Below are positions 1-64,000 of a stretch of 64,000 bases of DNA, in pieces (within the stretch, counting starts at the first letter, position 1; every line of letters starts with the position of its first letter). The stretch is taken from assembly GCA_907163375.1 (NCBI GenBank), contig CAJQUW010008917.1, positions 19,741 to 83,740 on the forward strand. The letters run 5' to 3'. The notes beneath the pieces are model-generated. The model worked only from the letters and a program-made list of their open reading frames with translations, was not told where the DNA came from and made no database searches. The position numbers and the translations under genes are program-made. This stretch comes from Prostheceraeus crozeri (Eukaryota > Platyhelminthes > Polycladida > Euryleptidae).

Positions 1-1260
1 TGCCTACAAAATCCCGACTTTTCTTGATCTATGGGATTCGGGTTACAAGCTCTGACCCGGGATCGAGATTCACAAAATATAAGCACACCAGCTGTATCTA
101 TATACAAGTAAAATGGCAAGATAATAAAAATCACAACTATTTCCTCAATGCATTGCACGAGCACATTGAAATTCCGAAATCCCTAGCTCGGGATTGTACG
201 ATTGAAGAATATTTTACATGCTTTTTTACCGTAAGCTAAGCTGAATAACAGCTATGGTCAAATGAGAATAATTCTTCCTGAACAGATTGAAGAATAATTC
301 CTAATCAATCCCGGTATTGAGTTAACCAATGGCTAATATGTAAACGAAAACTGTGGGTTAATGAGAAATTTGCCTCCTAAAGATCCCAATCCTGAGGATT
401 AGCTCTATTCCTAATCCAGGTATTGTGTATGGGCCTGCATCGCAAATACTTATCTTCAAATTGGTCATGCTTTCAAGTATTGTTAGCTTTGGCAAATGAC
501 AACCTCAAGTTCAAGTTTATACACCTTTATTCAAAAAAGCCTCACCAATGGATTGTTGGAATCGTAGCGTTGACATATTGAAGTATGAAGAGCCTGAAAT
601 TCTATCGTGTGTGGATTTCTGGTAGTTTTATCTTCGCCAATTTGTCTTACTTTAGACGGAATACAGCTACATTGTAAATTTCTCAATGCCGGGATTTTGA
701 CCCTCCAATCCCGGGATTGGAATCCCTATCAGTGACAGATCAACTAAATCCAATGTGACTAAGTTTGACGAATTTTGATGAATTTGGAAAAATTGGAAAA
801 TGTGGGGGGGGGGGGGCGGCGGAAAGAATAGAAGTACCGAATATAGTTATGTTAGTTAATCCCACCTATGAAATTCACAGCACGGTTTGTCTACACATTT
901 CAGAGCTAACTCCCATCCGCTAATGGCGTTTTTCTAGGTCACTCACGTGACTGCATCCGATCATTTCCTCCCTTAGTGATGGAACAGCGACCTGTTGCTT
1001 CTACGGTTGCTTCATTCTAAGAATAACAGACTTTTCTTAGATGTCTATTTTTCAACATATCTATTTTGAAATATTTCAAGCCAATACAATCAATACAATC
1101 AAGTAATCTCGAGCGCGACAATTCTCCGAATGCCAATCCTCCGATTCTTCGATCGAAAACAAATGCAAGTGATTTCATCCACCAAGTGACCTCAACTCTA
1201 ATTTACCATCACAGCCTAATGGCTGTAAATTTCCAACGACGAAATTAGGAAATCAACATC
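1..1260. other. Non-coding stretch, no gene recognised
   Basis: I see no convincing coding region here. The only notable feature is a poly-G tract near 804-816. The right end may already belong to the degraded hAT element that follows, but no terminal repeat was found. Confidence 0.4.
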
Positions 1261-1994
1261 GATCATTCTCGCTGAAATGGTATACCTACTGGAAGGAAAT
1301 GGCTCGAATATCCCATTGAAAAAGACGCTTCCTTCTGTTTTTGCTGTCGGATTTGGTCTGTCAAATCTTCTTCAACATCTGAAACATTTGCAGTCAGTGG
1401 ATTTAAAAATTGGAAATCTGCTTTATAGAAGGGAACTCAGCGTCAACAGAGCATATTCAGTCAATGAAATCTTGGATCGAATGTGATCGACGTGATTCAG
1501 CAAATCAAGCAGTATCGACACTACTTAACTCCACGCAATTACATAGAGAAGAATCAATATTACATCGCAAGTATTTAAGAAATCATTAAGTTTTCAACTG
1601 TATATGAACTTCCGTTTCGGGGTGAACGATAAATATAGTGATGGTCTGCATAATTTTTTCGACGACGACACCATTTCTGGACTATTCATGAAACTCTGTA
1701 GATACACTATCAGGAAAGATAGTAAGCTCGCAGAAGTTGTGAAAACTATCCCGAAAGTTGCTGTCTATATTTCACCAAAAATTCAAAACGAGATCATATC
1801 TCTCATGACAAAGATTGTGAAAGCAAAGATCGTCGATAATGTAAAATCATCGAACGTCCCATGCTACACACTGAGGGTACATGGAACGAAAGATATTACG
1901 GGTATGGAAGATATATCAACCGTATTGCGATCAGTGAGAAATGGTATTGCAAATGAATATCTTCTTACAATTGAGACGACAGAGAATTTGGACG

Positions 1995-1998
<4 letters not shown>

Positions 1999-2034
<36 letters not shown>
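1999..2034. repeat. (CT)n microsatellite
   Basis: A pure CT dinucleotide run of 18 units lies inside the hAT relic. It is translated as Ser-Leu repeats in the open frame that ends just after it, so its expansion probably helped break the reading frame. Confidence 0.95.
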
Positions 2035-2037
<3 letters not shown>

Positions 2038-2633
2038 ATCTTAAGAGTTATTGACCTCATTGAAGTGGGAGCCATTGAGCATCATATCACAATCCTATGA
2101 TGGCACAGCTGTTATGGCTGGTCACATAGGCGGTGTTCAAACAAAAATACAGGAGCATCTAAAGAAAAAGATTCCATACATCCGTTGCTTTAATCACAGA
2201 CTCAATCCGGACGTTGTACATTCCGAAGATGAAAAAGTTGCACGTTTTTTTGATATTGCCCGGCTTCTTTATAGCTTTACGAGGAAACAAACTGCTGCGA
2301 TGGAATACGAAGGGAACAAATTGCCAAAATTGCTAGACCAAAGGTGGGATGGCCATTTCAAATCAGTATCCTCCATATCAAATAACTACGACACTATTGT
2401 TCGGTTACTGTTAACCTGCAGTGAAAGTCACAACATGTAGCTATCAGTTGGAGCCGATGGTCTACTCAAGAAGGTAAAGCAGCACGAATTCCGCTTCATT
2501 GCTCTTTTCACTAAAGAGCTTCTGAGTATTCTTGCGCCTGCAAACACTGCTTCAATAAAGAAGCATGGATCTGAATACTGCCGCAGATGTGGTCAAAGTT
2601 GTAACAAACTGTGTGAAAAATCTTCGCTGTGAC

Positions 2634-4346
2634 CAGGGGCAGGCGCGGTTAACCTTTCGCGCGGTTGAGCGCTCGGTTAACTGGAACCGCGTGGTTTGAC
2701 AGTAGTATTTGCGTAAGTAGTATCGTATTGATGAATTATGTATAGAAAGAAAGTATTATCCATTCTACTATCAAGGGGAGATATTTTGATTAGCTGTCTG
2801 TGTTTTTTGACAGCGAAGACGGCACAAAATACCAAAATCGTGCGGTATTAATATCCGCTTTTCGTGCTAATAAATTTCTACGTTCATTGTATGTCGTGTG
2901 TAGTGTGATGTATGCTAAAGCCAACTAAAGTTCTTACTTATTTTTCAATAAGTGTGATGTAGTGATGTACTTTTCTTGGATAATGGACCTGCTTATGTTT
3001 CTATTATTTCTTCCTTTATAATTTTCATCTAAATAACATGATATAGACAGAACCATAGAGTAGGGATATATAGGTAGAGTGTCAACTCAAAAACGCATCT
3101 GTATAAAGATTCAGTTTTTGCGGAGATGACGTTTCCGTGGTCCAAAAAAATATTTGAGCACTTTTCAAAAATGTAAAAATTTGCCAATTTATACACATAC
3201 CGAGATGACTTTCCTACATAAGTAGTATGAAACAAGTTGAATATCAAAAGGAATGAATATTTGCTCAAAAGCATCCTAACTAAGCGGAAATCAAGCTGAT
3301 TATCAAGGAAATTTGATGAATTGTATTATAATGAAAGTCTTCATGAAAAAGTCGCGATACTATTCGTGCTTTCATAATATCATTTCCGCATTCATTATTA
3401 TTCGTGCATTCGATAATATCATTTCCGTCTGCTCTATGGCATCATGATCAGTCAATTCCGTTGTAATCTCTTCAAAACTGCATAAATGCGCATATCTCAC
3501 ATTTGGAGACAATTCCGACTATATCTCCCTTGAGTTCATTTAATAAAATCGAAAGTGTATGCACATTGGGGATTTAATAAATGCGGAGTTACCACTCTAC
3601 CTAACATACTCGTATCTCCTCTATGGACAAAACGTTTTCGCACCATTAGAAACATGATAAACCCGTATCATACATACACCCAGATGTTATGAGAGAAAAA
3701 TGCATTTGACAATATGTGACAGTCTTTAAGTATGACTAACAGACTGTCACATACACGTATTGTCAGTTACATTGCACACAGAAACTACATATTTGTTCGT
3801 GGAAATATGCGTAGGTCTTCTCACACAATTTGCATTGCGATAATTTTTTCCCGTCCTGGATAATAATGTCGAACTGTTTCCAATAGGTGGCACTGCGAGA
3901 TCCGCTGTTCCAACTCATGACTGCTCGTTGTCTCACCGCAGCTGCTAGCACTACTGTTGCATATCCCAAATCCATCCTCTTCCTACCCACACAACGTGAT
4001 CGTGAACACAGTGCTAGTCTGCGTGACGAAGTGTACGTTGACGCGCTATAGTCGCTGCTCGCATTGCTGGTTGAAGCATACACCCATCTACGTAACCTCA
4101 GCTACCTCACACACAAGCGAATCTCATTGGACATTGAGACAAACCGATTTCTGCTTGGGAATTTTTTTCAATGCGCTGTTGCTGTTGACAACAATGAAAC
4201 GTCTATGACTCGAATGCTACATTTGCCTACCCACCTCTTGGTTCAACCTCGCGGTTGACTCGAGTGTTAGCTTTGCCTACCAAAGAACCGCACCAATCCA
4301 ATCGCTAGGTTCAACCGGTTCAACCGGTTAACCGCGCCTAGCCCTG
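2634..4346. mobile_element. Non-autonomous hAT element nested in the older hAT relic
   Basis: The element is 1713 bp. The left end reads CAGGGGCAGGCGCGGTTAAC and the reverse complement of the right end reads CAGGGCTAGGCGCGGTTAAC, an imperfect inverted repeat of the usual hAT CAGRG type. It is flanked by a perfect 8-bp duplication, GCTGTGAC, at 2626-2633 and 4347-4354, the length expected for hAT. The ends are further enriched in GGTTAACC and GGTTGAACC motifs. It keeps only a BED zinc-finger remnant on the minus strand. Confidence 0.9.
3763..3918 (-). pseudogene. BED zinc-finger remnant of a hAT transposase
   Basis: About 50 residues resemble the start of a BED finger: a W-K-x-F-D segment followed by CKLCEKTYAYF. 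The expected downstream His pair and the catalytic domain are missing. It is the probable source of the nested element's transposase family and suggests it derives from an autonomous ZBED-type hAT. Confidence 0.6.
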
Positions 4347-5059
4347 GCTGTGACTCAAAACTCAGGGAAATATTTGATTCAAGTTTCGTAGATATTGCAT
4401 CATATCATTCTTCCAAAAAACGGAAAATTATTCCGAATGCTTCTTTCAATGATTTCGATGATTTACACCCGCCGATTCATCAGCTAGTGCTTCCGGATCA
4501 GGGATTGAATCTGACATGCATCAACTCTAAGACCGGATTATTGATCGTACAGCTACCGAATTAGAATCTCGATTCTGTGACAGCGATGTCGAGCTTCTCA
4601 GAAGTCTCAGTAGATTGACCACCAGAGAATTCCTATTGTACAAAGAAATGCTAGCCCCATTGGCAAAACGATATTCGGTAAATATTGAGTATAATTGGCA
4701 AGAAATCGAAACGGCCAGAACTTTTCTTTTAGAAAAGTCATCGACAAATTTAGAAGAAATGGTACATGTCTTATTTCGATACCGTGAAGCATTTCCATAT
4801 ACCTATCCACTTTACGCTTCAGGTCATTCTTGGAGCATCAACAAACACATGTGAGGCTTCATTCAGTTCTTTAACACGCATTCTCACGCCATACCGTCGC
4901 TCAATGCAGCATGAAAGAAAAACAAATTTGGTTTTGCTATCTTTTGGATCTGGTTTTACAACCTCGATGGATGATGTCGAATTCACCAAAAAATGTGATG
5001 AAATTAAAAATCGTCGGTCACAGTTAGGCCTATGGTAAAATGACGTCAATTCTATCATT

Positions 5060-6650
5060 AGAGATTCCTACATGCTCCACTAATTTGTTTTTGGTTTTGA
5101 ACAATGGCTTTTATGACTCTATAGATTATAGGTTGTAGACCAAAACGAATATTCCCTTTTTATACATGTACAAACAGTCACATGGACAATTATGATTATA
5201 GGCCTACAAATTCAAAATATGCTTCGGAGCGGGAGTCAAGTAATCATGCGGAGCGATTCAGTATTCAGTTTATCCTGTGTAAGATATAGCTAGCAACATT
5301 CGCCTACATTGTGAAATGTTCTAAGAATACTCATAGGCTTATTACTTATTAATAAATTAACAGACATGCATTAAGTAAAATTAAGCAATCCAAACCGTCA
5401 TTTTGTCAATATATAGGTCATCGATCTCCAGCCCCCCTCGAAAATTCAATAGCCTACCCTAGCATTGCAGTCACGCTACGGGCCCGCTTGACAGTGTAGC
5501 AGTGTACAGCGTGTTTCCCCTGCTTCAATCCAACGACTTCTTGTGACCATTAGCCTGCAACGCCCTTCTTTGCTTTGTAATTGCACTCGCCGAATTACAT
5601 TTCTATTGTGAGTCAAGAAATAAAGATTATTACTATGTAAGAAACGCTTTCAGAAATCTTTGGTCTCGCGAGCTGACATCTATGATTCATACAACTCATA
5701 CATGTTTTGGATTTCAATAAGGTCAGAGAATAATATAAGAACTTAGTAATTCATGAAAGACATAGCGCAGAAGTTATTGACCACACAGATAAATTGCCTT
5801 GTCTGCGTGTTTGGGTCTATAGATGACTTTCCTCAATAATGGTCACGGCCAGAACTAGTCTTTAGTCTGAATTCTGACGAAACAGAAGATTGACACCAAA
5901 TTAAATAGCATTCACAGTCAGTCAATTCAGATCGTAAAGAGTCGAACAGAGTAAATAATATTTCCATTTGACGGATTTATCACGGAGGAAGGTTGAGTCA
6001 CAGTACGCGTACTTTCACTTGACTTACTTTCAGTCTGTCTTGCCTGAAATCTGACCGTTGAGGACTGTGTGTACACAGATGCGAGTTACTTCTGCTATTC
6101 GCGCGCTTGGCCAATCACACAAGTCAAAGAGAGACAAATATATTTGTCGATTTCTATCGCTAGCTATACCATTGCACACAATGGCTGGGATAGAATTATG
6201 TCCACTCTGGATTAGACCATACGCAAGTAGGCCTACATCTATCTATGTGTTGTCGATTAAGTGAAATCAGACAGACGAAGAGACTTTCAATCATAGCATT
6301 GTGATATCTTGAACAATATGCTATACATTCAAGTGTGACAGAGAGACATTAGTTTCATGTGAGACTGGTGATATACAGTAGACCTAATTTCCTGCAAGTT
6401 CCCAATTGGCTCTTTAATTAAGACAAGCAACGGCTGGGTAAATCGATTTTTAACACCATTTGTCAAAAAACGTGTCTCTCGTCTGTAGAATCCTTAGTTC
6501 AGAACCGATTTTCATAATTTCATTCATATTAATCCTTGGGATCTCCTCTTTTCGGTCATCATAAATTCAAATCAATCTAACAAAATTTTCTTCATGAAAA
6601 TTTTAACTCAAGGCAGAAAAGTAGGCTAACGGCACCAAAAAGGGCGCTGT
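5060..6650. other. Non-coding stretch, no gene recognised
   Basis: AT-rich sequence with short open frames only and no protein family signal. The palindromic motif TAGGCCTA and variants occur, as elsewhere in the host DNA. Confidence 0.4.
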
Positions 6651-6662
6651 CCCAATATAGGG

Positions 6663-7888
6663 TAGAGTGCGGTAAGACGCATCCCTCAAGCAAGATTCGA
6701 TTGTTGAGATATTGCACTTCTTTCTGCCCGATCTTGCCATTATAAATTATTTCGGTACTAGTTGCATGGACAAGGACTATAGCTAGAAATTCAGCGAAGA
6801 TCCTATATTTTTCGATTTTCAAAAAGTACCAAAAGAGGCGTAAAAGGGGGTACAGAGGGTAAGACGCCCCACCGCGGGCGAAACCCACTCCAACCTTCAA
6901 AAATTATCAAATATCTTTGAGAAGGCTTGTGGGCAAATGTGATATGATCATCTAGTAAAACCAAAACAACTTGTCTTCCAGACTTATATCAAACATGGGC
7001 CTATAGAAAAAGATTACGCCGAAACATCGTCACTATTCACATATTTCACAAATTTTACTTGGCAGATTGTCGGCAGTACATTCCTCATGTGCCTACTTAC
7101 TGCATTGTATACTCTGTATCCACTTTTCGCTAGTCGGCTATTTGAATACATTTTGCTGCATACCATGCATTGCATGCGGATGCTGAACCGTCTCTTGGTG
7201 CTGACTTGGTCTTCTTCACTGTGCGAAGACCCAGTGGCGGACGATATATAACTACTTTCTTTTAGGCCTCTATGTGCTGCTTATTTGAAGATGACGTGAG
7301 GCTTGTGCCCTTTCTGCTCTCTGCTTCCTTAGACACTGTGGTTGTAGCTGACGTCTACGCTTATGATACTTACCCACCTGGCGCGCACACAAAGCAACTG
7401 CACTGCGATTAACTACGTAATCATTGCATAGATAACATAGAAAAAAATCGTGAATTTGACTTGAAATCAATGGCAGTAAAGCCAGAAGATCTGAATCAGT
7501 GCCGTTGAAAACGAATGCGTAAATTCGTATTATAGTGGGAGGCGTCTTACCCCCTGCTGCATTCTTGCTTCTTCAATCTCTTTTCCAATGAAAACGTTAA
7601 ATTGAATCAAGTGAATGTTTAAATCATATCTTATGATGCGTAAATTTAAATTTCCTGCATTAAAGATATCGTCTGATTGCTTCATAGTACTTCATTAAAC
7701 TTCAAAAAAAGTTACATCAAAACTATCGAAAATGAGAAAGGCATCATGTTTTCTAAACTAATGATAAAAATTCAGTGACTTTTGGGTTCAAACCCACTTT
7801 TTTATGAGTATTATCCCTGAGAGGGATCAAATATCCTGCATCATTTTTGACTTCTGAGAAATCGATGGGGGCGTCTTAACCCACTCTA
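6663..7888. mobile_element. Candidate MITE with GTAAGACGC-type ends
   Basis: The left end (6663-6680) reads TAGAGTGCGGTAAGACGC. The reverse complement of 7871-7888 reads TAGAGTGGGTTAAGACGC, 16 of 18 identical. Related internal copies of GGTAAGACGC lie near 6858 and, inverted, near 7540. There is no convincing coding frame. The end sequence and a possible TA duplication resemble small Tc1/mariner- or PIF-related MITEs, but the superfamily is not settled. Confidence 0.5.
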
Positions 7889-8439
7889 TCTTCGGGAAGA
7901 AATGTCGCTGTGAGCTACATAAATTATGCCTATAAACTTATCCATCGGATCATGTGAAAGCGCATGAACCGTACTTTCAATCAGACTAAAATAATTCAGG
8001 ATTGCATTTACATTGATTTGAGGTATTTTTCAATTGGCCTTCGTCTCCCAAAAATTGCCTTCTGACCGATTCCATTTTTTGTCTTCGGATTGATGCACAT
8101 TTCTGAACTTAGAAACGATCGTGCTTTATTTCTAGTTCAGTACAAAGAAATGCATAATTTATGTGTCTAGTTATTGCACTAAAAGGAAAAAATCAACTAT
8201 GGAATTGTCACAATTGTGAAATTTTAACAATGTCCTGTAGGCTATTCTTTCGACCAGACTTTTTTGACTTTTTTCAAAATTTCAATTTACTGCTGAAACT
8301 ACATTTTTTATCCGAATTTCATGAAAACTCAAGAACCATTATATGATCATGCATGCGAAATTTTATTTGATAGGACAATAATTATCATTTTCAAAATCTC
8401 GCAAAACGGTCAAAATGTCCATCTGACGAGACCACAAAA
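7889..8439. other. Non-coding flank of the Maverick insertion
   Basis: No gene recognised. It directly precedes the target-site duplication of the Maverick element. Confidence 0.4.
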
Positions 8440-8445
8440 TCATCG
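8440..8445. repeat. Target-site duplication, left copy (TCATCG)
   Basis: Six bases, TCATCG, sit immediately outside the left terminal repeat and are repeated exactly at 31705-31710. A 6-bp duplication is the known signature of Maverick/Polinton integrase. Confidence 0.95.
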
Positions 8446-9130
8446 AGTAGTAAGTAAAACTCCACCACTGGACCGCGCAAGATGGCCGCCGTCGCTGACG
8501 TCCCCCCCTCCTGTCAGTCGAGTCGGTCGTGGTGAGCCGTCGTGTTGCTTCGAGTCTGACGTCCCCCCCTCCTGTCAGCCGAGTCGGTCGTGGTGTGCCG
8601 TCGTGTTGCTTCGTGTCTGCCCCCCCCCTCTGGCCGGCCGACGTAGCGCGAGGTGGTTTGTGCTGCGCTCTCCAGGTTGGCGTGGTGTGCCGGCCAGGTT
8701 GGGAGGGTGGAATGTCGTAGCTCACCTGAAAAAATCCTAAGTGTCAGAGTGGCTTTGTATGGGTAAAATTTTGAAAATTTTCCAAGGTGTGTCATTTCGA
8801 CTTGGACCTTTACCAAAACATTTTTCATCAAATTTCACCGACCCCCCCCCCCCGACAGCGATCTTCTAACTTTGGTTCTAGTAGACGGATTTTGTCTTAC
8901 AGCTAGTCGTTTGAAAGAGGAGAAAAAACTGCTCGATGACTTTTTTTTGCAAGTCAATCGGACCAGCCGTTCAAAAGTTAGAGCTGTTACAAGATTTTAG
9001 GTCGGAGCTCACCTGAAAAAATCCTAAGTGTCAGAGTGACTTTGTATGGACAAAATTTTGAAAATTTTCCAAAGTGTCGAATTTCGACCTGGGACCCTGA
9101 CCAAAGTTTGTTTCATCAAATTTCACCGAC
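8446..9130 (+). repeat. Left terminal inverted repeat of Maverick 1
   Basis: It matches the reverse complement of 31020-31704 with small indels in the C/G homopolymer runs. The first ~270 bp contain two tandem GACGTCCCCCCCTCCTGTCAG segments. The next part is the first and the start of the second 287-bp subterminal repeat. The distance from the terminus to the second GCTCACCTG motif is 561 bp on both sides, showing how closely the arms match. Confidence 0.93.
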
Positions 9131-9710
9131 CCCCCCTCGGCAGCGATCTTCTAATTTTGGTTCTAGTGGATGGATTTTGTCTTATAGATACTCATTTGAA
9201 AGAGGAGAAAAAACTGCTCAATGACATTTTTTGTTCCGAGTCAATCGGACCAGCCGTTCAAAAGTTAGAGCTGTTACAAGATTTTAGGTCGGAGCTCACC
9301 TGAAAAAGTCCTAAGTGTCAGAGTGACTTTGTATGGACAAAATTTTGAAAATTTTCCAAAGTGTGGCATTTCGACCTGGGACCCTGACCAAAGTTTGTTT
9401 CATCAAATTTCACCAACCCCCCCCCCCCGACAGCGATCTTCTAACTTTGGTTCTAGTAGACGGATTTTGTCTTTCAGCTACTCGTTTGAAAGAGGAGAAA
9501 AACTGCTCGATGACATTTTTGTTGCGAGTCAATCGGACCAGCCGTTCAAAAGTTAGAGCTGTTACAAGATTTTAGGTCGGAGCTCACCTGAAAAAATCCG
9601 ATGTGTCACAGTGACTTTGTATGGACAAAATTTTGAAAATTTTCCAAAGTGTGGCATTTCCACCTGGGACCCTGACCAAAGTTTGTTTCATCAAATTTCT
9701 CCGAACGAGG
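8720..9710 (+). repeat. Subterminal tandem repeats, ~287 bp, about 3.4 copies
   Basis: Copies start at 8720, 9007, 9294 and 9582, each beginning GCTCACCTGAAAAAATCC. Each carries an ACCGACCCCCC homopolymer tract in mid-unit. They create short spurious open frames in several copies. The right end of the element has only one full and one partial copy, so the array has expanded or contracted independently at the two ends. Confidence 0.93.
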
Positions 9711-9830
9711 GGGGGGGTCAGTGAAATTTGATGAAAAATGTTTTGGTAAAGGTCCCAGGTCGAAATTCGGAAATTTCAAAATTTTCAAAATTTTCACCAC
9801 ACTGGAGCTCCCACACTTAGGAATTTTTTC
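9711..9830 (-). repeat. Inverted partial copy of the 287-bp subterminal repeat
   Basis: The sequence from the poly-G tract at about 9711 to 9830 is the reverse complement of the front half of the subterminal unit. It faces the last direct copy (9582-9710) and forms a foldback with a G-tract/C-tract centre. It marks the inner limit of the repeat array. Confidence 0.8.
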
Positions 9831-10003
9831 ACTTGTGGCATGTTACATGGACATGTGCTGACCCATCCACTTCCCGTGGTCATATGAGAATGGTTCAGGT
9901 GTCATATGATAGAAAATGATGAGACGAATCGTTTGCAACAAACCGCATGTCAGTAAAATGAATACTTTCGGAGATAGAGCCATTTTAAGTTTTCTTCCGA
10001 GCA

Positions 10004-10035
10004 TATATAAACCCCCGGCAACGTAAGTCTCATCA
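10004..10035 (+). promoter_or_regulatory. Core promoter 1: TATATAAA and TCATCA initiator
   Basis: TATATAAA lies at 10004-10011 and a TCATCA initiator-like motif at 10030-10035, 26 nt between first bases. The same spacing and motifs recur at the other element promoters. A leader exon with good donor sites (GTAAGT near 10023, GTAAGC at 10053) follows. Confidence 0.75.
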
Positions 10036-10052
10036 CTTCATCGAAAGACGAG

Positions 10053-10615
10053 GTAAGCGACGGTCGTCGCTCTGAGCTCCCGATATCGGGTGTTTCAAAG
10101 GACTCTATCTTGTGAAGTAGGCAAGCTATCTTCCTACTTCAAAGTTTGTGTGATAGAGTTTGATAGTGTCTTTACTACTGATAAAATTTTTTAAAAGTAG
10201 TATGAGTAGTAAAATGCGGAATTTTTTCAAAATTCTTAATTTTCAGTTTTTTCAAAGTTTTAACATGTAGTCTAAGATTTTCAAGTATGCTGAGTTCAAA
10301 TCTGCTATCAGATTTGAAATTTAACTAAGTCTAAGGCAGCTTTGAGGGGTAAGATCCCTGCTACTGATCACTACCTTTGACTCGGCGTTGCTGTTACCAC
10401 TTCGGGGCAGTGACAATGATGTCTTAAGCTGTAAATAGCGGGTATCGGGGAAGATCTCTCACTTCCCTAGTGATCAGTACAAGGCCTTCGGGCTGTCGAC
10501 GGGATCGAGTGCCACTCACTACACTCAAATCTATCATTCCTCACTAAGTGTTATGCTTTAGGAATATGACTGTACTACATGATTCCAAACTTATACAAAT
10601 TTCATTATCTTACAG
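10053..10615 (+). other. Predicted long leader intron
   Basis: The donor is GAG|GTAAGC at 10053 and the acceptor TTATCTTACAG ends at 10615, 20 nt before the first good ATG of the downstream gene. The intron is about 563 bp, far longer than the other introns in the element (59-67 bp), and it encloses the conserved block at 10277-10551. Splicing is inferred from consensus only. Confidence 0.5.
10277..10551 (+). other. Conserved non-coding block shared with Maverick 2
   Basis: This ~275-bp segment is almost identical to 62893-63168 in the second Maverick, where surrounding sequence is much more diverged. It has no conserved reading frame. It contains UUCG-capped hairpin candidates (CACUUCGGGGCAGUG near 10398 and GGCCUUCGGGCUGUC near 10483) and a GGGGAAG/CUUCCC pairing near 10447-10475. 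A structured RNA or regulatory element within the intron is the best reading; function unknown. Confidence 0.65.
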
Positions 10616-10635
10616 TTAACGATAAAATCTCAGTA

Positions 10636-11824
10636 ATGGCAAATGACAAGAACCGAAAATTCCACATCAAAATGTGTATGTGCGGTCGAGTAAATCGCAG
10701 TGCGGATGCCAAGGCGCATGTGAAGAAGGCGGGTACTGACCACATGATTATCCTGAATAGGGTTGCGTGTGTAAAGTGTAGAGTGTTGAAGGGTGATGAG
10801 GATGAGGCGCGATTTTACAGAGTGCATGCAGATTGCAGTGGAGGTTTGGTGAAAGACCTGAGATTCACGCAGTCGATTGTTGAAGAGAGGGAGCGAATGT
10901 TGGCGATAGAGCGAGACGGCAAGGTGGAGAATGTTGTTCAGAATGTTGTTGAGAATGATGAGTTGGCGAAAGCAGTTCCTTCGTTGGAGGCTGAGATTGA
11001 GCGAAAGAGAGTGCTTGAGAGTGCTTGAGAGTGATGATGAGGATGATGTGGATTTAGATAGGGAGCGTGTGAGGAAGCGTGCGAGGAAGTTGAGCTCTTC
11101 TTCCTCGGAGGTCTCCAACATAGTTGTTGAGGACCTCCCGCAGAGCTCATCTTCCCCAAAAGTGAAGAGTGGTGAGATTCGTGTGCAGTCGGCGAGGTGG
11201 TTGAAGGATGAAGAGAAGAAGCATGTGTCGCAGCAGATGGCGCATGATTTGTTGATAAATAAGTATGAGAGTTTGAAGAAGGTGAAGGATGAAGTCGTGA
11301 ATGAGTTGGATGAGTTGAAAAAGAAGGAACTGAAGTCGAAGGAGATAGCGGATGAGAATATTCGAATGAGGCGTAGTGTGACTGATTTGAAGAAGAAGAC
11401 GCGAGAGTTGGAAGAGAAGAATGATGACTGTGAGAAGAGGGCGAGTGCTGCAGAGAGAAGAATGAGAGATGCAGAAGCGAAGTTTGAGGAGATGATGAAG
11501 GAGATGAGTGTGTTGAGAGCGAGGAATGTTGAGTTGGAGAGGAATGTGGCTCGGCGGGTTGATGAAAGACAGGCGTTTGAGAAGTTGGAGCGCATGAGGG
11601 ATGAGTGGAATCGTTTGAATGAGGATAGGTTGTTTGAATTTCACATCCCTATTCGGGATAATCATTTGGACGGTCAAGTTCTTGTAAACCAGAATTTAGA
11701 TGAGTCCATCATATGTAACAATGGCCATCCGACCAAGAAATGCTTACATGCCACACTCAGAATGCGCGGACATTTACATAAATTTTCTGTTAGGAAGCGC
11801 GCGAGACTACCCAAGGATGGCTAA
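10636..11824 (+). pseudogene. Cys/His-finger coiled-coil protein, broken by a 10-bp duplication
   Basis: I do not recognise the family. The ATG at 10636 opens a protein with a Cys/His-rich N-terminus (CMCGR, then H, then CVKC, then H and C) typical of a zinc-binding module. It is followed by an acidic-basic stretch and a long Glu/Lys/Arg-rich coiled coil (about 11180-11640). The 10-bp unit GTGCTTGAGA is present twice in tandem at 11011-11030, which shifts the frame and creates a TGA at 11026-11028. The downstream frame then runs open to TAA at 11822. A consensus 60-bp intron (11829-11888) lies just after the stop. The gene sits behind promoter 1 and in front of the first histone-like 3' module. 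Confidence 0.7.
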
Positions 11825-11921
11825 CTTGGTAAGTGAAAAGCAAATAAGATAGTATATCCTATTCTAATACATATCATTTTCATTACAGATCTTTTCCCCG
11901 CCTTCACCACCCCATCACGTA

Positions 11922-12066
11922 ACTCCCGAGAACGAACCAACGGCTCTCTTAAGGGCCACCTAGGGGACAAGACATGATAGAACCTCCTCGCGGTTTGCCC
12001 TGGGCAGTCTTCGGACTGGCGAATACTATCATTAAGTTGAATCTGCTATCAGTCAACTTGAACGTT
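11922..12066 (+). repeat. Intergenic module copy 1 (~145 bp)
   Basis: First of three near-identical modules (others at 12396-12539 and 12888-13030). Each begins ACTCC[CG]GAGAACGAACCA, carries the stem-loop, then a purine-rich stretch, and ends in a second hairpin (AAGTTGA...TCAACTT around a CTG/CAG inner stem). Differences between copies ignore codon positions, so the conservation looks RNA- or DNA-level, not protein-level. Confidence 0.9.
11942..11957 (+). terminator. Histone-mRNA-like 3' stem-loop, copy 1
   Basis: GGCTCT-CTTA-AGGGCC forms a 6-bp stem with 4-nt loop. It matches 15 of 16 positions of the animal replication-dependent histone stem-loop consensus GGYYYUUHUHARRRCC; only the first loop base differs (C for U). 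It is preceded by an A/C-rich flank and followed by ACC and a purine-rich stretch, as histone 3' ends are. It follows the coiled-coil gene. Confidence 0.6.
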
Positions 12067-12082
12067 GCGTCGCGTTAGAGGG

Positions 12083-12114
12083 TATATAAACCACTACCTC
12101 TCATTTCATTTCAT
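12083..12114 (+). promoter_or_regulatory. Core promoter 2: TATATAAA and TCATTTC initiators
   Basis: TATATAAA lies at 12083-12090, followed by repeated TCATTTC motifs around 12101-12117. The ATG of the next gene is at 12122, giving a very short 5' leader. The promoter begins 17 nt after the intergenic module ends. Confidence 0.75.
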
Positions 12115-12121
12115 TTCAATC

Positions 12122-12388
12122 ATGCAGACGCCGAACAGTCAAGTCAGCTCTCCTCGCGGACCGCAGTTAAGGCCGCGAAATTTATTTGAGGAATTTGTTA
12201 GACTAGAGGAGCAAGACAGAGTGCACAACAATCTTGCTCGGATTGGCAATCCGATGACAGCAAGTGTTGTCAATCCAACGGAATGGCGCTACATTCCACT
12301 TTTTAGCCACATACAAATTAGCGTGGAATTCGACATTGCTACCATGGAGACAGTCATAGACTCTCTCAGCAGAATCGGTAGGCTGTAA
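12122..12388 (+). CDS. Small cassette protein A, 88 aa
   Basis: Function not recognised. The start is the first ATG after promoter 2; an upstream TTG-led extension would overlap the TATA box and is rejected. The protein has a polar, Pro/Ser/Arg-rich first 20 residues, an acidic helix-like centre (RNLFEEFVRLEEQDRV) and a hydrophobic C-terminal half. The stop TAA is at 12386-12388 and the histone-like stem-loop starts 28 nt later, so the transcription unit is only about 330 bp. Organisation (TATA, short intronless frame, stem-loop) copies that of replication-dependent histone genes, though the product is not a histone. Confidence 0.65.
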   Translation: MQTPNSQVSSPRGPQLRPRNLFEEFVRLEEQDRVHNNLARIGNPMTASVVNPTEWRYIPLFSHIQISVEFDIATMETVIDSLSRIGRL

Positions 12389-12395
12389 GATGACG

Positions 12396-12539
12396 ACTCC
12401 CGAGAACGAACCACCGGCTCTCTTAAGGGCCACCAAGGGGAAAGATTTGATAGAACCTCCTCGCGGTTTGCCCTGGGCAGTCTTCAGACTGGCGAATACT
12501 ATCATTAAGTTGAATCTGCTATCAGTCAACTTGAACGTT
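12396..12539 (+). repeat. Intergenic module copy 2
   Basis: Second copy of the ~145-bp module described at 11922. This copy can be read as a 60-residue open frame from 12390, but copies 1 and 3 have stops in that frame, so I treat it as non-coding. It is followed after about 65 nt by promoter 3. Confidence 0.9.
12416..12431 (+). terminator. Histone-mRNA-like 3' stem-loop, copy 2
   Basis: Same 16 bases as copy 1, followed by ACCA and then the purine tract GGGGAAAGAT. That tract is positioned like a histone downstream element that pairs with U7 snRNA. It lies 28 nt after the stop codon of cassette protein A. Confidence 0.65.
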
Positions 12540-12603
12540 ATGCAGTCGATTCCCATCCCTGAAGCATTCTGATTCGCTGTTGAGCAATTCATTGTTGAAA
12601 ACC

Positions 12604-12638
12604 CTATATAAGCCAGAAGATTGTAGCGCTTCTCATTC
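12604..12638 (+). promoter_or_regulatory. Core promoter 3: CTATATAAG and TCATTC initiator
   Basis: CTATATAAG at 12604-12612 and TCATTC at 12633-12638, with the ATG of cassette protein B at 12653. Spacing matches the other promoters. Confidence 0.75.
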
Positions 12639-12652
12639 AATTTTAATTCACG

Positions 12653-12877
12653 ATGGAAGCAACATCTGCTAGTACCATTCCCGACTTCATCATCCTCGAC
12701 GAGTGGGATGAAGAGGATGAGAAGAAGGGGAGGATCAAGAGGATCGTTTGGACGGATGAGGTGTGGACTCCGAATACCACCCGCATCCGAAAGGTGCCAG
12801 ATGCACCAGCACGACCTAGGCGGTATAGGGTGTACGAGAACCTAACCGTCATACCTATTGACTATTCAAGCCAATAG
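12653..12877 (+). CDS. Small acidic cassette protein B, 74 aa
   Basis: Function not recognised. The protein starts with a short Ser/Thr stretch, then a strongly acidic segment (LDEWDEEDEKKG) and a basic Pro/Arg-rich segment. It is unrelated by eye to cassette protein A. It is a single exon with a ~15-nt leader and a stop at 12875-12877; the third histone-like stem-loop starts 30 nt later. The same promoter-gene-module layout as cassette A suggests the cassettes arose by module duplication, with different genes captured or diverged between modules. Confidence 0.65.
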   Translation: MEATSASTIPDFIILDEWDEEDEKKGRIKRIVWTDEVWTPNTTRIRKVPDAPARPRRYRVYENLTVIPIDYSSQ

Positions 12878-12887
12878 TCAACTTGTT

Positions 12888-13030
12888 ACTCCGGAGAACG
12901 AACCATCGGCTCTCTTAAGGGCCACCATGGGCAAGACATGATAGAACCTCCACGCGGTTTGCCCTGGGCAGTCTTCAGACTGGCGAATACTATCATTAAG
13001 TTGAATCTGCTATCAGTCAACTTGAACGTT
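12888..13030 (+). repeat. Intergenic module copy 3
   Basis: Third copy of the ~145-bp module. Unlike copies 1 and 2 it is not followed by a TATA box or an open cassette gene; a third cassette may have been lost. Confidence 0.9.
12908..12923 (+). terminator. Histone-mRNA-like 3' stem-loop, copy 3
   Basis: Identical stem-loop to copies 1 and 2, followed by ACCA and GGGCAAGACA. It is the 3' end of the cassette protein B unit. Confidence 0.62.
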
Positions 13031-13377
13031 GCAAATGAAGTTCGGTGTAATACTTCCTTTCGACGGGCGTTCCTGTAAAGGGCGGCGGTGAAACCCGTAG
13101 CTATGTATACCGCAAGGGACATTCGGCAATGGTCAATCTTGTTAAACCTCTCTGCGTCATGTTTGCAAGTGATTGCCTCTGTCTCAAAGTAGTATGCATT
13201 CGCGCCAGGGCGACATTTAGCCAACTGTCGAAGGTTGCCTTATAAACTTTCCATTGCATACGTTATGAGAACCATGAGTTCTACCTGTCTCTATCAATGA
13301 GACGAATTGATGAATGGAATGAAATGGGAGGACACTCACGCGTCACACGCAACATAACACACTTCTCTCTTCCGTAG
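13031..13377. other. Intergenic, no gene recognised
   Basis: No conserved coding frame. The bases after module 3 have no TATA-initiator pair. Confidence 0.4.
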
Positions 13378-13781
13378 TCTAACAAGCTCTTTACACATGG
13401 ATTGCAGTCGATTGCTATCCCTGTATCAGAAGTGTAAGCTATCTTAATTTTATTTAACACTATTTCATCTACCATCATCGCTCATATGAAATGTTATAAG
13501 ATTTACAAGTTAGACTAAGCGTGCTACTATTTCCAAATGAAAAAGTATACATGGTTAAATCATCCACTGAAGCCCATCCGCAGTCTAACAAGCTCTTTAC
13601 ACATGGATCGCAGTCGATTGCTATCCCTGTATCAGAAGTGTAAGCCATCTTAATTTTATTTAACACTATTTCATCTACCATCATCGCCCATATGAAATGT
13701 TATAAGATTTACAAGTTAGACTAAGCGTGCTACTATTTCCAAATGAAAAAGTATACATGGTTAAATCATCCACTGAAGCCC
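13378..13781. repeat. Direct tandem duplication, 204-bp unit, two copies
   Basis: Copies start at 13378 and 13582 (AGTCTAACAAGCTCTTTACAC) and are nearly identical. Minus-strand open frames here repeat each other because of the duplication and are not supported as genes. It lies downstream of the minus-strand gene at 13832-14287 and may be its duplicated 3' flank. Confidence 0.9.
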
Positions 13782-13831
13782 CATTCAAGTAAGTCAGTAT
13801 GAAAGCAAAGATAATATGAAATAAAAATCTA

Positions 13832-14287
13832 TTATGGCATGTATTTCAAAAGGTCTTCATCGTCAATATCGTCCGAGAGTCTGACTTCACATAGATCGCA
13901 AAAACAGTTCACTTGCTTCAATCGTTCTTCTACCGCGAGCCTCACTTTGTCGATGTACTCCCACTCCGCCATAGTTCGTGGCTGGGAGTTAGGGGTGTAC
14001 CATTCCCATAATTGGTGGAGGAATTTGGTGCTGTTGATCTCCATCACATCATCAGTATCGTACTGCAGATACTTCCATCGTATGCCTGTTAGGTCGGGAC
14101 ACTCCTTCTCACATACACTCTCCTCTTCGTCGTCCGCTGGTAATGTCAACTTTCTAATGTTGTCGAGTCGGTACACCTTCTCTACCTTCCCCTTCGTTGG
14201 AGCGTTTGGTGCGACGAGCGTCTTTGATGATGAGCATGGAGAAGAGAACTCCAATGTAGTGTTCGGTGTTTTTGGAGGGCTTGTCAT
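13832..14287 (-). CDS. Uncharacterised acidic protein, 151 aa, divergent from polymerase B
   Basis: Family not recognised. The N-terminal 40 residues are Ser/Thr/Pro-rich, followed by VYRLDNIRKLTLPADDEEES and a conserved-looking Trp-rich centre (GIRWKYLQY, LHQLWEWY). A C-terminal Cys pair, CFCDLC, lies before an acidic tail. It is transcribed away from the polymerase gene; about 100 bp separate its ATG from the TATA at 14385, which is nearly palindromic and could serve both directions. The frame is intact from ATG to stop. An early regulatory role is possible from position only. Confidence 0.65.
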   Translation of the reverse strand: MTSPPKTPNTTLEFSSPCSSSKTLVAPNAPTKGKVEKVYRLDNIRKLTLPADDEEESVCEKECPDLTGIRWKYLQYDTDDVMEINSTKFLHQLWEWYTPNSQPRTMAEWEYIDKVRLAVEERLKQVNCFCDLCEVRLSDDIDDEDLLKYMP

Positions 14288-14384
14288 GTTGACTGTGAAT
14301 AATGACTTTGAAATGTTTCCTAATTCTTAAGTATAAACAAGCAACCAATCAGAATGAACAGCCAATGAATGATGAATATGAAAG

Positions 14385-14416
14385 TATATATATGTAAAGT
14401 GACATTCGTGTCATTT
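14385..14416 (+). promoter_or_regulatory. Polymerase promoter: TATATATA and TCATTT initiator
   Basis: TATATATA at 14385-14392 and TCATTTC at 14411-14417, 26 nt apart. It starts the transcript that carries the ATG-intron leader of polymerase B. Confidence 0.75.
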
Positions 14417-14425
14417 CACTCTGTC

Positions 14426-14550
14426 TTTGAGACGTATAAGTGAAGTGTTCTCTAGCGAATTCTGTTATTATTTGAGGCGTACAAGTGAACTGCTCTCTCG
14501 TGAATTCCAAATTTGAGACGTATTATTTGAGTGAAGTCTCTATCTTGTTG
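14426..14550 (+). repeat. Imperfect repeats in the polymerase 5' leader
   Basis: Three diverged units of about 40-45 bp begin TTTGAGACGTATAAGTG, TTTGAGGCGTACAAGTG and TTTGAGACGTATTATTTG; the first two share a following CTCT..GAATTC. They lie between the initiator and the start codon. Function unknown; they could be repeated protein- or RNA-binding sites. Confidence 0.65.
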
Positions 14551-14581
14551 AAGTATCAACCTTAAACTTGATTTCGTTGAA

Positions 14582-14771
14582 ATGGTAAGTTGAAAATTTC
14601 TTCACTCATCTCCCTCAAACGTGTGGCTAATAGCATCTTCCTCAATTTCAGGCATCAACTTCATCACCAACGCCCTCCCTTCTCGAGGAAAGTTTAGAGC
14701 TGTTGAGTCAAGGTAGGTTGTAACAATGCACTGAGACTTGAATAGAGATGATAGAATGATTTCTCTTTTAG
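14582..14771 (+). other. Polymerase leader: start-codon exon, two short introns, exon 2
   Basis: ATG at 14582-14584 is followed at once by a donor, GTAAGT. Intron 1 is 14585-14651 (67 bp, acceptor CAATTTCAG). Exon 2 is 14652-14712 and encodes a Ser/Thr/Pro start. Intron 2 is 14713-14771 (59 bp, GTAGGT...TTTTAG). Joining these exons by consensus lands one base out of the polymerase frame, so either a splice site is misjudged or a small indel lies at 14772-14815. Confidence 0.6.
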
Positions 14772-14814
14772 ATGATGTGAGTTCCAGCTCAGGACTCTCG
14801 CGACAAGGCAACGA

Positions 14815-17800
14815 GTGGGATGTGCCGACTGCGGACATATGTTTACAAGGAAGCACAGTCTCCTTCGACACATCAAACAACGTGTGTGTCAACGCAAAGC
14901 GGCGTCAATCTCCGGAGGTGAAGTTGATTCTGACGATGACATCTCCTTTCCTTGCGATTTGTGCCCTCTTTCTTTTGATAGTCACTTTCAGCGATCTTCG
15001 CACAGATTTCAACACACGCATGCAAATGATCACTACACCAACGGTACCTCTACCATCTCCCTCATTAATGTTTCACATAATAATTTAGTACGCGACTACT
15101 GCATGGAGTCCAATACTCAAATAGTAGATTTTCCTGAGTGGCTCCTTCAAAATTCTAACATTATCGAAGCGCTCTTCAACAATTTAGACAATTTTAGAAT
15201 GAAGGCACTCATCTACCTTAAACTAAAATATATTAAAATAGATTTTCAAACGGGTCAAGTGACGGAGAGAATACAGTTTCATGTTCCTTCCTCTTCCGCA
15301 ACCGAAGTTGTAGACTGCGAGTCTTGGCTAAATTTTCACATTCAATGTTTAAAATCAAGTGTAGATAAATTCAATCAACGCGACAGCGCTCTCATTTTTG
15401 ATGGTGTGGACTCAGCCATATTCAAAACTTCTCTATTAGAAAGTCATGCAGCTCGAGGCACATTTAAACTACCAAAAACGTTGTATAATAAGAAAGCTGT
15501 CATCAATGTCGATTGTAAATCGCAGTGTTTCAAATATGCAGTCCTATCCATCCTTCACTATAATGATATCAACGCGCATCGAGATCGCACCTATAGCTAT
15601 AGACAGTGGGAGGATGAACTAGACTTTGAAGGTTGTGATAGCAACAACATGAAAATCAAAGATGTAGAAACGTTCGAAAAACATAATAAGATTAAAATTG
15701 TAGTTCACGTGTGGGAGAAGGGGTTGAAGGGTGCCCGCTATAATTCACGTTCAACTTGTTATGAACGTGTAGTCAACCTCTTATTAGTAAAACAAGATCA
15801 TAGCGAGGAATGGCACTACTGTGGTATTCCCAAAATCTCTCGCTTGTACACTCACTTAGGGCACTCTAAAAGAGGTGAACATTTTGTATGCGACCGCTGC
15901 ATCCGCTCCTTTTGGAGTAAAGATAAATTTGAAACTCACTATGAATGGTGCAAGCGAGGTAAATTACAAATGGAACGCATGCCCAAAGATAAAATATTTT
16001 CACATAGGGATAATGGTGACGAATTAAGTCACCTGCGTGCCATTTACGCAGACATAGAATGCTACATTGATGATATCATCCACAAGCCAGCAGCCATATC
16101 CTGCTATGAAGTATGGCATGACCACTTTAGAAATAGGCAAAACAAAATGCATACTTGGCGAGGTGAAGATTGTATTTCAAAATTACTAGAATTTCACGAT
16201 AAAGCTGCTAAATTTCAACAATCATATGATTCCCAATTGCAGCGTAAGTCACTACATATGTCAGATGAAGACAAACAAAAATTTGAAAGTTGCACATCGT
16301 GCCCTAAATGTCATAAAACGTTTGATGACGATAAAATTAAGAAAGTGCGTGATCATGATCACATCACTGGTAAATTTAGAAACGCACTCTGCTCCAAATG
16401 TAACTTTGCACTTAGGTTGAGACGTCGTGTACTACCCGTCATTTTTCATAACTTTAAGGGCTATGACAGTCATATGCTCATAAAAGGAGGGTTGAGCCAG
16501 ATGAAATCGTGGCAGTTTAATGTAATAGCGCAAACGAGAGAAAAATTCATGGCAATGACAGCAAAAGTACCAGTAGATAAAACTAAAGAAAATAAGACAG
16601 TCTTCTTCGAAATAAAATTTTTAGATTCATTCCAATTCATGTCAGCGTCACTAGCTTCTCTCGTTCGTAATCTCAAGTTTCTTCCCCATAGTCAAACTTT
16701 GAAGAAACAATATCCAAACTTAACGGATGAAATAATCACTCGCAAAGGAGTCTTTCCCTATGCGTATTTTAGCTCAATGTCCAAACTAAATGAAACAACC
16801 CTTCCTTCCATTGACAAATTCCAAAACGATTTGACGGGTCAAGATTGTCCAGTAGAGGACTATGAACATGCTCAAGAGGCATGGTTACAATTTGATTGTA
16901 AAACGTTTGGCGATTATATGATCGCTTACTTAGAATTAGATGTCATTTTGCTGGCTGATGTCTTTCAGGAATTTCGACGAGTGGCATTAGAAGAAGACAA
17001 ATTAGATCCTGTCCACTTTGGCAGTCTACCAGCCATGTCCTTTAAATCAGCCGTTAAAATGACTGGTGAGACCATCCATCTCTTACAAGACCCCGAGATG
17101 TATAACATATTTGAGCGCGGAATACGCGGTGGTCTCACATTTGTGAATAAACATCACATAAAATCTAAAACGGTAGGTAATGATCATATCCACCTAAAGT
17201 ACTATGACCAAAATAATTTATATGGCAGTTCACTGTCTAAACCACTACCTCACTCCGAGTTTAATTGGTTAAATCAAGATGAGCTTGAGTATTACTCCAA
17301 CCCTTCAAACATTCTGAAGATTCCAGATGAAGGTGATTGGGGATATTATTTTGAAGTGGATTTGATTTATCCAAATAGTATTAAAAATAAAACTGCTGAT
17401 TTCCCACTCGCACCTGAATCTGGTGAAGTGACTGAAGATATGTTTTCACCTTTCATGTCACAATGTCATAATAACTTAACAGAGTATGGACAGCCAAGGT
17501 ACAAACCATGCCGCAAACTTTTGCTCACCCAATATGATAAGAAAAATTATCTCGTACACTTCTGCATACTAAAATTCTATTTAGAAATGGGCATGCTTCT
17601 AAAGTCAGTTCACCGCATTTTCAAATTTAGGCAGAAAGCCTTCCTCAAACCCTACATAGATAGTAACAGTCAAAAACGTGCACTCGCCCAAAATAACTTT
17701 GAAAAAGATTTTTATAAGTATAAGAATAATAGTCTATTTGGTAAGACGATGGAGGATGTTAGAAAACGCATGAACTACAAACTAGTCATTGATGATCAAA

Positions 17801-18555
17801 AATATCACAAATTGACCTCATCACCTCTTTTCATTGATAGAGACATTATCGATGAGAACCTTGTAGGTGTTAAAATGATAAAATCTGAAGTTGAGTTGTG
17901 CAAGCCCATCTATATTGGCCAAGCTGTACTAGATTACTCTAAACTTGAAATGTACCAACTCTTTTATAAAATACTAAAACCATGTCCTCTCGTAAAAGAG
18001 GTTCGCTTGCTGGGTGGTGATGCAGATAGTTTCTTTTTAGGAATTACCACTCAAAAAGATTTAAATTTTAATGAAGTAGGTAAGTCATTAGAAAAATATT
18101 TCGACACATCTAACTACAATCCCACTCATCCACTCTATTCCATACAGAATAAAGCCAAACTTGGTTGTTTTAAGGATGAAACAGCAGGAAAGGAAATAGA
18201 TGAAATGATTCTCCTCCGTCCTAAAATGTATTCCATGAAATTAAAAGAATGTGCAGATAGTATTAAGCGTGCTAAAGGTATATCAAAATCCATTGTTCAC
18301 AAAATGAAACATCGGTCCTATAAGAAGGCCTATAAAAATAAAACTATAACGTTTGTCAATATGACAATCTTAAAATCTCAAGTTCATACTGTGAAAACGC
18401 ACACGTTCAAGAAACGAGCGCTTTCAGCATGGGAGGATAAGAGGTGTTGGATAGGACATAACACATCTCTTCCACATGGACATCCTGACACAAACATACC
18501 TCCACCCAAAAGAATAACACTCACGCTACCACATTCAGGAGACGTCTTAGCATAA
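14815..18555 (+). CDS. POLB: Maverick DNA polymerase B (protein-primed type)
   Basis: This replicates the element's linear DNA, by family knowledge using a terminal protein primer. The open frame is 1246 codons without a stop. An N-terminal C2H2-like finger (CADCGHMFTRKHSLLRH) is near residues 3-20 and a second CDLC finger near 47. The exonuclease motifs are ADIE (D413, E415), NFKGYD, and YLELDVILLADVF. An endonuclease-VII-like Cys/His insert (CPKCH...RDHDHITGKFR...CSKCN) sits near 495-530. The polymerase motifs are YDQNNLYGSSLSKPLP (A), YKNNSLFGKT (B) and GGDADS (C, D1069 and D1071). Motif C has Ala where most relatives have Thr; both catalytic Asp remain. The first coding bases are reached through upstream exons and the true N-terminus is uncertain. 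This is the best-preserved large gene of the element. Confidence 0.95.
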   Translation: MGCADCGHMFTRKHSLLRHIKQRVCQRKAASISGGEVDSDDDISFPCDLCPLSFDSHFQRSSHRFQHTHANDHYTNGTSTISLINVSHNNLVRDYCMESNTQIVDFPEWLLQNSNIIEALFNNLDNFRMKALIYLKLKYIKIDFQTGQVTERIQFHVPSSSATEVVDCESWLNFHIQCLKSSVDKFNQRDSALIFDGVDSAIFKTSLLESHAARGTFKLPKTLYNKKAVINVDCKSQCFKYAVLSILHYNDINAHRDRTYSYRQWEDELDFEGCDSNNMKIKDVETFEKHNKIKIVVHVWEKGLKGARYNSRSTCYERVVNLLLVKQDHSEEWHYCGIPKISRLYTHLGHSKRGEHFVCDRCIRSFWSKDKFETHYEWCKRGKLQMERMPKDKIFSHRDNGDELSHLRAIYADIECYIDDIIHKPAAISCYEVWHDHFRNRQNKMHTWRGEDCISKLLEFHDKAAKFQQSYDSQLQRKSLHMSDEDKQKFESCTSCPKCHKTFDDDKIKKVRDHDHITGKFRNALCSKCNFALRLRRRVLPVIFHNFKGYDSHMLIKGGLSQMKSWQFNVIAQTREKFMAMTAKVPVDKTKENKTVFFEIKFLDSFQFMSASLASLVRNLKFLPHSQTLKKQYPNLTDEIITRKGVFPYAYFSSMSKLNETTLPSIDKFQNDLTGQDCPVEDYEHAQEAWLQFDCKTFGDYMIAYLELDVILLADVFQEFRRVALEEDKLDPVHFGSLPAMSFKSAVKMTGETIHLLQDPEMYNIFERGIRGGLTFVNKHHIKSKTVGNDHIHLKYYDQNNLYGSSLSKPLPHSEFNWLNQDELEYYSNPSNILKIPDEGDWGYYFEVDLIYPNSIKNKTADFPLAPESGEVTEDMFSPFMSQCHNNLTEYGQPRYKPCRKLLLTQYDKKNYLVHFCILKFYLEMGMLLKSVHRIFKFRQKAFLKPYIDSNSQKRALAQNNFEKDFYKYKNNSLFGKTMEDVRKRMNYKLVIDDQKYHKLTSSPLFIDRDIIDENLVGVKMIKSEVELCKPIYIGQAVLDYSKLEMYQLFYKILKPCPLVKEVRLLGGDADSFFLGITTQKDLNFNEVGKSLEKYFDTSNYNPTHPLYSIQNKAKLGCFKDETAGKEIDEMILLRPKMYSMKLKECADSIKRAKGISKSIVHKMKHRSYKKAYKNKTITFVNMTILKSQVHTVKTHTFKKRALSAWEDKRCWIGHNTSLPHGHPDTNIPPPKRITLTLPHSGDVLA

Positions 18556-18705
18556 TCAACTTTAATTCAGTATTTTGACGTTGCTTTTTGTAGATATACA
18601 TGGTTGTTTTATGTATCGCATGAGATCGTTTCTTCCTTGTGAATATATGCCTACAGTCAGCCCATTCCCCCTATATCTGTGAAAAGACTTTTTCATACAC
18701 ATATT

Positions 18706-18719
18706 TTTATTTCAATAAA
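18706..18719. terminator. Convergent poly(A) signals
   Basis: AATAAA on the plus strand at 18714-18719 serves polymerase B. TTTATT at 18706-18711 is AATAAA on the minus strand and serves the structural gene ending at 18763. The two signals are almost adjacent, so the converging transcripts overlap at their ends. Confidence 0.75.
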
Positions 18720-18762
18720 ATTTTACAATGACTTCACTTTGTTTTCCGAAACACTAAAGTTA

Positions 18763-20253
18763 CTAGGATTTAGTATCTTTCACATGGATACACTCATGTA
18801 GACCATTTGTAATTTTGATAGAAATAGAGGGTATAGTTTGTTTGATAACAGGATGGTAGAAAATAGGTTGAAACATCTTCTCGACTATTCCATATGAAGC
18901 GTCTTTATCATGAATGAAATCACGTAAAATGTATTCTTTTTTCTCACCAACAGAAATAGGTAGAATCAAATCACTTTGAATGTAAAGGTGTTGTTCATGT
19001 TTATCAAGTGTCATTGGTGTTTCTATACCAATCGTATGCGCACCAGTAAACACGGTTTGTAGCATTGAAAAACCAAAGAGTTTTTTCAAATTTTTACTCA
19101 ATTGACATTGAATGTCATCACCCAGTTTCAGAACAACGCGTTGATTTTCAATTGAAAACGATATGTGGTGTGTCTTTACATCATATTTACTTTTCATCAC
19201 ATGCTTCAACTTCTGTTGTATATAAGGATTTACTACATGAATGAAGCTTTAAACTGTATGATATAGACGCGGCATTATATTGATAGCAACTTTAGATTCC
19301 TCATAAGACTGGTAAATTTTCTTGATGCGATCACCATAGATGTCCACCCACCATTCATCATTAACTGAATCAGCTTTAGTGTGATATTCATGAGAAGCAT
19401 ACACCACACCGCTTCCAATAATAGGTGTATAATTTCTTACAAAATGACGCAAGGTTGGAGAGAAATAAACTGTAAGTTTGTCATTATATTTCTGAATGAC
19501 CAACTTATTTTTGTCCGCCATAATTTTCTCTCCATACTTCTTACCCACAGTCTCATTCCATCGTTTTACTAACTCAATAAGTGATAAAGGTTGAACATCA
19601 CGCTTTTTCAAAATGATGCGTTCTTCACATTCTACAACATCTTCATCAAATATTTTAAATTTATAATGAAATTTATTGATTCGATTTGAATAAACTTTTC
19701 TAACATTTGCAGTAGCAATTGACGTTAGATGTAGTCCATGGCCAAAACCGAGATGCGGATAGAATTCATTATCCAACCTCAGTGTGAGACCTTTAGCAGA
19801 AGAATGAAAGCGAAGGAACTGTCTTCCACTCCAATGATAGATAGTAAACTCATAAACTTTCTGATCCTTATTCTTCATGATGGAAGTATTACCACTGTTG
19901 AATGCCTTAATAATTTTCTCATCCCCAAATGGACCATAATAATCTGATTTTATCTGAATCCATTCATAGTTCCACTTTCCATCTGACGCTAGATTGTATG
20001 GGAACTGGAATGCATTAATCATCGTTATTCCATCATGGGTGCGAGGAGTCAATATCATTTCTTCCAAATCATTCACATTCTGAATATTGCTATCATAGCA
20101 AATACTAGAAACGCCAACCTCCCATTCACCTTCTAAATGTAGTGAGCGATTTAATTCTACTCGATAGTCTGATGGTTTATTTTTGGGAAATTTATTCATG
20201 GAAGCATTACTGGGCAAGTAGATTAGAAACGAGTCCTTATTTTCACTTTCCAT
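18763..20253 (-). pseudogene. Maverick structural protein, copy A (minor capsid/penton candidate)
   Basis: This is a widespread Maverick family whose N-terminus reads like SFLIYLPSNASMNKFPKN and then LEGEWEVGVSSI. The C-terminal half carries the YIQSDLILPISVGEKKEYILR segment typical of the family. I believe it is the minor (single jelly-roll) capsid or penton protein, but the name is from family memory, not shown here. The start at 20253 (MESENK) is preferred over the upstream ATG at 20283. The frame is open for about 335 codons, then has an in-frame TAA at 19249-19251, then continues in the same frame to 18763. The paralogue copy B lies directly upstream and has a stop at the corresponding place. 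Confidence 0.75.
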
Positions 20254-20292
20254 ATTATTCACATTGGAAAAATATATTAGCATACGTTTGCA

Positions 20293-21690
20293 TTAACTCT
20301 TCATTCGGAAATGGAGTGTGATACTTGTCACAGCATCTTTGTGAAAAGGAATCAACGCACCAGCATCGTCATAAATTGCAATACCAATTTGTGGGATGTA
20401 GTTTGATTTCAGCTTTGTATAATGCACTTTCTTGAAAGTATGCTCAGATATAATACTGCAGCTTTTTGGCTGGTATGGTATCATTGCTAGCAATGGAGCT
20501 TCAACATCTCCCACACGTACATCTTCACCAATATTGGAATATATCTGAAAATAGTTAATACGACGCGATAGTGACATGTCTGCGCTAGCTTTGGTTACAG
20601 TACCACTTTTAAAGATATTTTGATCAAAAACCAAAATGTCCATTAGAGTTTTATCCATAATTAGTTCAATACCTTTTCCACTTATAGTGAGAGACAAAGT
20701 ACCTTCTTTTTCAGAAAATGAAATATGTTGCTCATTAATCACTTCATTTAAATAATCTACAACCAATTAAACTGAAGTAATAATGCGAGGCATCAACACT
20801 CTTGTTTCATGTAAGATACCACCTAAAGGCTCTACACACTTTCTGTATAAAGATACGGTCCATTCTGTATCAAATTGATTTGACCTTTCACATGGTAAAT
20901 GTTGCATATCAGATTTTCCATGAACAGCTGCAGAACGATGTCGTAAGAACTGATGAAACTCTTTTGAACAAACTAATACTAGATCATCATCATTTAATTT
21001 ACTTATTGCAATATGATTAGATGATTTGATATAAGTCAATGTTGCCACTTGTTTACCATCAACTCGAAGGAGATAATTAAATTTCTTCAATAATGTTTCA
21101 GGAGTCATGTTTGTCTTTCTTGGCTTAATCACAATCTTCTTCACCAACGTCTTCTCATTTTTTGGAATAAGATCTACATAATAAGCTTCCTCTCGATATA
21201 TTAACTGTTTATGACCACTTGGGTGGTAAATAACGTTATAATTATCATAGCTTGTTAAGGCGCTAGCGGGGTAACCTAAATCATTTCTTAAACTTGGACT
21301 TAAACCAACAATCCAATCTTTCTCAACTACATGATGTACATAATTATGATCATCATTGTGCGGAGTAAATTGGAAAATATGTTAACACGCTTTATTCAAG
21401 AAATCATATATAAACTTTTTACATGATAAGAGATCTTTCTTTGGCCACTGTGGAATGTATACTCGACAGCCCTTTTCACATTGGTAAGCAGCTGTGCGTC
21501 TCATATTAATAGTCATCACCTCATGATCAAAAGTATAGACACAGTTGCTATGAACAAGTCAAGTGACACCCACTTCCCACTTTCCATTTAGCTGCTGTGC
21601 ATGATCAATGGGAGTAGAAAAGAGTGCGGCTCGATTACTAGCAAATCTCTTTGTAGCCGCATTCCTAAGCAAAATATGATAAAACGACAT
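20293..21690 (-). pseudogene. Maverick structural protein, copy B (paralogue of copy A)
   Basis: The frame starts with MSFYHILLRNAATKRF and then LNGKWEVGV, the same N-terminal pattern as copy A. It ends with VRVGDVEAPLLAMIPYQP and a C-terminal ITLHFRMK typical of the family. The whole 465-codon frame is kept with no frameshift, but has three in-frame stops: TGA at 21559-21561, TAA at 21382-21384 and TAA at 20767-20769. The last falls at the position homologous to the single stop of copy A. The copies are strongly diverged, so the duplication is old. It ends 40 nt before copy A begins. Confidence 0.72.
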
Positions 21691-21725
21691 TTTGATATTG
21701 CTGATCTGCGGCTTTGCATAACTTC

Positions 21726-22082
21726 ATGAAGACTTGGATTTTGGACTCTCTACAATATATCAGAGTTGATCTTGATGGAAACGTACATTTCAAAAATTCT
21801 CATGGTAATACTGCAAGAGGTATTACATTAACATGGCGACAATTTGTCAACCTCAATGATATCATGAGGGATTTGGAATATTTTGAAACATTAAGATTCA
21901 TCTCCTTGGGTGATCAAGTTTGCCTTCAACATTACAGAAATGAAATTCAAATCTACCATTCTCATTCCGCAAACTGTTTCTCATTTCGCAAATACAATTG
22001 GGAGAAGTATAGAAGATACATACATCGCTCCATCATGACATTTATTCGTCGTGAGTTCATCACCCTACTATGCAAATCTTAA
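21726..22082 (+). CDS. PC4-like small protein 1, 118 aa
   Basis: The ATG at 21726 lies 35 bp from the divergent start of structural copy B. The protein has two halves that each look like four beta strands and a helix: the first contains NVHFKNSHGN followed by RGITLTWRQF, like the RKGISLT-x-x-x-W core of the PC4/p15 transcription coactivator fold. The second has LGDQVCLQ and EIQIYHS with a Trp-containing helix. PC4 proteins bind single-stranded or melted promoter DNA. It is a clear paralogue of the next gene. The PC4 link is inferred from pattern only. Confidence 0.6.
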   Translation: MKTWILDSLQYIRVDLDGNVHFKNSHGNTARGITLTWRQFVNLNDIMRDLEYFETLRFISLGDQVCLQHYRNEIQIYHSHSANCFSFRKYNWEKYRRYIHRSIMTFIRREFITLLCKS

Positions 22083-22104
22083 TCAGACATGACTACCACG
22101 CACC

Positions 22105-22443
22105 ATGAGTTGGAAATTAGATTCCCTACAACGTATTGAAATGGATCATGATCGAAACGTCTATTTCAAAGATTCAACTGGAAATGTGAGAAGAGAGTTT
22201 GCTTTATCTTATCGTCATTTTCAATCTCTACATCATATCATGAAGGATTTGAAATACTTCTATATGAAAAGACATTCACGTATTGGAAATCGCATCTGGT
22301 TGCGCGTCAACAAACGGCGAATTCAACTCTATCATTCCCAACTCCATACTAACTTCACATTTCATCAAGGTAGTTGGGAAAGTATAAAAGGAAGGTACAT
22401 CGCTCAATTTACTCATTTTTTCATCATGAAGCGTCATCGCTAG
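22105..22443 (+). CDS. PC4-like small protein 2, 112 aa
   Basis: It is a tandem paralogue of the previous gene, sharing LDSLQ-x-I, the NVYFKDSTGN strand, the IM-x-DLKYF helix and a second half IQLYHS...WES. It starts 22 bp after gene 1 ends. It finishes with TAG at 22441-22443, and the TBP-like frame continues immediately after that codon in the same phase, so a fusion split by a stop, or readthrough/reinitiation, is possible. Confidence 0.6.
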   Translation: MSWKLDSLQRIEMDHDRNVYFKDSTGNVRREFALSYRHFQSLHHIMKDLKYFYMKRHSRIGNRIWLRVNKRRIQLYHSQLHTNFTFHQGSWESIKGRYIAQFTHFFIMKRHR

Positions 22444-22972
22444 ACCATCGTCAACATTCTCCGTCGCTTCAGACTCTACACTAAAATCGATCTCACAACA
22501 TTACACCAACACCTTCCAAACAGCAAGTATTACCCGGACCGTCCTCCAATGTTAGTGGTGAAGATGAACAATTCACGGAATCTTCAACTCTTCCCAAATG
22601 GGACTGTACAGATTCTCGGCGCCCTTTCTCATTCATCGGCGCAGTCAATGCGCTTAGAGCTACAGAGACTACTACGTCGGATATGGAAGAGGGAGAGGTG
22701 TGTGATGTCGAATCTGACTGTGGACAATATGGTGATCTCTACTCAATTGAGTGAAAGTGTATCATTTTTGAAGATTCGTACCAGCAGTTACAATTTGTGT
22801 TATGAACCCCAACTTTTTTCCTGCAGCTCTCATTAGTTGTTGGTTACCTGTGCATGTTGCAATCTTTCATAATAGTAAAGTGATCATTACTGGACTAAAA
22901 TCTCATGTACAAGCAAATGTGATCCTAGACTATCTCATCGTGTATGTACGTACCCAGCGGATTGTAAAATAA
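22444..22972 (+). pseudogene. TATA-binding-protein-like gene, frameshifted
   Basis: The reading frame directly after the TAG at 22441 shows both halves of the TBP saddle. Repeat 1 has RRFRLYTKIDLTTL, PNSKYYPDRPPMLVVKM and LFPNGTVQILGA, matching the TBP pattern of N-x-x-Y-x-P-x-x-F and F-x-x-G-K-x-x-x-TGA. Repeat 2 has DNMVISTQL, then YEPQLF, and, after a one-base frameshift near 22815, a VAIFHNSKVIITGLKS strand. YEPELFPGL is one of the most conserved TBP stretches. The first ATG in frame is at 22549, inside repeat 1, so the normal start is unclear. The final TAA (22970-22972) is inside an AATAAA. TBP homologues are known in some large DNA viruses; I do not recall one in a Maverick. It may bind the element's own uniform TATA boxes. 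Confidence 0.75.
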
Positions 22973-23003
22973 AAAACAATTTTTCCAACATGATGTTTTT
23001 ATT
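22968..23003. terminator. Convergent poly(A) signals containing both stop codons
   Basis: The plus-strand AATAAA (22968-22973) contains the TAA of the TBP-like gene. The minus-strand AATAAA (TTTATT at 22998-23003) contains the TAA of the protease (22999-23001). Both 3' untranslated regions are therefore minimal, which is an economical viral-style arrangement. Confidence 0.75.
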
Positions 23004-23460
23004 TCAAATCATGATAGAACTTACAAATCATTTTTTCATTAGATGACGGATTACATGAAAAGTTTTGAATAACAGATACAAATCGAGATACATGTAAACG
23101 TTTTAAGATGAAGTATAGTACAAAAGCACCACACGTTGATGAAAGTGGATGTTGTAGTATGCGTTCATTTCGCTGATATTGACGCGTATGTTTTCTCAAC
23201 CACTGCTGCGTGGGCATATTTGGAGGTTGAGCAAGAGAGTCAAATAGTTCACCACGTCGGTCTTCTCCAATAAAGATCGCTTTCCAATGCTCACCGCCTA
23301 AATTCTGCGAATGAGTCTTTAGCACAATAAAGATGGGATAGTGATTTACTGCAGGTGGTAAGGTATCGAGCGAATAGACATTATCGAAAGCTTTCAACGT
23401 CGCTTCATCTGCATTACGCTGTACTTTAGTTTTAATATCGTCAGCAGTCAACCAACTCAT
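22999..23460 (-). CDS. PRO: Adenain-like cysteine protease, 153 aa
   Basis: This is the maturation protease that cleaves capsid and core precursors in Mavericks and adenoviruses. The catalytic set is visible: His58 in GGEHW, Asp74 in ELFDSLA, Gln103 in ILQHPLSSTC and nucleophile Cys110 in STCGAF. Adenovirus uses Glu at the acidic position; Asp is common elsewhere in the clan. The frame is intact. The ATG overlaps the capsid gene's stop by one base (TAATG), and the stop lies in the poly(A) signal. It is the last gene of the minus-strand block. Confidence 0.92.
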   Translation of the reverse strand: MSWLTADDIKTKVQRNADEATLKAFDNVYSLDTLPPAVNHYPIFIVLKTHSQNLGGEHWKAIFIGEDRRGELFDSLAQPPNMPTQQWLRKHTRQYQRNERILQHPLSSTCGAFVLYFILKRLHVSRFVSVIQNFSCNPSSNEKMICKFYHDLK

Positions 23461-24744
23461 TAACGATTATACTGAAGAATCACGTCACGATACTTTGTAA
23501 TTTCAATATTTGAATCGAAGACTGCATAAATTAATACATTGATCGTCTCAGGTAGTGTTCTTTTGAACGTCAAATCCAAACGAATATTATGAGGCACGTT
23601 CGCTTGACGATAGGGTGCACTAATATCGCTGTCAGCAGTCAAATCAAATGCATAAATAGTATATCCACTCTTAAACTCTTTCATAGTCAGTCCGTTGGTG
23701 TCATCCGTATTGTAAAAGCCAAAGACATCCATAAAATCAACATAACTGCGCATAAATTAATCCGCAGCAAAATCTGGTTTGTAGGGTGGACCAGGATGAC
23801 TCACACCATTTACACGTAAAGCAATTTCACTTAACTGATTGTGTTTAAAATTGAAAGGATTCTTCTTTATATTTCCATTAAATGCATCATTTTCAACCAT
23901 TGCCACCATGAGGAGCTTCGGTGCTTCCGATGGAAAGAGGCCATCTTTCATGAAACTCTTTTTGATCTTTCGGAATTGTAAAGGTGAGAAGCTTTGTGTG
24001 CTGAACGGGGTAAATGGCATTTTGGCGGTTAAGACCTTCAGTATGTCCTCTAATGACACTTGGATTCGGTACTACTCGACGAATGTAAAGTGCAATATCT
24101 TCCACATGAATTCTACTTGTAAAATTGTCAACTTTAGCAAATGCATTCAGCGCAAATTCAGGCTTATTCAATGTCAGCTTGAGTCGCATGCTGGTATTAC
24201 AGAGTAAAAACTTTGACTGTCTAAAGAAGTCTAAATTCAGTGGACCATATAGCTGACATACTTTACTATCTTTAATCATAGCAGATCGCTTTACAAAGCC
24301 ACTGTTTGTTTCAGCATCAAATTTTCCTGCTTCATCTCTGTACCATCCCATGGCTTCCATATGACTTTTTTGTGCTGCTGGATGAAACTGTGATACATGA
24401 TTGAAATATGATTTATAGGGATAATCGCTTTGGCCACCTTCCACCTGCTGCTCTCCAATCGTTAGAGAAACATCGCGAAGTAATGTAGTCAATGGTAAAT
24501 TGTTCAGTCCAACTTTATGTGTATCGTCAATAGCAGTTCCATCTGCTTACTGAATTCTAAACCTCAAATCAACCATCGCATAACTCAAATCTATGTAGTC
24601 ATCACTACCACCAGGAATAACAAATTCAATGGGGCCAGCATTCTCAGCTGTTCGAGGATGATAATCTACAATACTTGAACTAAGAATATCTGTCTGTATG
24701 GCTTGTTGATCAAACAAACAAAAACCGGAAGTTTTACACTCCAT
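23460..24744 (-). pseudogene. MCP: Major capsid protein, double jelly-roll (F54H12.2-like), broken
   Basis: The family is the animal F54H12.2-like protein, which I take to be the Maverick major capsid protein. N-terminal SSSIVDYHPRTAENAGPIEF and IPGGSDDYIDLSYA are visible. The middle has YPYKSYFNHVSQF and AAQKSHMEAMGWYRDEAGKFD. The C-terminal part has NDAFNGNIKKNPFNF and GYTIYAFDLTAD. The gene carries an in-frame TAA at 24547-24549, a one-base frameshift in an A-run near 23960, and another in-frame TAA at 23757-23759. All flanking residues fit the family, so the breaks are recent. Its ATG is 2 nt after the upstream gene's stop and its stop overlaps the protease ATG. Confidence 0.85.
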
Positions 24745-24746
24745 GA

Positions 24747-25202
24747 TTAGAAGTTATGGCAGCGTCGTCGTTTAGCGCCTGATGAATGATTAGAGCCTCT
24801 GCGACGTTTGCGTGAATGCCTTTTGACTGAAGATCGCACCTTACCAGCTCCGCGATGTTTCCTTCTTCCTTTATTCATTCGTTTAGGTGATTTCTTTCCT
24901 TGAGTAACACCAGCAAAGGTCTGCTTCAATGTTTTTAAACCGCGTTCCTTCCCACGATTCAACAAACTGCTCTTAAAACTTCTACCTCTGGAAAGATCAC
25001 TAGCAACATCACCAGCAAAGCCAACGGCATTACTTAAAACATTTCGTTTTAAAGATCTTCCGACATTGGATATGAGAGGTGCTACAACAGATTTCAGTGC
25101 ACCAAGTATGCTACCTCCACGTTGGCGGCGAGCGCCGCTGTAAATTTGTCCTCCACTACTTACATAGGAGGGTCGTGAATAAAATGAGGCAGTTGGATTC
25201 AT
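24747..25202 (-). CDS. Basic virion-like protein with membrane-active style N-terminus, 151 aa
   Basis: A protein type common in Mavericks next to the capsid gene. It has a Gly-rich N-terminus (RRQRGGSILGALKSVVAPLI) predicted as an amphipathic helix, a central NAVGFAGDVASDLSRGRSF segment and an extremely Lys/Arg-rich tail ending KRRRCHNF. It resembles adenovirus minor core or cement proteins (pVI/pX-like) in composition; a role in DNA packing or membrane disruption is inference. The frame is intact. It lies 41 nt after the integrase stop and 2 nt before the capsid ATG. Confidence 0.75.
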   Translation of the reverse strand: MNPTASFYSRPSYVSSGGQIYSGARRQRGGSILGALKSVVAPLISNVGRSLKRNVLSNAVGFAGDVASDLSRGRSFKSSLLNRGKERGLKTLKQTFAGVTQGKKSPKRMNKGRRKHRGAGKVRSSVKRHSRKRRRGSNHSSGAKRRRCHNF

Positions 25203-25243
25203 AGCTCAAACCCTAAACATTGTTAGTTACAACTTTGCATGAA

Positions 25244-26331
25244 TCACTGTCGATCACTTAGATGAAAGATGTCGGCACGACGCATCCAAGAGTTCATACT
25301 TGAAGGATAACCAGTCCATTTAACAAGACACCATTCTTCACCTTGTCGTTTTTTACATCGAATGATTTTCTCTACCAAATATGTTTCACTTTCAGTGACT
25401 ACCTCAATCTCATCGCGGTAAAAGCTACCCTCAATTTCTTCATTATCGTAATCTTTCAACTTGTAGGTGGTAGGAGAGTCTTTTTCATCAATCCTTGATA
25501 CTGTAAATACCTCCTCTGTCCAATTCGGAAGGTACCTTTAGCAAAAACACTCTTCACTTTTGAGATACGAACTTTATCACCAATTTTCACATCACTTTTC
25601 ACATGAGTGCGTTTACGTTGGAATGATTCGCGCACTTTATCTACATTGTCAGCATTTACATCTACTGGTCTGAGTCCAATAGAACGATGGATAGAGTGAT
25701 TGTAGACATGGAGTGCATCTTGTAGAACCTTTGTCCAATTTTGTGTCAAGTTGGCAGTAAAATGTCGCCACAAGCGATTTTTTAATGTGCGATTAAAACG
25801 TTCAACGAGTGCAGCTTTATAAGCACTCTTTACACTAAACAACTCAATGTCATGCCTCTCAAATAATCTTCTCACATGCTGATTTTCAAACTCTTTTCCT
25901 TGATCACTCTGAATTCGTTTTGGAATGCGACCTTCTCGAAAAATTGTTTGGAATGCTTTTGCTACTCCTTTCCCTTCTTTAGCTTTTAAAGGTTGAGCCC
26001 ACGCATAACGCGAGAAAATATCAATGACGGTTAAAATAAAATTATTGCCGGAGTTATGTTTTGAAATGGAGGCAACATCACACAAATCTGCTTGCCGCTG
26101 TTCATCGATGTCATGAACAATATAATGGCGGGTGCGGTACTTCTTTTTCGCTTGTTTGTGGAGTGTATAGGTAGCCTGAACCTTTAACCATCGTTTCACT
26201 TGTGATTGTGGAAGACCACTCCCTTTTGATAATTTCTTGATAGATGCAAATCCTGCCGGATGTTTTACATCATAATAGATTGACTTCAAACGCTCAGTCG
26301 ATGACGACTGACTCTTTTTCCTCCTTCTCAT
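25244..26331 (-). pseudogene. INT: Maverick integrase with chromodomain, frameshifted
   Basis: This is the DDE integrase that joins the element ends to host DNA. The start is probably the Met at 26331 (MRRRKKSQ), with an in-frame ATG possible at 26463. IYYDVKHPAGF and a helix-turn-helix-like segment come first, then the core with Asp in QADLCD, Asp in IQSDQGKEF and Glu in ALVERFNRTLKNRLW. A basic SH3-like stretch (IGDKVRISKVKSVF) follows. A one-base frameshift near 25530-25540 separates this from the C-terminal chromodomain (YLVEKIIRCKKRQGEEW, VKWTGYPSSMNSW), which lacks its own ATG. The chromodomain suggests targeting to marked chromatin. The catalytic core remains readable but the full-length protein is not. 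Confidence 0.9.
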
Positions 26332-26509
26332 CTTTTTGCTTTCTTGCCTTTCTACATTTACAACAACTACAGTATTTAGCTTTAGCGGTTTTGCGATCGT
26401 GTTCACATTGCTTAGGAGTTTCATTGTGAGAGCTGGCGCAGCAAGTGCAAGTGACAACGACATTCACCTCTGGCGGCTCATTACATGGTAAGCAACACAT
26501 CTGCTTCAT
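26294..26509 (-). CDS. Small Cys-rich protein overlapping the integrase start, 71 aa
   Basis: It has a dozen Cys in about 50 residues (MCCLPC, CTCCASS, YCSCCKCRK) followed by a charged tail. That is a likely metal-binding module; family unknown. The ATG is one base after the upstream gene's stop, matching the tight junctions through the rest of this block, which argues that it is a real gene although it overlaps the integrase N-terminus in another frame. Confidence 0.5.
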   Translation of the reverse strand: MKQMCCLPCNEPPEVNVVVTCTCCASSHNETPKQCEHDRKTAKAKYCSCCKCRKARKQKDEKEEKESVVID

Positions 26510-26510
26510 A

Positions 26511-27202
26511 TTAATAGTCTGAGAACATGTATTTCTTGGGAGGAGCTGTTTTACGTTTTCCTTTTACTAGTTTTAGTGGTGGTGTAGATCTACGTCGAGT
26601 TCTTCCTCTTGTTTGCTTAGTGAGTGTGGGAGGGGATGTAGCAGGTGACGTCTTCAACCAATTTGTTGGCATTTTCATCGTCTGAAGCATTGGAGCAGTA
26701 GCCACTGTTGAATCAAGTTCTTTCAATGTCTCATTATTCAAAGCAAATTTTGGTACATTATGTTTTTCAATAGTTTAAGAAAGTATGTCCAACCAGGTGG
26801 AACATGGCCCTGACGGCGCTTTCTACGTGTCGCATACTGAATCAAGTCTTCATAATGTGAAGCATCAATCACTTCATTTTCATCTGTAATGATTTCTCCT
26901 CTATCATTTACATTGAGATGGGGTTCAATACTATTGAAAAGAGATATGGCATGTGCGCGAGATGCTAAAGGTGTAGCAGTCGATAAAGAGTCACGCATCT
27001 TATTCTTCAAATTTTTCAATTGCTCAACAGTTTCCGATTGTAATAATACAGCACGATGTGGATCTTTGATGTGAACATTTTGCTGATAATCTATTTCTTT
27101 CCTATACATTTGATTTGCAAGAGGTTGCTTTACTTGCTGCATGGCAGTCAATTGTACATATTCATCCTGAGGAATAACAATCATGCGATAATAAGAACTC
27201 AT
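26511..27202 (-). pseudogene. Conserved Maverick protein of unknown role, frameshifted
   Basis: The N-terminal part (MIVIPQDEYVQLTAMQQ, a central coiled-coil-like region, ASHYEDLIQYATRRKRRQ, PPGWTYFLKLLK) matches a protein I recall in many animal Mavericks between ATPase and integrase; its function is not established. A one-base shift near 26765 throws the frame, and the rest (TLKELDSTVATAP to a basic Pro-rich tail) continues in the next frame without a start codon. Its ATG overlaps the ATPase stop as ATGA. Confidence 0.7.
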
Positions 27203-27817
27203 AGTTTGTAGATAATCATGGGAGTTTTCAAAATATCACTTCGAAATCTAAATTCTTCCGGACACTCTTGCGGAAAGTCAATGAATAAGTAGCCGTGTGG
27301 TTTTTCAGTAGCTGCTTGAAAAATTTCAATTAAGGCTTTTGATCCTCTTGGTGCAACTTGTCGCGCTAAAATTTCAAATTGACTTTTATCTCGCGGATTC
27401 TTGAAAATAGCATAATAGTGTGTATTCAGGGTTTCGTGTACGAGCTTCTTTTCCATCAGGAAACAAATTTTGTGTGATATAGATGATAAAGCACCTTTTA
27501 TGATGTGCTGCGCGAGTGAACATATCTGTGACATCTTTGGAATTCTTACTTTCTTTTAATAAATCATCCAATACAACAACATCATTAGACTGAAGTTTAT
27601 CCACTGCAATAATTCCTTCATGTCGAATAAAGTTGCGACTTTGCAATTCCTGAAACAGCGACGGTTGATAAATACCATAACACCAAATCACTCGATTGAT
27701 AGGTTCCTTAAACAACTCCCTTCTTTTATCCAATAAATTCAGCGTGAAAACAGTTTTACCTGCATGAGATGGACCTGATACAGTCAGAACTTTATCACAT
27801 TGAAGTCTGAAATCCAT
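27199..27817 (-). pseudogene. ATP: FtsK/HerA-type genome-packaging ATPase, frameshifted
   Basis: It drives DNA into the capsid in Mavericks and related viruses. The start is set at 27817 (MDFRLQCD), because the longer frame begins with a non-ATG codon. Walker A is GPSHAGKT (residues 15-22) and Walker B VVVLDD (80-85); a YITQNLF segment corresponds to sensor motifs. A one-base frameshift near 27440 moves the C-terminal third (HYYAIFKNPRDKSQFE) into another frame with a stop at 27199. The conserved motifs all precede the shift. Confidence 0.9.
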
Positions 27818-27848
27818 TATAATACTTTGAGATTCAACATTTGCATAA

Positions 27849-28214
27849 TTAACGTCTAGAGCCAAAGATATTACCCAATACGTTGCCCACGATAGGAGCT
27901 AGCATCGGTAGTAACGCTGGAAGGAGACCACCCTTTTGTGTTAGAGTTTCCCTCTTTCTTTGAAGGGTGACTTTAGGATTGGAGATGAAACGCAATTTCG
28001 TAGCATATCGCTTAAGTAACTTTCGTTGTTTTGGTGCTAATTTCTTCGTCCTCAACTTTCTCACATGAGAAATAATTTCACGAATGAATTTATCGTTAGC
28101 ATGTCGTATAGCATTGTATCGCTGATTTGCTTTCATTCGTCGGAGAGCTTGAATGGCTGAAGAAAACTTTGAAGACTTTTGACTTTTACGTTTCGTCATT
28201 TTACGTTTCGACAT
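27849..28214 (-). CDS. Basic protein with hydrophobic C-terminus, 121 aa
   Basis: It is a common animal Maverick protein. It has a Lys/Arg-rich N-terminal half, then LAPKQRKLLKRYATKLRFI, and a Gly/Leu/Pro hydrophobic tail beginning QKGGLLPALLPMLAPIVG. The tail pattern resembles membrane-active or capsid-bound minor virion proteins. The frame is intact; the start is the first of two close Met codons. It lies between the TM-RING and ATPase genes. Confidence 0.75.
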   Translation of the reverse strand: MSKRKMTKRKSQKSSKFSSAIQALRRMKANQRYNAIRHANDKFIREIISHVRKLRTKKLAPKQRKLLKRYATKLRFISNPKVTLQRKRETLTQKGGLLPALLPMLAPIVGNVLGNIFGSRR

Positions 28215-28264
28215 TTTCCGTGTTAGTCTGCTAAAAACCTGTCTTTACCACATTTGCATAGGTA

Positions 28265-28588
28265 CTAACTATTGCGGCATAAGTGACACTCGAAATGAGC
28301 AATATCACAGTGGTTACATTTGCAAAGTTGAATGCAATTACGTATGAAACAGCGTTGACAAAAAGCATGCTTACATCTCTTGAAGATGCGCTTTTCATTT
28401 CCATCCTTTCGCTTACATACATCGCAACACATAGTTTCACCGTTACTGATGTCTATAGCAAGTCTTTTTGAAGATATGAATTTGCTAGCCTTTTCTAAAT
28501 AATAGACGCATGTACAGAAGGAATATACTTCGAGAGTGAGCAGACATAGCTCGAAAACCAGTTGTGCTACAATCAAGTACCACTGCAT
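28265..28588 (-). CDS. Membrane-anchored RING-like protein, 107 aa
   Basis: A hydrophobic segment at residues 3-30 (LIVAQLVFELCLLTLEVYSF) is followed by a Cys/His cluster: CCDVCKRK, then FKRCKHAFCQRCF, then CKCNHC and CHLC. The spacing fits a RING-type zinc-binding domain, so an E3 ubiquitin ligase at a membrane is likely. It starts 2 nt after the previous gene's TGA. Viral RING proteins often target host defence factors; that role here is only an inference. Confidence 0.65.
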   Translation of the reverse strand: MQWYLIVAQLVFELCLLTLEVYSFCTCVYYLEKASKFISSKRLAIDISNGETMCCDVCKRKDGNEKRIFKRCKHAFCQRCFIRNCIQLCKCNHCDIAHFECHLCRNS

Positions 28589-28590
28589 TT

Positions 28591-29001
28591 TCAATTTTTC
28601 TTTATAGAAAGTTGAATGTGAATATCTGAAATCGCTTCAATCACTAGACTGCTGCCATGATGGTTAAATGCGTTAAGACGTTCAGCAATTTTTATCACAT
28701 GTCTTTTGAAAAATTCTTCGGGGTGATCTACAACTTCCATTGAATAAGAAGCAAAATGGAAAGAGCGACTTTCCACCTCTTCCTTTCCAAAATGACTAAA
28801 CTTAATTTTCGCAACTAATCGCGCCATGACAATGCTATCAGAGAATGTATTCATTAACTCTAGAAATAGAGTGCTAGCATCATCGATCACTGCTTCGATG
28901 TCGGTCTCATCTTTATGAAAATGTATCACATGATCTTGAACAGCTCCTTTTAAACTTTGCCTATGAAAATGTAATGTTCCGCAGTCGTTTGCGAAAGACA
29001 T
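28591..29001 (-). CDS. Conserved Maverick protein, 136 aa
   Basis: It resembles a segment often found in animal Maverick proteins, with a pattern of HVIHFH near the start, HFASYSMEV in the middle and a C-terminal helix then beta strand (RLNAFNHHGSSLVIEAISDIHIQL), where relatives have a GSGW motif followed by a hydrophobic strand. In some relatives this region lies before the polymerase domain; here it is a stand-alone frame far from polymerase B. Function not known. The frame is intact. Confidence 0.6.
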   Translation of the reverse strand: MSFANDCGTLHFHRQSLKGAVQDHVIHFHKDETDIEAVIDDASTLFLELMNTFSDSIVMARLVAKIKFSHFGKEEVESRSFHFASYSMEVVDHPEEFFKRHVIKIAERLNAFNHHGSSLVIEAISDIHIQLSIKKN

Positions 29002-29088
29002 GATCGCCCTTTATCTAACCCATCCATTGCATGAAAACAACAACTCTTCTCATAGTAACATTTATTGAATAACGGTAACAAGCATGCA

Positions 29089-29619
29089 TTATAAATCAAT
29101 GGTTTGAAAGAGATAAAATAGATACAGCTGGTAACTATCATACAGCGAACAATGATGACCATACAGGACTTTGGCAGTGTTGAGGTAAGGAGGAAAGAAG
29201 CATTGGTTATGAACGTAGCTACTACAACGAACAGACAAAATAGGAACAGACAAATCCTTAAAACGTTTCGTGACTTCATGGTAGTGTTGATTCACTCTAC
29301 TATCCCAAGGTGGGAGCAAAATGTCATCAATGATTAGATTGGGAAATACTTTCCTCTCCTTACCAGGATTATTACAAAAGATGCGTATAACATTGAAAGC
29401 AGCTAACCATCGTTTAAAGTCAATAAGAAGAGCACTCTCACAAGAAAAGCCATAGTCTTGCAAATATTTCAGATTAAGTCCATGAATGTGTTTTCTCGCC
29501 CATTGATCAACATTGGGATCGCAGTTGGCATGTTGATGATAGACACTGACAATCTGATATGTCCAATTGTTCATAGCAATAGCACTGAGCTCCTGTACAG
29601 GTTCACCCTCACAATCCAT
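29089..29619 (-). CDS. DEDDh exonuclease-like protein, 176 aa
   Basis: The N-terminus MDCEGEPVQELSAIAM has the D-x-E of exonuclease motif I at the end of a first beta strand, followed by the expected YQIVSVYHQHA strand. Near the C-terminus, GHHCSLYDSYQL fits motif III H-x4-D. The middle contains FCNNPGKE, which could be motif II. This points to a 3'-5' exonuclease of the DEDDh (RNase T/DnaQ) type that could trim DNA ends or RNA. The frame is intact. Assignment is by motif spacing only; the middle Asp is not certain. Confidence 0.55.
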   Translation of the reverse strand: MDCEGEPVQELSAIAMNNWTYQIVSVYHQHANCDPNVDQWARKHIHGLNLKYLQDYGFSCESALLIDFKRWLAAFNVIRIFCNNPGKERKVFPNLIIDDILLPPWDSRVNQHYHEVTKRFKDLSVPILSVRCSSYVHNQCFFPPYLNTAKVLYGHHCSLYDSYQLYLFYLFQTIDL

Positions 29620-29671
29620 AAAAATGATGATAGAAGCCTAAAACGGAAATTTACACATCTAAGGAAACGTT

Positions 29672-29872
29672 CTATAACATATTACAAAATGAAGAATTAC
29701 ATCGATGCTTTTCACGACAAAATACACAAATGATATGATGGCAACGAAGAAGTAAAATGTATCTAATAAGACCACGTCTACGACACTCAAAGCACATAAG
29801 CGAATTGTCATGGGGTAGAGTTAGGAAAGGACTAGTAATTCTCCTTCTTTGATTTGCGTTTTGAGGCAGCAT
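29672..29872 (-). CDS. Small RING-like protein, up to 66 aa
   Basis: The core has MCFECRRRGL, then LLRCHHIICVFC and CNSSFC, a compact C-x2-C/C-H-x3-C-x2-C zinc-binding pattern like a short RING. The start is uncertain: Met at 29872 overlaps the upstream gene by 41 nt, whereas Met at 29797 (just before CFEC) would start 34 nt after that gene's stop. Related in style, but not obviously in sequence, to the TM-RING at 28265. Confidence 0.5.
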   Translation of the reverse strand: MLPQNANQRRRITSPFLTLPHDNSLMCFECRRRGLIRYILLLRCHHIICVFCREKHRCNSSFCNML

Positions 29873-30606
29873 TCTTCTCCGACTTGCGCTTCGTACCACT
29901 GCTGTTAAGGATTTGATCAATTATGTCATCCACGTTGGGTGGTTTTGGAATATATAGGATGGATTCCATATGCAAAGAGAGCGAGGCTATTTTATTATCC
30001 TTGTGCCGACCATAATATAGCCCATTCACTTTGAAAAGGATATCCCAAGTACCTTCTCCGAGCTCGTCGCATGTGATGGGTGTTGAATGATCTCCCTCCT
30101 TCTTATAGTAAGTACACCAATGTGATACCGGTAGGCAAATTTGATTACCATCCCAAATCTTTCTATAGGGAGTATCCTTGTCATCTCTAGCCTTCCACTC
30201 TTGAGCAAGAGGAGTAGGAATGTCCATATTTAATGTCACGTACTCCTCAATAATATCAAGTTGGTGGCGAATGTACGGACTCACGGGGATCAGTATGTAG
30301 TCCCCATACTGATTGCGCATTATCTTGACATCCGTGGAAGGGAGCATTCCCGTTTGGAGTACTACGCTATGATCGTCATAACGCAAGACTTGTTTAAATT
30401 TACGCTGTAGCGGTGTAGGATTATGTACCTTGGTTGTTTCTTCCACTGGCCTCAGTTGTAGATGATCTGATCGTAGCGAACCTTGTAACGTTTGACCGCC
30501 ATTTTGTCCTACTAGTGCAGCAGATGGAGTAGATGCCTGAAAATGAAAAAGATTGTATTAAGTTTACGTTCAAGGGAGGAGAGGGAGGAAAGTAGCGACC
30601 TACCAT
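29832..30606 (-). CDS. First gene of the late block, 235 aa, with intron after ATG
   Basis: The ATG is at 30604-30606 and is followed directly by donor GTAGGT. The intron is 30537-30603 (67 bp, acceptor CATTTTCAG). Exon 2 then stays open to 29832. After a Ser/Gln-rich start, the protein has a middle with LPVSHWCTYYKKEGD and TWDILFKVNGLYYG and a bipartite basic tail (KRKSEKNAASKRKSKKE) that looks like a nuclear localisation signal. Family not recognised; a DNA-binding or regulatory protein is plausible. The intron has the same position and length as intron 1 of polymerase B. Confidence 0.7.
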
Positions 30607-30671
30607 TTTAGTTGGATAATAGAATAGAGAGAGAGAAAATGTGCGTCCGTCACTCGTGCGATTCAACGATA

Positions 30672-30708
30672 GAATGATTCTCACTGTGGAAGGCTCGCTA
30701 TTTATATA
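30672..30708 (-). promoter_or_regulatory. Late-block promoter: TATATAAA and TCATTC initiator
   Basis: On the minus strand, TATATAAA is at 30708-30701 and TCATTC at 30677-30672. It is the only TATA-initiator pair I found for the 7.6-kb minus block down to the protease. Confidence 0.75.
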
Positions 30709-30831
30709 GAAATGCTTGATTCTCATTGGATGATGATCCTCATTGGACAATAACATCAAGCTGATTCCAAATCTGGCCTCCGTTTACCAATCCGAGCCTT
30801 CATTCTCCCGCTGAAGCTTTTTCTTGTGAAA

Positions 30832-30963
30832 TTCTAACTCTGTCGTTTTTCGCCAATCTCCCAAATCTTAAATGGCGTCTCACATCTAAACGAAGACAGA
30901 TATGAACAAGGCGTTTCTTTCAGTGAATTTGTCTCACTCTTAGCTTTCAAACGAGCTATTGCA
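30832..30963 (-). repeat. Fragment of the Maverick 2 subterminal repeat
   Basis: Read on the minus strand, this ~130 bp (AGCTCGTTTGAAAGCTAAGAG and onward to the GACAGAGTTAGAATTT motif) matches the ~325-bp unit at 59177-60720. It lies just inside the right terminal repeat, linking the two Mavericks to one lineage. Confidence 0.85.
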
Positions 30964-31019
30964 CGACTTTCTACGATCACTAGAAGCAAAATTGGAAGTT
31001 TGGTGCCGGGGGGGGAGGT

Positions 31020-31704
31020 CAGTGAAATTTGATGAAACAAACTTTGGTCAGGGTCCCAGGTCGAAATGCCACACTTTGGAAAATTTTCAAAATTTTGTCC
31101 ATACAAAGTCACTCTGACACTTAGGATTTTTTTCAGGTGAGCTCCGACCTAAAATCTTGTAACAGCTCTAACTTTTGAACGGCTGGTCCGATTGACTCGC
31201 AACAAAAAATGTCATCGGGCAGTTTTTTCTCCTCTTTCAAACGAGTAGCTGTAAGACAAAATCCCTCCACTAGAACCAAAGTTAGAAGATTGCTGTCGGG
31301 GGGGGGGTCGGTGAAATTTGATGAAAAATGTTTTGGTAAAGGTCCCAGGTCGAAATGACACACTTTGGAAAATTTTCAAAATTTTACCCATACAAAGCCA
31401 CTCTGAACTTAGGATTTTTTCAGGTGAGCTACGACATTCCACCCTCCCAACCTGGCCGGCACACCACGCCAACCTGGAGAGCGCAGCACAAACCACCTCG
31501 CGCTACGTCGGCCGGCCAGAGGGGGGGCAGACACGAAGCAACACGACGGCACACCACGACCGACTCGGCTGACAGGAGGGGGGGACGTCAGACTCGAAGC
31601 AACACGACGGCTCACCACCACCGACTCAACTGACAGGAGGGGGGGGGGACGTCAGCGACGGCGGCCATCTTGCGCGGTCCAGTGGTGGAGTTTTACTTAC
31701 TACT
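31020..31704 (-). repeat. Right terminal inverted repeat of Maverick 1
   Basis: It is the reverse complement of 8446-9130 with short indels, mostly in G-runs. The outermost bases (reverse complement AGTAGTAAGT) are identical to the left end. Confidence 0.93.
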
Positions 31705-31710
31705 TCATCG
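31705..31710. repeat. Target-site duplication, right copy (TCATCG)
   Basis: Identical to 8440-8445 and immediately adjacent to the right terminus. Confidence 0.95.
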
Positions 31711-33094
31711 GTCAGAAGACACCAAGAGGCCCTATAGAGTAGAAAAATATACACTTGTAGGGTCTTCAAGCATTCATTTGGTGTGGTCGCCATTATGATT
31801 TTCGAGTTCAGCATGAAAAATTAACTATATACGCAAATTTTCAAAGAAATCGAAGTTGCAAAGTTGAAAAGGCAAAAATTGCCCAAAATGTTGTTATGGA
31901 TTTAACCGGCTGCTTTGCTCATCACAGGACATGCCTGCTAATAGAAGCTGATTATGTTTCAAGCAGAATTGATCTTTTTGGAAATGATCATATCGCACGA
32001 CACCTATAAATGTCAATTTTTGAAAGTGGCAACGATTGATTGAGGTTAATGTTAATCCCGCCAAGCAGTCGAAAAATCTGAAGTAGACATTGATGTTCGT
32101 TCCTTGGGGTGGTGCAACGTAGGTACGTCAAAGTCAATTAAGAAATGATAGATAAGTAAGACATAAATAATAATTTAATATAATAATTATGCAACAACTT
32201 TTAAAAAATGTCTATGCTAAAAATGATTTTTAGGATTTGAACTCGTTCAGCCTTTGACTGAGATTGAAATACACTCGAGCTCGGATAAGGACATGCTCGG
32301 GATATGGAAAATATGACCTTATATCCGTGTTGTCCGCATAAACGTGTTCCGCCATAAAATGCCTTTTTCACGCAGTCTTATGATTTACTACACAAATTCA
32401 TTTGTAATTATCAATCGATAAATCGATTATTTCTAAATCTGAACCCTTTAACATGAACAATCGATAAAAATATCGTTGATCGATAGACGGCATGTTTCAT
32501 AATCAAGTAAGCGTATTCATTGAGTACACTAGTGAACTGACTTGCGTTCCACTTGCAAAACTTAAGGATAACCTGTGTAGAATGAAAATACTTGCGTAAA
32601 TTGCAATATGTGTTGCAAGTTTCAGTAAGCTGCTTATGGTAGAATTGTGATACAATTTAACTTGTAAAAAATGAAACGAACTATACGAACTCGAATTTAT
32701 GAAACTTGTGATTCTCTTGTCAATTGAACTCTTCTCAACCCGATCGCCTTCAATCAGGTATTAACGGTCCATTATACAGCCATAGTCATAACTCGAATTA
32801 TTTCATTTTGAAGAAGATCTATAAAAGCTCATCATTTTCAACTGCATTATTATAAATGATTCACTTTGTCGAGTTTTTGATGAGGCCTGCTAATTGAAAA
32901 TTGGAATCGACTTTTGAGATTTGACAGCAAGAACAATTTACGTGTTAGATGAATGTGTTCAAAATGATGTCCCATTCGTGAATACAGCTTATCAAAAGCT
33001 TAATCCGGTTATGTAGTGATGTTCCTCGGTGTTTGGGTATTTTATTCGTAGGAATCGTATCATAATATATTTGGTTGAAAATAAGCGATTAGTC
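31711..33094. other. Host non-coding flank
   Basis: No gene or element recognised. The sequence is AT-rich, with some ATCGAT-type short palindromes near 32410-32480. Confidence 0.4.
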
Positions 33095-33329
33095 ATATTC
33101 ATGATTGTTTTAGAGGAAATCCCCGAGCCTGATGTTGGCAAACAGTGAAAACCAGTTTTCTTCTTTAATCCGAGTACTTTCGGTGCGCTCCGCGCATCAT
33201 CTTCAGAGAAAAATTCTCTAAAGATGATGCGCGGAGCGCACCGAAAGTACTCGGATTAAAGAAGAAAACTGGTTTTCACTGTTTGCCAACATCAGGCTCG
33301 GGGATTTCCTCTAAAACAATCATGAATAT
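33095..33329. repeat. Near-perfect hairpin: 116-bp arms, 3-bp loop
   Basis: 33095-33210 is the reverse complement of 33214-33329 with a single mismatch (33204/33220). The centre is AAA at 33211-33213. Such a structure is either a very recent inverted duplication, a miRNA/siRNA-type hairpin locus, or a sequencing or assembly foldback artefact. Confidence 0.95.
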
Positions 33330-34907
33330 TTGGTTACAGCCATGGTTATAGCCTAACTACTTGTTTTAGAGATGATAAAAACATTTGAAAACGATGTCCT
33401 TCTTATTTCACTATCGACCATCTTGTCAATTTTGTCAACAAGAGTCAGGAAGACATCTATGCACATGACACAAGAAATAGACAGACCATATTGACCTTTC
33501 TACGGTCAAGCATTTCGTTGAGAAACTCTACGGTTGAGACTTGGAGGACAGCAGACAACTGAGTCACCGATTGACGCAGAAGCATTCCTATTCAGATCAC
33601 AGATATTTCGAGGTTGCCATGCCATCACCATCGATCAACGACCTCTTGTGCCTGCGCTTGTCTTCTCTGTCAATGCTGTTGTCGTAGCAGCGGTAGCGCG
33701 CTGGTATTCGGGTGTCGGAGGAACAGTGTGCGAAATCGTTTGCGTTGGGTATGCGCCCTGGATATGCGATAGGAATTAGTGCATATTATGTGGATTTATT
33801 GATGCTGTCCACGAGTTGCTGTTTCGACGAATTTCTTCTCAACGTCGCTGAGGGGAATTGTATTTCAATTACGGAACTGAGGAACATCATGCTATATGCT
33901 TTATGCGGAATCAAAACCTACTGCATCGCACACGGGAAAAGAATGACAATCCAGATCCAACCAATGCTATTTCATAAACATCAAAACCAAGGTGAGAAAA
34001 TTATTTATCTTCCATCATTATATGTAATGATGATTCAAATATTATGATAAATTAAAAATCTACATACTTCCACACATGGTTTGTTGCATTTTATCTCCCC
34101 ATCTTCATAAGTTATCCATAACCTGTTGCATTAAAATCACCACTAACCCTGAGATACTGCTATAGACGAATGAATTTTAGAATTATTCGCCATGACTTAC
34201 AAAATGACAATGATGTAGCGGTAGTAAGATCTCACTTAGTGATAAAAAACGTGGGATACTTTGAAATTGCAAGATCATTTTAAGTAAAACCTGATGAGAT
34301 GACAGACATTTCCAAATTCGAATTGGCTGATCTGTGTATACTGTTTAAAGCATGTTTGCATGAATTTTTGCCTTTTTAAAATCGTCTTATGATTTCACAT
34401 GAATAAAAAGCGATTTTTGACACAACGTTTCGAGTTTCTTTACGAGAGTCAAGATGTTATTTATACACAGTAGCTAAAATTAGTGTAATTTGATACAGCA
34501 TTAAAAATACAACATCGAAACATGCATAAGATATCATAAGATACGTTAATCAAAACAATTTATAATCGTAGGGAAATACTTAGAGAATGTTCGCAAAACG
34601 AGATCTACCATACACTAAGAAATAGAAAATAAAAAGTGAACGGCACTGAAGCAGACTAAAACAAATATGACAATTGGTTTTTTCTGTTTTCCAAAAGGCC
34701 AATAAACAATTATTGACTTTTACTGACAGCCTGATATAGATAGTAAGTAGGCTACACACTTGATGTTGTAGACAAAAACTTGAAAGTCCATTGTCGTGCA
34801 TTTGATTTCTTCATGTAAAATCACATCTTATTTCATATATTTACTATTCATATCAATGATTTATCATAACTGCAGTTCCTGCTTTCTTCGGTATAAATCT
34901 GTAGAAT
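33330..34907. other. Non-coding stretch, no gene recognised
   Basis: Two short overlapping open frames at 33534-34047 show no family signal or clear splice context. I do not call a gene. Confidence 0.35.
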
Positions 34908-35746
34908 TAGGGGTGTGCCGATTAATCGGCCGATTATTGACGTCCAGCGATAATCGGTAATCGGTTGATTATTTTCCTATTAGTAGACATGAAGATTTTT
35001 GTTAATTTTAATAATGAATCAGTAATTGATTGAAATACAAGATTTTTTTAGGTAAAAGTAATTCTACACTAGACTCTGTAATCTACTAATTTAAAGTTCA
35101 ATCTGCTTTTTAACATAGCGATGATTGAACACAGAAAATTTCTTCTAAATTTGTTGCAAAAGAATATTTGCCGGCCATTTGAAACTCTCATGACATAATA
35201 TCTGGAGTGGGGGATGGGTTTTCTCTTCATCCCATCTTTGTTTAAAAAATTGATCGGTTGAGTCCGAGTCTCCTTTATTTCAATGATGCTTAATATATGT
35301 GATTTTGATTGGACTCATTTGCTTGAGTAATCATGTAGATCAAACGGTTTGCTGCATATTTTTGTAACTAACATTACGAGTTTTTAGTAGGCTAAATCTA
35401 ATCAATTAGTCAACATTTAATATTATTCAACTCGAAGTCATTTTAAAATAAAAACGACAATTGTTGGTCGATCGATTTCATGAAACTATTGGACATATCA
35501 ACAGGACAAAGTTACAATAAAGATAAAACCAAGTACTGAAATCGACAACTCAAAGTAAGATTAGACTAGCATCATAAGGCTTTTGGAACATTCAGTGCAT
35601 TTTATTATTTGGAATAGCTTGCTATATCTTTAAATTAATCATACGTAAATCAGCTCCTTCAGTTTAGTGAAAACGTCGACTTCAGATGATTTAAGAAAAT
35701 AATCGGTGTTTAATCGGCCGCCTTCTACCGATTAAATTGTGCACCC
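34908..35746. mobile_element. Weak candidate non-autonomous hAT-like element
   Basis: The left edge reads GGGGTGTGCCGATTAATCGG and the reverse complement of the right edge contains GGGTGCACAATTTAATCGG. Both ends are rich in AATCGG motifs. No matching 8-bp duplication was found, so ends are uncertain. Confidence 0.3.
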
Positions 35747-36381
35747 AGTGTGATGCATTTGTTGCAGTTTTGATTTGTATTTTATTTAATGCATTTGATT
35801 TGTCTTATTTAATGCAAGTAAAGTTTTTGTCCGACGTAACCCAAATATTCCTATTTTACTCACCAGTGGCTGTGACATTTTTCAAATCTACTAGTAGGAG
35901 TAAAACGTGAGCAATTTCCATCGATTTTGGTCTGCAAGATTTTTTAACACGTGAATTTTTCGATTGATCATTTTGTTATTTTATATATTGGAATCCTCTT
36001 TAGTTGCAGGTATTGATAACATGCAATCAAACTTTGAGAGGTCATTTTCCTCTGATGAATAGGTTGCTGATGTGTAACCTCTGGTGGTCCTTTTGCAATA
36101 GAACCATTCCTTATAAACCTAAAATTACAATATTTATTCATTGTATTGTCCAACTTCAATTAAATGCACCTAATTGTGTTAAAATCATCTAGTGAAAATA
36201 CTAAAGGAAGCAGAGTTAAGATTTCTACCTGCCGGACGTACTAATTATGCACCAAACTGTAAATTATTGAAATTCAATTTTCAAATTACTCTAGGTTATT
36301 GTTTGCATTGGAACAGCCTAGTATGCACCAATATAGTGTATACATCAGTTTAATAGACGAATATTTTAATTGTTATTTCAG

Positions 36382-37813
36382 ATGTCGAAACTAGAAAGGC
36401 CCATCGCATCAAGGTTTATGAATCAAAAAGCACGCAAACCTGATTTGTTCTTGGTCTGGCTGACGAGAACTAACTGTTCTACCTCCAATGGCGTCTATAG
36501 TCACACATCGCTGGCGCATTCTTCTGACACAGATATCCAAGGATTCCAAAAAGTGAGTTGAATATTTCGTTTTTCAGAATACATACCTAATTTTAAACGG
36601 TAAGCTTATAATGTTTGCACGTCTGTCCATTGTCTTTGTTTGCATTTGCCGATCATCTAATGTGATCGTCAGATATGCATTAGATAATTAATTTATTAAT
36701 ATTACTGTACGAGTAGATGCTGGGCATATTTTCCAATATTTTCTTATCGGCAAAAATTAACCCGATTTTCTTTTTCGATAAATACAATGATGCGATTTTT
36801 TGTGGTACGACTGGTTTTCCTTAGACTTACGTACGCTACATCAAACTCGTCATTAAAAATTTAGGTGCACTGCACTATTCAATTTCAATTTTCGTCTTTA
36901 ATATATTCCACCACAATCCAAGAGACTTAATTGCCGGACAAATTGTTTGCTTCTTAAAATATGATTTCAAGATTTCTCATGGTTTGAAGTTTTTTCTAGA
37001 TTTTTGTCTACACTTGCAGGAATAGGTCTAGTTATTTAATTTCGAAAAATTTGCTTTGAGTCAACCTGAGCGTATGGTCGGGGCAAAATCAAGGGTATGG
37101 AAAGAATCATGGCTATAGTTAGATGCCTACCAATTGTGACAACAGGACGCTTGGCTAGAAAAATTACACGAGATTTACAACACCATACAGTCTACTAATT
37201 TAGCAAATAGAATACTGTATTTTTAGATTTCAAGATTTACGATATTAGCTTGTGACGGAATTGTATAGTGAGACTAGTCTAGCTGCATCATATTCTTTCA
37301 CTCCTACTTTTTGAGTGTTGGAAGTGATGACGATGCGCGAATACTTAATTTTCTTAGAGTACCGCTCTATAAATACAATAAAGTCGAAATAAATAGAATA
37401 AAATAAGTCATCTAATCTCTTAACACGGATGCATGATAATCTACCACTAAAAACTTCAGTCGTATATGCAAGCTAAAATTTTAGACCCCGTTATGTTCAT
37501 TAATGGTTACATCTTATATGTACTTAATTTGCTATACACAATTTATTTTCTGAAATGGAAGCATACCTTCTTTGTCTTGCAGGGCGATGCGATTTCACTT
37601 AATGGTGATCAACCTGCCAGGATTTTACGAAGAGATCCATACAATCGTACTAAGAAAAATCAAGAGTATATTGAGACATTCGTCAACGAACACGAAAATA
37701 ATGTGATAGACTCGGATGATCTCCTTGTGTATTTATCAGATGAGGAATGGTCTTTCGAAAATAAACCAAGCAAACCCCAATTGAAAAGGTGCCGCGAATG
37801 TCACGCGATTTAA
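36382..37813 (+). CDS. Candidate two-exon host gene, unknown product
   Basis: Exon 1 (36382-36552) lies between TTATTTCAG and GTGAGT, starting with ATG. Exon 2 (37583-37813) lies after TTGTCTTGCAG and ends in TAA. Both are in phase 0, which would give about 133 residues. The C-terminal part is acidic (DSDDLLVYLSDEEWSFE) with a final CRECH. Family not recognised. Upstream exons may exist because the first acceptor directly precedes the ATG. Confidence 0.4.
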
Positions 37814-38693
37814 ATTTATCTTCTATAACTGCTGCTACAATTCATCTCGCAAGTAAGATAAGTCGAGAAAATATGAAGTATTCGTCTTTTCGCTCTCAAG
37901 ATAGTATCAATATCAGTGATTCTTAGCAATACTTGTTGGATGTTTTAAAAATCATGAAAAATGTACCTCTTCTGTAATTCGACATGTATATATCATACGT
38001 GAGTTTTATATAGCAAGGACATTCAGACTTTATGATTGTGATATTTTTGCTGCCTTCTTTCAACTCATTGAAATGAAGAGAATCATGAGAAAATGTGTCT
38101 CCTTTAATTCTGCATGTCATCAGAGTTTTGCATAGCAAGGAATTTTAGATTTTATAATTGTTTAACATATTTTTGTTGCCTTCTTTCAAATCATTTTGAA
38201 TCATGAGAAAATGTATCTCATCTGTAATTCTACATGTCAGATCAGAGTTCAAGCATTTTCAGATTTTATAAGGAGTTTGTCGCACATGTAATTGCATTTC
38301 TACAATTCTACTTCCTCGGTTATAGTCGTGGAATATATAGTTTAAGTTTTTATATGCTTTTGTTTTTGTATGATTCTGAATATTGCTTGAACGTAGATTT
38401 AGCGCCATAATTCCTATAAATGCAGTGGGTCATAGCGTAAGTTTCATAAATAAATAAATGAACGCAAGTATTGGGCAAGTATCGGGCAAGACTCGTAAAG
38501 TGGTTAGACAAGTTAAGCATAAGTCTGCATAAGAGAATTGCACAAATACTACGCAAGTCTTTCAAGGTAATTGCGCAATTTCCGTTAGGTACTAAATGTA
38601 ATTTTGACGCAAGTTTCGAATAGTTTGTTTCACTAGTGTAGGCCTACATAACCATAGAATGCTCAGGAGGGCATAGGTAAACAAAGAGCCTAG
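37814..38693. other. Non-coding stretch with diverged tandem copies
   Basis: Between about 37970 and 38260 two or three diverged copies of a segment recur (CTGTAATTC..CATGT, GAATCATGAGAAAATGT). No gene recognised. Confidence 0.4.
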
Positions 38694-39567
38694 TTAATGA
38701 AGAAAATCGTTCATGGTTGTCTGTTTCAATGTCGGTTTTCGCACCCTTACAGCTTCTTTTTCTAATCCGTACAATTTTGGCATTGCAGTGTAGATCGATC
38801 CATCAGGATGTCTTTCCACGAACGAACGGATGCCTTCAAAATATTGTAGGGCAGCCGCCATGGATACAGGTTCGGAGGGCTGCTCGTCTGTTTCATCTGG
38901 AGTAATCTCAATCTCACCGACGTCATCACCGCGAACTCCAGCGCAGATCTCTACGTCAATCATAAAACCATGGCATTCGCAGTCACTGTCTACTTGCACA
39001 ATTTCGAGGAATTCATCCTGATCAACCGCAAGCCGTCAAGAAGATGTTTGATTTCGTCGATCGCACTTTCATCGGAATCACAAAAGCCAACTTTTGCGAT
39101 ACAATTCGTTGCTGTCTCCGGTTGAACGAGCCACCAGCTCCGTTTAAAAGGAGATGCATTACACGCAAAGAATGAATTGTTTCATGAAGTTTTCCATGGA
39201 TCCTTCCTTCTCCAGGAATGACAATTGACGTTGGCACCTTTTCTATAATGAACTTTATAGTGTAGTGTAGATGTCTTGATCAAAGGGTTGTATGTTGCAT
39301 GAGAGTGGTTGTATTTGTCGACAGGAAAAAATATTTTGATACAATGTAGGACGATCCTATCAGTCAGCTTGTGACTGGTAGCGTTGTCGCAAAACAGCAC
39401 AACGTTGTGTCGAATTTTTGCATCCCATTGCTTCATGATTTCTGACCGTATAGGACTGGTCATCTGGTGGTATTGATCCAACGACAGCCATGTTGCCGGT
39501 GGGAACTGCCTTGTAAAACAATACTGATTCATCCGCATTGTAGATACCGCATTTCTCCTAACCACAT
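38694..39567 (-). pseudogene. Tigger/pogo transposase, C-terminal part
   Basis: This carries part of the DDE domain: WDAKIRHNVVLFCDNATSH contains a typical second catalytic Asp context (FCDNATSH), and a YNADES segment around 39540 is the first-Asp context in another frame. A DUF-like C-terminal tail with two degraded frames follows. It is the 3' half of a gene whose 5' half is at 51238-51735, separated by an 11.66-kb insertion. Confidence 0.75.
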
Positions 39568-40228
39568 CCCGGGACGAGCACACCAGATGCTTTTGTTAAA
39601 TATTTGGCAAATACTTGACAACATTTTACTAAACTTCTACTAAAATTTTATCAAATATTTATCTAACATAGCTGATGATTTGCCAATTTTTAGCAAATAG
39701 CAAATTATTTGGCAAAATTCTAATAAAATATCTCAAATTTCTCTCTGATATTATCTTACACAACTCTTACGTGAATTCCCAACAAAAAAACATACTAAAA
39801 CTGCTCAGAAAATGTCGTGAATTTGCTATAAAAACATTCCAAAAAATGTTATATGTTCAAATGACAATACATGAGATGATGAGAATATTATGAAAATGTT
39901 ATCTTAAAACATTTTTAGAATGTTTTCTAGACATGCCCCAATATTTTGCCACAACATATATCGTAGATGAACTGTAGTTTTATCAATAAAATGTGAGCAT
40001 CCTGCGAATCCACTTAATGAGTCAAGATGAAACTAAGTTTAACGATGTGTAAATATATTGCATTATAATTATAACATGTTTAATTTACACATAATAAAAC
40101 TTGTAGGTCTGATCTTGACGCATAAAGTGGGTTCGCAGACCGCTCACATTCTATTGATAAAATTACAGTTAACCTACGCCGTAGCAAAACATTGATGAAA
40201 TTTACCGTTGATATTAATTGAATATATT

Positions 40229-40574
40229 GTTGATCGAAGTCATCCTGCTGCGAAATGCTCCAAGGATTAACAGCAGAAAAACTCAATGCTGCTAAAGCCA
40301 AAACATTCGGAGGCAGTGACAAGAATAGCCCTACATATTTATACATTATAACTGTTGATTGCTGTCATCATGCTACGAAATGCTCCAAGGATTAACAGCA
40401 GAAAAACTCAATGCTGCTAAAGCCAAAACATTCGGAGACAGTGACAAGAATAGCCCTACATATTTATACATTATAACTGTTGATCGAAGTCATCCCGCTA
40501 CGAAATGCTCCAAGGATTAACAGCAGAAAAACTCAATGCTGCTAAAGCCAAAACATTCGGAGGCAGTGGCAAAG
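40229..40574. repeat. 125-bp tandem repeat, 2.8 copies
   Basis: Copies begin at 40229, 40354 and 40479 with GTTGATYG; each contains TGCTCCAAGGATTAACAGCA. They are near identical, so the expansion is recent. There are no spacers of varied sequence, so it is not a CRISPR array. Confidence 0.93.
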
Positions 40575-43079
40575 AATCACATAATTTAAAGACTCACCTC
40601 ATCAGCAGATGTCAGCCTACAGAACTGTCGTAATTGCTCCTCTACCATCAATTGTGCTGGTTTGGTCAGTTTCAATCAGTTCCCATTTATGATATCTCTT
40701 TGATAAAAAATTTATGATATTGCGGTCTGAACTGCACAATAGAGTTTTTGATGCAAAAGGTATTGAATGTGTTTGACGCACATAAGAGAAGGAATAGGCC
40801 ATACAGAATATAACATAATTGAAAAATAGTAAGATGACACAGGTTTTGATCGAGCTTCTATTATAAGAATCATATCAGGTGATATTTTTAACTATCTTAG
40901 TATCTTTTATCATCCCAATAATTTACAACAGCACGAATTAATCCATGACACATTTTCCCCACGGTGGACAACATACGCCGGTTACACTATGCGACAAGCC
41001 GAACATTTTCTTTCAAAGACTGCGAAGATCTTACATTTTCTGACAAGAAAATGCAAGATCATTGTTTGACAAGAAAATCTAAGATCTTGCTAAGATCTTA
41101 CATTTTCTGGAAGCATCTTTCTGAAACCTAAGATTCTGACATCATCTTTGGAATAATTTTCCATGTTTTCCTTTTTAATTATAAAGATTAACACTTGCTA
41201 AAAAATCATCGTGCCTTCGTGGAGGTTTCATGCCGAAAATGTGACAAAAATACAACAAATAGCAGTCTTGTTTAAAATTTTCTAACCTGGGTTTATCCCT
41301 CAATTCACTTTCCGTTTCGTTGATTTTGCATTCATAAAGAAGTTCCTCCGTTTCATTGCTTTTCATTCGTGATAAAGAAAGTTCTCCGTTTCCTTCTTGA
41401 CTTTGCGTACATCGAAAGAGAGTTGTCTACTTCTTTGAGCTCGTTCCGCCACTAAGAAGGTTCTCAACTTCGCTGACTCAACTAACGTCCTAAAGAGAGT
41501 AAGTACAAGACAGGAATTGTATCTATTGTTAACGTAGAATTGCTGCTTGCAAATGAACCACAATGATCTTGATTAAGTGAAATACTTTGTCACTTTGAGG
41601 ATTTCATTCATGTGAAATCATAGAATAAGTAGATTGAGGAAGATCTGTGGATGCATGCAGATCCAGAGCATTTTCTAGTAAAATATCCATTTCTTGAACA
41701 TAAAGGCGAATCTTGCGTGTGTATCAATAGGTCATACATGTTTGTAAAAAAGATTGAGAAGAATACTTAATAATGAAACATTTCATCCAAAATAATGATT
41801 TGGTTTTAATCAAATGATACATGACAACAAATAAATAAAAGATTTGAAATATTGTGTAAGTTAAGAGGTAACAGGAGAACATTGGAAAATTCCCAGTTGA
41901 ATGACGTTTGTCTTACCAATTTTGATGCAATTTTTCGGCTGATAGTGAAAAATTTGGAAAGGGAAGCTCTGAAGTATCTGTTTATGTCATGAAGTCAAAA
42001 GAGTGTGTGTGGAATGATGTAGACTACAGATGTAACACACAAACTAGTAAAGAAATATTCGAGCACTGATTGATCTATTGAGCTTAGGTAATGCAGAAAT
42101 ATTGGCTATTCAAAGTATCTTAGAACAAGCCTATGCATTCTAGGGTCGATGAACTTCATCGTTGAATCGATGTATAAGTTACGAAAAAAATCAGGGTGCT
42201 GCAATGTCATCTGAATTGATCTAATTTCTGATGTTATATAAACAACTGGAATATCTTATATTTTTATAGATGCTTGACTTGTGTTTTGATCAGTCAGCAT
42301 GTCGTCTCTCATTTTGATGTGCTTTGAAAATCCTTCCTATTGATACATCGTAATGTGTAGGTCATCTCGACGAGTATAGGGCACTAATGCAATTATCAGC
42401 CATATCAATAGTCTGGATAGCATTGTTGACAAGACTGGATGGTGGCTATTGACATTTCCAAATAAATTTCCAATGTTTTCTAAAAGTTGAGCATGTTTTG
42501 AACAGCACGCCGTTTTCTCCGTCAGGATGTAAAGTTTGAATTGGCGTGAGACCGACAATAAGAAGTTGCTCAACTCTCACACAGCAAAAAAATTGAGCTG
42601 AAGGTGTCCTGCAGTTGATCTAATTGCATCGGTATTGGTTCGATGATATGATATCTAAAGTGTTTCGCCTATTTTAACTCCGAAAAATAATTGCAAATAG
42701 TTAAGCTGCAGTTGGACCTGTGTTCATTTTACTTTATTGAAATGTAGACATATAGAGCACATTAAGATCTCAATCTCAGCGACCAAGCTAGGGCTAACGT
42801 ATTTGTCTCCAATTTGTTTAATCCCGAATATCGCCGGTCGCCTAAGGCAAATTTTATTTCTATAGTTGGTCTACACTTTGTTAGAGGAGTCTGACCTGGC
42901 AACTCCTCTGAATACTGTACTGATAGTTGTGTCACAACTGTTTTGACAGAATGATCGTGCCAAATAAAAGCGTGTGGGAGTTGATTAGGCCTATTGTTCT
43001 ATTCGACATATTTGTGTCAGGATTATATGACGACTGGTCTTCGAACAAGTGCAGCAGCAATTATAAATTGCGAAAACCT

Positions 43080-43400
43080 TCAACGGAACCCAGGTATTAT
43101 TCTTAGCAAACTATCTAACAAAAGAGTTGTTATTCCGACGCAACTTTGCGTGAAAACAATCTTACAATAGGGAATATATACGTTGAATATCAATGATGTT
43201 GACATCGAAAAGATAGATGTCAGATTGATTGATATCGGCATGGAACTTGTGAATGTGTTCAGAAAGCGTGTTATAACTGTCGTTTTTCTTAATGCAGTTT
43301 CGATATTCCTTGAATCGGATCTTAAAAGGACGATTGGTCGAACCAATATAGTTCATTTTGCATGTCTTGCAGACAAAGTCGTGCTACAATTATTGATATC
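43080..43400 (-). pseudogene. Penelope-like element fragment (GIY-YIG endonuclease)
   Basis: The minus strand encodes HDFVCKTCKMNYIGSTNRPF and RFKEYRNCIKKND, then LSEHIHKFH: a Cys pair, the YIG motif, the conserved Arg and the His-rich end of the GIY-YIG nuclease of Penelope-like retroelements. Reverse transcriptase sequence is not visible next to it. Confidence 0.65.
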
Positions 43401-44686
43401 AACCCACAGAATTAGACTGGTGGTCTCTTCTTCCGTTTGACTAGAAGGGAAACATTGGAACATGTAGCGTAAATGAAATGGCACAAACTGCTGACATAAT
43501 ACCATAGCAATCGAACAATGAGCAGCCAGTTCAACATTAAACACGCCAAATTGTGCAAAGTTTCAGTGACTGTTATCAACCGGATCACACAGCAAAGAGA
43601 CACAGTCGATGTCAAGTTCTACAGAGAAGTTTGTGAACGTTTTTTCGTGCGCCTGCTAACTTTTTTTGAAATGATCGGAGGACCCAACATTATCGAGAAA
43701 ACTTTTGCGCAATGATCTGAATTCTTCGAATCTGAAGGAGTCGTGGCGATCGGAGCATTTTGAAGGAATTCAGAGCAATCCGCAAGCGACGCACGACTAT
43801 TTTTCCTATCTCTGTAAGGTATTAAAAATTTCTTTTTGCCCACTTATTAAGTTCTTGCATGTGCCATCTGTTTGAATCAGTTTGCACTTCTAGCAAAGTG
43901 ATACGATTAAACAATCTAATTCTGTGTATCAACCATTTTACAAACGTCACAATTACAATTCACCCGACGCATTATTTTTGAAACAATCCTTTATATTTTT
44001 TTGATAGACGAATAGAGTTAGGAGACAACGAATATTTTGCTTTTGATTTATGAAAATGAAAACCTCCCTATGTCATTATGAATTATTTAGCAAATAGCCA
44101 CTTACACGTCTTTTTGCGTCGGAATAAACCTAGCATGACACGCCAATTGTCCTTCCTAAAAGCAGTATGCTGCGCACCGCTAAATTGTATTTTTTTCATT
44201 TTCTTGCCTTGATGCTCGGCGCGCACTGAGTCTTGTTTCTTTTAAGATTTCATGAAACAGGTGCGCCGGATATATTTATTGCAGGGTGTGTTGATTCGCA
44301 TTTGTTTTCACTGTCTTAGCGGCAGTGACAGTGCCTCAGTCAGCCATCATTGATTAATCATTTAAAGTTAAATATAAGACCAATGCCATTATTTGAGACC
44401 TACTTTTTCTTTAATAATTACCGTGATCTCTTCATACCACACATTGATTCATGAAAATTCGGATCACCCTTTAGCATGAGCTGAAATCCAAACTGCTGTA
44501 ACTTATTGAATATTGCACACGATTCTTTAAATTTCGGAATCTACATCAATATCGACATTAATTAACTCTATGTTCGACAATGCAACGTGTCATTGGAGTA
44601 ATAACTAGGCATTCGAACGATGTCAGTATAAGCTGTAGACTCATTAGAGTGGCATTGAAGCTCACTTTTGCTGATGTGTTTTACAG

Positions 44687-45124
44687 ATGTCTTACAAACG
44701 AAGAAGATATGTTTCTTCCAAACACAACTTTTTCAAAAGTCGTCGTGTCTGGTCACATGTCCCAGAAATGGTTGATTGCACGCATAACTTGGGTGATCAA
44801 AATTGTGACACATCAAATATGGACGAATCAGAAATCACAGTAGAGAAATCTTCAATCGCCAAAAATGATCCTACATCTGTTGGTAGCAATGCCATGTCAA
44901 GTGATGCAAATGAGTGTGTTTCATCCAATTCCAGCTCTGATCATTCAGATAGCGATGATTCGGATAGAAGCTTCTTATATGATGACAATTGTGATAATGA
45001 ATATTTAGAATGTTCTAACTTGGTCGGTAATGGAGATGTCGAGGAAACAGCGGCTCTGTACTACAACCTAGCCAGCAACGATATCTCACAAAGAAGTTAT
45101 GATAAACTGGCAGCTGTTATGAAG
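44687..45124 (+). CDS. Candidate exon of the 11.66-kb element's gene
   Basis: An open stretch lies between acceptor TGTTTTACAG and donor GTACGG. It starts with a basic segment (MSYKRRRYVSSK) and runs into a Ser/Asp-rich acidic region (SSNSSSDHSDSDDSDRS). Family not recognised. Connection in phase with the next exon is not clear, so it may be a separate gene. Confidence 0.4.
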
Positions 45125-45613
45125 GTACGGATAAGTTATTAATCCTCATTTGACATGAACTGTTTGTTTGGCTGTTTGTTGTTAGTTTTTTGACAATATA
45201 TCCGCAGTTATTCACAATTGATCAACTTTAGCAATCATCATCATAAATCGCTTTTTCTAACCTACGTGTATACTATTATTTTGCTTGACTTTCCTGATGT
45301 TTTGACAACAATATGTGCAAGTAAAATGAGAATTCATAAAATTGATCCACTGAACATCCTCAAGTCTCTGAGATTATGGAAAGGGTCAAGTTCCGATTTT
45401 GAAACTTAAAGGAAGTTTGTCATTGGTATTAACAAACGAATCTCATGGTAGAATAGATTTTGTAATTTCCACAAGCTATCTGCATTACCGCACATCTTTG
45501 TATTTTGTGCTATATACTGACCTATACTACTCTTTCCAACTTTCTGTTGGAATGTGCCTTAGTCCCTATGTCAGGTTCATTTTTAAATTATCTAATTCAA
45601 ATGAATTTTTCAG

Positions 45614-48600
45614 AATGTCGACGCCCCCAGCAAAACGTCCGAGGAAGCAAAAGCCCCAATCATTCCCTGGTCTTCCTGGTCAAGCAGACTATTTCCTTTT
45701 TTACTATTTGAAAACAAAGACTTACAGTGAGCCAATTTATATTGGCAGTAGCTTCATTGACATGCCAATGGAAGACAGACTCGCATTGAATGAGGTGAGT
45801 GTGAGGCTGTGAGCATATGTGTGTGTGTGAAAGAGAGAGAGAGAGAGAGCGATTCCGGTAATTCATTCTTTCGCTATTTTCTGCTTTCAGAGGGATCGTG
45901 TCACACTAAAGAGTGGTAGAGAAAAATGATCTGCCATGGTTATCGGTCGAGGGCACATAGATGAGATGGTCGAACTTTCCAATAGGCTCGAAGACGTGAT
46001 AGATGAAGGAGTGTCGACAGACAGCCTGGTGGACGCGCTGAAAGAGCCGGAAAATGCACCTATTGGTAAAGTAAGTAAGATCATTCACCAAATCATTCAT
46101 AGTTTATTAAGAACTCAATGGTATTTTAAGCCGCATAACCGCAAGGTCTTAGTTGTGATTGTTTACTTATTTATCAACGTCAGCACTTTTTTTCATACAT
46201 CATCAATTTTGCTTTGTTATATCAGAAGCATTTCTCAAACGTAAAATTCATTAAAACTATTTTGCAGTCAAAGAAACAAGAACAGATTCGGAACATAGAG
46301 GTTGTCCGCACGTCTTCTCTACTAAGGACACCACGTCAGACGCCCGTATCTCCCTCTTTGAGATGGCCAGATGAGACAGACGGTGCTACGACTTGTGCAA
46401 GATCACCGCTGCAGGAAGTCTGCTGCGACACAGCATCTTTGCCTTCCCAACCCACAACCAATGCGACGAAAATTAAAAGATCTCCTTTATTGATGCAATT
46501 GGTCGAGATCAATAAATCTATCTTATCAGAACTGAGGATTATCAAGGAAACGAATCGTAAGTTCTGCCATTCTCAAATGCTTGGTTTTAATGCTGGTTTT
46601 ATTTCTTCAATGTCGATGGAATCACAAAAAAATCAAATCAGTGGTATAATTGTTGTCAAACGTATATTTGAAACGCTCAGCTTGATGAACAACATATGCA
46701 GCCGACATTTTCATTGCATGATAGATATTATTAACTAACATTGAGAGCCAAAAGCTTACTAGCTACTGCTATCTTCCGGAAAAGTATGGTAGCATTACTG
46801 TAAACCTACCTTACTTATTAAGACCGACAGGGAAACTTCCAAAATAACTAAGTTCTTTGTATTTTGAAAAGTTACTTGCACGCATGTGTACATTGATTGC
46901 AGTGAAAATGCTAACTTTGATGGAGGAAAAAAACAAACCGACCAAGGTTAAGCACAAGTCATACGTAAGTTCAATTTTCGCCCTGCATGAGCATGACTAT
47001 ACTTTTGATCGCCATCATTATGTTTCTTGCTGTTTTTCTGCAATTGCATGGGTGTGTTCATCTTTGAATTTTTCTGAATTTTGGCGCCGGATAATTTGTA
47101 TCGGACCTTAATCAAAAGGGAGTCCTCTCGTCTGGTCGTCTATAGATCATGACTTCCCATCAGCACTGGTCGAAACGATATCTGTTTGTTAAATTGATGA
47201 TATTCCATTGTCATTATTCTATGATTTCGAAGGAGAGAAAAATAGAGGATCAAACAGGGAAGCATATTTTTTCTGATGAATTAGAGCATGCATGACACTG
47301 TGCTTAGATTTTCATCAATTTGTGAAAATATGCTACTGTACAAGTATTTTGACAAAATAACTGAATTTCAGATCATCAAAAACTATAATAATGAGGATGT
47401 GGATATTGCGAAGCTGTATGCTGCAGATGAACGGCAGATGGCCTGGATAAATTTGAATATGTTGATGAAGGACGTGCGCGGGAAAATTATGGAGCCGCAG
47501 AAAAAAACTGATGAGTCTCGATTGATTCCATCAGAGATCGTCAGTCAGCTAAAACGTAAGTACAGTTGTAAAATATATTAAATCTGAGTGTTACTAATCG
47601 TCAAAATAAAGCGTAGGCAATTCATAACCATTGCGAATAGCCGGCGTATATCTCAATATTGCACATTGATCTCAATCAAAATGATTCGGCTTTGAACATT
47701 AGAGCCTCATTTGCTGGTCAAAAAATTGAATTGTTAATGCTTCTAGTTTTGGTGTTTGGTGATTTCTCAGCTTTTTTTCTTAGGCCTACGCGTGTCATGT
47801 CTACATATAATGCGCAAAAATCCACAATCATGCTCTTATTGATTACAATGATGAATATAATTTTGTGAGTCATAGCATTAATGCTCTTACGAATGCTCTT
47901 CTATCATAAATAATGTTACTAATCTTAGAATTCTGAAAGTCCATGAACATTTTACTGTCAGAAACTAACATGTATTTTTCATATCAAACATATGCTATCA
48001 TTTTTGCCAATAAAAATCTCAAGCTGTGAATTTGTTATTTGATTTCGATTATTCATGAACTGAAGCTATAGATCTGACACATGACACATAAAATCTAGTA
48101 AAGTTGAACAGTAGAGTAATGAATAAAGGTAATTCAATGTGCCCCACAAATGGTGCACATTGAGCCACTTTGGTAAACATTTTAAAATTAAAATTGTGAG
48201 GAGATGAAATATCAGAGAAACAGCTCAGATTATAACTTAGCATGCTCTAAACTTCTCATCCGAGTTTTATTGTGGCCCATTTGATTTAGAATATTAAAAC
48301 CGTTGAGAAAAGTTCAAAAACATGCTCAATTTGCCCCACCCTCCCTTTATGTCACTTGCATGTTGCGCAGCAGAAAAAGCTAAGTCACAGTGAAATGCAG
48401 ATTTTCTTTAAATGTTTGGTAGTCTTCTTAGTATTCAATGATCTATTTAATTATTAACCGACTCGCATTAAAGCTGGATATGACTGAGATTTATTCAAGA
48501 TTTTGATTATTATTCTGACTGATAAAAACTTCGTTATTCAATGATTGAACAAATTTAGCATTGAAAGGGAATTCGCAGGCCGTCATTATCATTGAAGATG

Positions 48601-48776
48601 CACTAAGAAAACATGAAATGATTGCAGATCAGCGGCTCAAAAGAATATTCTTTTTAATTTCAGATCAAGTGGACAACATGTTCGGAGAATATGATTGGGA
48701 CGTTATCAGACGTTCCATAAACCAAAGAATTCGTGATTTGGAGAAATGGTCTTGGAAGATTGGAAAGTTTTGCTAA
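45614..48776 (+). pseudogene. Candidate multi-exon BEN-like gene in the 11.66-kb element
   Basis: Exon-like blocks with good splice sites are: 45614-45794 (basic KRPRKQKPQ then YLKTKTYSEPIYIGSSFI), about 45892-46069 (GRGHIDEMVELSNRLED), 46268-46560 (RSPLLMQLVEINKSILSELRIIKE, coiled coil), 47372-47555 and 48560-48776, with AATAAA at 48835. The second block has an in-frame TGA just before SAMVIGRG, where relatives of this layout usually have Trp. The final block (DALRKHEMIADQRLKRIFFLISDQ) could be a BEN-type domain. Identification is weak. Confidence 0.35.
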
Positions 48777-49477
48777 CTGATAGTGTTTTTGAACTTTTTA
48801 ACTTTACACTCTTTTGCCTTCTTTTTAAACTGGAATAAAACAAGCACTTCAAAAAAGTTTGTCCATTTTTTCTTCGAATCAGTCGTTATGGAGTAATTGT
48901 CTCGGTTGTTCAACGGATATACTGGTTATCTCATATTACGGGACATGTAGCTTAATTAGGCCAACATTAAAATGCTCAAGGATGAGCGATAATCAATTGA
49001 GAGCGAAAAATCTAAAGATTCTAAGATTCTGTCAGAATCCCATTTAAGCATAAGAATCTGACAGAATCTTACAAAGATCCTACATTTTCTGTCAGATTCT
49101 GATCAGATCTTGCTGTATCTTCCACGATCTTACAAAGATTCTGACAGAATCTTTCAAAGATATTCAAAGATTAAGTAAGAATTGACGCATAGTGTAAGCA
49201 GAAAATCCGATTTGATGTCAAATAATTTCCCCATTAACTGAAATCAGTAACAATAAGGTACCCTCAAATGTCTTGCACAAATCCGAATTATAAAGTGACG
49301 CATTTGACATTTTAAAAAAACCACAAAAATTCGTATTTAAAAAAATATGCCAACCCTGCATGTAGGCCGGACAAACGACGGTTTAGATGTGCAAGCAAGC
49401 TACATTATCGACAGTATCAATCAGCGAATTAAAAGAAGATTCAATCTTTTTCCATACGACCAGCTGGTACATTGATA

Positions 49478-49789
49478 ATAGTGTGGTCCCATAGAAGCCC
49501 TGTGATCCTGATGTTTAGCACGAACACTTCACTTCAGTCATGTATCTTGGACAGTTTCAATGCCACATTGGTGGACTACTTTTTAGTATCCCTTTCTCTC
49601 TCAAGAATAGATTTTCAGTAGATTCAATGACGCATGGGACGACTGCTGTGCACATTGCTAAGCGGTGCGCGCTGTCATGGTGAGGATTGTCCATAGAATA
49701 TGGATTCTCTCTCTATACTCGATACTGATGAATTTCAGAGGAAGTTAACTTTCTTATGATTGATACGATTTGATGAGGGACCACACTAT
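49478..49789. mobile_element. Small MITE with ATAGTGTGGTCCC ends
   Basis: ATAGTGTGGTCCC at 49478-49490 is repeated inverted at 49777-49789. The span is 312 bp and non-coding. Target duplication is not clear. Confidence 0.45.
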
Positions 49790-51237
49790 CATCATCGTAC
49801 CGACCAGCTCCAGAATGAAACACCTACTGGAAGGCAGCCGCATACGCTGCGGATTCTATTCGAGAATCCGGAGAACGCTTGCAATTTTTATTAAATGGAG
49901 GAAATTAATGTTTATTTACCACCCCTATTTTTGGGAAATATGCCTCATCATCAAGGATCGAAGTCTCCATCTCCTATCATAATGAATCACACGATTAATT
50001 CTTTAACTGAATGCACATTTTATTTGGAAATTGAAGGACATTATAATTTGAATGGTTGGCTTAGAATGTTTTTTTCAAGTCATCTGTTTTTACACCTGAT
50101 TTACAAATACGATTTATTTGCTACTCACATGTCTGAATAATAGTGACGCACCATATACACTCCATCTGGACACTCATATCAACGCTAATGATCTTAAACA
50201 AAGGATGGCAACATGCATATTATCCTCAATGAATAGTGAAAACTGCGCCGTCAGTTTTCACTTCGACGAACTGAATCACACCCTCACACCACAGGAGGAA
50301 TCCGTGAACTGACTGATAGACGTAGCGCGCGGCGAAGAAATGCTTTGCAATGTTCGAAGTCGGGAGGCTCGCCATCTTGAAGACATGATAATCCCTTCTC
50401 AGAATAGGTCAGAAATATAAATTAGATAATTGCAGAGGTTGGGATGCATTAGAATAAAGTAATGCTTTAGAAATAATCATGAAAAGTGATTACTCGTGCA
50501 ACATGCTCGTGACACACTCGTGAAACATCGGGAAATGATAGCAACTCTGCCTTATACAGACTTCTAAATATAGCACCCAATATAGGATTCTCGTCACGGG
50601 AATTCCTATCGTTTCCTGAGAACGATTAGAGCAAGTTCGAAGCGATTACTACAGTTCGATAGGATCTCAGAGTCGGTGAAATTTCACACGACTTAAACTG
50701 TTTCTTCGATTTAAGGCTCATATCATGACGTATCGAGTAGTTTTCACAAAGATAATACACAAGATTCATACAAGCAATATGGAAGTAAAACATACAATTT
50801 CGAACACAATATCTGATTGCTACATTCGTGCTGAAACTTATTTTCAAGCTCATTTGACCAAGAATCGAATCACAGGTCTTCAATGAGAGATATTAGTGAA
50901 TCAATGCCTTTTGTGACAATTTCTCATCGATTCTTGTCAATCAAAAGTTTAATGCTCCTGACAACACACTGCGTTTTGGATGGCAAATCAGATCTTATCT
51001 GAAAACATGTATTTAATTAATGTTTTGTTCTGACATTTAGGATAATTTGACTAATATGTCATAAATATTTAACAAAATTAAAAAGTTTTTTATAATTTTA
51101 TTATTTTGCTTGGAAACTGGTAGGCCTCTAACAAAATTAGCAAACATAGTAGGAATTTATCAAATTTTCTATTTTTCACAAAATTAGCAAACAGCTAGCA
51201 AGTTTCCAGCAAAATTATTCGGTTTGCTCGTCCCGGG

Positions 51238-51735
51238 ATATTACTGTCGGCAGCACAGTGCGAGTCAACTTCTCGGTACCACCCAAAGAGTTTAAGTACC
51301 ACCTTGATCTGCAGAAGCTCGTTCGCCCGTGATTTGTGAAATGCTAACTTGTTCACTAACTTCCACCGATGGAGCCACCCAGCGTTTGGCTCAAAGTCCA
51401 ACTCTATCTCGATAGCAAATTTCTTTGCTCGCTCCATGATTAGGCCTAATGTGCCGCTGAGTTGAACGTTAGCAGCACGCACTTGGTGAAGCCATGTAGA
51501 TGGCGTCACTAATCACTTTGTACGAACTCGACAGTAATTTCATTGATTGCATATATTTTTGTTTGACATAGCTAGCACGAAGTTTTTCCTCGTCGCTCAT
51601 GAACTTGCATATGGAAGATAGGCCAATACCATGATCACAAAGCTCTTTCCTTGTTTTGGTTTTTTTATTCTTAACGCTATCTATAATTTTGATCTTATCA
51701 GATAAAGACAAACACTTTCGCTTATGAGTCGCCAT
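51238..51735 (-). pseudogene. Tigger/pogo transposase, N-terminal part
   Basis: It starts MATHKRKCLSLSDKIKIIDSV, the CENP-B-type helix-turn-helix of pogo/Tigger transposases, and continues into the second HTH (AKKFAIEIELDFEPNAGWLHRWK). A frameshift separates the two near 51480. It stops at the left junction of the 11.66-kb insertion; the catalytic half is at 38694-39567. Confidence 0.8.
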
Positions 51736-51907
51736 TGAAATGATGAATCACTTCAGCATTGCGGGAATATGTATTTGATTGGGGATAATAATTGGCTACT
51801 TATGACATCGACTTTGATTGGCTGCCAACGATCTCAATGTTCTTATAGCCGTGACTGATGACATGGGCTACTCAAAGTAGAATATAATAGCGTCATTATA
51901 TCTGTGT

Positions 51908-52548
51908 CAGCGGTGGCGGAAGGTGGGGCTTTCGGGACTGAAGCACCCCCACTTTTAAAATGATGGGCTAATTCTTGATTAGCCCCTCCAGTTATTCATA
52001 TGCCGAAAAAGTTAAAGCTGTCCATGCTGCAGGGCCTACAGTATATTAGAGGTTGAGGTGAAGAACAGAATTTTGCGAAAGTGGAGATCGAGACTATGTT
52101 TAGAATGTCCCCATTTAGAATAAATCCTCTTTAGTTTGCTCGTTAGTAGCTCTTTGTGAAATATCGCAGGCTGGCTAGTACACCAGCTGACGAGTTCAGT
52201 TGATTCTTATTATAATTCAGCTTATCAATTAATTCTGAATCAATGCTATACTAATTAGTTAATATGAATGCTGTACGCAAATAGCAGCCTAACAAACTTA
52301 ACATGAATAATAGCTCGAATACGTAAAACATTGCTTTACTTCATTACGTCAAAAATTAATTTCCTCCACGAAAATCATACTACTGACTATTGATTTTGAA
52401 TATTGTTTGGGTATTCAGCCTATTGTTATAATATATTTGAAAGATAGATGGAGAGAGGGGAGAAGGGGGAGGGAGAGCGACTACAATTTGGATGAAGCTG
52501 ACTTGGATACAGCCCCCACCCACTTCATTTTTCGTTCCGCCACCGCTG
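51908..52548. mobile_element. Non-autonomous hAT-like MITE, 641 bp
   Basis: The ends are CAGCGGTGGCGGAA and its inverted copy TTCCGCCACCGCTG, perfect over 14 bp. Flanks ATCTGTGT (51900-51907) and ATCCGTGT (52549-52556) match in 7 of 8 positions, fitting an 8-bp hAT duplication with one later mutation. No coding frame. Confidence 0.8.
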
Positions 52549-52556
52549 ATCCGTGT

Positions 52557-53440
52557 TTTCCTTAGGAGTAAGTCACTTCAGTAAGAGTAAGTTACTTGAA
52601 TTCGGTGACGCTATGAAGCATTTGAAATCCTATTGTCTCCATCGATTTCGTAAGTTTCCTTTTGAGTTCCGAATTTCTTTATTTAAAGTCACTATGTCAC
52701 TAATGAAACTCAAAGTCTTTATTGAAATCACCATTTCATCAACCAAAGCTTGGATGAAATCATTCTTTAAGTCCAAAACATGTACATCAGAAGACTGTAG
52801 TGAAAATTCAGTTAAACCCAAACATTCTCTGGTTACACCAGTTTCGATTAAAGTCGCGCTTCTCGCTCTTTTCGCTTGTAATTAATTTTTGGCATATGGG
52901 TTTGAGGATGCAATTTGGAGATAGCATTGGCTGAATATTGTCGATGGGATTTGACGCGTGCAGATTTAATGTAGTGCCGCGCACTGGATATTATGTCAAC
53001 GTGTGATCAGCGCTGTATTTTATTTCCACTGTGCATGTCCGTCCATAGGTCTACTTATTGAAAGTATTACCGGCATCTCATGATAAAGTATTACCTATTG
53101 ATAGCATATCTCACTATCGATAATTTCACTAACTTATAATTGAAATGGCGAATAATGTAATAATTATTGCCTACATTCAAATTGTGCAGGAGAAAGTGTG
53201 TGACAATCAGAGCAATGATTGTTCAGAATTTTGGTTCACGCATTATCACGTGATGTGCACGTACTTAGCACGCTCATACAAACTTTCGATACTGCATGTC
53301 ACTGCGCTTTTCTCTCTTGCTTCTCCCTAATTGACGTCACAATTTATCACTCATTAGACTTTGATCAAAATAGCAGCCACAGTCGTGCAGTGAATCTATA
53401 ACACAACGAATTAACGCAACTGACGGGTTTATAACGTCAT
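52557..53440. other. Non-coding stretch before the SDR gene
   Basis: No gene or clear promoter motif recognised. The open frame at 52553-52885 has no family signal. Confidence 0.35.
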
Positions 53441-53447
53441 CGTCAAC

Positions 53448-54281
53448 ATGGCAAGCAGTGATTCCAGGCTAGCAGGACTTGTGGCAATAGTTACCGGCGG
53501 ATCTCGAGGAATCGGGGCTGGTTGTGTCGAGAGCCTGGCAGCAGCCGGTGCGTCTGTGGCATTCTGTTCAAACGATCGTAGCGGAGGACAGGAATTAGAG
53601 ACTTCAATCGGAAAGGAACATGCTCTTTTCATAGAGGCTGATTGTCGAATCGAAGATGACATCGATCGTGTCGTGGCGAAGACAATAGAAAAATTTGGCA
53701 AAATCGATTGCCTCGTGAATAACGTGGGCACTCATCCTCCATCTCTGACGATTGATAACATCAGCCCCGACGATTTCAGAAAGCTTTTCGAATTGAACGT
53801 GATGAGTGGGTTCCTATTCTCAAAGAAGGTACTGCCACATCTTCGACGCAGTCAATTGTGTCCTTCGATTGTCAACATCGGAAGTTTGACAAACGCTCTG
53901 GGTCAACAACAGGCGGTGTCTTATGTGGCCACGAAAGGCGCCATAGCAGCAATGACAAGGGCGCTGGCAATCGACGAAGCCACTCACGGAGTCCGAGTGA
54001 ATACTATTTCTCCTTCGAATATCGATACTCCTCTGATGCGTTCAGCAATCGACATAGATTGCGGTGGTGACAAAGACAAGATTGCAGCAACAACTCTCGC
54101 CATCTGCAAGCAACAACTAAACGGCAAAATGGGAGTTCCTCGAGATGTTGGAAATGTTTGTGTTTTCTTAGTCTCATCTGAAGCACGATTTCTGACGGGA
54201 ATAGATATCAATGTATCAAATGGCAGCGAATTGAAGTACGGGCACAAGAGTGTGGTGGAAGAGAACCAAGACACTGCCTGA
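53448..54281 (+). CDS. Short-chain dehydrogenase/reductase, HSD17B14-like, 277 aa
   Basis: This is an NAD(P)-dependent oxidoreductase of the classical SDR family. The cofactor motif TGGSRGIG is at residues 16-23, NNVG (usually NNAG) at 91-94, catalytic Ser146 in NIGSLT, and Tyr159/Lys163 in YVATK. The layout and the segments QAVSYVATKGAIAAMTRALAID, RVNTISPSNIDTPL and the LTGIDINVSNGSEL end are very like 17-beta-hydroxysteroid dehydrogenase 14, which oxidises steroids and other small alcohols in the cytosol. Substrate is not known here. Length is normal and the frame is intact. There is no intron, although vertebrate relatives have several, so an old retrocopy or lineage-specific intron loss is possible. 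AATAAA at 54378-54383 is the likely poly(A) signal. Confidence 0.93.
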   Translation: MASSDSRLAGLVAIVTGGSRGIGAGCVESLAAAGASVAFCSNDRSGGQELETSIGKEHALFIEADCRIEDDIDRVVAKTIEKFGKIDCLVNNVGTHPPSLTIDNISPDDFRKLFELNVMSGFLFSKKVLPHLRRSQLCPSIVNIGSLTNALGQQQAVSYVATKGAIAAMTRALAIDEATHGVRVNTISPSNIDTPLMRSAIDIDCGGDKDKIAATTLAICKQQLNGKMGVPRDVGNVCVFLVSSEARFLTGIDINVSNGSELKYGHKSVVEENQDTA

Positions 54282-54299
54282 AATTCGAGAATCAAATTT

Positions 54300-56028
54300 G
54301 CAGAACAATTCTAGGTATTAAAACCCCTTTGCATCTGATGCTAATTTTTGACTGATGTGCCAGTGTTCTGGTATATCAATAAAGATGCTATCGTTTCAAG
54401 CATTGCTTTTGCGTTGCTGTATGTAAGCTTGCTTCTCTTCTAAATGAAGTAATCAATTATCACCACAGCAGTGATTAGTGATTACTCCACCTAGAATTCA
54501 CACGAGATCTCGAATAGAATAGACACGAAAACTCATCTTCAGTATAACATCAAGAAAAACAAGGTGGTAATGCATGCATTTGCAACAAAGAGAGATTACA
54601 AAGCTTCATGGCGCTCGGTGGAGGTTTGTCCCATACAAAGCCTCGGTTTTGATGCACGTAGCGCAATGATATCGCATGCCCCTTCTTACTCTCTTGTTGC
54701 AATAACACACTTTGCATGGATTCTGAGGGCATCGTTTGCAATTTTGAGCGGTGAGCGAACGGAAGGGCGATGATTTTCTATTTATCGCCAGCCAATCAGG
54801 TTGACTTCTTCTGACAGTTTGAAAGTGATGACTGGCAAAATCACTTCCGTAGTAAATATTGAGCTTAGAGCCAAACTCCCAAATAAAGGTTCACTAATCA
54901 GAATCAAATGCGATGAAATAATACAACAGAACTCTATAAAAAACATGCTTGGCCTATATCCAAGTAAACAATTCACGAAATTTTGATAGCCTAATCACTT
55001 TCGTTAAAATAATGAAGCAATTGTTACACCGCAAATAGAATAATTGAATATTCAGTTGCAATTGATTTTTGCGATTGATCAAATTTGAGATTTGCAATTT
55101 GAATTTCACCAAGTTACTAATTGCAACTCTCCAATTTTGCATCGTATTTCCGTAGCAATTATGTAATTTAGGTAATCAGTTTTCGTTGCAATAATGAAGC
55201 AATTGTGCAAAGTTGATCTTAATTTGCATTTACGCAAATTTTTATAATTTGCGTCTGTGATTCTAGTCACATGTTAACCGTTGGAAGATCGCATCATAGA
55301 GTTACAAGTACACTAGTGTACTGAGACGAGCGACTTATCGAAGTAATTATTATGAACACGGTGCAAATAGCAGATAATGCAAAAATTGTGCTTGCCAATG
55401 ATAACTCAAATGAATCAATGAATATACTGTTTTTTTTTAGTAGAAGAAAAATCAGAATGATGTTGGGAAACTCAATTCATGTTCACAAACGGAATGCATG
55501 TTTGTGGGGATGCGGATCTATAATTGTCGCATTTCATGGATAAAAGCTCCGTGACCTTCATATTTTATATATTGGCACAATAAGCTGAGATTGTCCACTT
55601 CGATAACTATGGTCGATAACGCTCTCCAAATATACGTTAATCGATAATCGAGTTATCGTACTCGTCATCGATGACATTTTTTCTTCTAATCGATAATGGT
55701 AATTGTTCAATGTCTCATCATTCAGATAAGCTGTCACTTGTCTTAATTAATCACTTGACCCTAAATTTTTCCGCATGAATGGCAGCAGTGTTTTTGCCTC
55801 TCTTGCCCACAATGCCGCCATCTCCTCGCTCCCACAAGTCTGAAAGAAGTGGGCTGGTGAAAAAGCAATGGCTGTCCTAAATAAATCTGATGATGCACGT
55901 ATCACTCTGATTCTGGGACTTCACATCGATTTCCTGAAATTCCCAACATTTCCGTCATACACGTAGGCCTACATTAATAAGTGCATCTAAAGCATCGACA
56001 TAGATCGACAATCCTACCTCATTAGTCC
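54300..56028. other. Non-coding stretch, no gene recognised
   Basis: Apart from the poly(A) signal of the SDR gene I see only short frames. Repeated GCAATTRT-type motifs near 55010-55220 and ATCGATAA clusters near 55600-55690 suggest degraded repeats. Confidence 0.35.
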
Positions 56029-56539
56029 GGGAGCTACTGACACTTTCATCATAAATTCGCGCACAATGGGCTTAATAAAATGGATTAGTAGATCTTGAAA
56101 CGCTGAATACAAGCATTAAATTCTTAATTGTCACAGCCAGTCGCTTTCGGTTATAGGTAAGGTTTAAGGATTCCCATTGCAATCCAATGGTAAAATTCAA
56201 GAAATATCTATGGATTGTGAAACACTTGGCAATTTTCGTACATTTTCTTTTGCAGAAAAGAAACTATTTATCAGTGTGCCATGAAATTTGAAACATGATT
56301 GAGTTCAGAACATGAACTTCGATATAAAAGTTGAAGTGAGCCAAGTGTTTCACAATCCATAGATATTTCTTGAATTTTACCATTGGATTCCAATGGGAAT
56401 CCTTTAACCTTACCTATAACCGAAATCGACTGACTGACAATCAAGAATATGATTTTTGCATTCAGCGCTTCAAGATCTACAAATCCATGCTATTAAGCCC
56501 ATTATGCGCGAATTTAAGAAGAAAGTGTCAGTAGCTCCC
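56029..56539. mobile_element. Foldback MITE, ~205-bp inverted arms
   Basis: The left arm starts GGGAGCTACTGACACTTTC and the right arm ends with its complement. The arms (about 56029-56235 and 56335-56539) are around 90% alike, with a ~100-bp loop. No coding frame. A long-arm foldback of this kind would give a dsRNA if transcribed. Confidence 0.75.
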
Positions 56540-56760
56540 GTCTTACATTTTGTTCTCCACAATATGACGTGCGACCTCAAACATCCATGGCCATATATTC
56601 TTTCACTTTGATGACATCTCCGATGAGGCATCATGCCTTTAGCAGATGGTCATGACTTCATCAACGCTAAAATCAAGTGCGATGACAAATATATAACCAA
56701 ACTGAAGAGTCATGTGAAGAAGATCACATCCTACATATGCGGCTGACTTCAAATAGGTTT

Positions 56761-57527
56761 CCAAAAACATTTATTGAATGCTACATGCATAAAGAAATAA
56801 CGTGAGCAATTGCGCGAGCGCTTCCGTGGCCTCTCTTCAAATGCACAACGGTCGAAGTAAAGAAATTAACTATATAGAACACAATGCATAGAGTACATGA
56901 CACAATGATAAATATTCACACAAGGTTAGATGAACCAATGACTTTAGGTTAGGGCATGCCGTAATTATGTATAAATGACGGAGAAGACAATAAACGTGTA
57001 AATGAAATGACAATACTGGTAGATTTGGAAAAGGACATGACCACCAAGGAAACAACACGCCGCACACAAACTGCTTCCGTACACACGAGGGAGGACTTTT
57101 GCTCAAAATATATAAGCCTCCCAGATACGTATATGACAAAGGAAAAGAAGAAAATAAAATTGAAAAGTAGGAAGGAAAAGAGTTGCCTTTAAAAACACCG
57201 GCCCAAATGTAAAGATGTGTATTTACGCTTGCCATTCAAGGTCTCACTCCGGCGCCATTATCAAGAGCATCTTTTCATCTGTCACGCAATCTTCATCCAT
57301 CAGTATTGTCATTTTATCTTCACGTGTATTTCTTCTCCGTCATCTATACATAGTTACGTCATGCCATAAAGTCATTGATTCATCTAACTTTGTGTGAATA
57401 TTCATCATTATATTCTAGCTAACTTCGTTACTTCGACCGTCATGCATTTGAGGGGAGACCACGAAAGCGCTCGCGCAATTTTTCACGTTATTTCTTTATA
57501 CGTGTAATATTCAATAAATGTTTTTGG
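56761..57527. mobile_element. Foldback element, ~250-bp inverted arms
   Basis: The left edge CCAAAAACATTTATTGAAT and the right edge ATTCAATAAATGTTTTTGG are inverted copies. The arms continue for about 250 bp with indels (GAAATAACGTGA and GCGCGAGCGCTT motifs shared). It is clearly older than the foldback next to it. The open frames inside are mirror copies of each other and not genes. Confidence 0.75.
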
Positions 57528-57529
57528 TT

Positions 57530-59090
57530 ACCTTGTTTCTTCTCAAATGTATTGGTAACTGTAATTGCTTCAAATAGGTTTACAGTCCAAGAAAAAAAGC
57601 TTCAAGAGAGCGGCTCAAAATATGTGAAAATGGTACATGAGTGCTGAGATTTGCGAAAGCCCTTTAAGAAAATTTGCCAAGGAATTTTGATGCCTGTGTT
57701 TGTGAAAGGTGTCATGAAATATGACAGAAAGATAGATAGAAGCTGACAAACTGTTCGTGAACATTGTGATCCAAGAAACTCCAATGAACTGAAAGAGTGG
57801 CGACCCCTCAACTGTCAGAAACTGTCTGATATACGAGCCTGTCATTGAGAAGGAACTTCATGTCTTAATATTTTTCTAATATGAAATGAAGGCCTATTAT
57901 ATCAAATCAATCTATTATATCAGCACATAGGAAACAGTAGAAAATCCACTATTACTGTTTAAGAAATTGCCATGAGCAGAATTTTCTTGAGCTGTAAACT
58001 GAAGAACAGACAGTTGCATTGCTACCACTTAGAGCTTCAAATAAAAATCAAGAGGTGTTCAGATATGATCAGACATGCTGCATATTTCGGCCTACCTTCA
58101 CGAACTGTCAGAGACGGAGCCAGAATTTTTTTTGATTGAAGGCGTTATTAGACGTTGCTGAGAACGCTTCTGTGGTTCAAATTTTATATTGAGACTTTCC
58201 CTGGGACAGTTTTATAAAGGACGGGTTTCAGGATCATTTTACTGAAGATTGAGGGACATGTACATTGTAGCGCACTCGAGAGTTGGCCTACTGTAGTAAG
58301 ATGACACATGCATAATCAGAAGTGAAATCATCATAAGCTTACTTGATTATCAATTTTTGATTGAAATCACTCCCCCAAATCGTAAATAAGCCAAATGCCA
58401 AATTTAATTCATCAAAGCTAACAGCAGGCTTGCCTAGTTGTGCTAAGTATTATCAAAACACTTTACTAGCACGATATAGTGCGCCAGGCATATATTCAAA
58501 TTCAAATTTTGAATTTCAAATCATATAATCAAGCTATTGACTTGTTGTAAATCCTAATTTAACTGCCTGTTGTCGCTTAGTTGCCGAAAATACACGCCTA
58601 CGAGCACTTCAGTTTGTGATGAACAAAAACTAAATTACACGGTGTGGATGGATTATCTAAATAGCATTAAATTCAAATTCTTGAGTTTTCTCGTAAAACT
58701 GCCGACGAATTTTGGTCAAATTTATTTGAGGTACCGCACTCATAGAATGAAAACATGCATCGAGTTTCACTAGTCAATTTTCTAAAATGGATGTTTAAAT
58801 GATCACAATTCAAAAAATCAAAAGAATTCAAATTTGAAATTTCTCAGGAACGACCATTTTCGCTTCCGTTGGAAATAAATTGTTGATCGACATCTAAGAT
58901 AAAAATGCAGCATTTGAGAATGGGCGATGTTTTCTGGATCACCGATGACCGCACGCATCGATTTCAAATATCTCAATTATTAAAGTTAAACACAACACAA
59001 CGTAAGTACTTAAAAACAAGTTATAATAGACAGTAGTAATAAAAGGTCCATAATAAACACAGCGCGCCCCCTCCCCCTCCCCTCCCCCTC
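57530..59090. other. Non-coding stretch, no gene recognised
   Basis: Short open frames only. A C-rich low-complexity tract begins at about 59060 and leads into the second Maverick. Confidence 0.35.
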
Positions 59091-59176
59091 CCCTCTCCCC
59101 TCCCCCCTCTGGAACGACAGAGGTTGTGGTCTGTCGTGGTGTGCCGGCCAGGTTGGTTCACGTTCACAACATGTTC

Positions 59177-60720
59177 GTGCCATAGCTCGTTTGAAAGCTA
59201 AGAGTGAGACAAATTCACTGAAAGAATCGGCTTGTTCCTATCTGTCTTCGTTTAGATGTGAGACGCCATTTAAGATTTTGGGAGATTGTCGAAAAACGAC
59301 AGAGTTAGAATTTGGGACGTTTTGGGCTGTAGCTTCAAAACGAAGCATCGGATTGGAAAACGGATTTCAGATTTGGAATCAGCGTGAAATTCTCTATCGG
59401 TATGGTGATTTTGAACGCAATCGGAGAGAAAAATTTCGCTGACCTCCCCCCCCTCTGGACAGCTCGCTTCGATTTTGGCTTCCAGTGGACGGATTTAGTC
59501 GTGCCATAGCTCGTTTGAAAGCTAAGAGTGAGACAAATTCACTGAAAGAATCGGCTTGTTCCTATCTGTCTTCGTTTAGATGTGAGACGCCATTTAAGAT
59601 TTTGGGACATTGGCGAAAAACGACAGAGTTAGAATTTGGGACGTTTTGGGCTGTAGCTTCAAAACGAAGCATCGGATTGGAAAACGGATTTCAGATTTGG
59701 AATCAGCGTGAAATTCTCTATCGGTATGGTGAATTTGAACGCAATCGGAGAGAAAAATTTCACTGACCTCCCCCCCCCTCCCCCCCCTCGGGAGAGCTTG
59801 CTTCGATCTTGGCTTCCAGTGGACGGATTTAGTCGTGCCATAGCTCGTTTGAAAGCTAAGAGTGAGACAAATTCACTGAAAGAATCGGCTTGTTCCTATC
59901 TGTCTTCGTTTAGATGTGAGACGCCATTTAAGATTTTGGGACATTGGCGAAAAACGACAGAGTTAGAATTTGGGACGTTTTGGGCTGTAGCTTCAAAACG
60001 AAGCATCGGATTGGAAAACGGATTTCAGATTTGGAATCAGCGTGAAATTCTCTATCGGTATGGTGAATTTGAACGCAATCGGAGAGAAAAATTTCACTGA
60101 CCTCCCCCCCCTCTGGACAGCTCGCTTCGATTTTGGCTTCCAGTGGACGGATTTAGTCGTGCCATAGCTCGTTTGAAAGCTAAGAGTGAGACAAATTCAC
60201 TGAAAGAATCGGCTTGTTCCTATCTGTCTTCGTTTAGATGTGAGACGCCATTTAAGATTTTGGGACATTGGCGAAAAACGACAGAGTTAGAATTTGGGAC
60301 GTTTTGGGCTGTAGCTTCAAAACGAAGCATCGGATTGGAAAACGGATTTCAGATTTGGAATCAGCGTGAAATTCTCTATCGGTATGGTGAATTTGAACGC
60401 AATCAGAGAGAAAAATTTCACTGACCTCCCCCCCCCCTCGGGAGAGCTTGCTTCGATCTTGGCTTCCAGTGGACGGATTTAGTCGTGCCATAGCTCGTTT
60501 GAAAGCTAAGAGTGAGACAAATTCACTGAAAGAATCGGCTTGTTCCTATCTGTCTTCGTTTAGATGTGAGACGCCATTTAAGATTTTGGGACATTGGCGA
60601 AAAAAACGACAGAGTTAGAATTTGGGACGTTTTGGGCTGTAGCTTCAAAACGAAGCATCGGATTGGAAAACGGATTTCAGATTTGGAATCAGCGTCAAAT
60701 TCTCTATCAGCATGGTAAGT
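59177..60720 (+). repeat. ~325-bp subterminal tandem repeats, 4.7 copies
   Basis: Copies start at 59177, 59501, 59835, 60159 and 60485, each at GTGCCATAGCTCGTTTGAAAG. They are nearly identical, with variable CCCCCC tracts between. Each reads as the same ~93-residue open frame, a by-product of the repeat. A single diverged fragment occurs at 30832-30963 in Maverick 1. Confidence 0.93.
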
Positions 60721-60988
60721 TTCAAGTCAATCGGAGATTTTGAAGTCAATCGGAGAGAAAAATTTTCAACATTTTTCGAAAAAACGAGTTAGAATTTTTG
60801 CGATGGCTGTGGGCTGTAGAGCCAAAACGAAGCATCGGATGGGAAAATGGAGGGCAGATTCGGATTCATTGTCAAATTCTACATGGAAATGGTGTAATTC
60901 CAGCTCAATCGGAGCACTAGAACCGGAGATAGACGGGTTTTTAGTGTTTGGATGATGGGTATTACGTCATCAGCTGATCGCCACACAC

Positions 60989-61023
60989 TATATAAGCTGG
61001 GAACCGACAGAGACTTGTCATTT
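60989..61023 (+). promoter_or_regulatory. Maverick 2 promoter: TATATAAG and TCATTT initiator
   Basis: TATATAAG at 60989-60996 and TCATTT at 61018-61023, with an ATTACGTCAT (ATF/CREB-like) site upstream at about 60961. It is the counterpart of promoter 1 in Maverick 1, and a related downstream segment (CTCTGAGCTCCGAT) follows in both. Confidence 0.72.
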
Positions 61024-61414
61024 AGAGGAGAACGATTGTCAGAGATAGGTCGTCTCTCTGAGCTCCGATGATAGCTTCGGACATTCCAAATTCCGAGTTT
61101 CTGTAAGAAACCGACTTAGAAAATTTCATTGCTGATATCAGCTAAGGCGTCAGACTTAGAGGTTCGCCAGGAGATGGCCTTCGTCTCCAGACCATAAAAG
61201 ACTCCAAAACTTTAAAGGCTTGTAACTTTGCTTCTACAAGTCCGTTTGACTTGATTCAAAAAAGGTTCGGTCGCTATTGACCTGCCCTAAGTGATGGACT
61301 ACTTATAAAATTTCATAAGTAGTGCTAAAAAATTGAAAATTTTAAATTCACTAGTTTTGGAGGTTTTCTGGGGTTTTCTACTCTGCTGAAGTCAATGAAA
61401 GCATTTTTAATGAT

Positions 61415-62862
61415 GTCTGAGCCAGTCTTCTCATGCTATAAGCGGCTTTTCACTGAAAGCGAGCAAGACACGGAGAGTTTTGCTGTAATATTCCACTGAC
61501 AGGGTGTTCCTTCGGGACGGCGGACGATGCCGTAGTGATAAGTGTGGCAAGGGAATGTGTCATATTTGAGACCGTAACCGCTGGGACAACTCATGTCTCA
61601 TGTTGGGCATTTGACACAGCTCTCAACGTAGCACTTTGAACGCCAATCGGTTGAGTCTTAGCTATCTTGTCATGGGTGGCCTCTAAACATCTCCATTGCA
61701 AAACGCTGGTGAATCAAGCTCTCTACGGCTTGCTATCAAGCTGCTAAAAGTCTGTCCACCTCTTACCAACTCTACAGGTTTTCATGTCTGAGCCAGCCTT
61801 CTCATGCTATAAGCGGCTTTTCACTGAAAGCGAGCAAGACACGGAGAGTTTTGCTGTAATATTCCACTGACAGGGTGTTCCTTCGGGACGGCGGACGATG
61901 CCGTAGTGATAAGTGTGGCAAGGGAATGTGTCATATTTGAGGCCGTAACCGCTGGGACAACTCATGTCTCATGTTGGGCATTTGACACAGCTCTCAACGT
62001 AGCACTTTGAACGCCAATCGGTTGAGTCTTAGCTATCTTGTCATGGGTGGCCTCTAAACATCTCCATTGCAAAACGCTGGTGAATCAAGCTCTCTACGGC
62101 TTGCTATCAAGCTGCTAAAAGTCTGTCCACCTCTTACCAACTCTACAGGTTTTCATGTCTGAGCCAGCCTTCTCATGCTATAAGCGGCTTTTCACTGAAA
62201 GCCAGCAAGACACGGAGAGTTTTGCTGTAATATTCCACTGACAGGGTGTTCCTTCGGGACGGCGGACGATGCCGTAGTGATAAGTGTGGCAAGGGAATGT
62301 GTCATATTTGAGACCGTAACCGCTGGGACAACTCATGTCTCATGTTGGGCATTTGACACAGTTCTCAACGTAGCACTTTGAACGCCAATCGGTTGAGTCT
62401 TAGCTATCTTGTCATGGGTGGCCTCTAAACATCTCCATTGCAAAAACGCTGGTGAATCAAGCTCTCTACGGCTTGCTATCAAGCTGCTAAAAAAGTCTGT
62501 CCACCTCTTACCAACTCTACAGGTTTTCATGTCTGAGCCAGCCTTCTCATGCTATAAGCGGCTTTTCACTGAAAGCGAGCAAGACACGGAGAGTTTTGCT
62601 GTAATATTCCACTGACAGGGTGTTCCTTCGGGACGGCGGACGATGCCGTAGTGATAAGTGTGGCAAGGGAATGTGTCATATTTGAGACCGTAACCGCTGG
62701 GACAACTCATGTCTCATGTTGGGCATTTGACACAGTTCTCAAAGTAGCACTTTGAACGCCAATCGGTTGAGTCTTAGCTATCCTGTCATGGGTGGCCTCT
62801 AAACATCTCCATTGCAAAACGCTGGTGAATCAAGCTCTCTACGGCTTGCTATCAAGCTGATC
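61415..62862 (+). repeat. ~371-bp tandem repeats, 3.9 copies
   Basis: Copies start at 61415, 61786, 62157 and 62531 (GTCTGAGCCAG). They are about 98-99% alike. Each carries a UCC-UUCG-GGA hairpin and ends with a splice-acceptor-like TTACCAACTCTACAG. No long frame is preserved. The array lies between promoter and conserved block, the position of the long leader intron in Maverick 1. Confidence 0.93.
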
Positions 62863-62892
62863 AAAGCAATGACTTGGGATGTTTACTCAAGG

Positions 62893-63168
62893 TTTTCAAG
62901 TATGCTGAGTTCAAATCTGCTATCAGATTTCAAATTTAACTAAGTCTAAGGCAGCTTTGAGGGGTTAGATCCCAGCTACTGTTCACTACCTTTGACTCGA
63001 CGTTGCTGTTACCACTTCGGGGCAGTGACAATGATGTCTTCAGCTGTAAATAGCGGGTATCGGGGAAGAGATCTCTCACTTCCCTAGTGATCAGTACAAG
63101 GCCTTCGGGCTGTCGACGGGATCGAGTGCCACTCACTACACTCAAATCTATCATTCCTCACTAAGTGT
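62893..63168 (+). other. Conserved non-coding block, second copy
   Basis: Nearly identical to 10277-10551, with about ten substitutions and one 2-bp insertion. It lies at the same place relative to the promoter and first gene as in Maverick 1. Confidence 0.65.
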
Positions 63169-63223
63169 AAATTACTGACTATACATTTGTCCTGCTATCA
63201 GGTTGTTTTGACTTGCTATCTAG

Positions 63224-63826
63224 TTGAATAGTCTCTTGCTATCAAGAGATTCACTTCTGCTCATAAAGCACATCATCGCTGTAATACCTCCTTTGCTCGA
63301 GCGTTCCTTCGGGACGGCGGGTACTCTTCACCTACTGAGCGCGTTCTTTGGAGTACAATGTCTGCCATTCAGTGCAGAAACTCGGAGGGTCACTTTTCAG
63401 AGACCTCTGAGCTATCAGTTTCGCATTTTGAGGCGTATTGCCGCTGTATCCTCGCTTTGTAGCGTGAGAGCTTCGCTGGTCCGAGCAGCGATAGTGAGAG
63501 GTAGGAGGGGAGGATTTCAGCTCGAACTTAGCGGTGGACGTTCGACCGCTTCTCGATCGCTCGAGGACCCCTACAGCGACGTTAAGCTGCGAGCGGATTT
63601 GCAACACAATGTCGTCAATTTTGTCAAGCGCCCGGCCGCGTGTTTGATCGCCGAGAGTGATGATGTAGTAGACGCTAAAGATGAGGAGGGTGGAGAAGTT
63701 GTAAGGAGGGGCCTTTCTCATACAAGCAAAGTAATGCAGGACCTAAAGAACGTTGGCGGAGCGATGAAAGAAGGTGTGAAGGAGAGATTGAAGCGAGCGG
63801 GATGGATCGCGTGTTGGAGCAGGTGA
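63224..63826 (+). CDS. Possible first gene of Maverick 2, up to 200 aa
   Basis: A long, GC-richer open frame with no ATG until 63224 and Arg/Lys-rich content; the last 60 residues (SDDVVDAKDEEGG, then MKEGVKERLKRAG) have charged, coiled-coil-like composition. It occupies the position of the coiled-coil gene at 10636 but I could not align the two. A different short frame starts at 63357 with a Cys-rich end (YCRCIL). Treat as uncertain. Confidence 0.3.
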   Translation: MNSLLLSRDSLLLIKHIIAVIPPLLERSFGTAGTLHLLSAFFGVQCLPFSAETRRVTFQRPLSYQFRILRRIAAVSSLCSVRASLVRAAIVRGRRGGFQLELSGGRSTASRSLEDPYSDVKLRADLQHNVVNFVKRPAACLIAESDDVVDAKDEEGGEVVRRGLSHTSKVMQDLKNVGGAMKEGVKERLKRAGWIACWSR

Positions 63827-64000
63827 AGAGTGTCAAGACTCTCGAGGGGAATAGCAAAAGAGAAGGTGTGGCTTTTTTGCTGAGCTGAGAGGGAAGAAGG
63901 TAGGGAGAAGTGAGATACGAAGGGTTGAAGGAGGAAGTGTGGGGAGGATCTCCGTGTGCAGTTATGGCTAAGGTTGTCGAGACGAAGACACGAGCTGCAC

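Follow-up and report, generated by a model that had tools for sequence, protein, structure and literature searches.

A Maverick-type element of the flatworm Prostheceraeus crozeri carries a homologue of the TATA-binding protein

Homologues of the TATA-binding protein (TBP) are already known in large DNA viruses, and a locus of Prostheceraeus crozeri raises the question whether a Maverick can carry one as well. If a virus-like transposon of only 23 kb has a conserved TBP, then small elements, too, bring their own promoter-recognition factor, and the protein would offer a way into the question how Maverick genes are activated. The whole stretch of DNA analyzed, hereafter the window, is 64,000 nucleotides long and part of one contig of a 2.05 Gb genome. 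A mitochondrial COX1 frame with 8 internal TGA reads well under the invertebrate code, which points to an animal as host. An earlier note, made from the letters of the window alone, had described a TBP homologue as cargo of a Maverick, lying beside two PC4-like genes in a copy that was broken by a frame shift and had no clear start. The features on which the present analysis is based are collected in Table 1.

Table 1. Features of the element and of the TBP region, in coordinates of the window.
Feature	Position	Strand	Details
Maverick/Polinton-type element	8446..31704	.	~23.3 kb; inverted terminal arms, 6-bp flanks, integrase PF00665 inside
Left target-site duplication, 6 bp	8440..8445	.	identical bases at 31705-31710
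Right target-site duplication, 6 bp	31705..31710	.	identical bases at 8440-8445
Type B DNA polymerase-like frame, 1259 aa	14776..18552	+	motifs by eye
Reading frame with three in-frame stops (161+347+157+204 aa)	18763..21381	-	translation of frames
ORF A, 118 aa, paralogue of ORF B	21726..22082	+	ORF A/ORF B alignment A2
ORF B, second paralogue, broken in the window copy	22105..22443	+	~216 aa in other copies
TATAAAAG, 43 bases upstream of the TBP start codon, within ORF B	22383..22390	+	sequence
Broken copy of the element's TBP gene	22426..22972	+	ATG, stop in frame at 22441-22443, frame shift within repeat 2
Repeat 1 of TBP with the beginning of repeat 2	22444..22836	+	PF00352 E 7.5e-15
Frame overlapping TBP, part of the ORF B tail, ends ..YSIE	22485..22754	+	translation
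Frame carrying the remainder of TBP repeat 2	22772..22972	+	translation
Cysteine protease, C48-like	22999..23466	-	PF02902 just below cut-off
Retroviral-type integrase	25456..26463	-	PF00665 E 9.2e-10 (Pfam)

The TBP gene of the window starts with an ATG at 22426. Other copies have the same opening residues and read through; here the in-frame stop follows directly after the ATG, which is why the frame behind it looks startless. The earlier note was therefore right in calling the copy broken, whereas the start that it missed does exist. The 130-aa frame at 22444-22836 scored 55 bits with PF00352 (cut-off 22.9), the match comprising two separate stretches. All peptides quoted in support of a TBP were found again: PNSKYYPDRPPML, LFPNGTVQILGA, DNMVIS and YEPQLF in this frame, and VIITGLKS in the frame at 22772-22972. 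The peptides of repeat 2 are split over these two frames, which bears out the frame shift proposed for this repeat. The window copy is dead and yields no full protein.

Distinguishing features of Mavericks, or Polintons, are long inverted repeats at the termini, target duplications of 6 bp, an integrase of retroviral type, an adenovirus-type cysteine protease, a double jelly-roll capsid protein and a packaging ATPase. Inverted repeats, a 6-bp duplication and an integrase are present around the TBP gene, in agreement with the view that TBP is cargo of a Maverick-type element. The span of the element follows from the identical 6-base duplications that flank both ends. When the protease frame was compared with PF02902 (C48), an E value of 7.8e-4 and 19.8 bits were obtained, just under the curated cut-off of 20.7. 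The 1259-aa frame gave no polymerase match in Pfam or in the PDB sequence search; motifs picked out by eye suggest a type B DNA polymerase. It contains an Endonuclease VII domain over the Pfam cut-off (PF02945, E 2.7e-6) and an N-terminal C2H2-like finger below the cut-off. No Pfam match over the cut-off was obtained for the frame with three in-frame stops, nor for a capsid protein or a packaging ATPase among the frames tried, and an AAA_22 match at 27389-27898 was weak (E 0.088). On account of the inverted repeats, the 6-bp duplication, the integrase, the C48-like protease and the polymerase-like frame, the element was filed as Maverick/Polinton-type. Its inverted terminal repeats (8801-9794 and 31008-31406) hold many nested subrepeats, and the arms inspected contain runs of C or G. 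Just beyond the element, at 33095-33329, lies a near-perfect 116-base hairpin, possibly a small inverted-repeat transposon.

The abundance of the element was assessed with short words from three of its genes. Exact matches in the genome number 4,723 for a TBP 24-mer and 5,139 for a protease 24-mer. A polymerase 26-mer, allowing at most one mismatch, was found 3,993 times, and each reversed control gave 0 occurrences. At 30 of the 39 protease places listed first (counted by eye), the TBP word lies about 750 bases from the protease word, and one of the nine remaining places (C33) shows a TBP protein match. TBP belongs to the element, and the element is hugely amplified, with thousands of copies in the genome. 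At one site the polymerase word stands three times on one strand at a spacing of 1,393 bases (C302:822000, 823393 and 824786), forming a small tandem array.

Eighteen TBP loci were fetched from the genome. A frame through both repeats is present in 14 of them, which gives no estimate of the intact fraction because the loci were picked mostly for long open frames; three others (L014, L022 and L024) are split, and one (L026) is incomplete close to the C terminus of TBP. Uninterrupted relatives over both repeats, which the earlier note had named as support for its claim, are hence found in the same genome. The complete natural copy L025 (181 aa) matched the Pfam TBP family with an E value of 1.2e-20 in two stretches that correspond to both repeats. 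Compared with PDB sequences, it gave 35 matches at E<=1, 34 of them named TBP, TFIID or a fusion and one given by a locus name only. All 18 members of the TBP alignment (A1) matched PF00352. An AlphaFold2 model of L025 reached a mean pLDDT of 86; residues 119-123 and 129-131 fell under 50, and the stirrup of repeat 2 is of low confidence. Foldseek aligned this model with 44 PDB chains at E<=0.001 (TM 0.73-0.83), at an identity of 20-27% to solved cellular TBPs. All 44 are from entries of TBP or of TBP-containing initiation or regulatory complexes, as assigned by entry titles and PDB names, some rows naming the complex alone. The Maverick gene is homologous to TBP over both repeats and its protein consists of the core domain alone, which is predicted from the model to fold as a TBP saddle. 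The homology first proposed by eye is borne out by Pfam, by the PDB sequence matches and by the AlphaFold2 and Foldseek results. These data, including the 18 of 18 PF00352 matches, contradict a chance or weak resemblance of a protein with another fold; nothing was found in favor of such a resemblance, and we consider it next to impossible.

Residues were tallied in 125 proteins, 121 from public data and four from the genome, at positions set by alignment to a solved cellular TBP alone. According to the available passages of one source (PMC12529657), four phenylalanines of cellular TBP intercalate, and acidic residues are critical for TFIIB. By alignment, both TFIIB-facing positions are acidic in 125 of the 125 proteins (122 Glu and 3 Asp at one, 124 Glu and 1 Asp at the other), in an acidic-x-acidic-Leu pattern, as expected of a canonical TBP. 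Repeat 2 keeps the stirrup Phe, the Pro that follows it and the second Phe (125/125 each). It also keeps the DNA-contact residues Asn (124/125), Val (125/125) and Thr (124/125). Repeat 1 is different. Its stirrup Phe is replaced by Pro in 119 of the 122 proteins with a letter at this position (Q, T and L occur once each), and the position of its Thr is occupied by L, M or F in 125/125. Where the alignment shows a letter, 105 of 107 proteins keep the Asn of this repeat and 124 of 124 keep its second Phe. The family has three of the four intercalating Phe of a canonical TBP, and we have therefore filed the protein as TBP-family and not as canonical TBP. The loss of one intercalating Phe and the L, M or F in place of the repeat-1 Thr make canonical TATA binding uncertain. 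As judged from the aligned residues, the family is asymmetric, with repeat 2 and the TFIIB-facing acidic residues kept and the repeat-1 stirrup altered. It would represent a natural TBP variant that separates the halves of the saddle, the TFIIB side being intact and repeat 1 changed.

The TBP copies of the genome comprise lineage I, which is that of the window, and four further lineages, Ib, II, III and IV, lineage Ib being known from one copy (L050) that is split in repeat 2. By eye, the fetched flanks of lineages I, Ib, III and IV hold the window-type protease and neighbour frames, and in the flank of one lineage II copy (L044) the polymerase frame is recognizable by its C-terminal portion. 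Between I and Ib, dN was 0.07 and dS 0.30 over 108 codons; for II and III, the gene was taken in two parts, with dN/dS of about 0.41/1.08 in one and 0.38/1.42 in the other, and most pairs of I with II-IV were near or at saturation. All these ratios are rough, because an overlapping frame (see below) restrains synonymous sites and decay after insertion adds changes.

Protein searches of public data first yielded 17 relatives at E<=1e-3 and later, with 7,993 candidates scored, 323. The best 120 of the 323 all contain PF00352, and those beyond the best 120 may be other TBPs. The 121 public-data relatives listed are known as proteins, on contigs of up to 24.5 kb that may be of Maverick origin. Searches of IMG/VR (with the protein and two alignments), prokaryote genomes, phages and plasmids returned no relatives with genomic context. 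A tree of 41 rows, from which P0005 and P0018 (<150 aa) were left out, groups lineage I with P0002-P0004 (100/99) and with P0017, a long and unsure row; having a single cellular outgroup on a very long branch, it does not settle the origin of the TBP. Comparison between diverged Maverick lineages indicates that the protein is old and conserved.

These data also bear on the idea that a host TBP was captured recently and is carried as a passenger without use. The host does possess a TBP of its own elsewhere in the genome (C9306), probably split by introns because a second piece lies about 15 kb off on the same contig, and a second TBP-like gene at C3829:151570-151938 (L028, L035), possibly a TBP-related factor. 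Recent capture is nevertheless contradicted by the low identity of the Maverick protein to solved cellular TBPs (20-27%), by the far higher score of the host gene (123.7 bits), by a residue signature common to several diverged Maverick lineages and public-data relatives, and by dN being lower than dS between lineages. We regard it as highly improbable.

Upstream of TBP lie ORFs A and B, which are paralogues (alignment A2) and have relatives in public data. The earlier note had described them as two PC4-like genes; their relatedness to each other was confirmed, but not the PC4 identity. Neither ORF of the window has a PC4 match in Pfam, and the sole Pfam match of ORF B is a weak one to Nudix (E 0.018, below the cut-off). 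Ten members of the ORF A/B family gave no PC4 match in Pfam and a single weak Nudix match (1/10, E 0.016), and nothing better than E 0.27 was found for the family among PDB sequences. PF02229, searched over a genome with thousands of element copies, gave 5 matches only, and HHalign of the family against host PC4 returned a probability of 0.3%. The Pfam, PDB sequence, PF02229 and HHalign results lend no support to PC4 at the level of sequence. One public-data protein (P0019; jgi, lgn, ena), on contigs of up to 12.9 kb, is 99% identical to ORF A, and the same or a near-identical element is therefore present there.

ORF B does not end where TBP begins. In intact copies it continues into TBP, read in frame +2, the overlap being 326 bases long in lineages I and Ib, 338 in II and 305 in III. 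When TBP codons were resampled synonymously, a frame open over this length was rare (p 0.0002-0.002 per lineage; permutation 0-0.0022). The likeness of the ORF B tails between lineages also exceeded the null expectation, the observed score being reached by 0/500 resamples in four pairs, by 2/500 for I-II and by 9/500 for I-III. The +2 frame is free of stops in 25/28 rows of lineage I, 12/15 of II, 1/1 of Ib, 3/4 of III (two rows from the same place) and 0/7 of IV (three rows from the same place), and the +1 frame is open in 0/55; these counts cover fetched copies whose TBP start matches the typed motif, others such as L003 being uncounted. An overlap of ORF B and TBP is thus well supported for lineages I-III, and it is absent in IV. 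The ORF B tails end acidic and serine-rich, and it is a guess that they might serve as activation tails.

A TATA box is found inside ORF B, ahead of the TBP gene. In one copy per lineage, TATAAA stands at -43 from the start codon of TBP in lineages I, Ib and II, at -46 in III, and is not found in IV; for each of the four lineages that have it, an upstream region would contain TATAAA by chance with a probability of 0.7-2.5%. Seven of nine copies inspected have TATAAA before TBP. It is missing in one of the three lineage II copies (L049) and in the lineage IV copy, and a second lineage IV copy lacks it as well. The probability of TAT AAA AGG as the codon choice for Tyr-Lys-Arg is about 0.04, and the box could be kept for the protein because it sits in the codons of a conserved peptide. 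TATAAAAR is no commoner in the window than by chance (13 found, 10.9 expected), and by eye no TATAAA was seen upstream of ORF A, ORF B, the protease, the putative penton start or the 24747-25205 frame. As a promoter element, the TATA box before TBP is suggestive only.

With the residue signature and the TATA box at hand, a role directed against the host can be weighed. The protein would occupy host TATA boxes or titrate TFIIB or TFIIA, damping host transcription or antiviral genes, and would not serve element promoters. A partial mimic of this kind would be expected to keep its TFIIB-facing residues while its repeat-1 DNA contacts are altered, as is the case here. However, 124-125 of the 125 proteins retain the DNA contacts of repeat 2, beyond the needs of a mere decoy, and the TATA box before the TBP gene in lineages I-III points to self-use. 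Such interference is rather unlikely in our judgement.

We favor, as the probable function of this core-domain TBP homologue, a service to RNA polymerase II transcription from element promoters. The Maverick TBP would bind the AT-rich promoters of the element through its one-sided saddle, would recruit TFIIB and RNA polymerase II of the host while dispensing with its TFIID, and would in this way switch on the genes of the element. Its own gene may be among the targets, given the TATA box 43-46 bases before the start in I, Ib, II and III. No TFIIB-like gene was identified among the frames assigned in the element. More tentatively, the one-sided TBP and ORF B as its partner might constitute a minimal, element-specific RNA polymerase II initiation system. 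The tail of the partner overlaps the first 305-338 bases of TBP, and a TBP promoter (the TATA box) inside the coding sequence of the partner would lock the two genes and their regulation together. The position of the gene in the window, between the polymerase-like frame and the protease and integrase frames, would also suit a TBP fold reused for DNA bending in replication, integration or packaging. It is not apparent what replication would gain from a conserved acidic-x-acidic-Leu pattern on the side that faces TFIIB, and we hold such a reuse, in place of transcription, to be improbable.

The element shares inverted repeats, a 6-bp duplication, an integrase, a C48-like protease and a polymerase-like frame with Mavericks/Polintons and polinton-like viruses. 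TBP is absent from the main texts of eight papers on Mavericks, polinton-like viruses and adintoviruses (PMC8097293, PMC11071308, PMC10120064, PMC4028283, PMC8363768, PMC4642659, PMC7805220 and PMC12220804). In the passages available of one paper that mentions Mavericks, Polintons and a TATA-binding protein together, the cellular TBP is meant, and the accessible parts of two further papers (PMC12085832, PMC11464507) assign TBP to a giant virus and not to a Maverick or polinton. We found no report of a TBP in a Maverick in the main texts searched; a report elsewhere is possible.

Cellular TBP (PF00352; PDB 1ytb, 1cdw, 2z8u) has in common with the Maverick protein the two repeats, the predicted saddle fold, the repeat-2 DNA-contact residues and the acidic-x-acidic-Leu facing TFIIB. 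The Maverick protein differs from it in its 20-27% identity, in consisting of the core domain alone, in being encoded by a mobile element, and in its Pro at the repeat-1 stirrup Phe and L, M or F at the repeat-1 Thr position. A virus-encoded TBP fold is likewise found in large DNA viruses (Heterosigma akashiwo virus 01, Terrestrivirus, CpV-BQ1, phycodnaviruses and, as wsv303, a nimavirus); these TBP-bearing viruses are large, whereas the Maverick element has about 23 kb. Among viral models in BFVD, 38 matched at E<=1e-3 with 6-20% identity, seven of them named TBP or TFIID, and the best match so named is the putative TBP of Heterosigma akashiwo virus 01. In the passages available, TBP is listed for nimaviruses (PMC10871703), algal viruses (PMC4602308, PMC12085832) and a megavirus (PMC11464507), and TBPs are given for three plus four families of large dsDNA viruses (PMC11410667). 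The giant virus CpV-BQ1 encodes both TBP and TFIIB, which are thought to redirect the host RNA polymerase, according to the part of the source at hand (PMC12085832). Akin to the Maverick protein, the herpesvirus TBP mimic ORF24 has a TBP-like domain; it is encoded by KSHV, a DNA virus that relies on host RNA polymerase II, as described in the portion available of PMC12529657. ORF24 keeps the four Phe and lacks the acidic TFIIB residues, whereas the Maverick TBP shows the reverse, with three Phe and the acidic residues kept.
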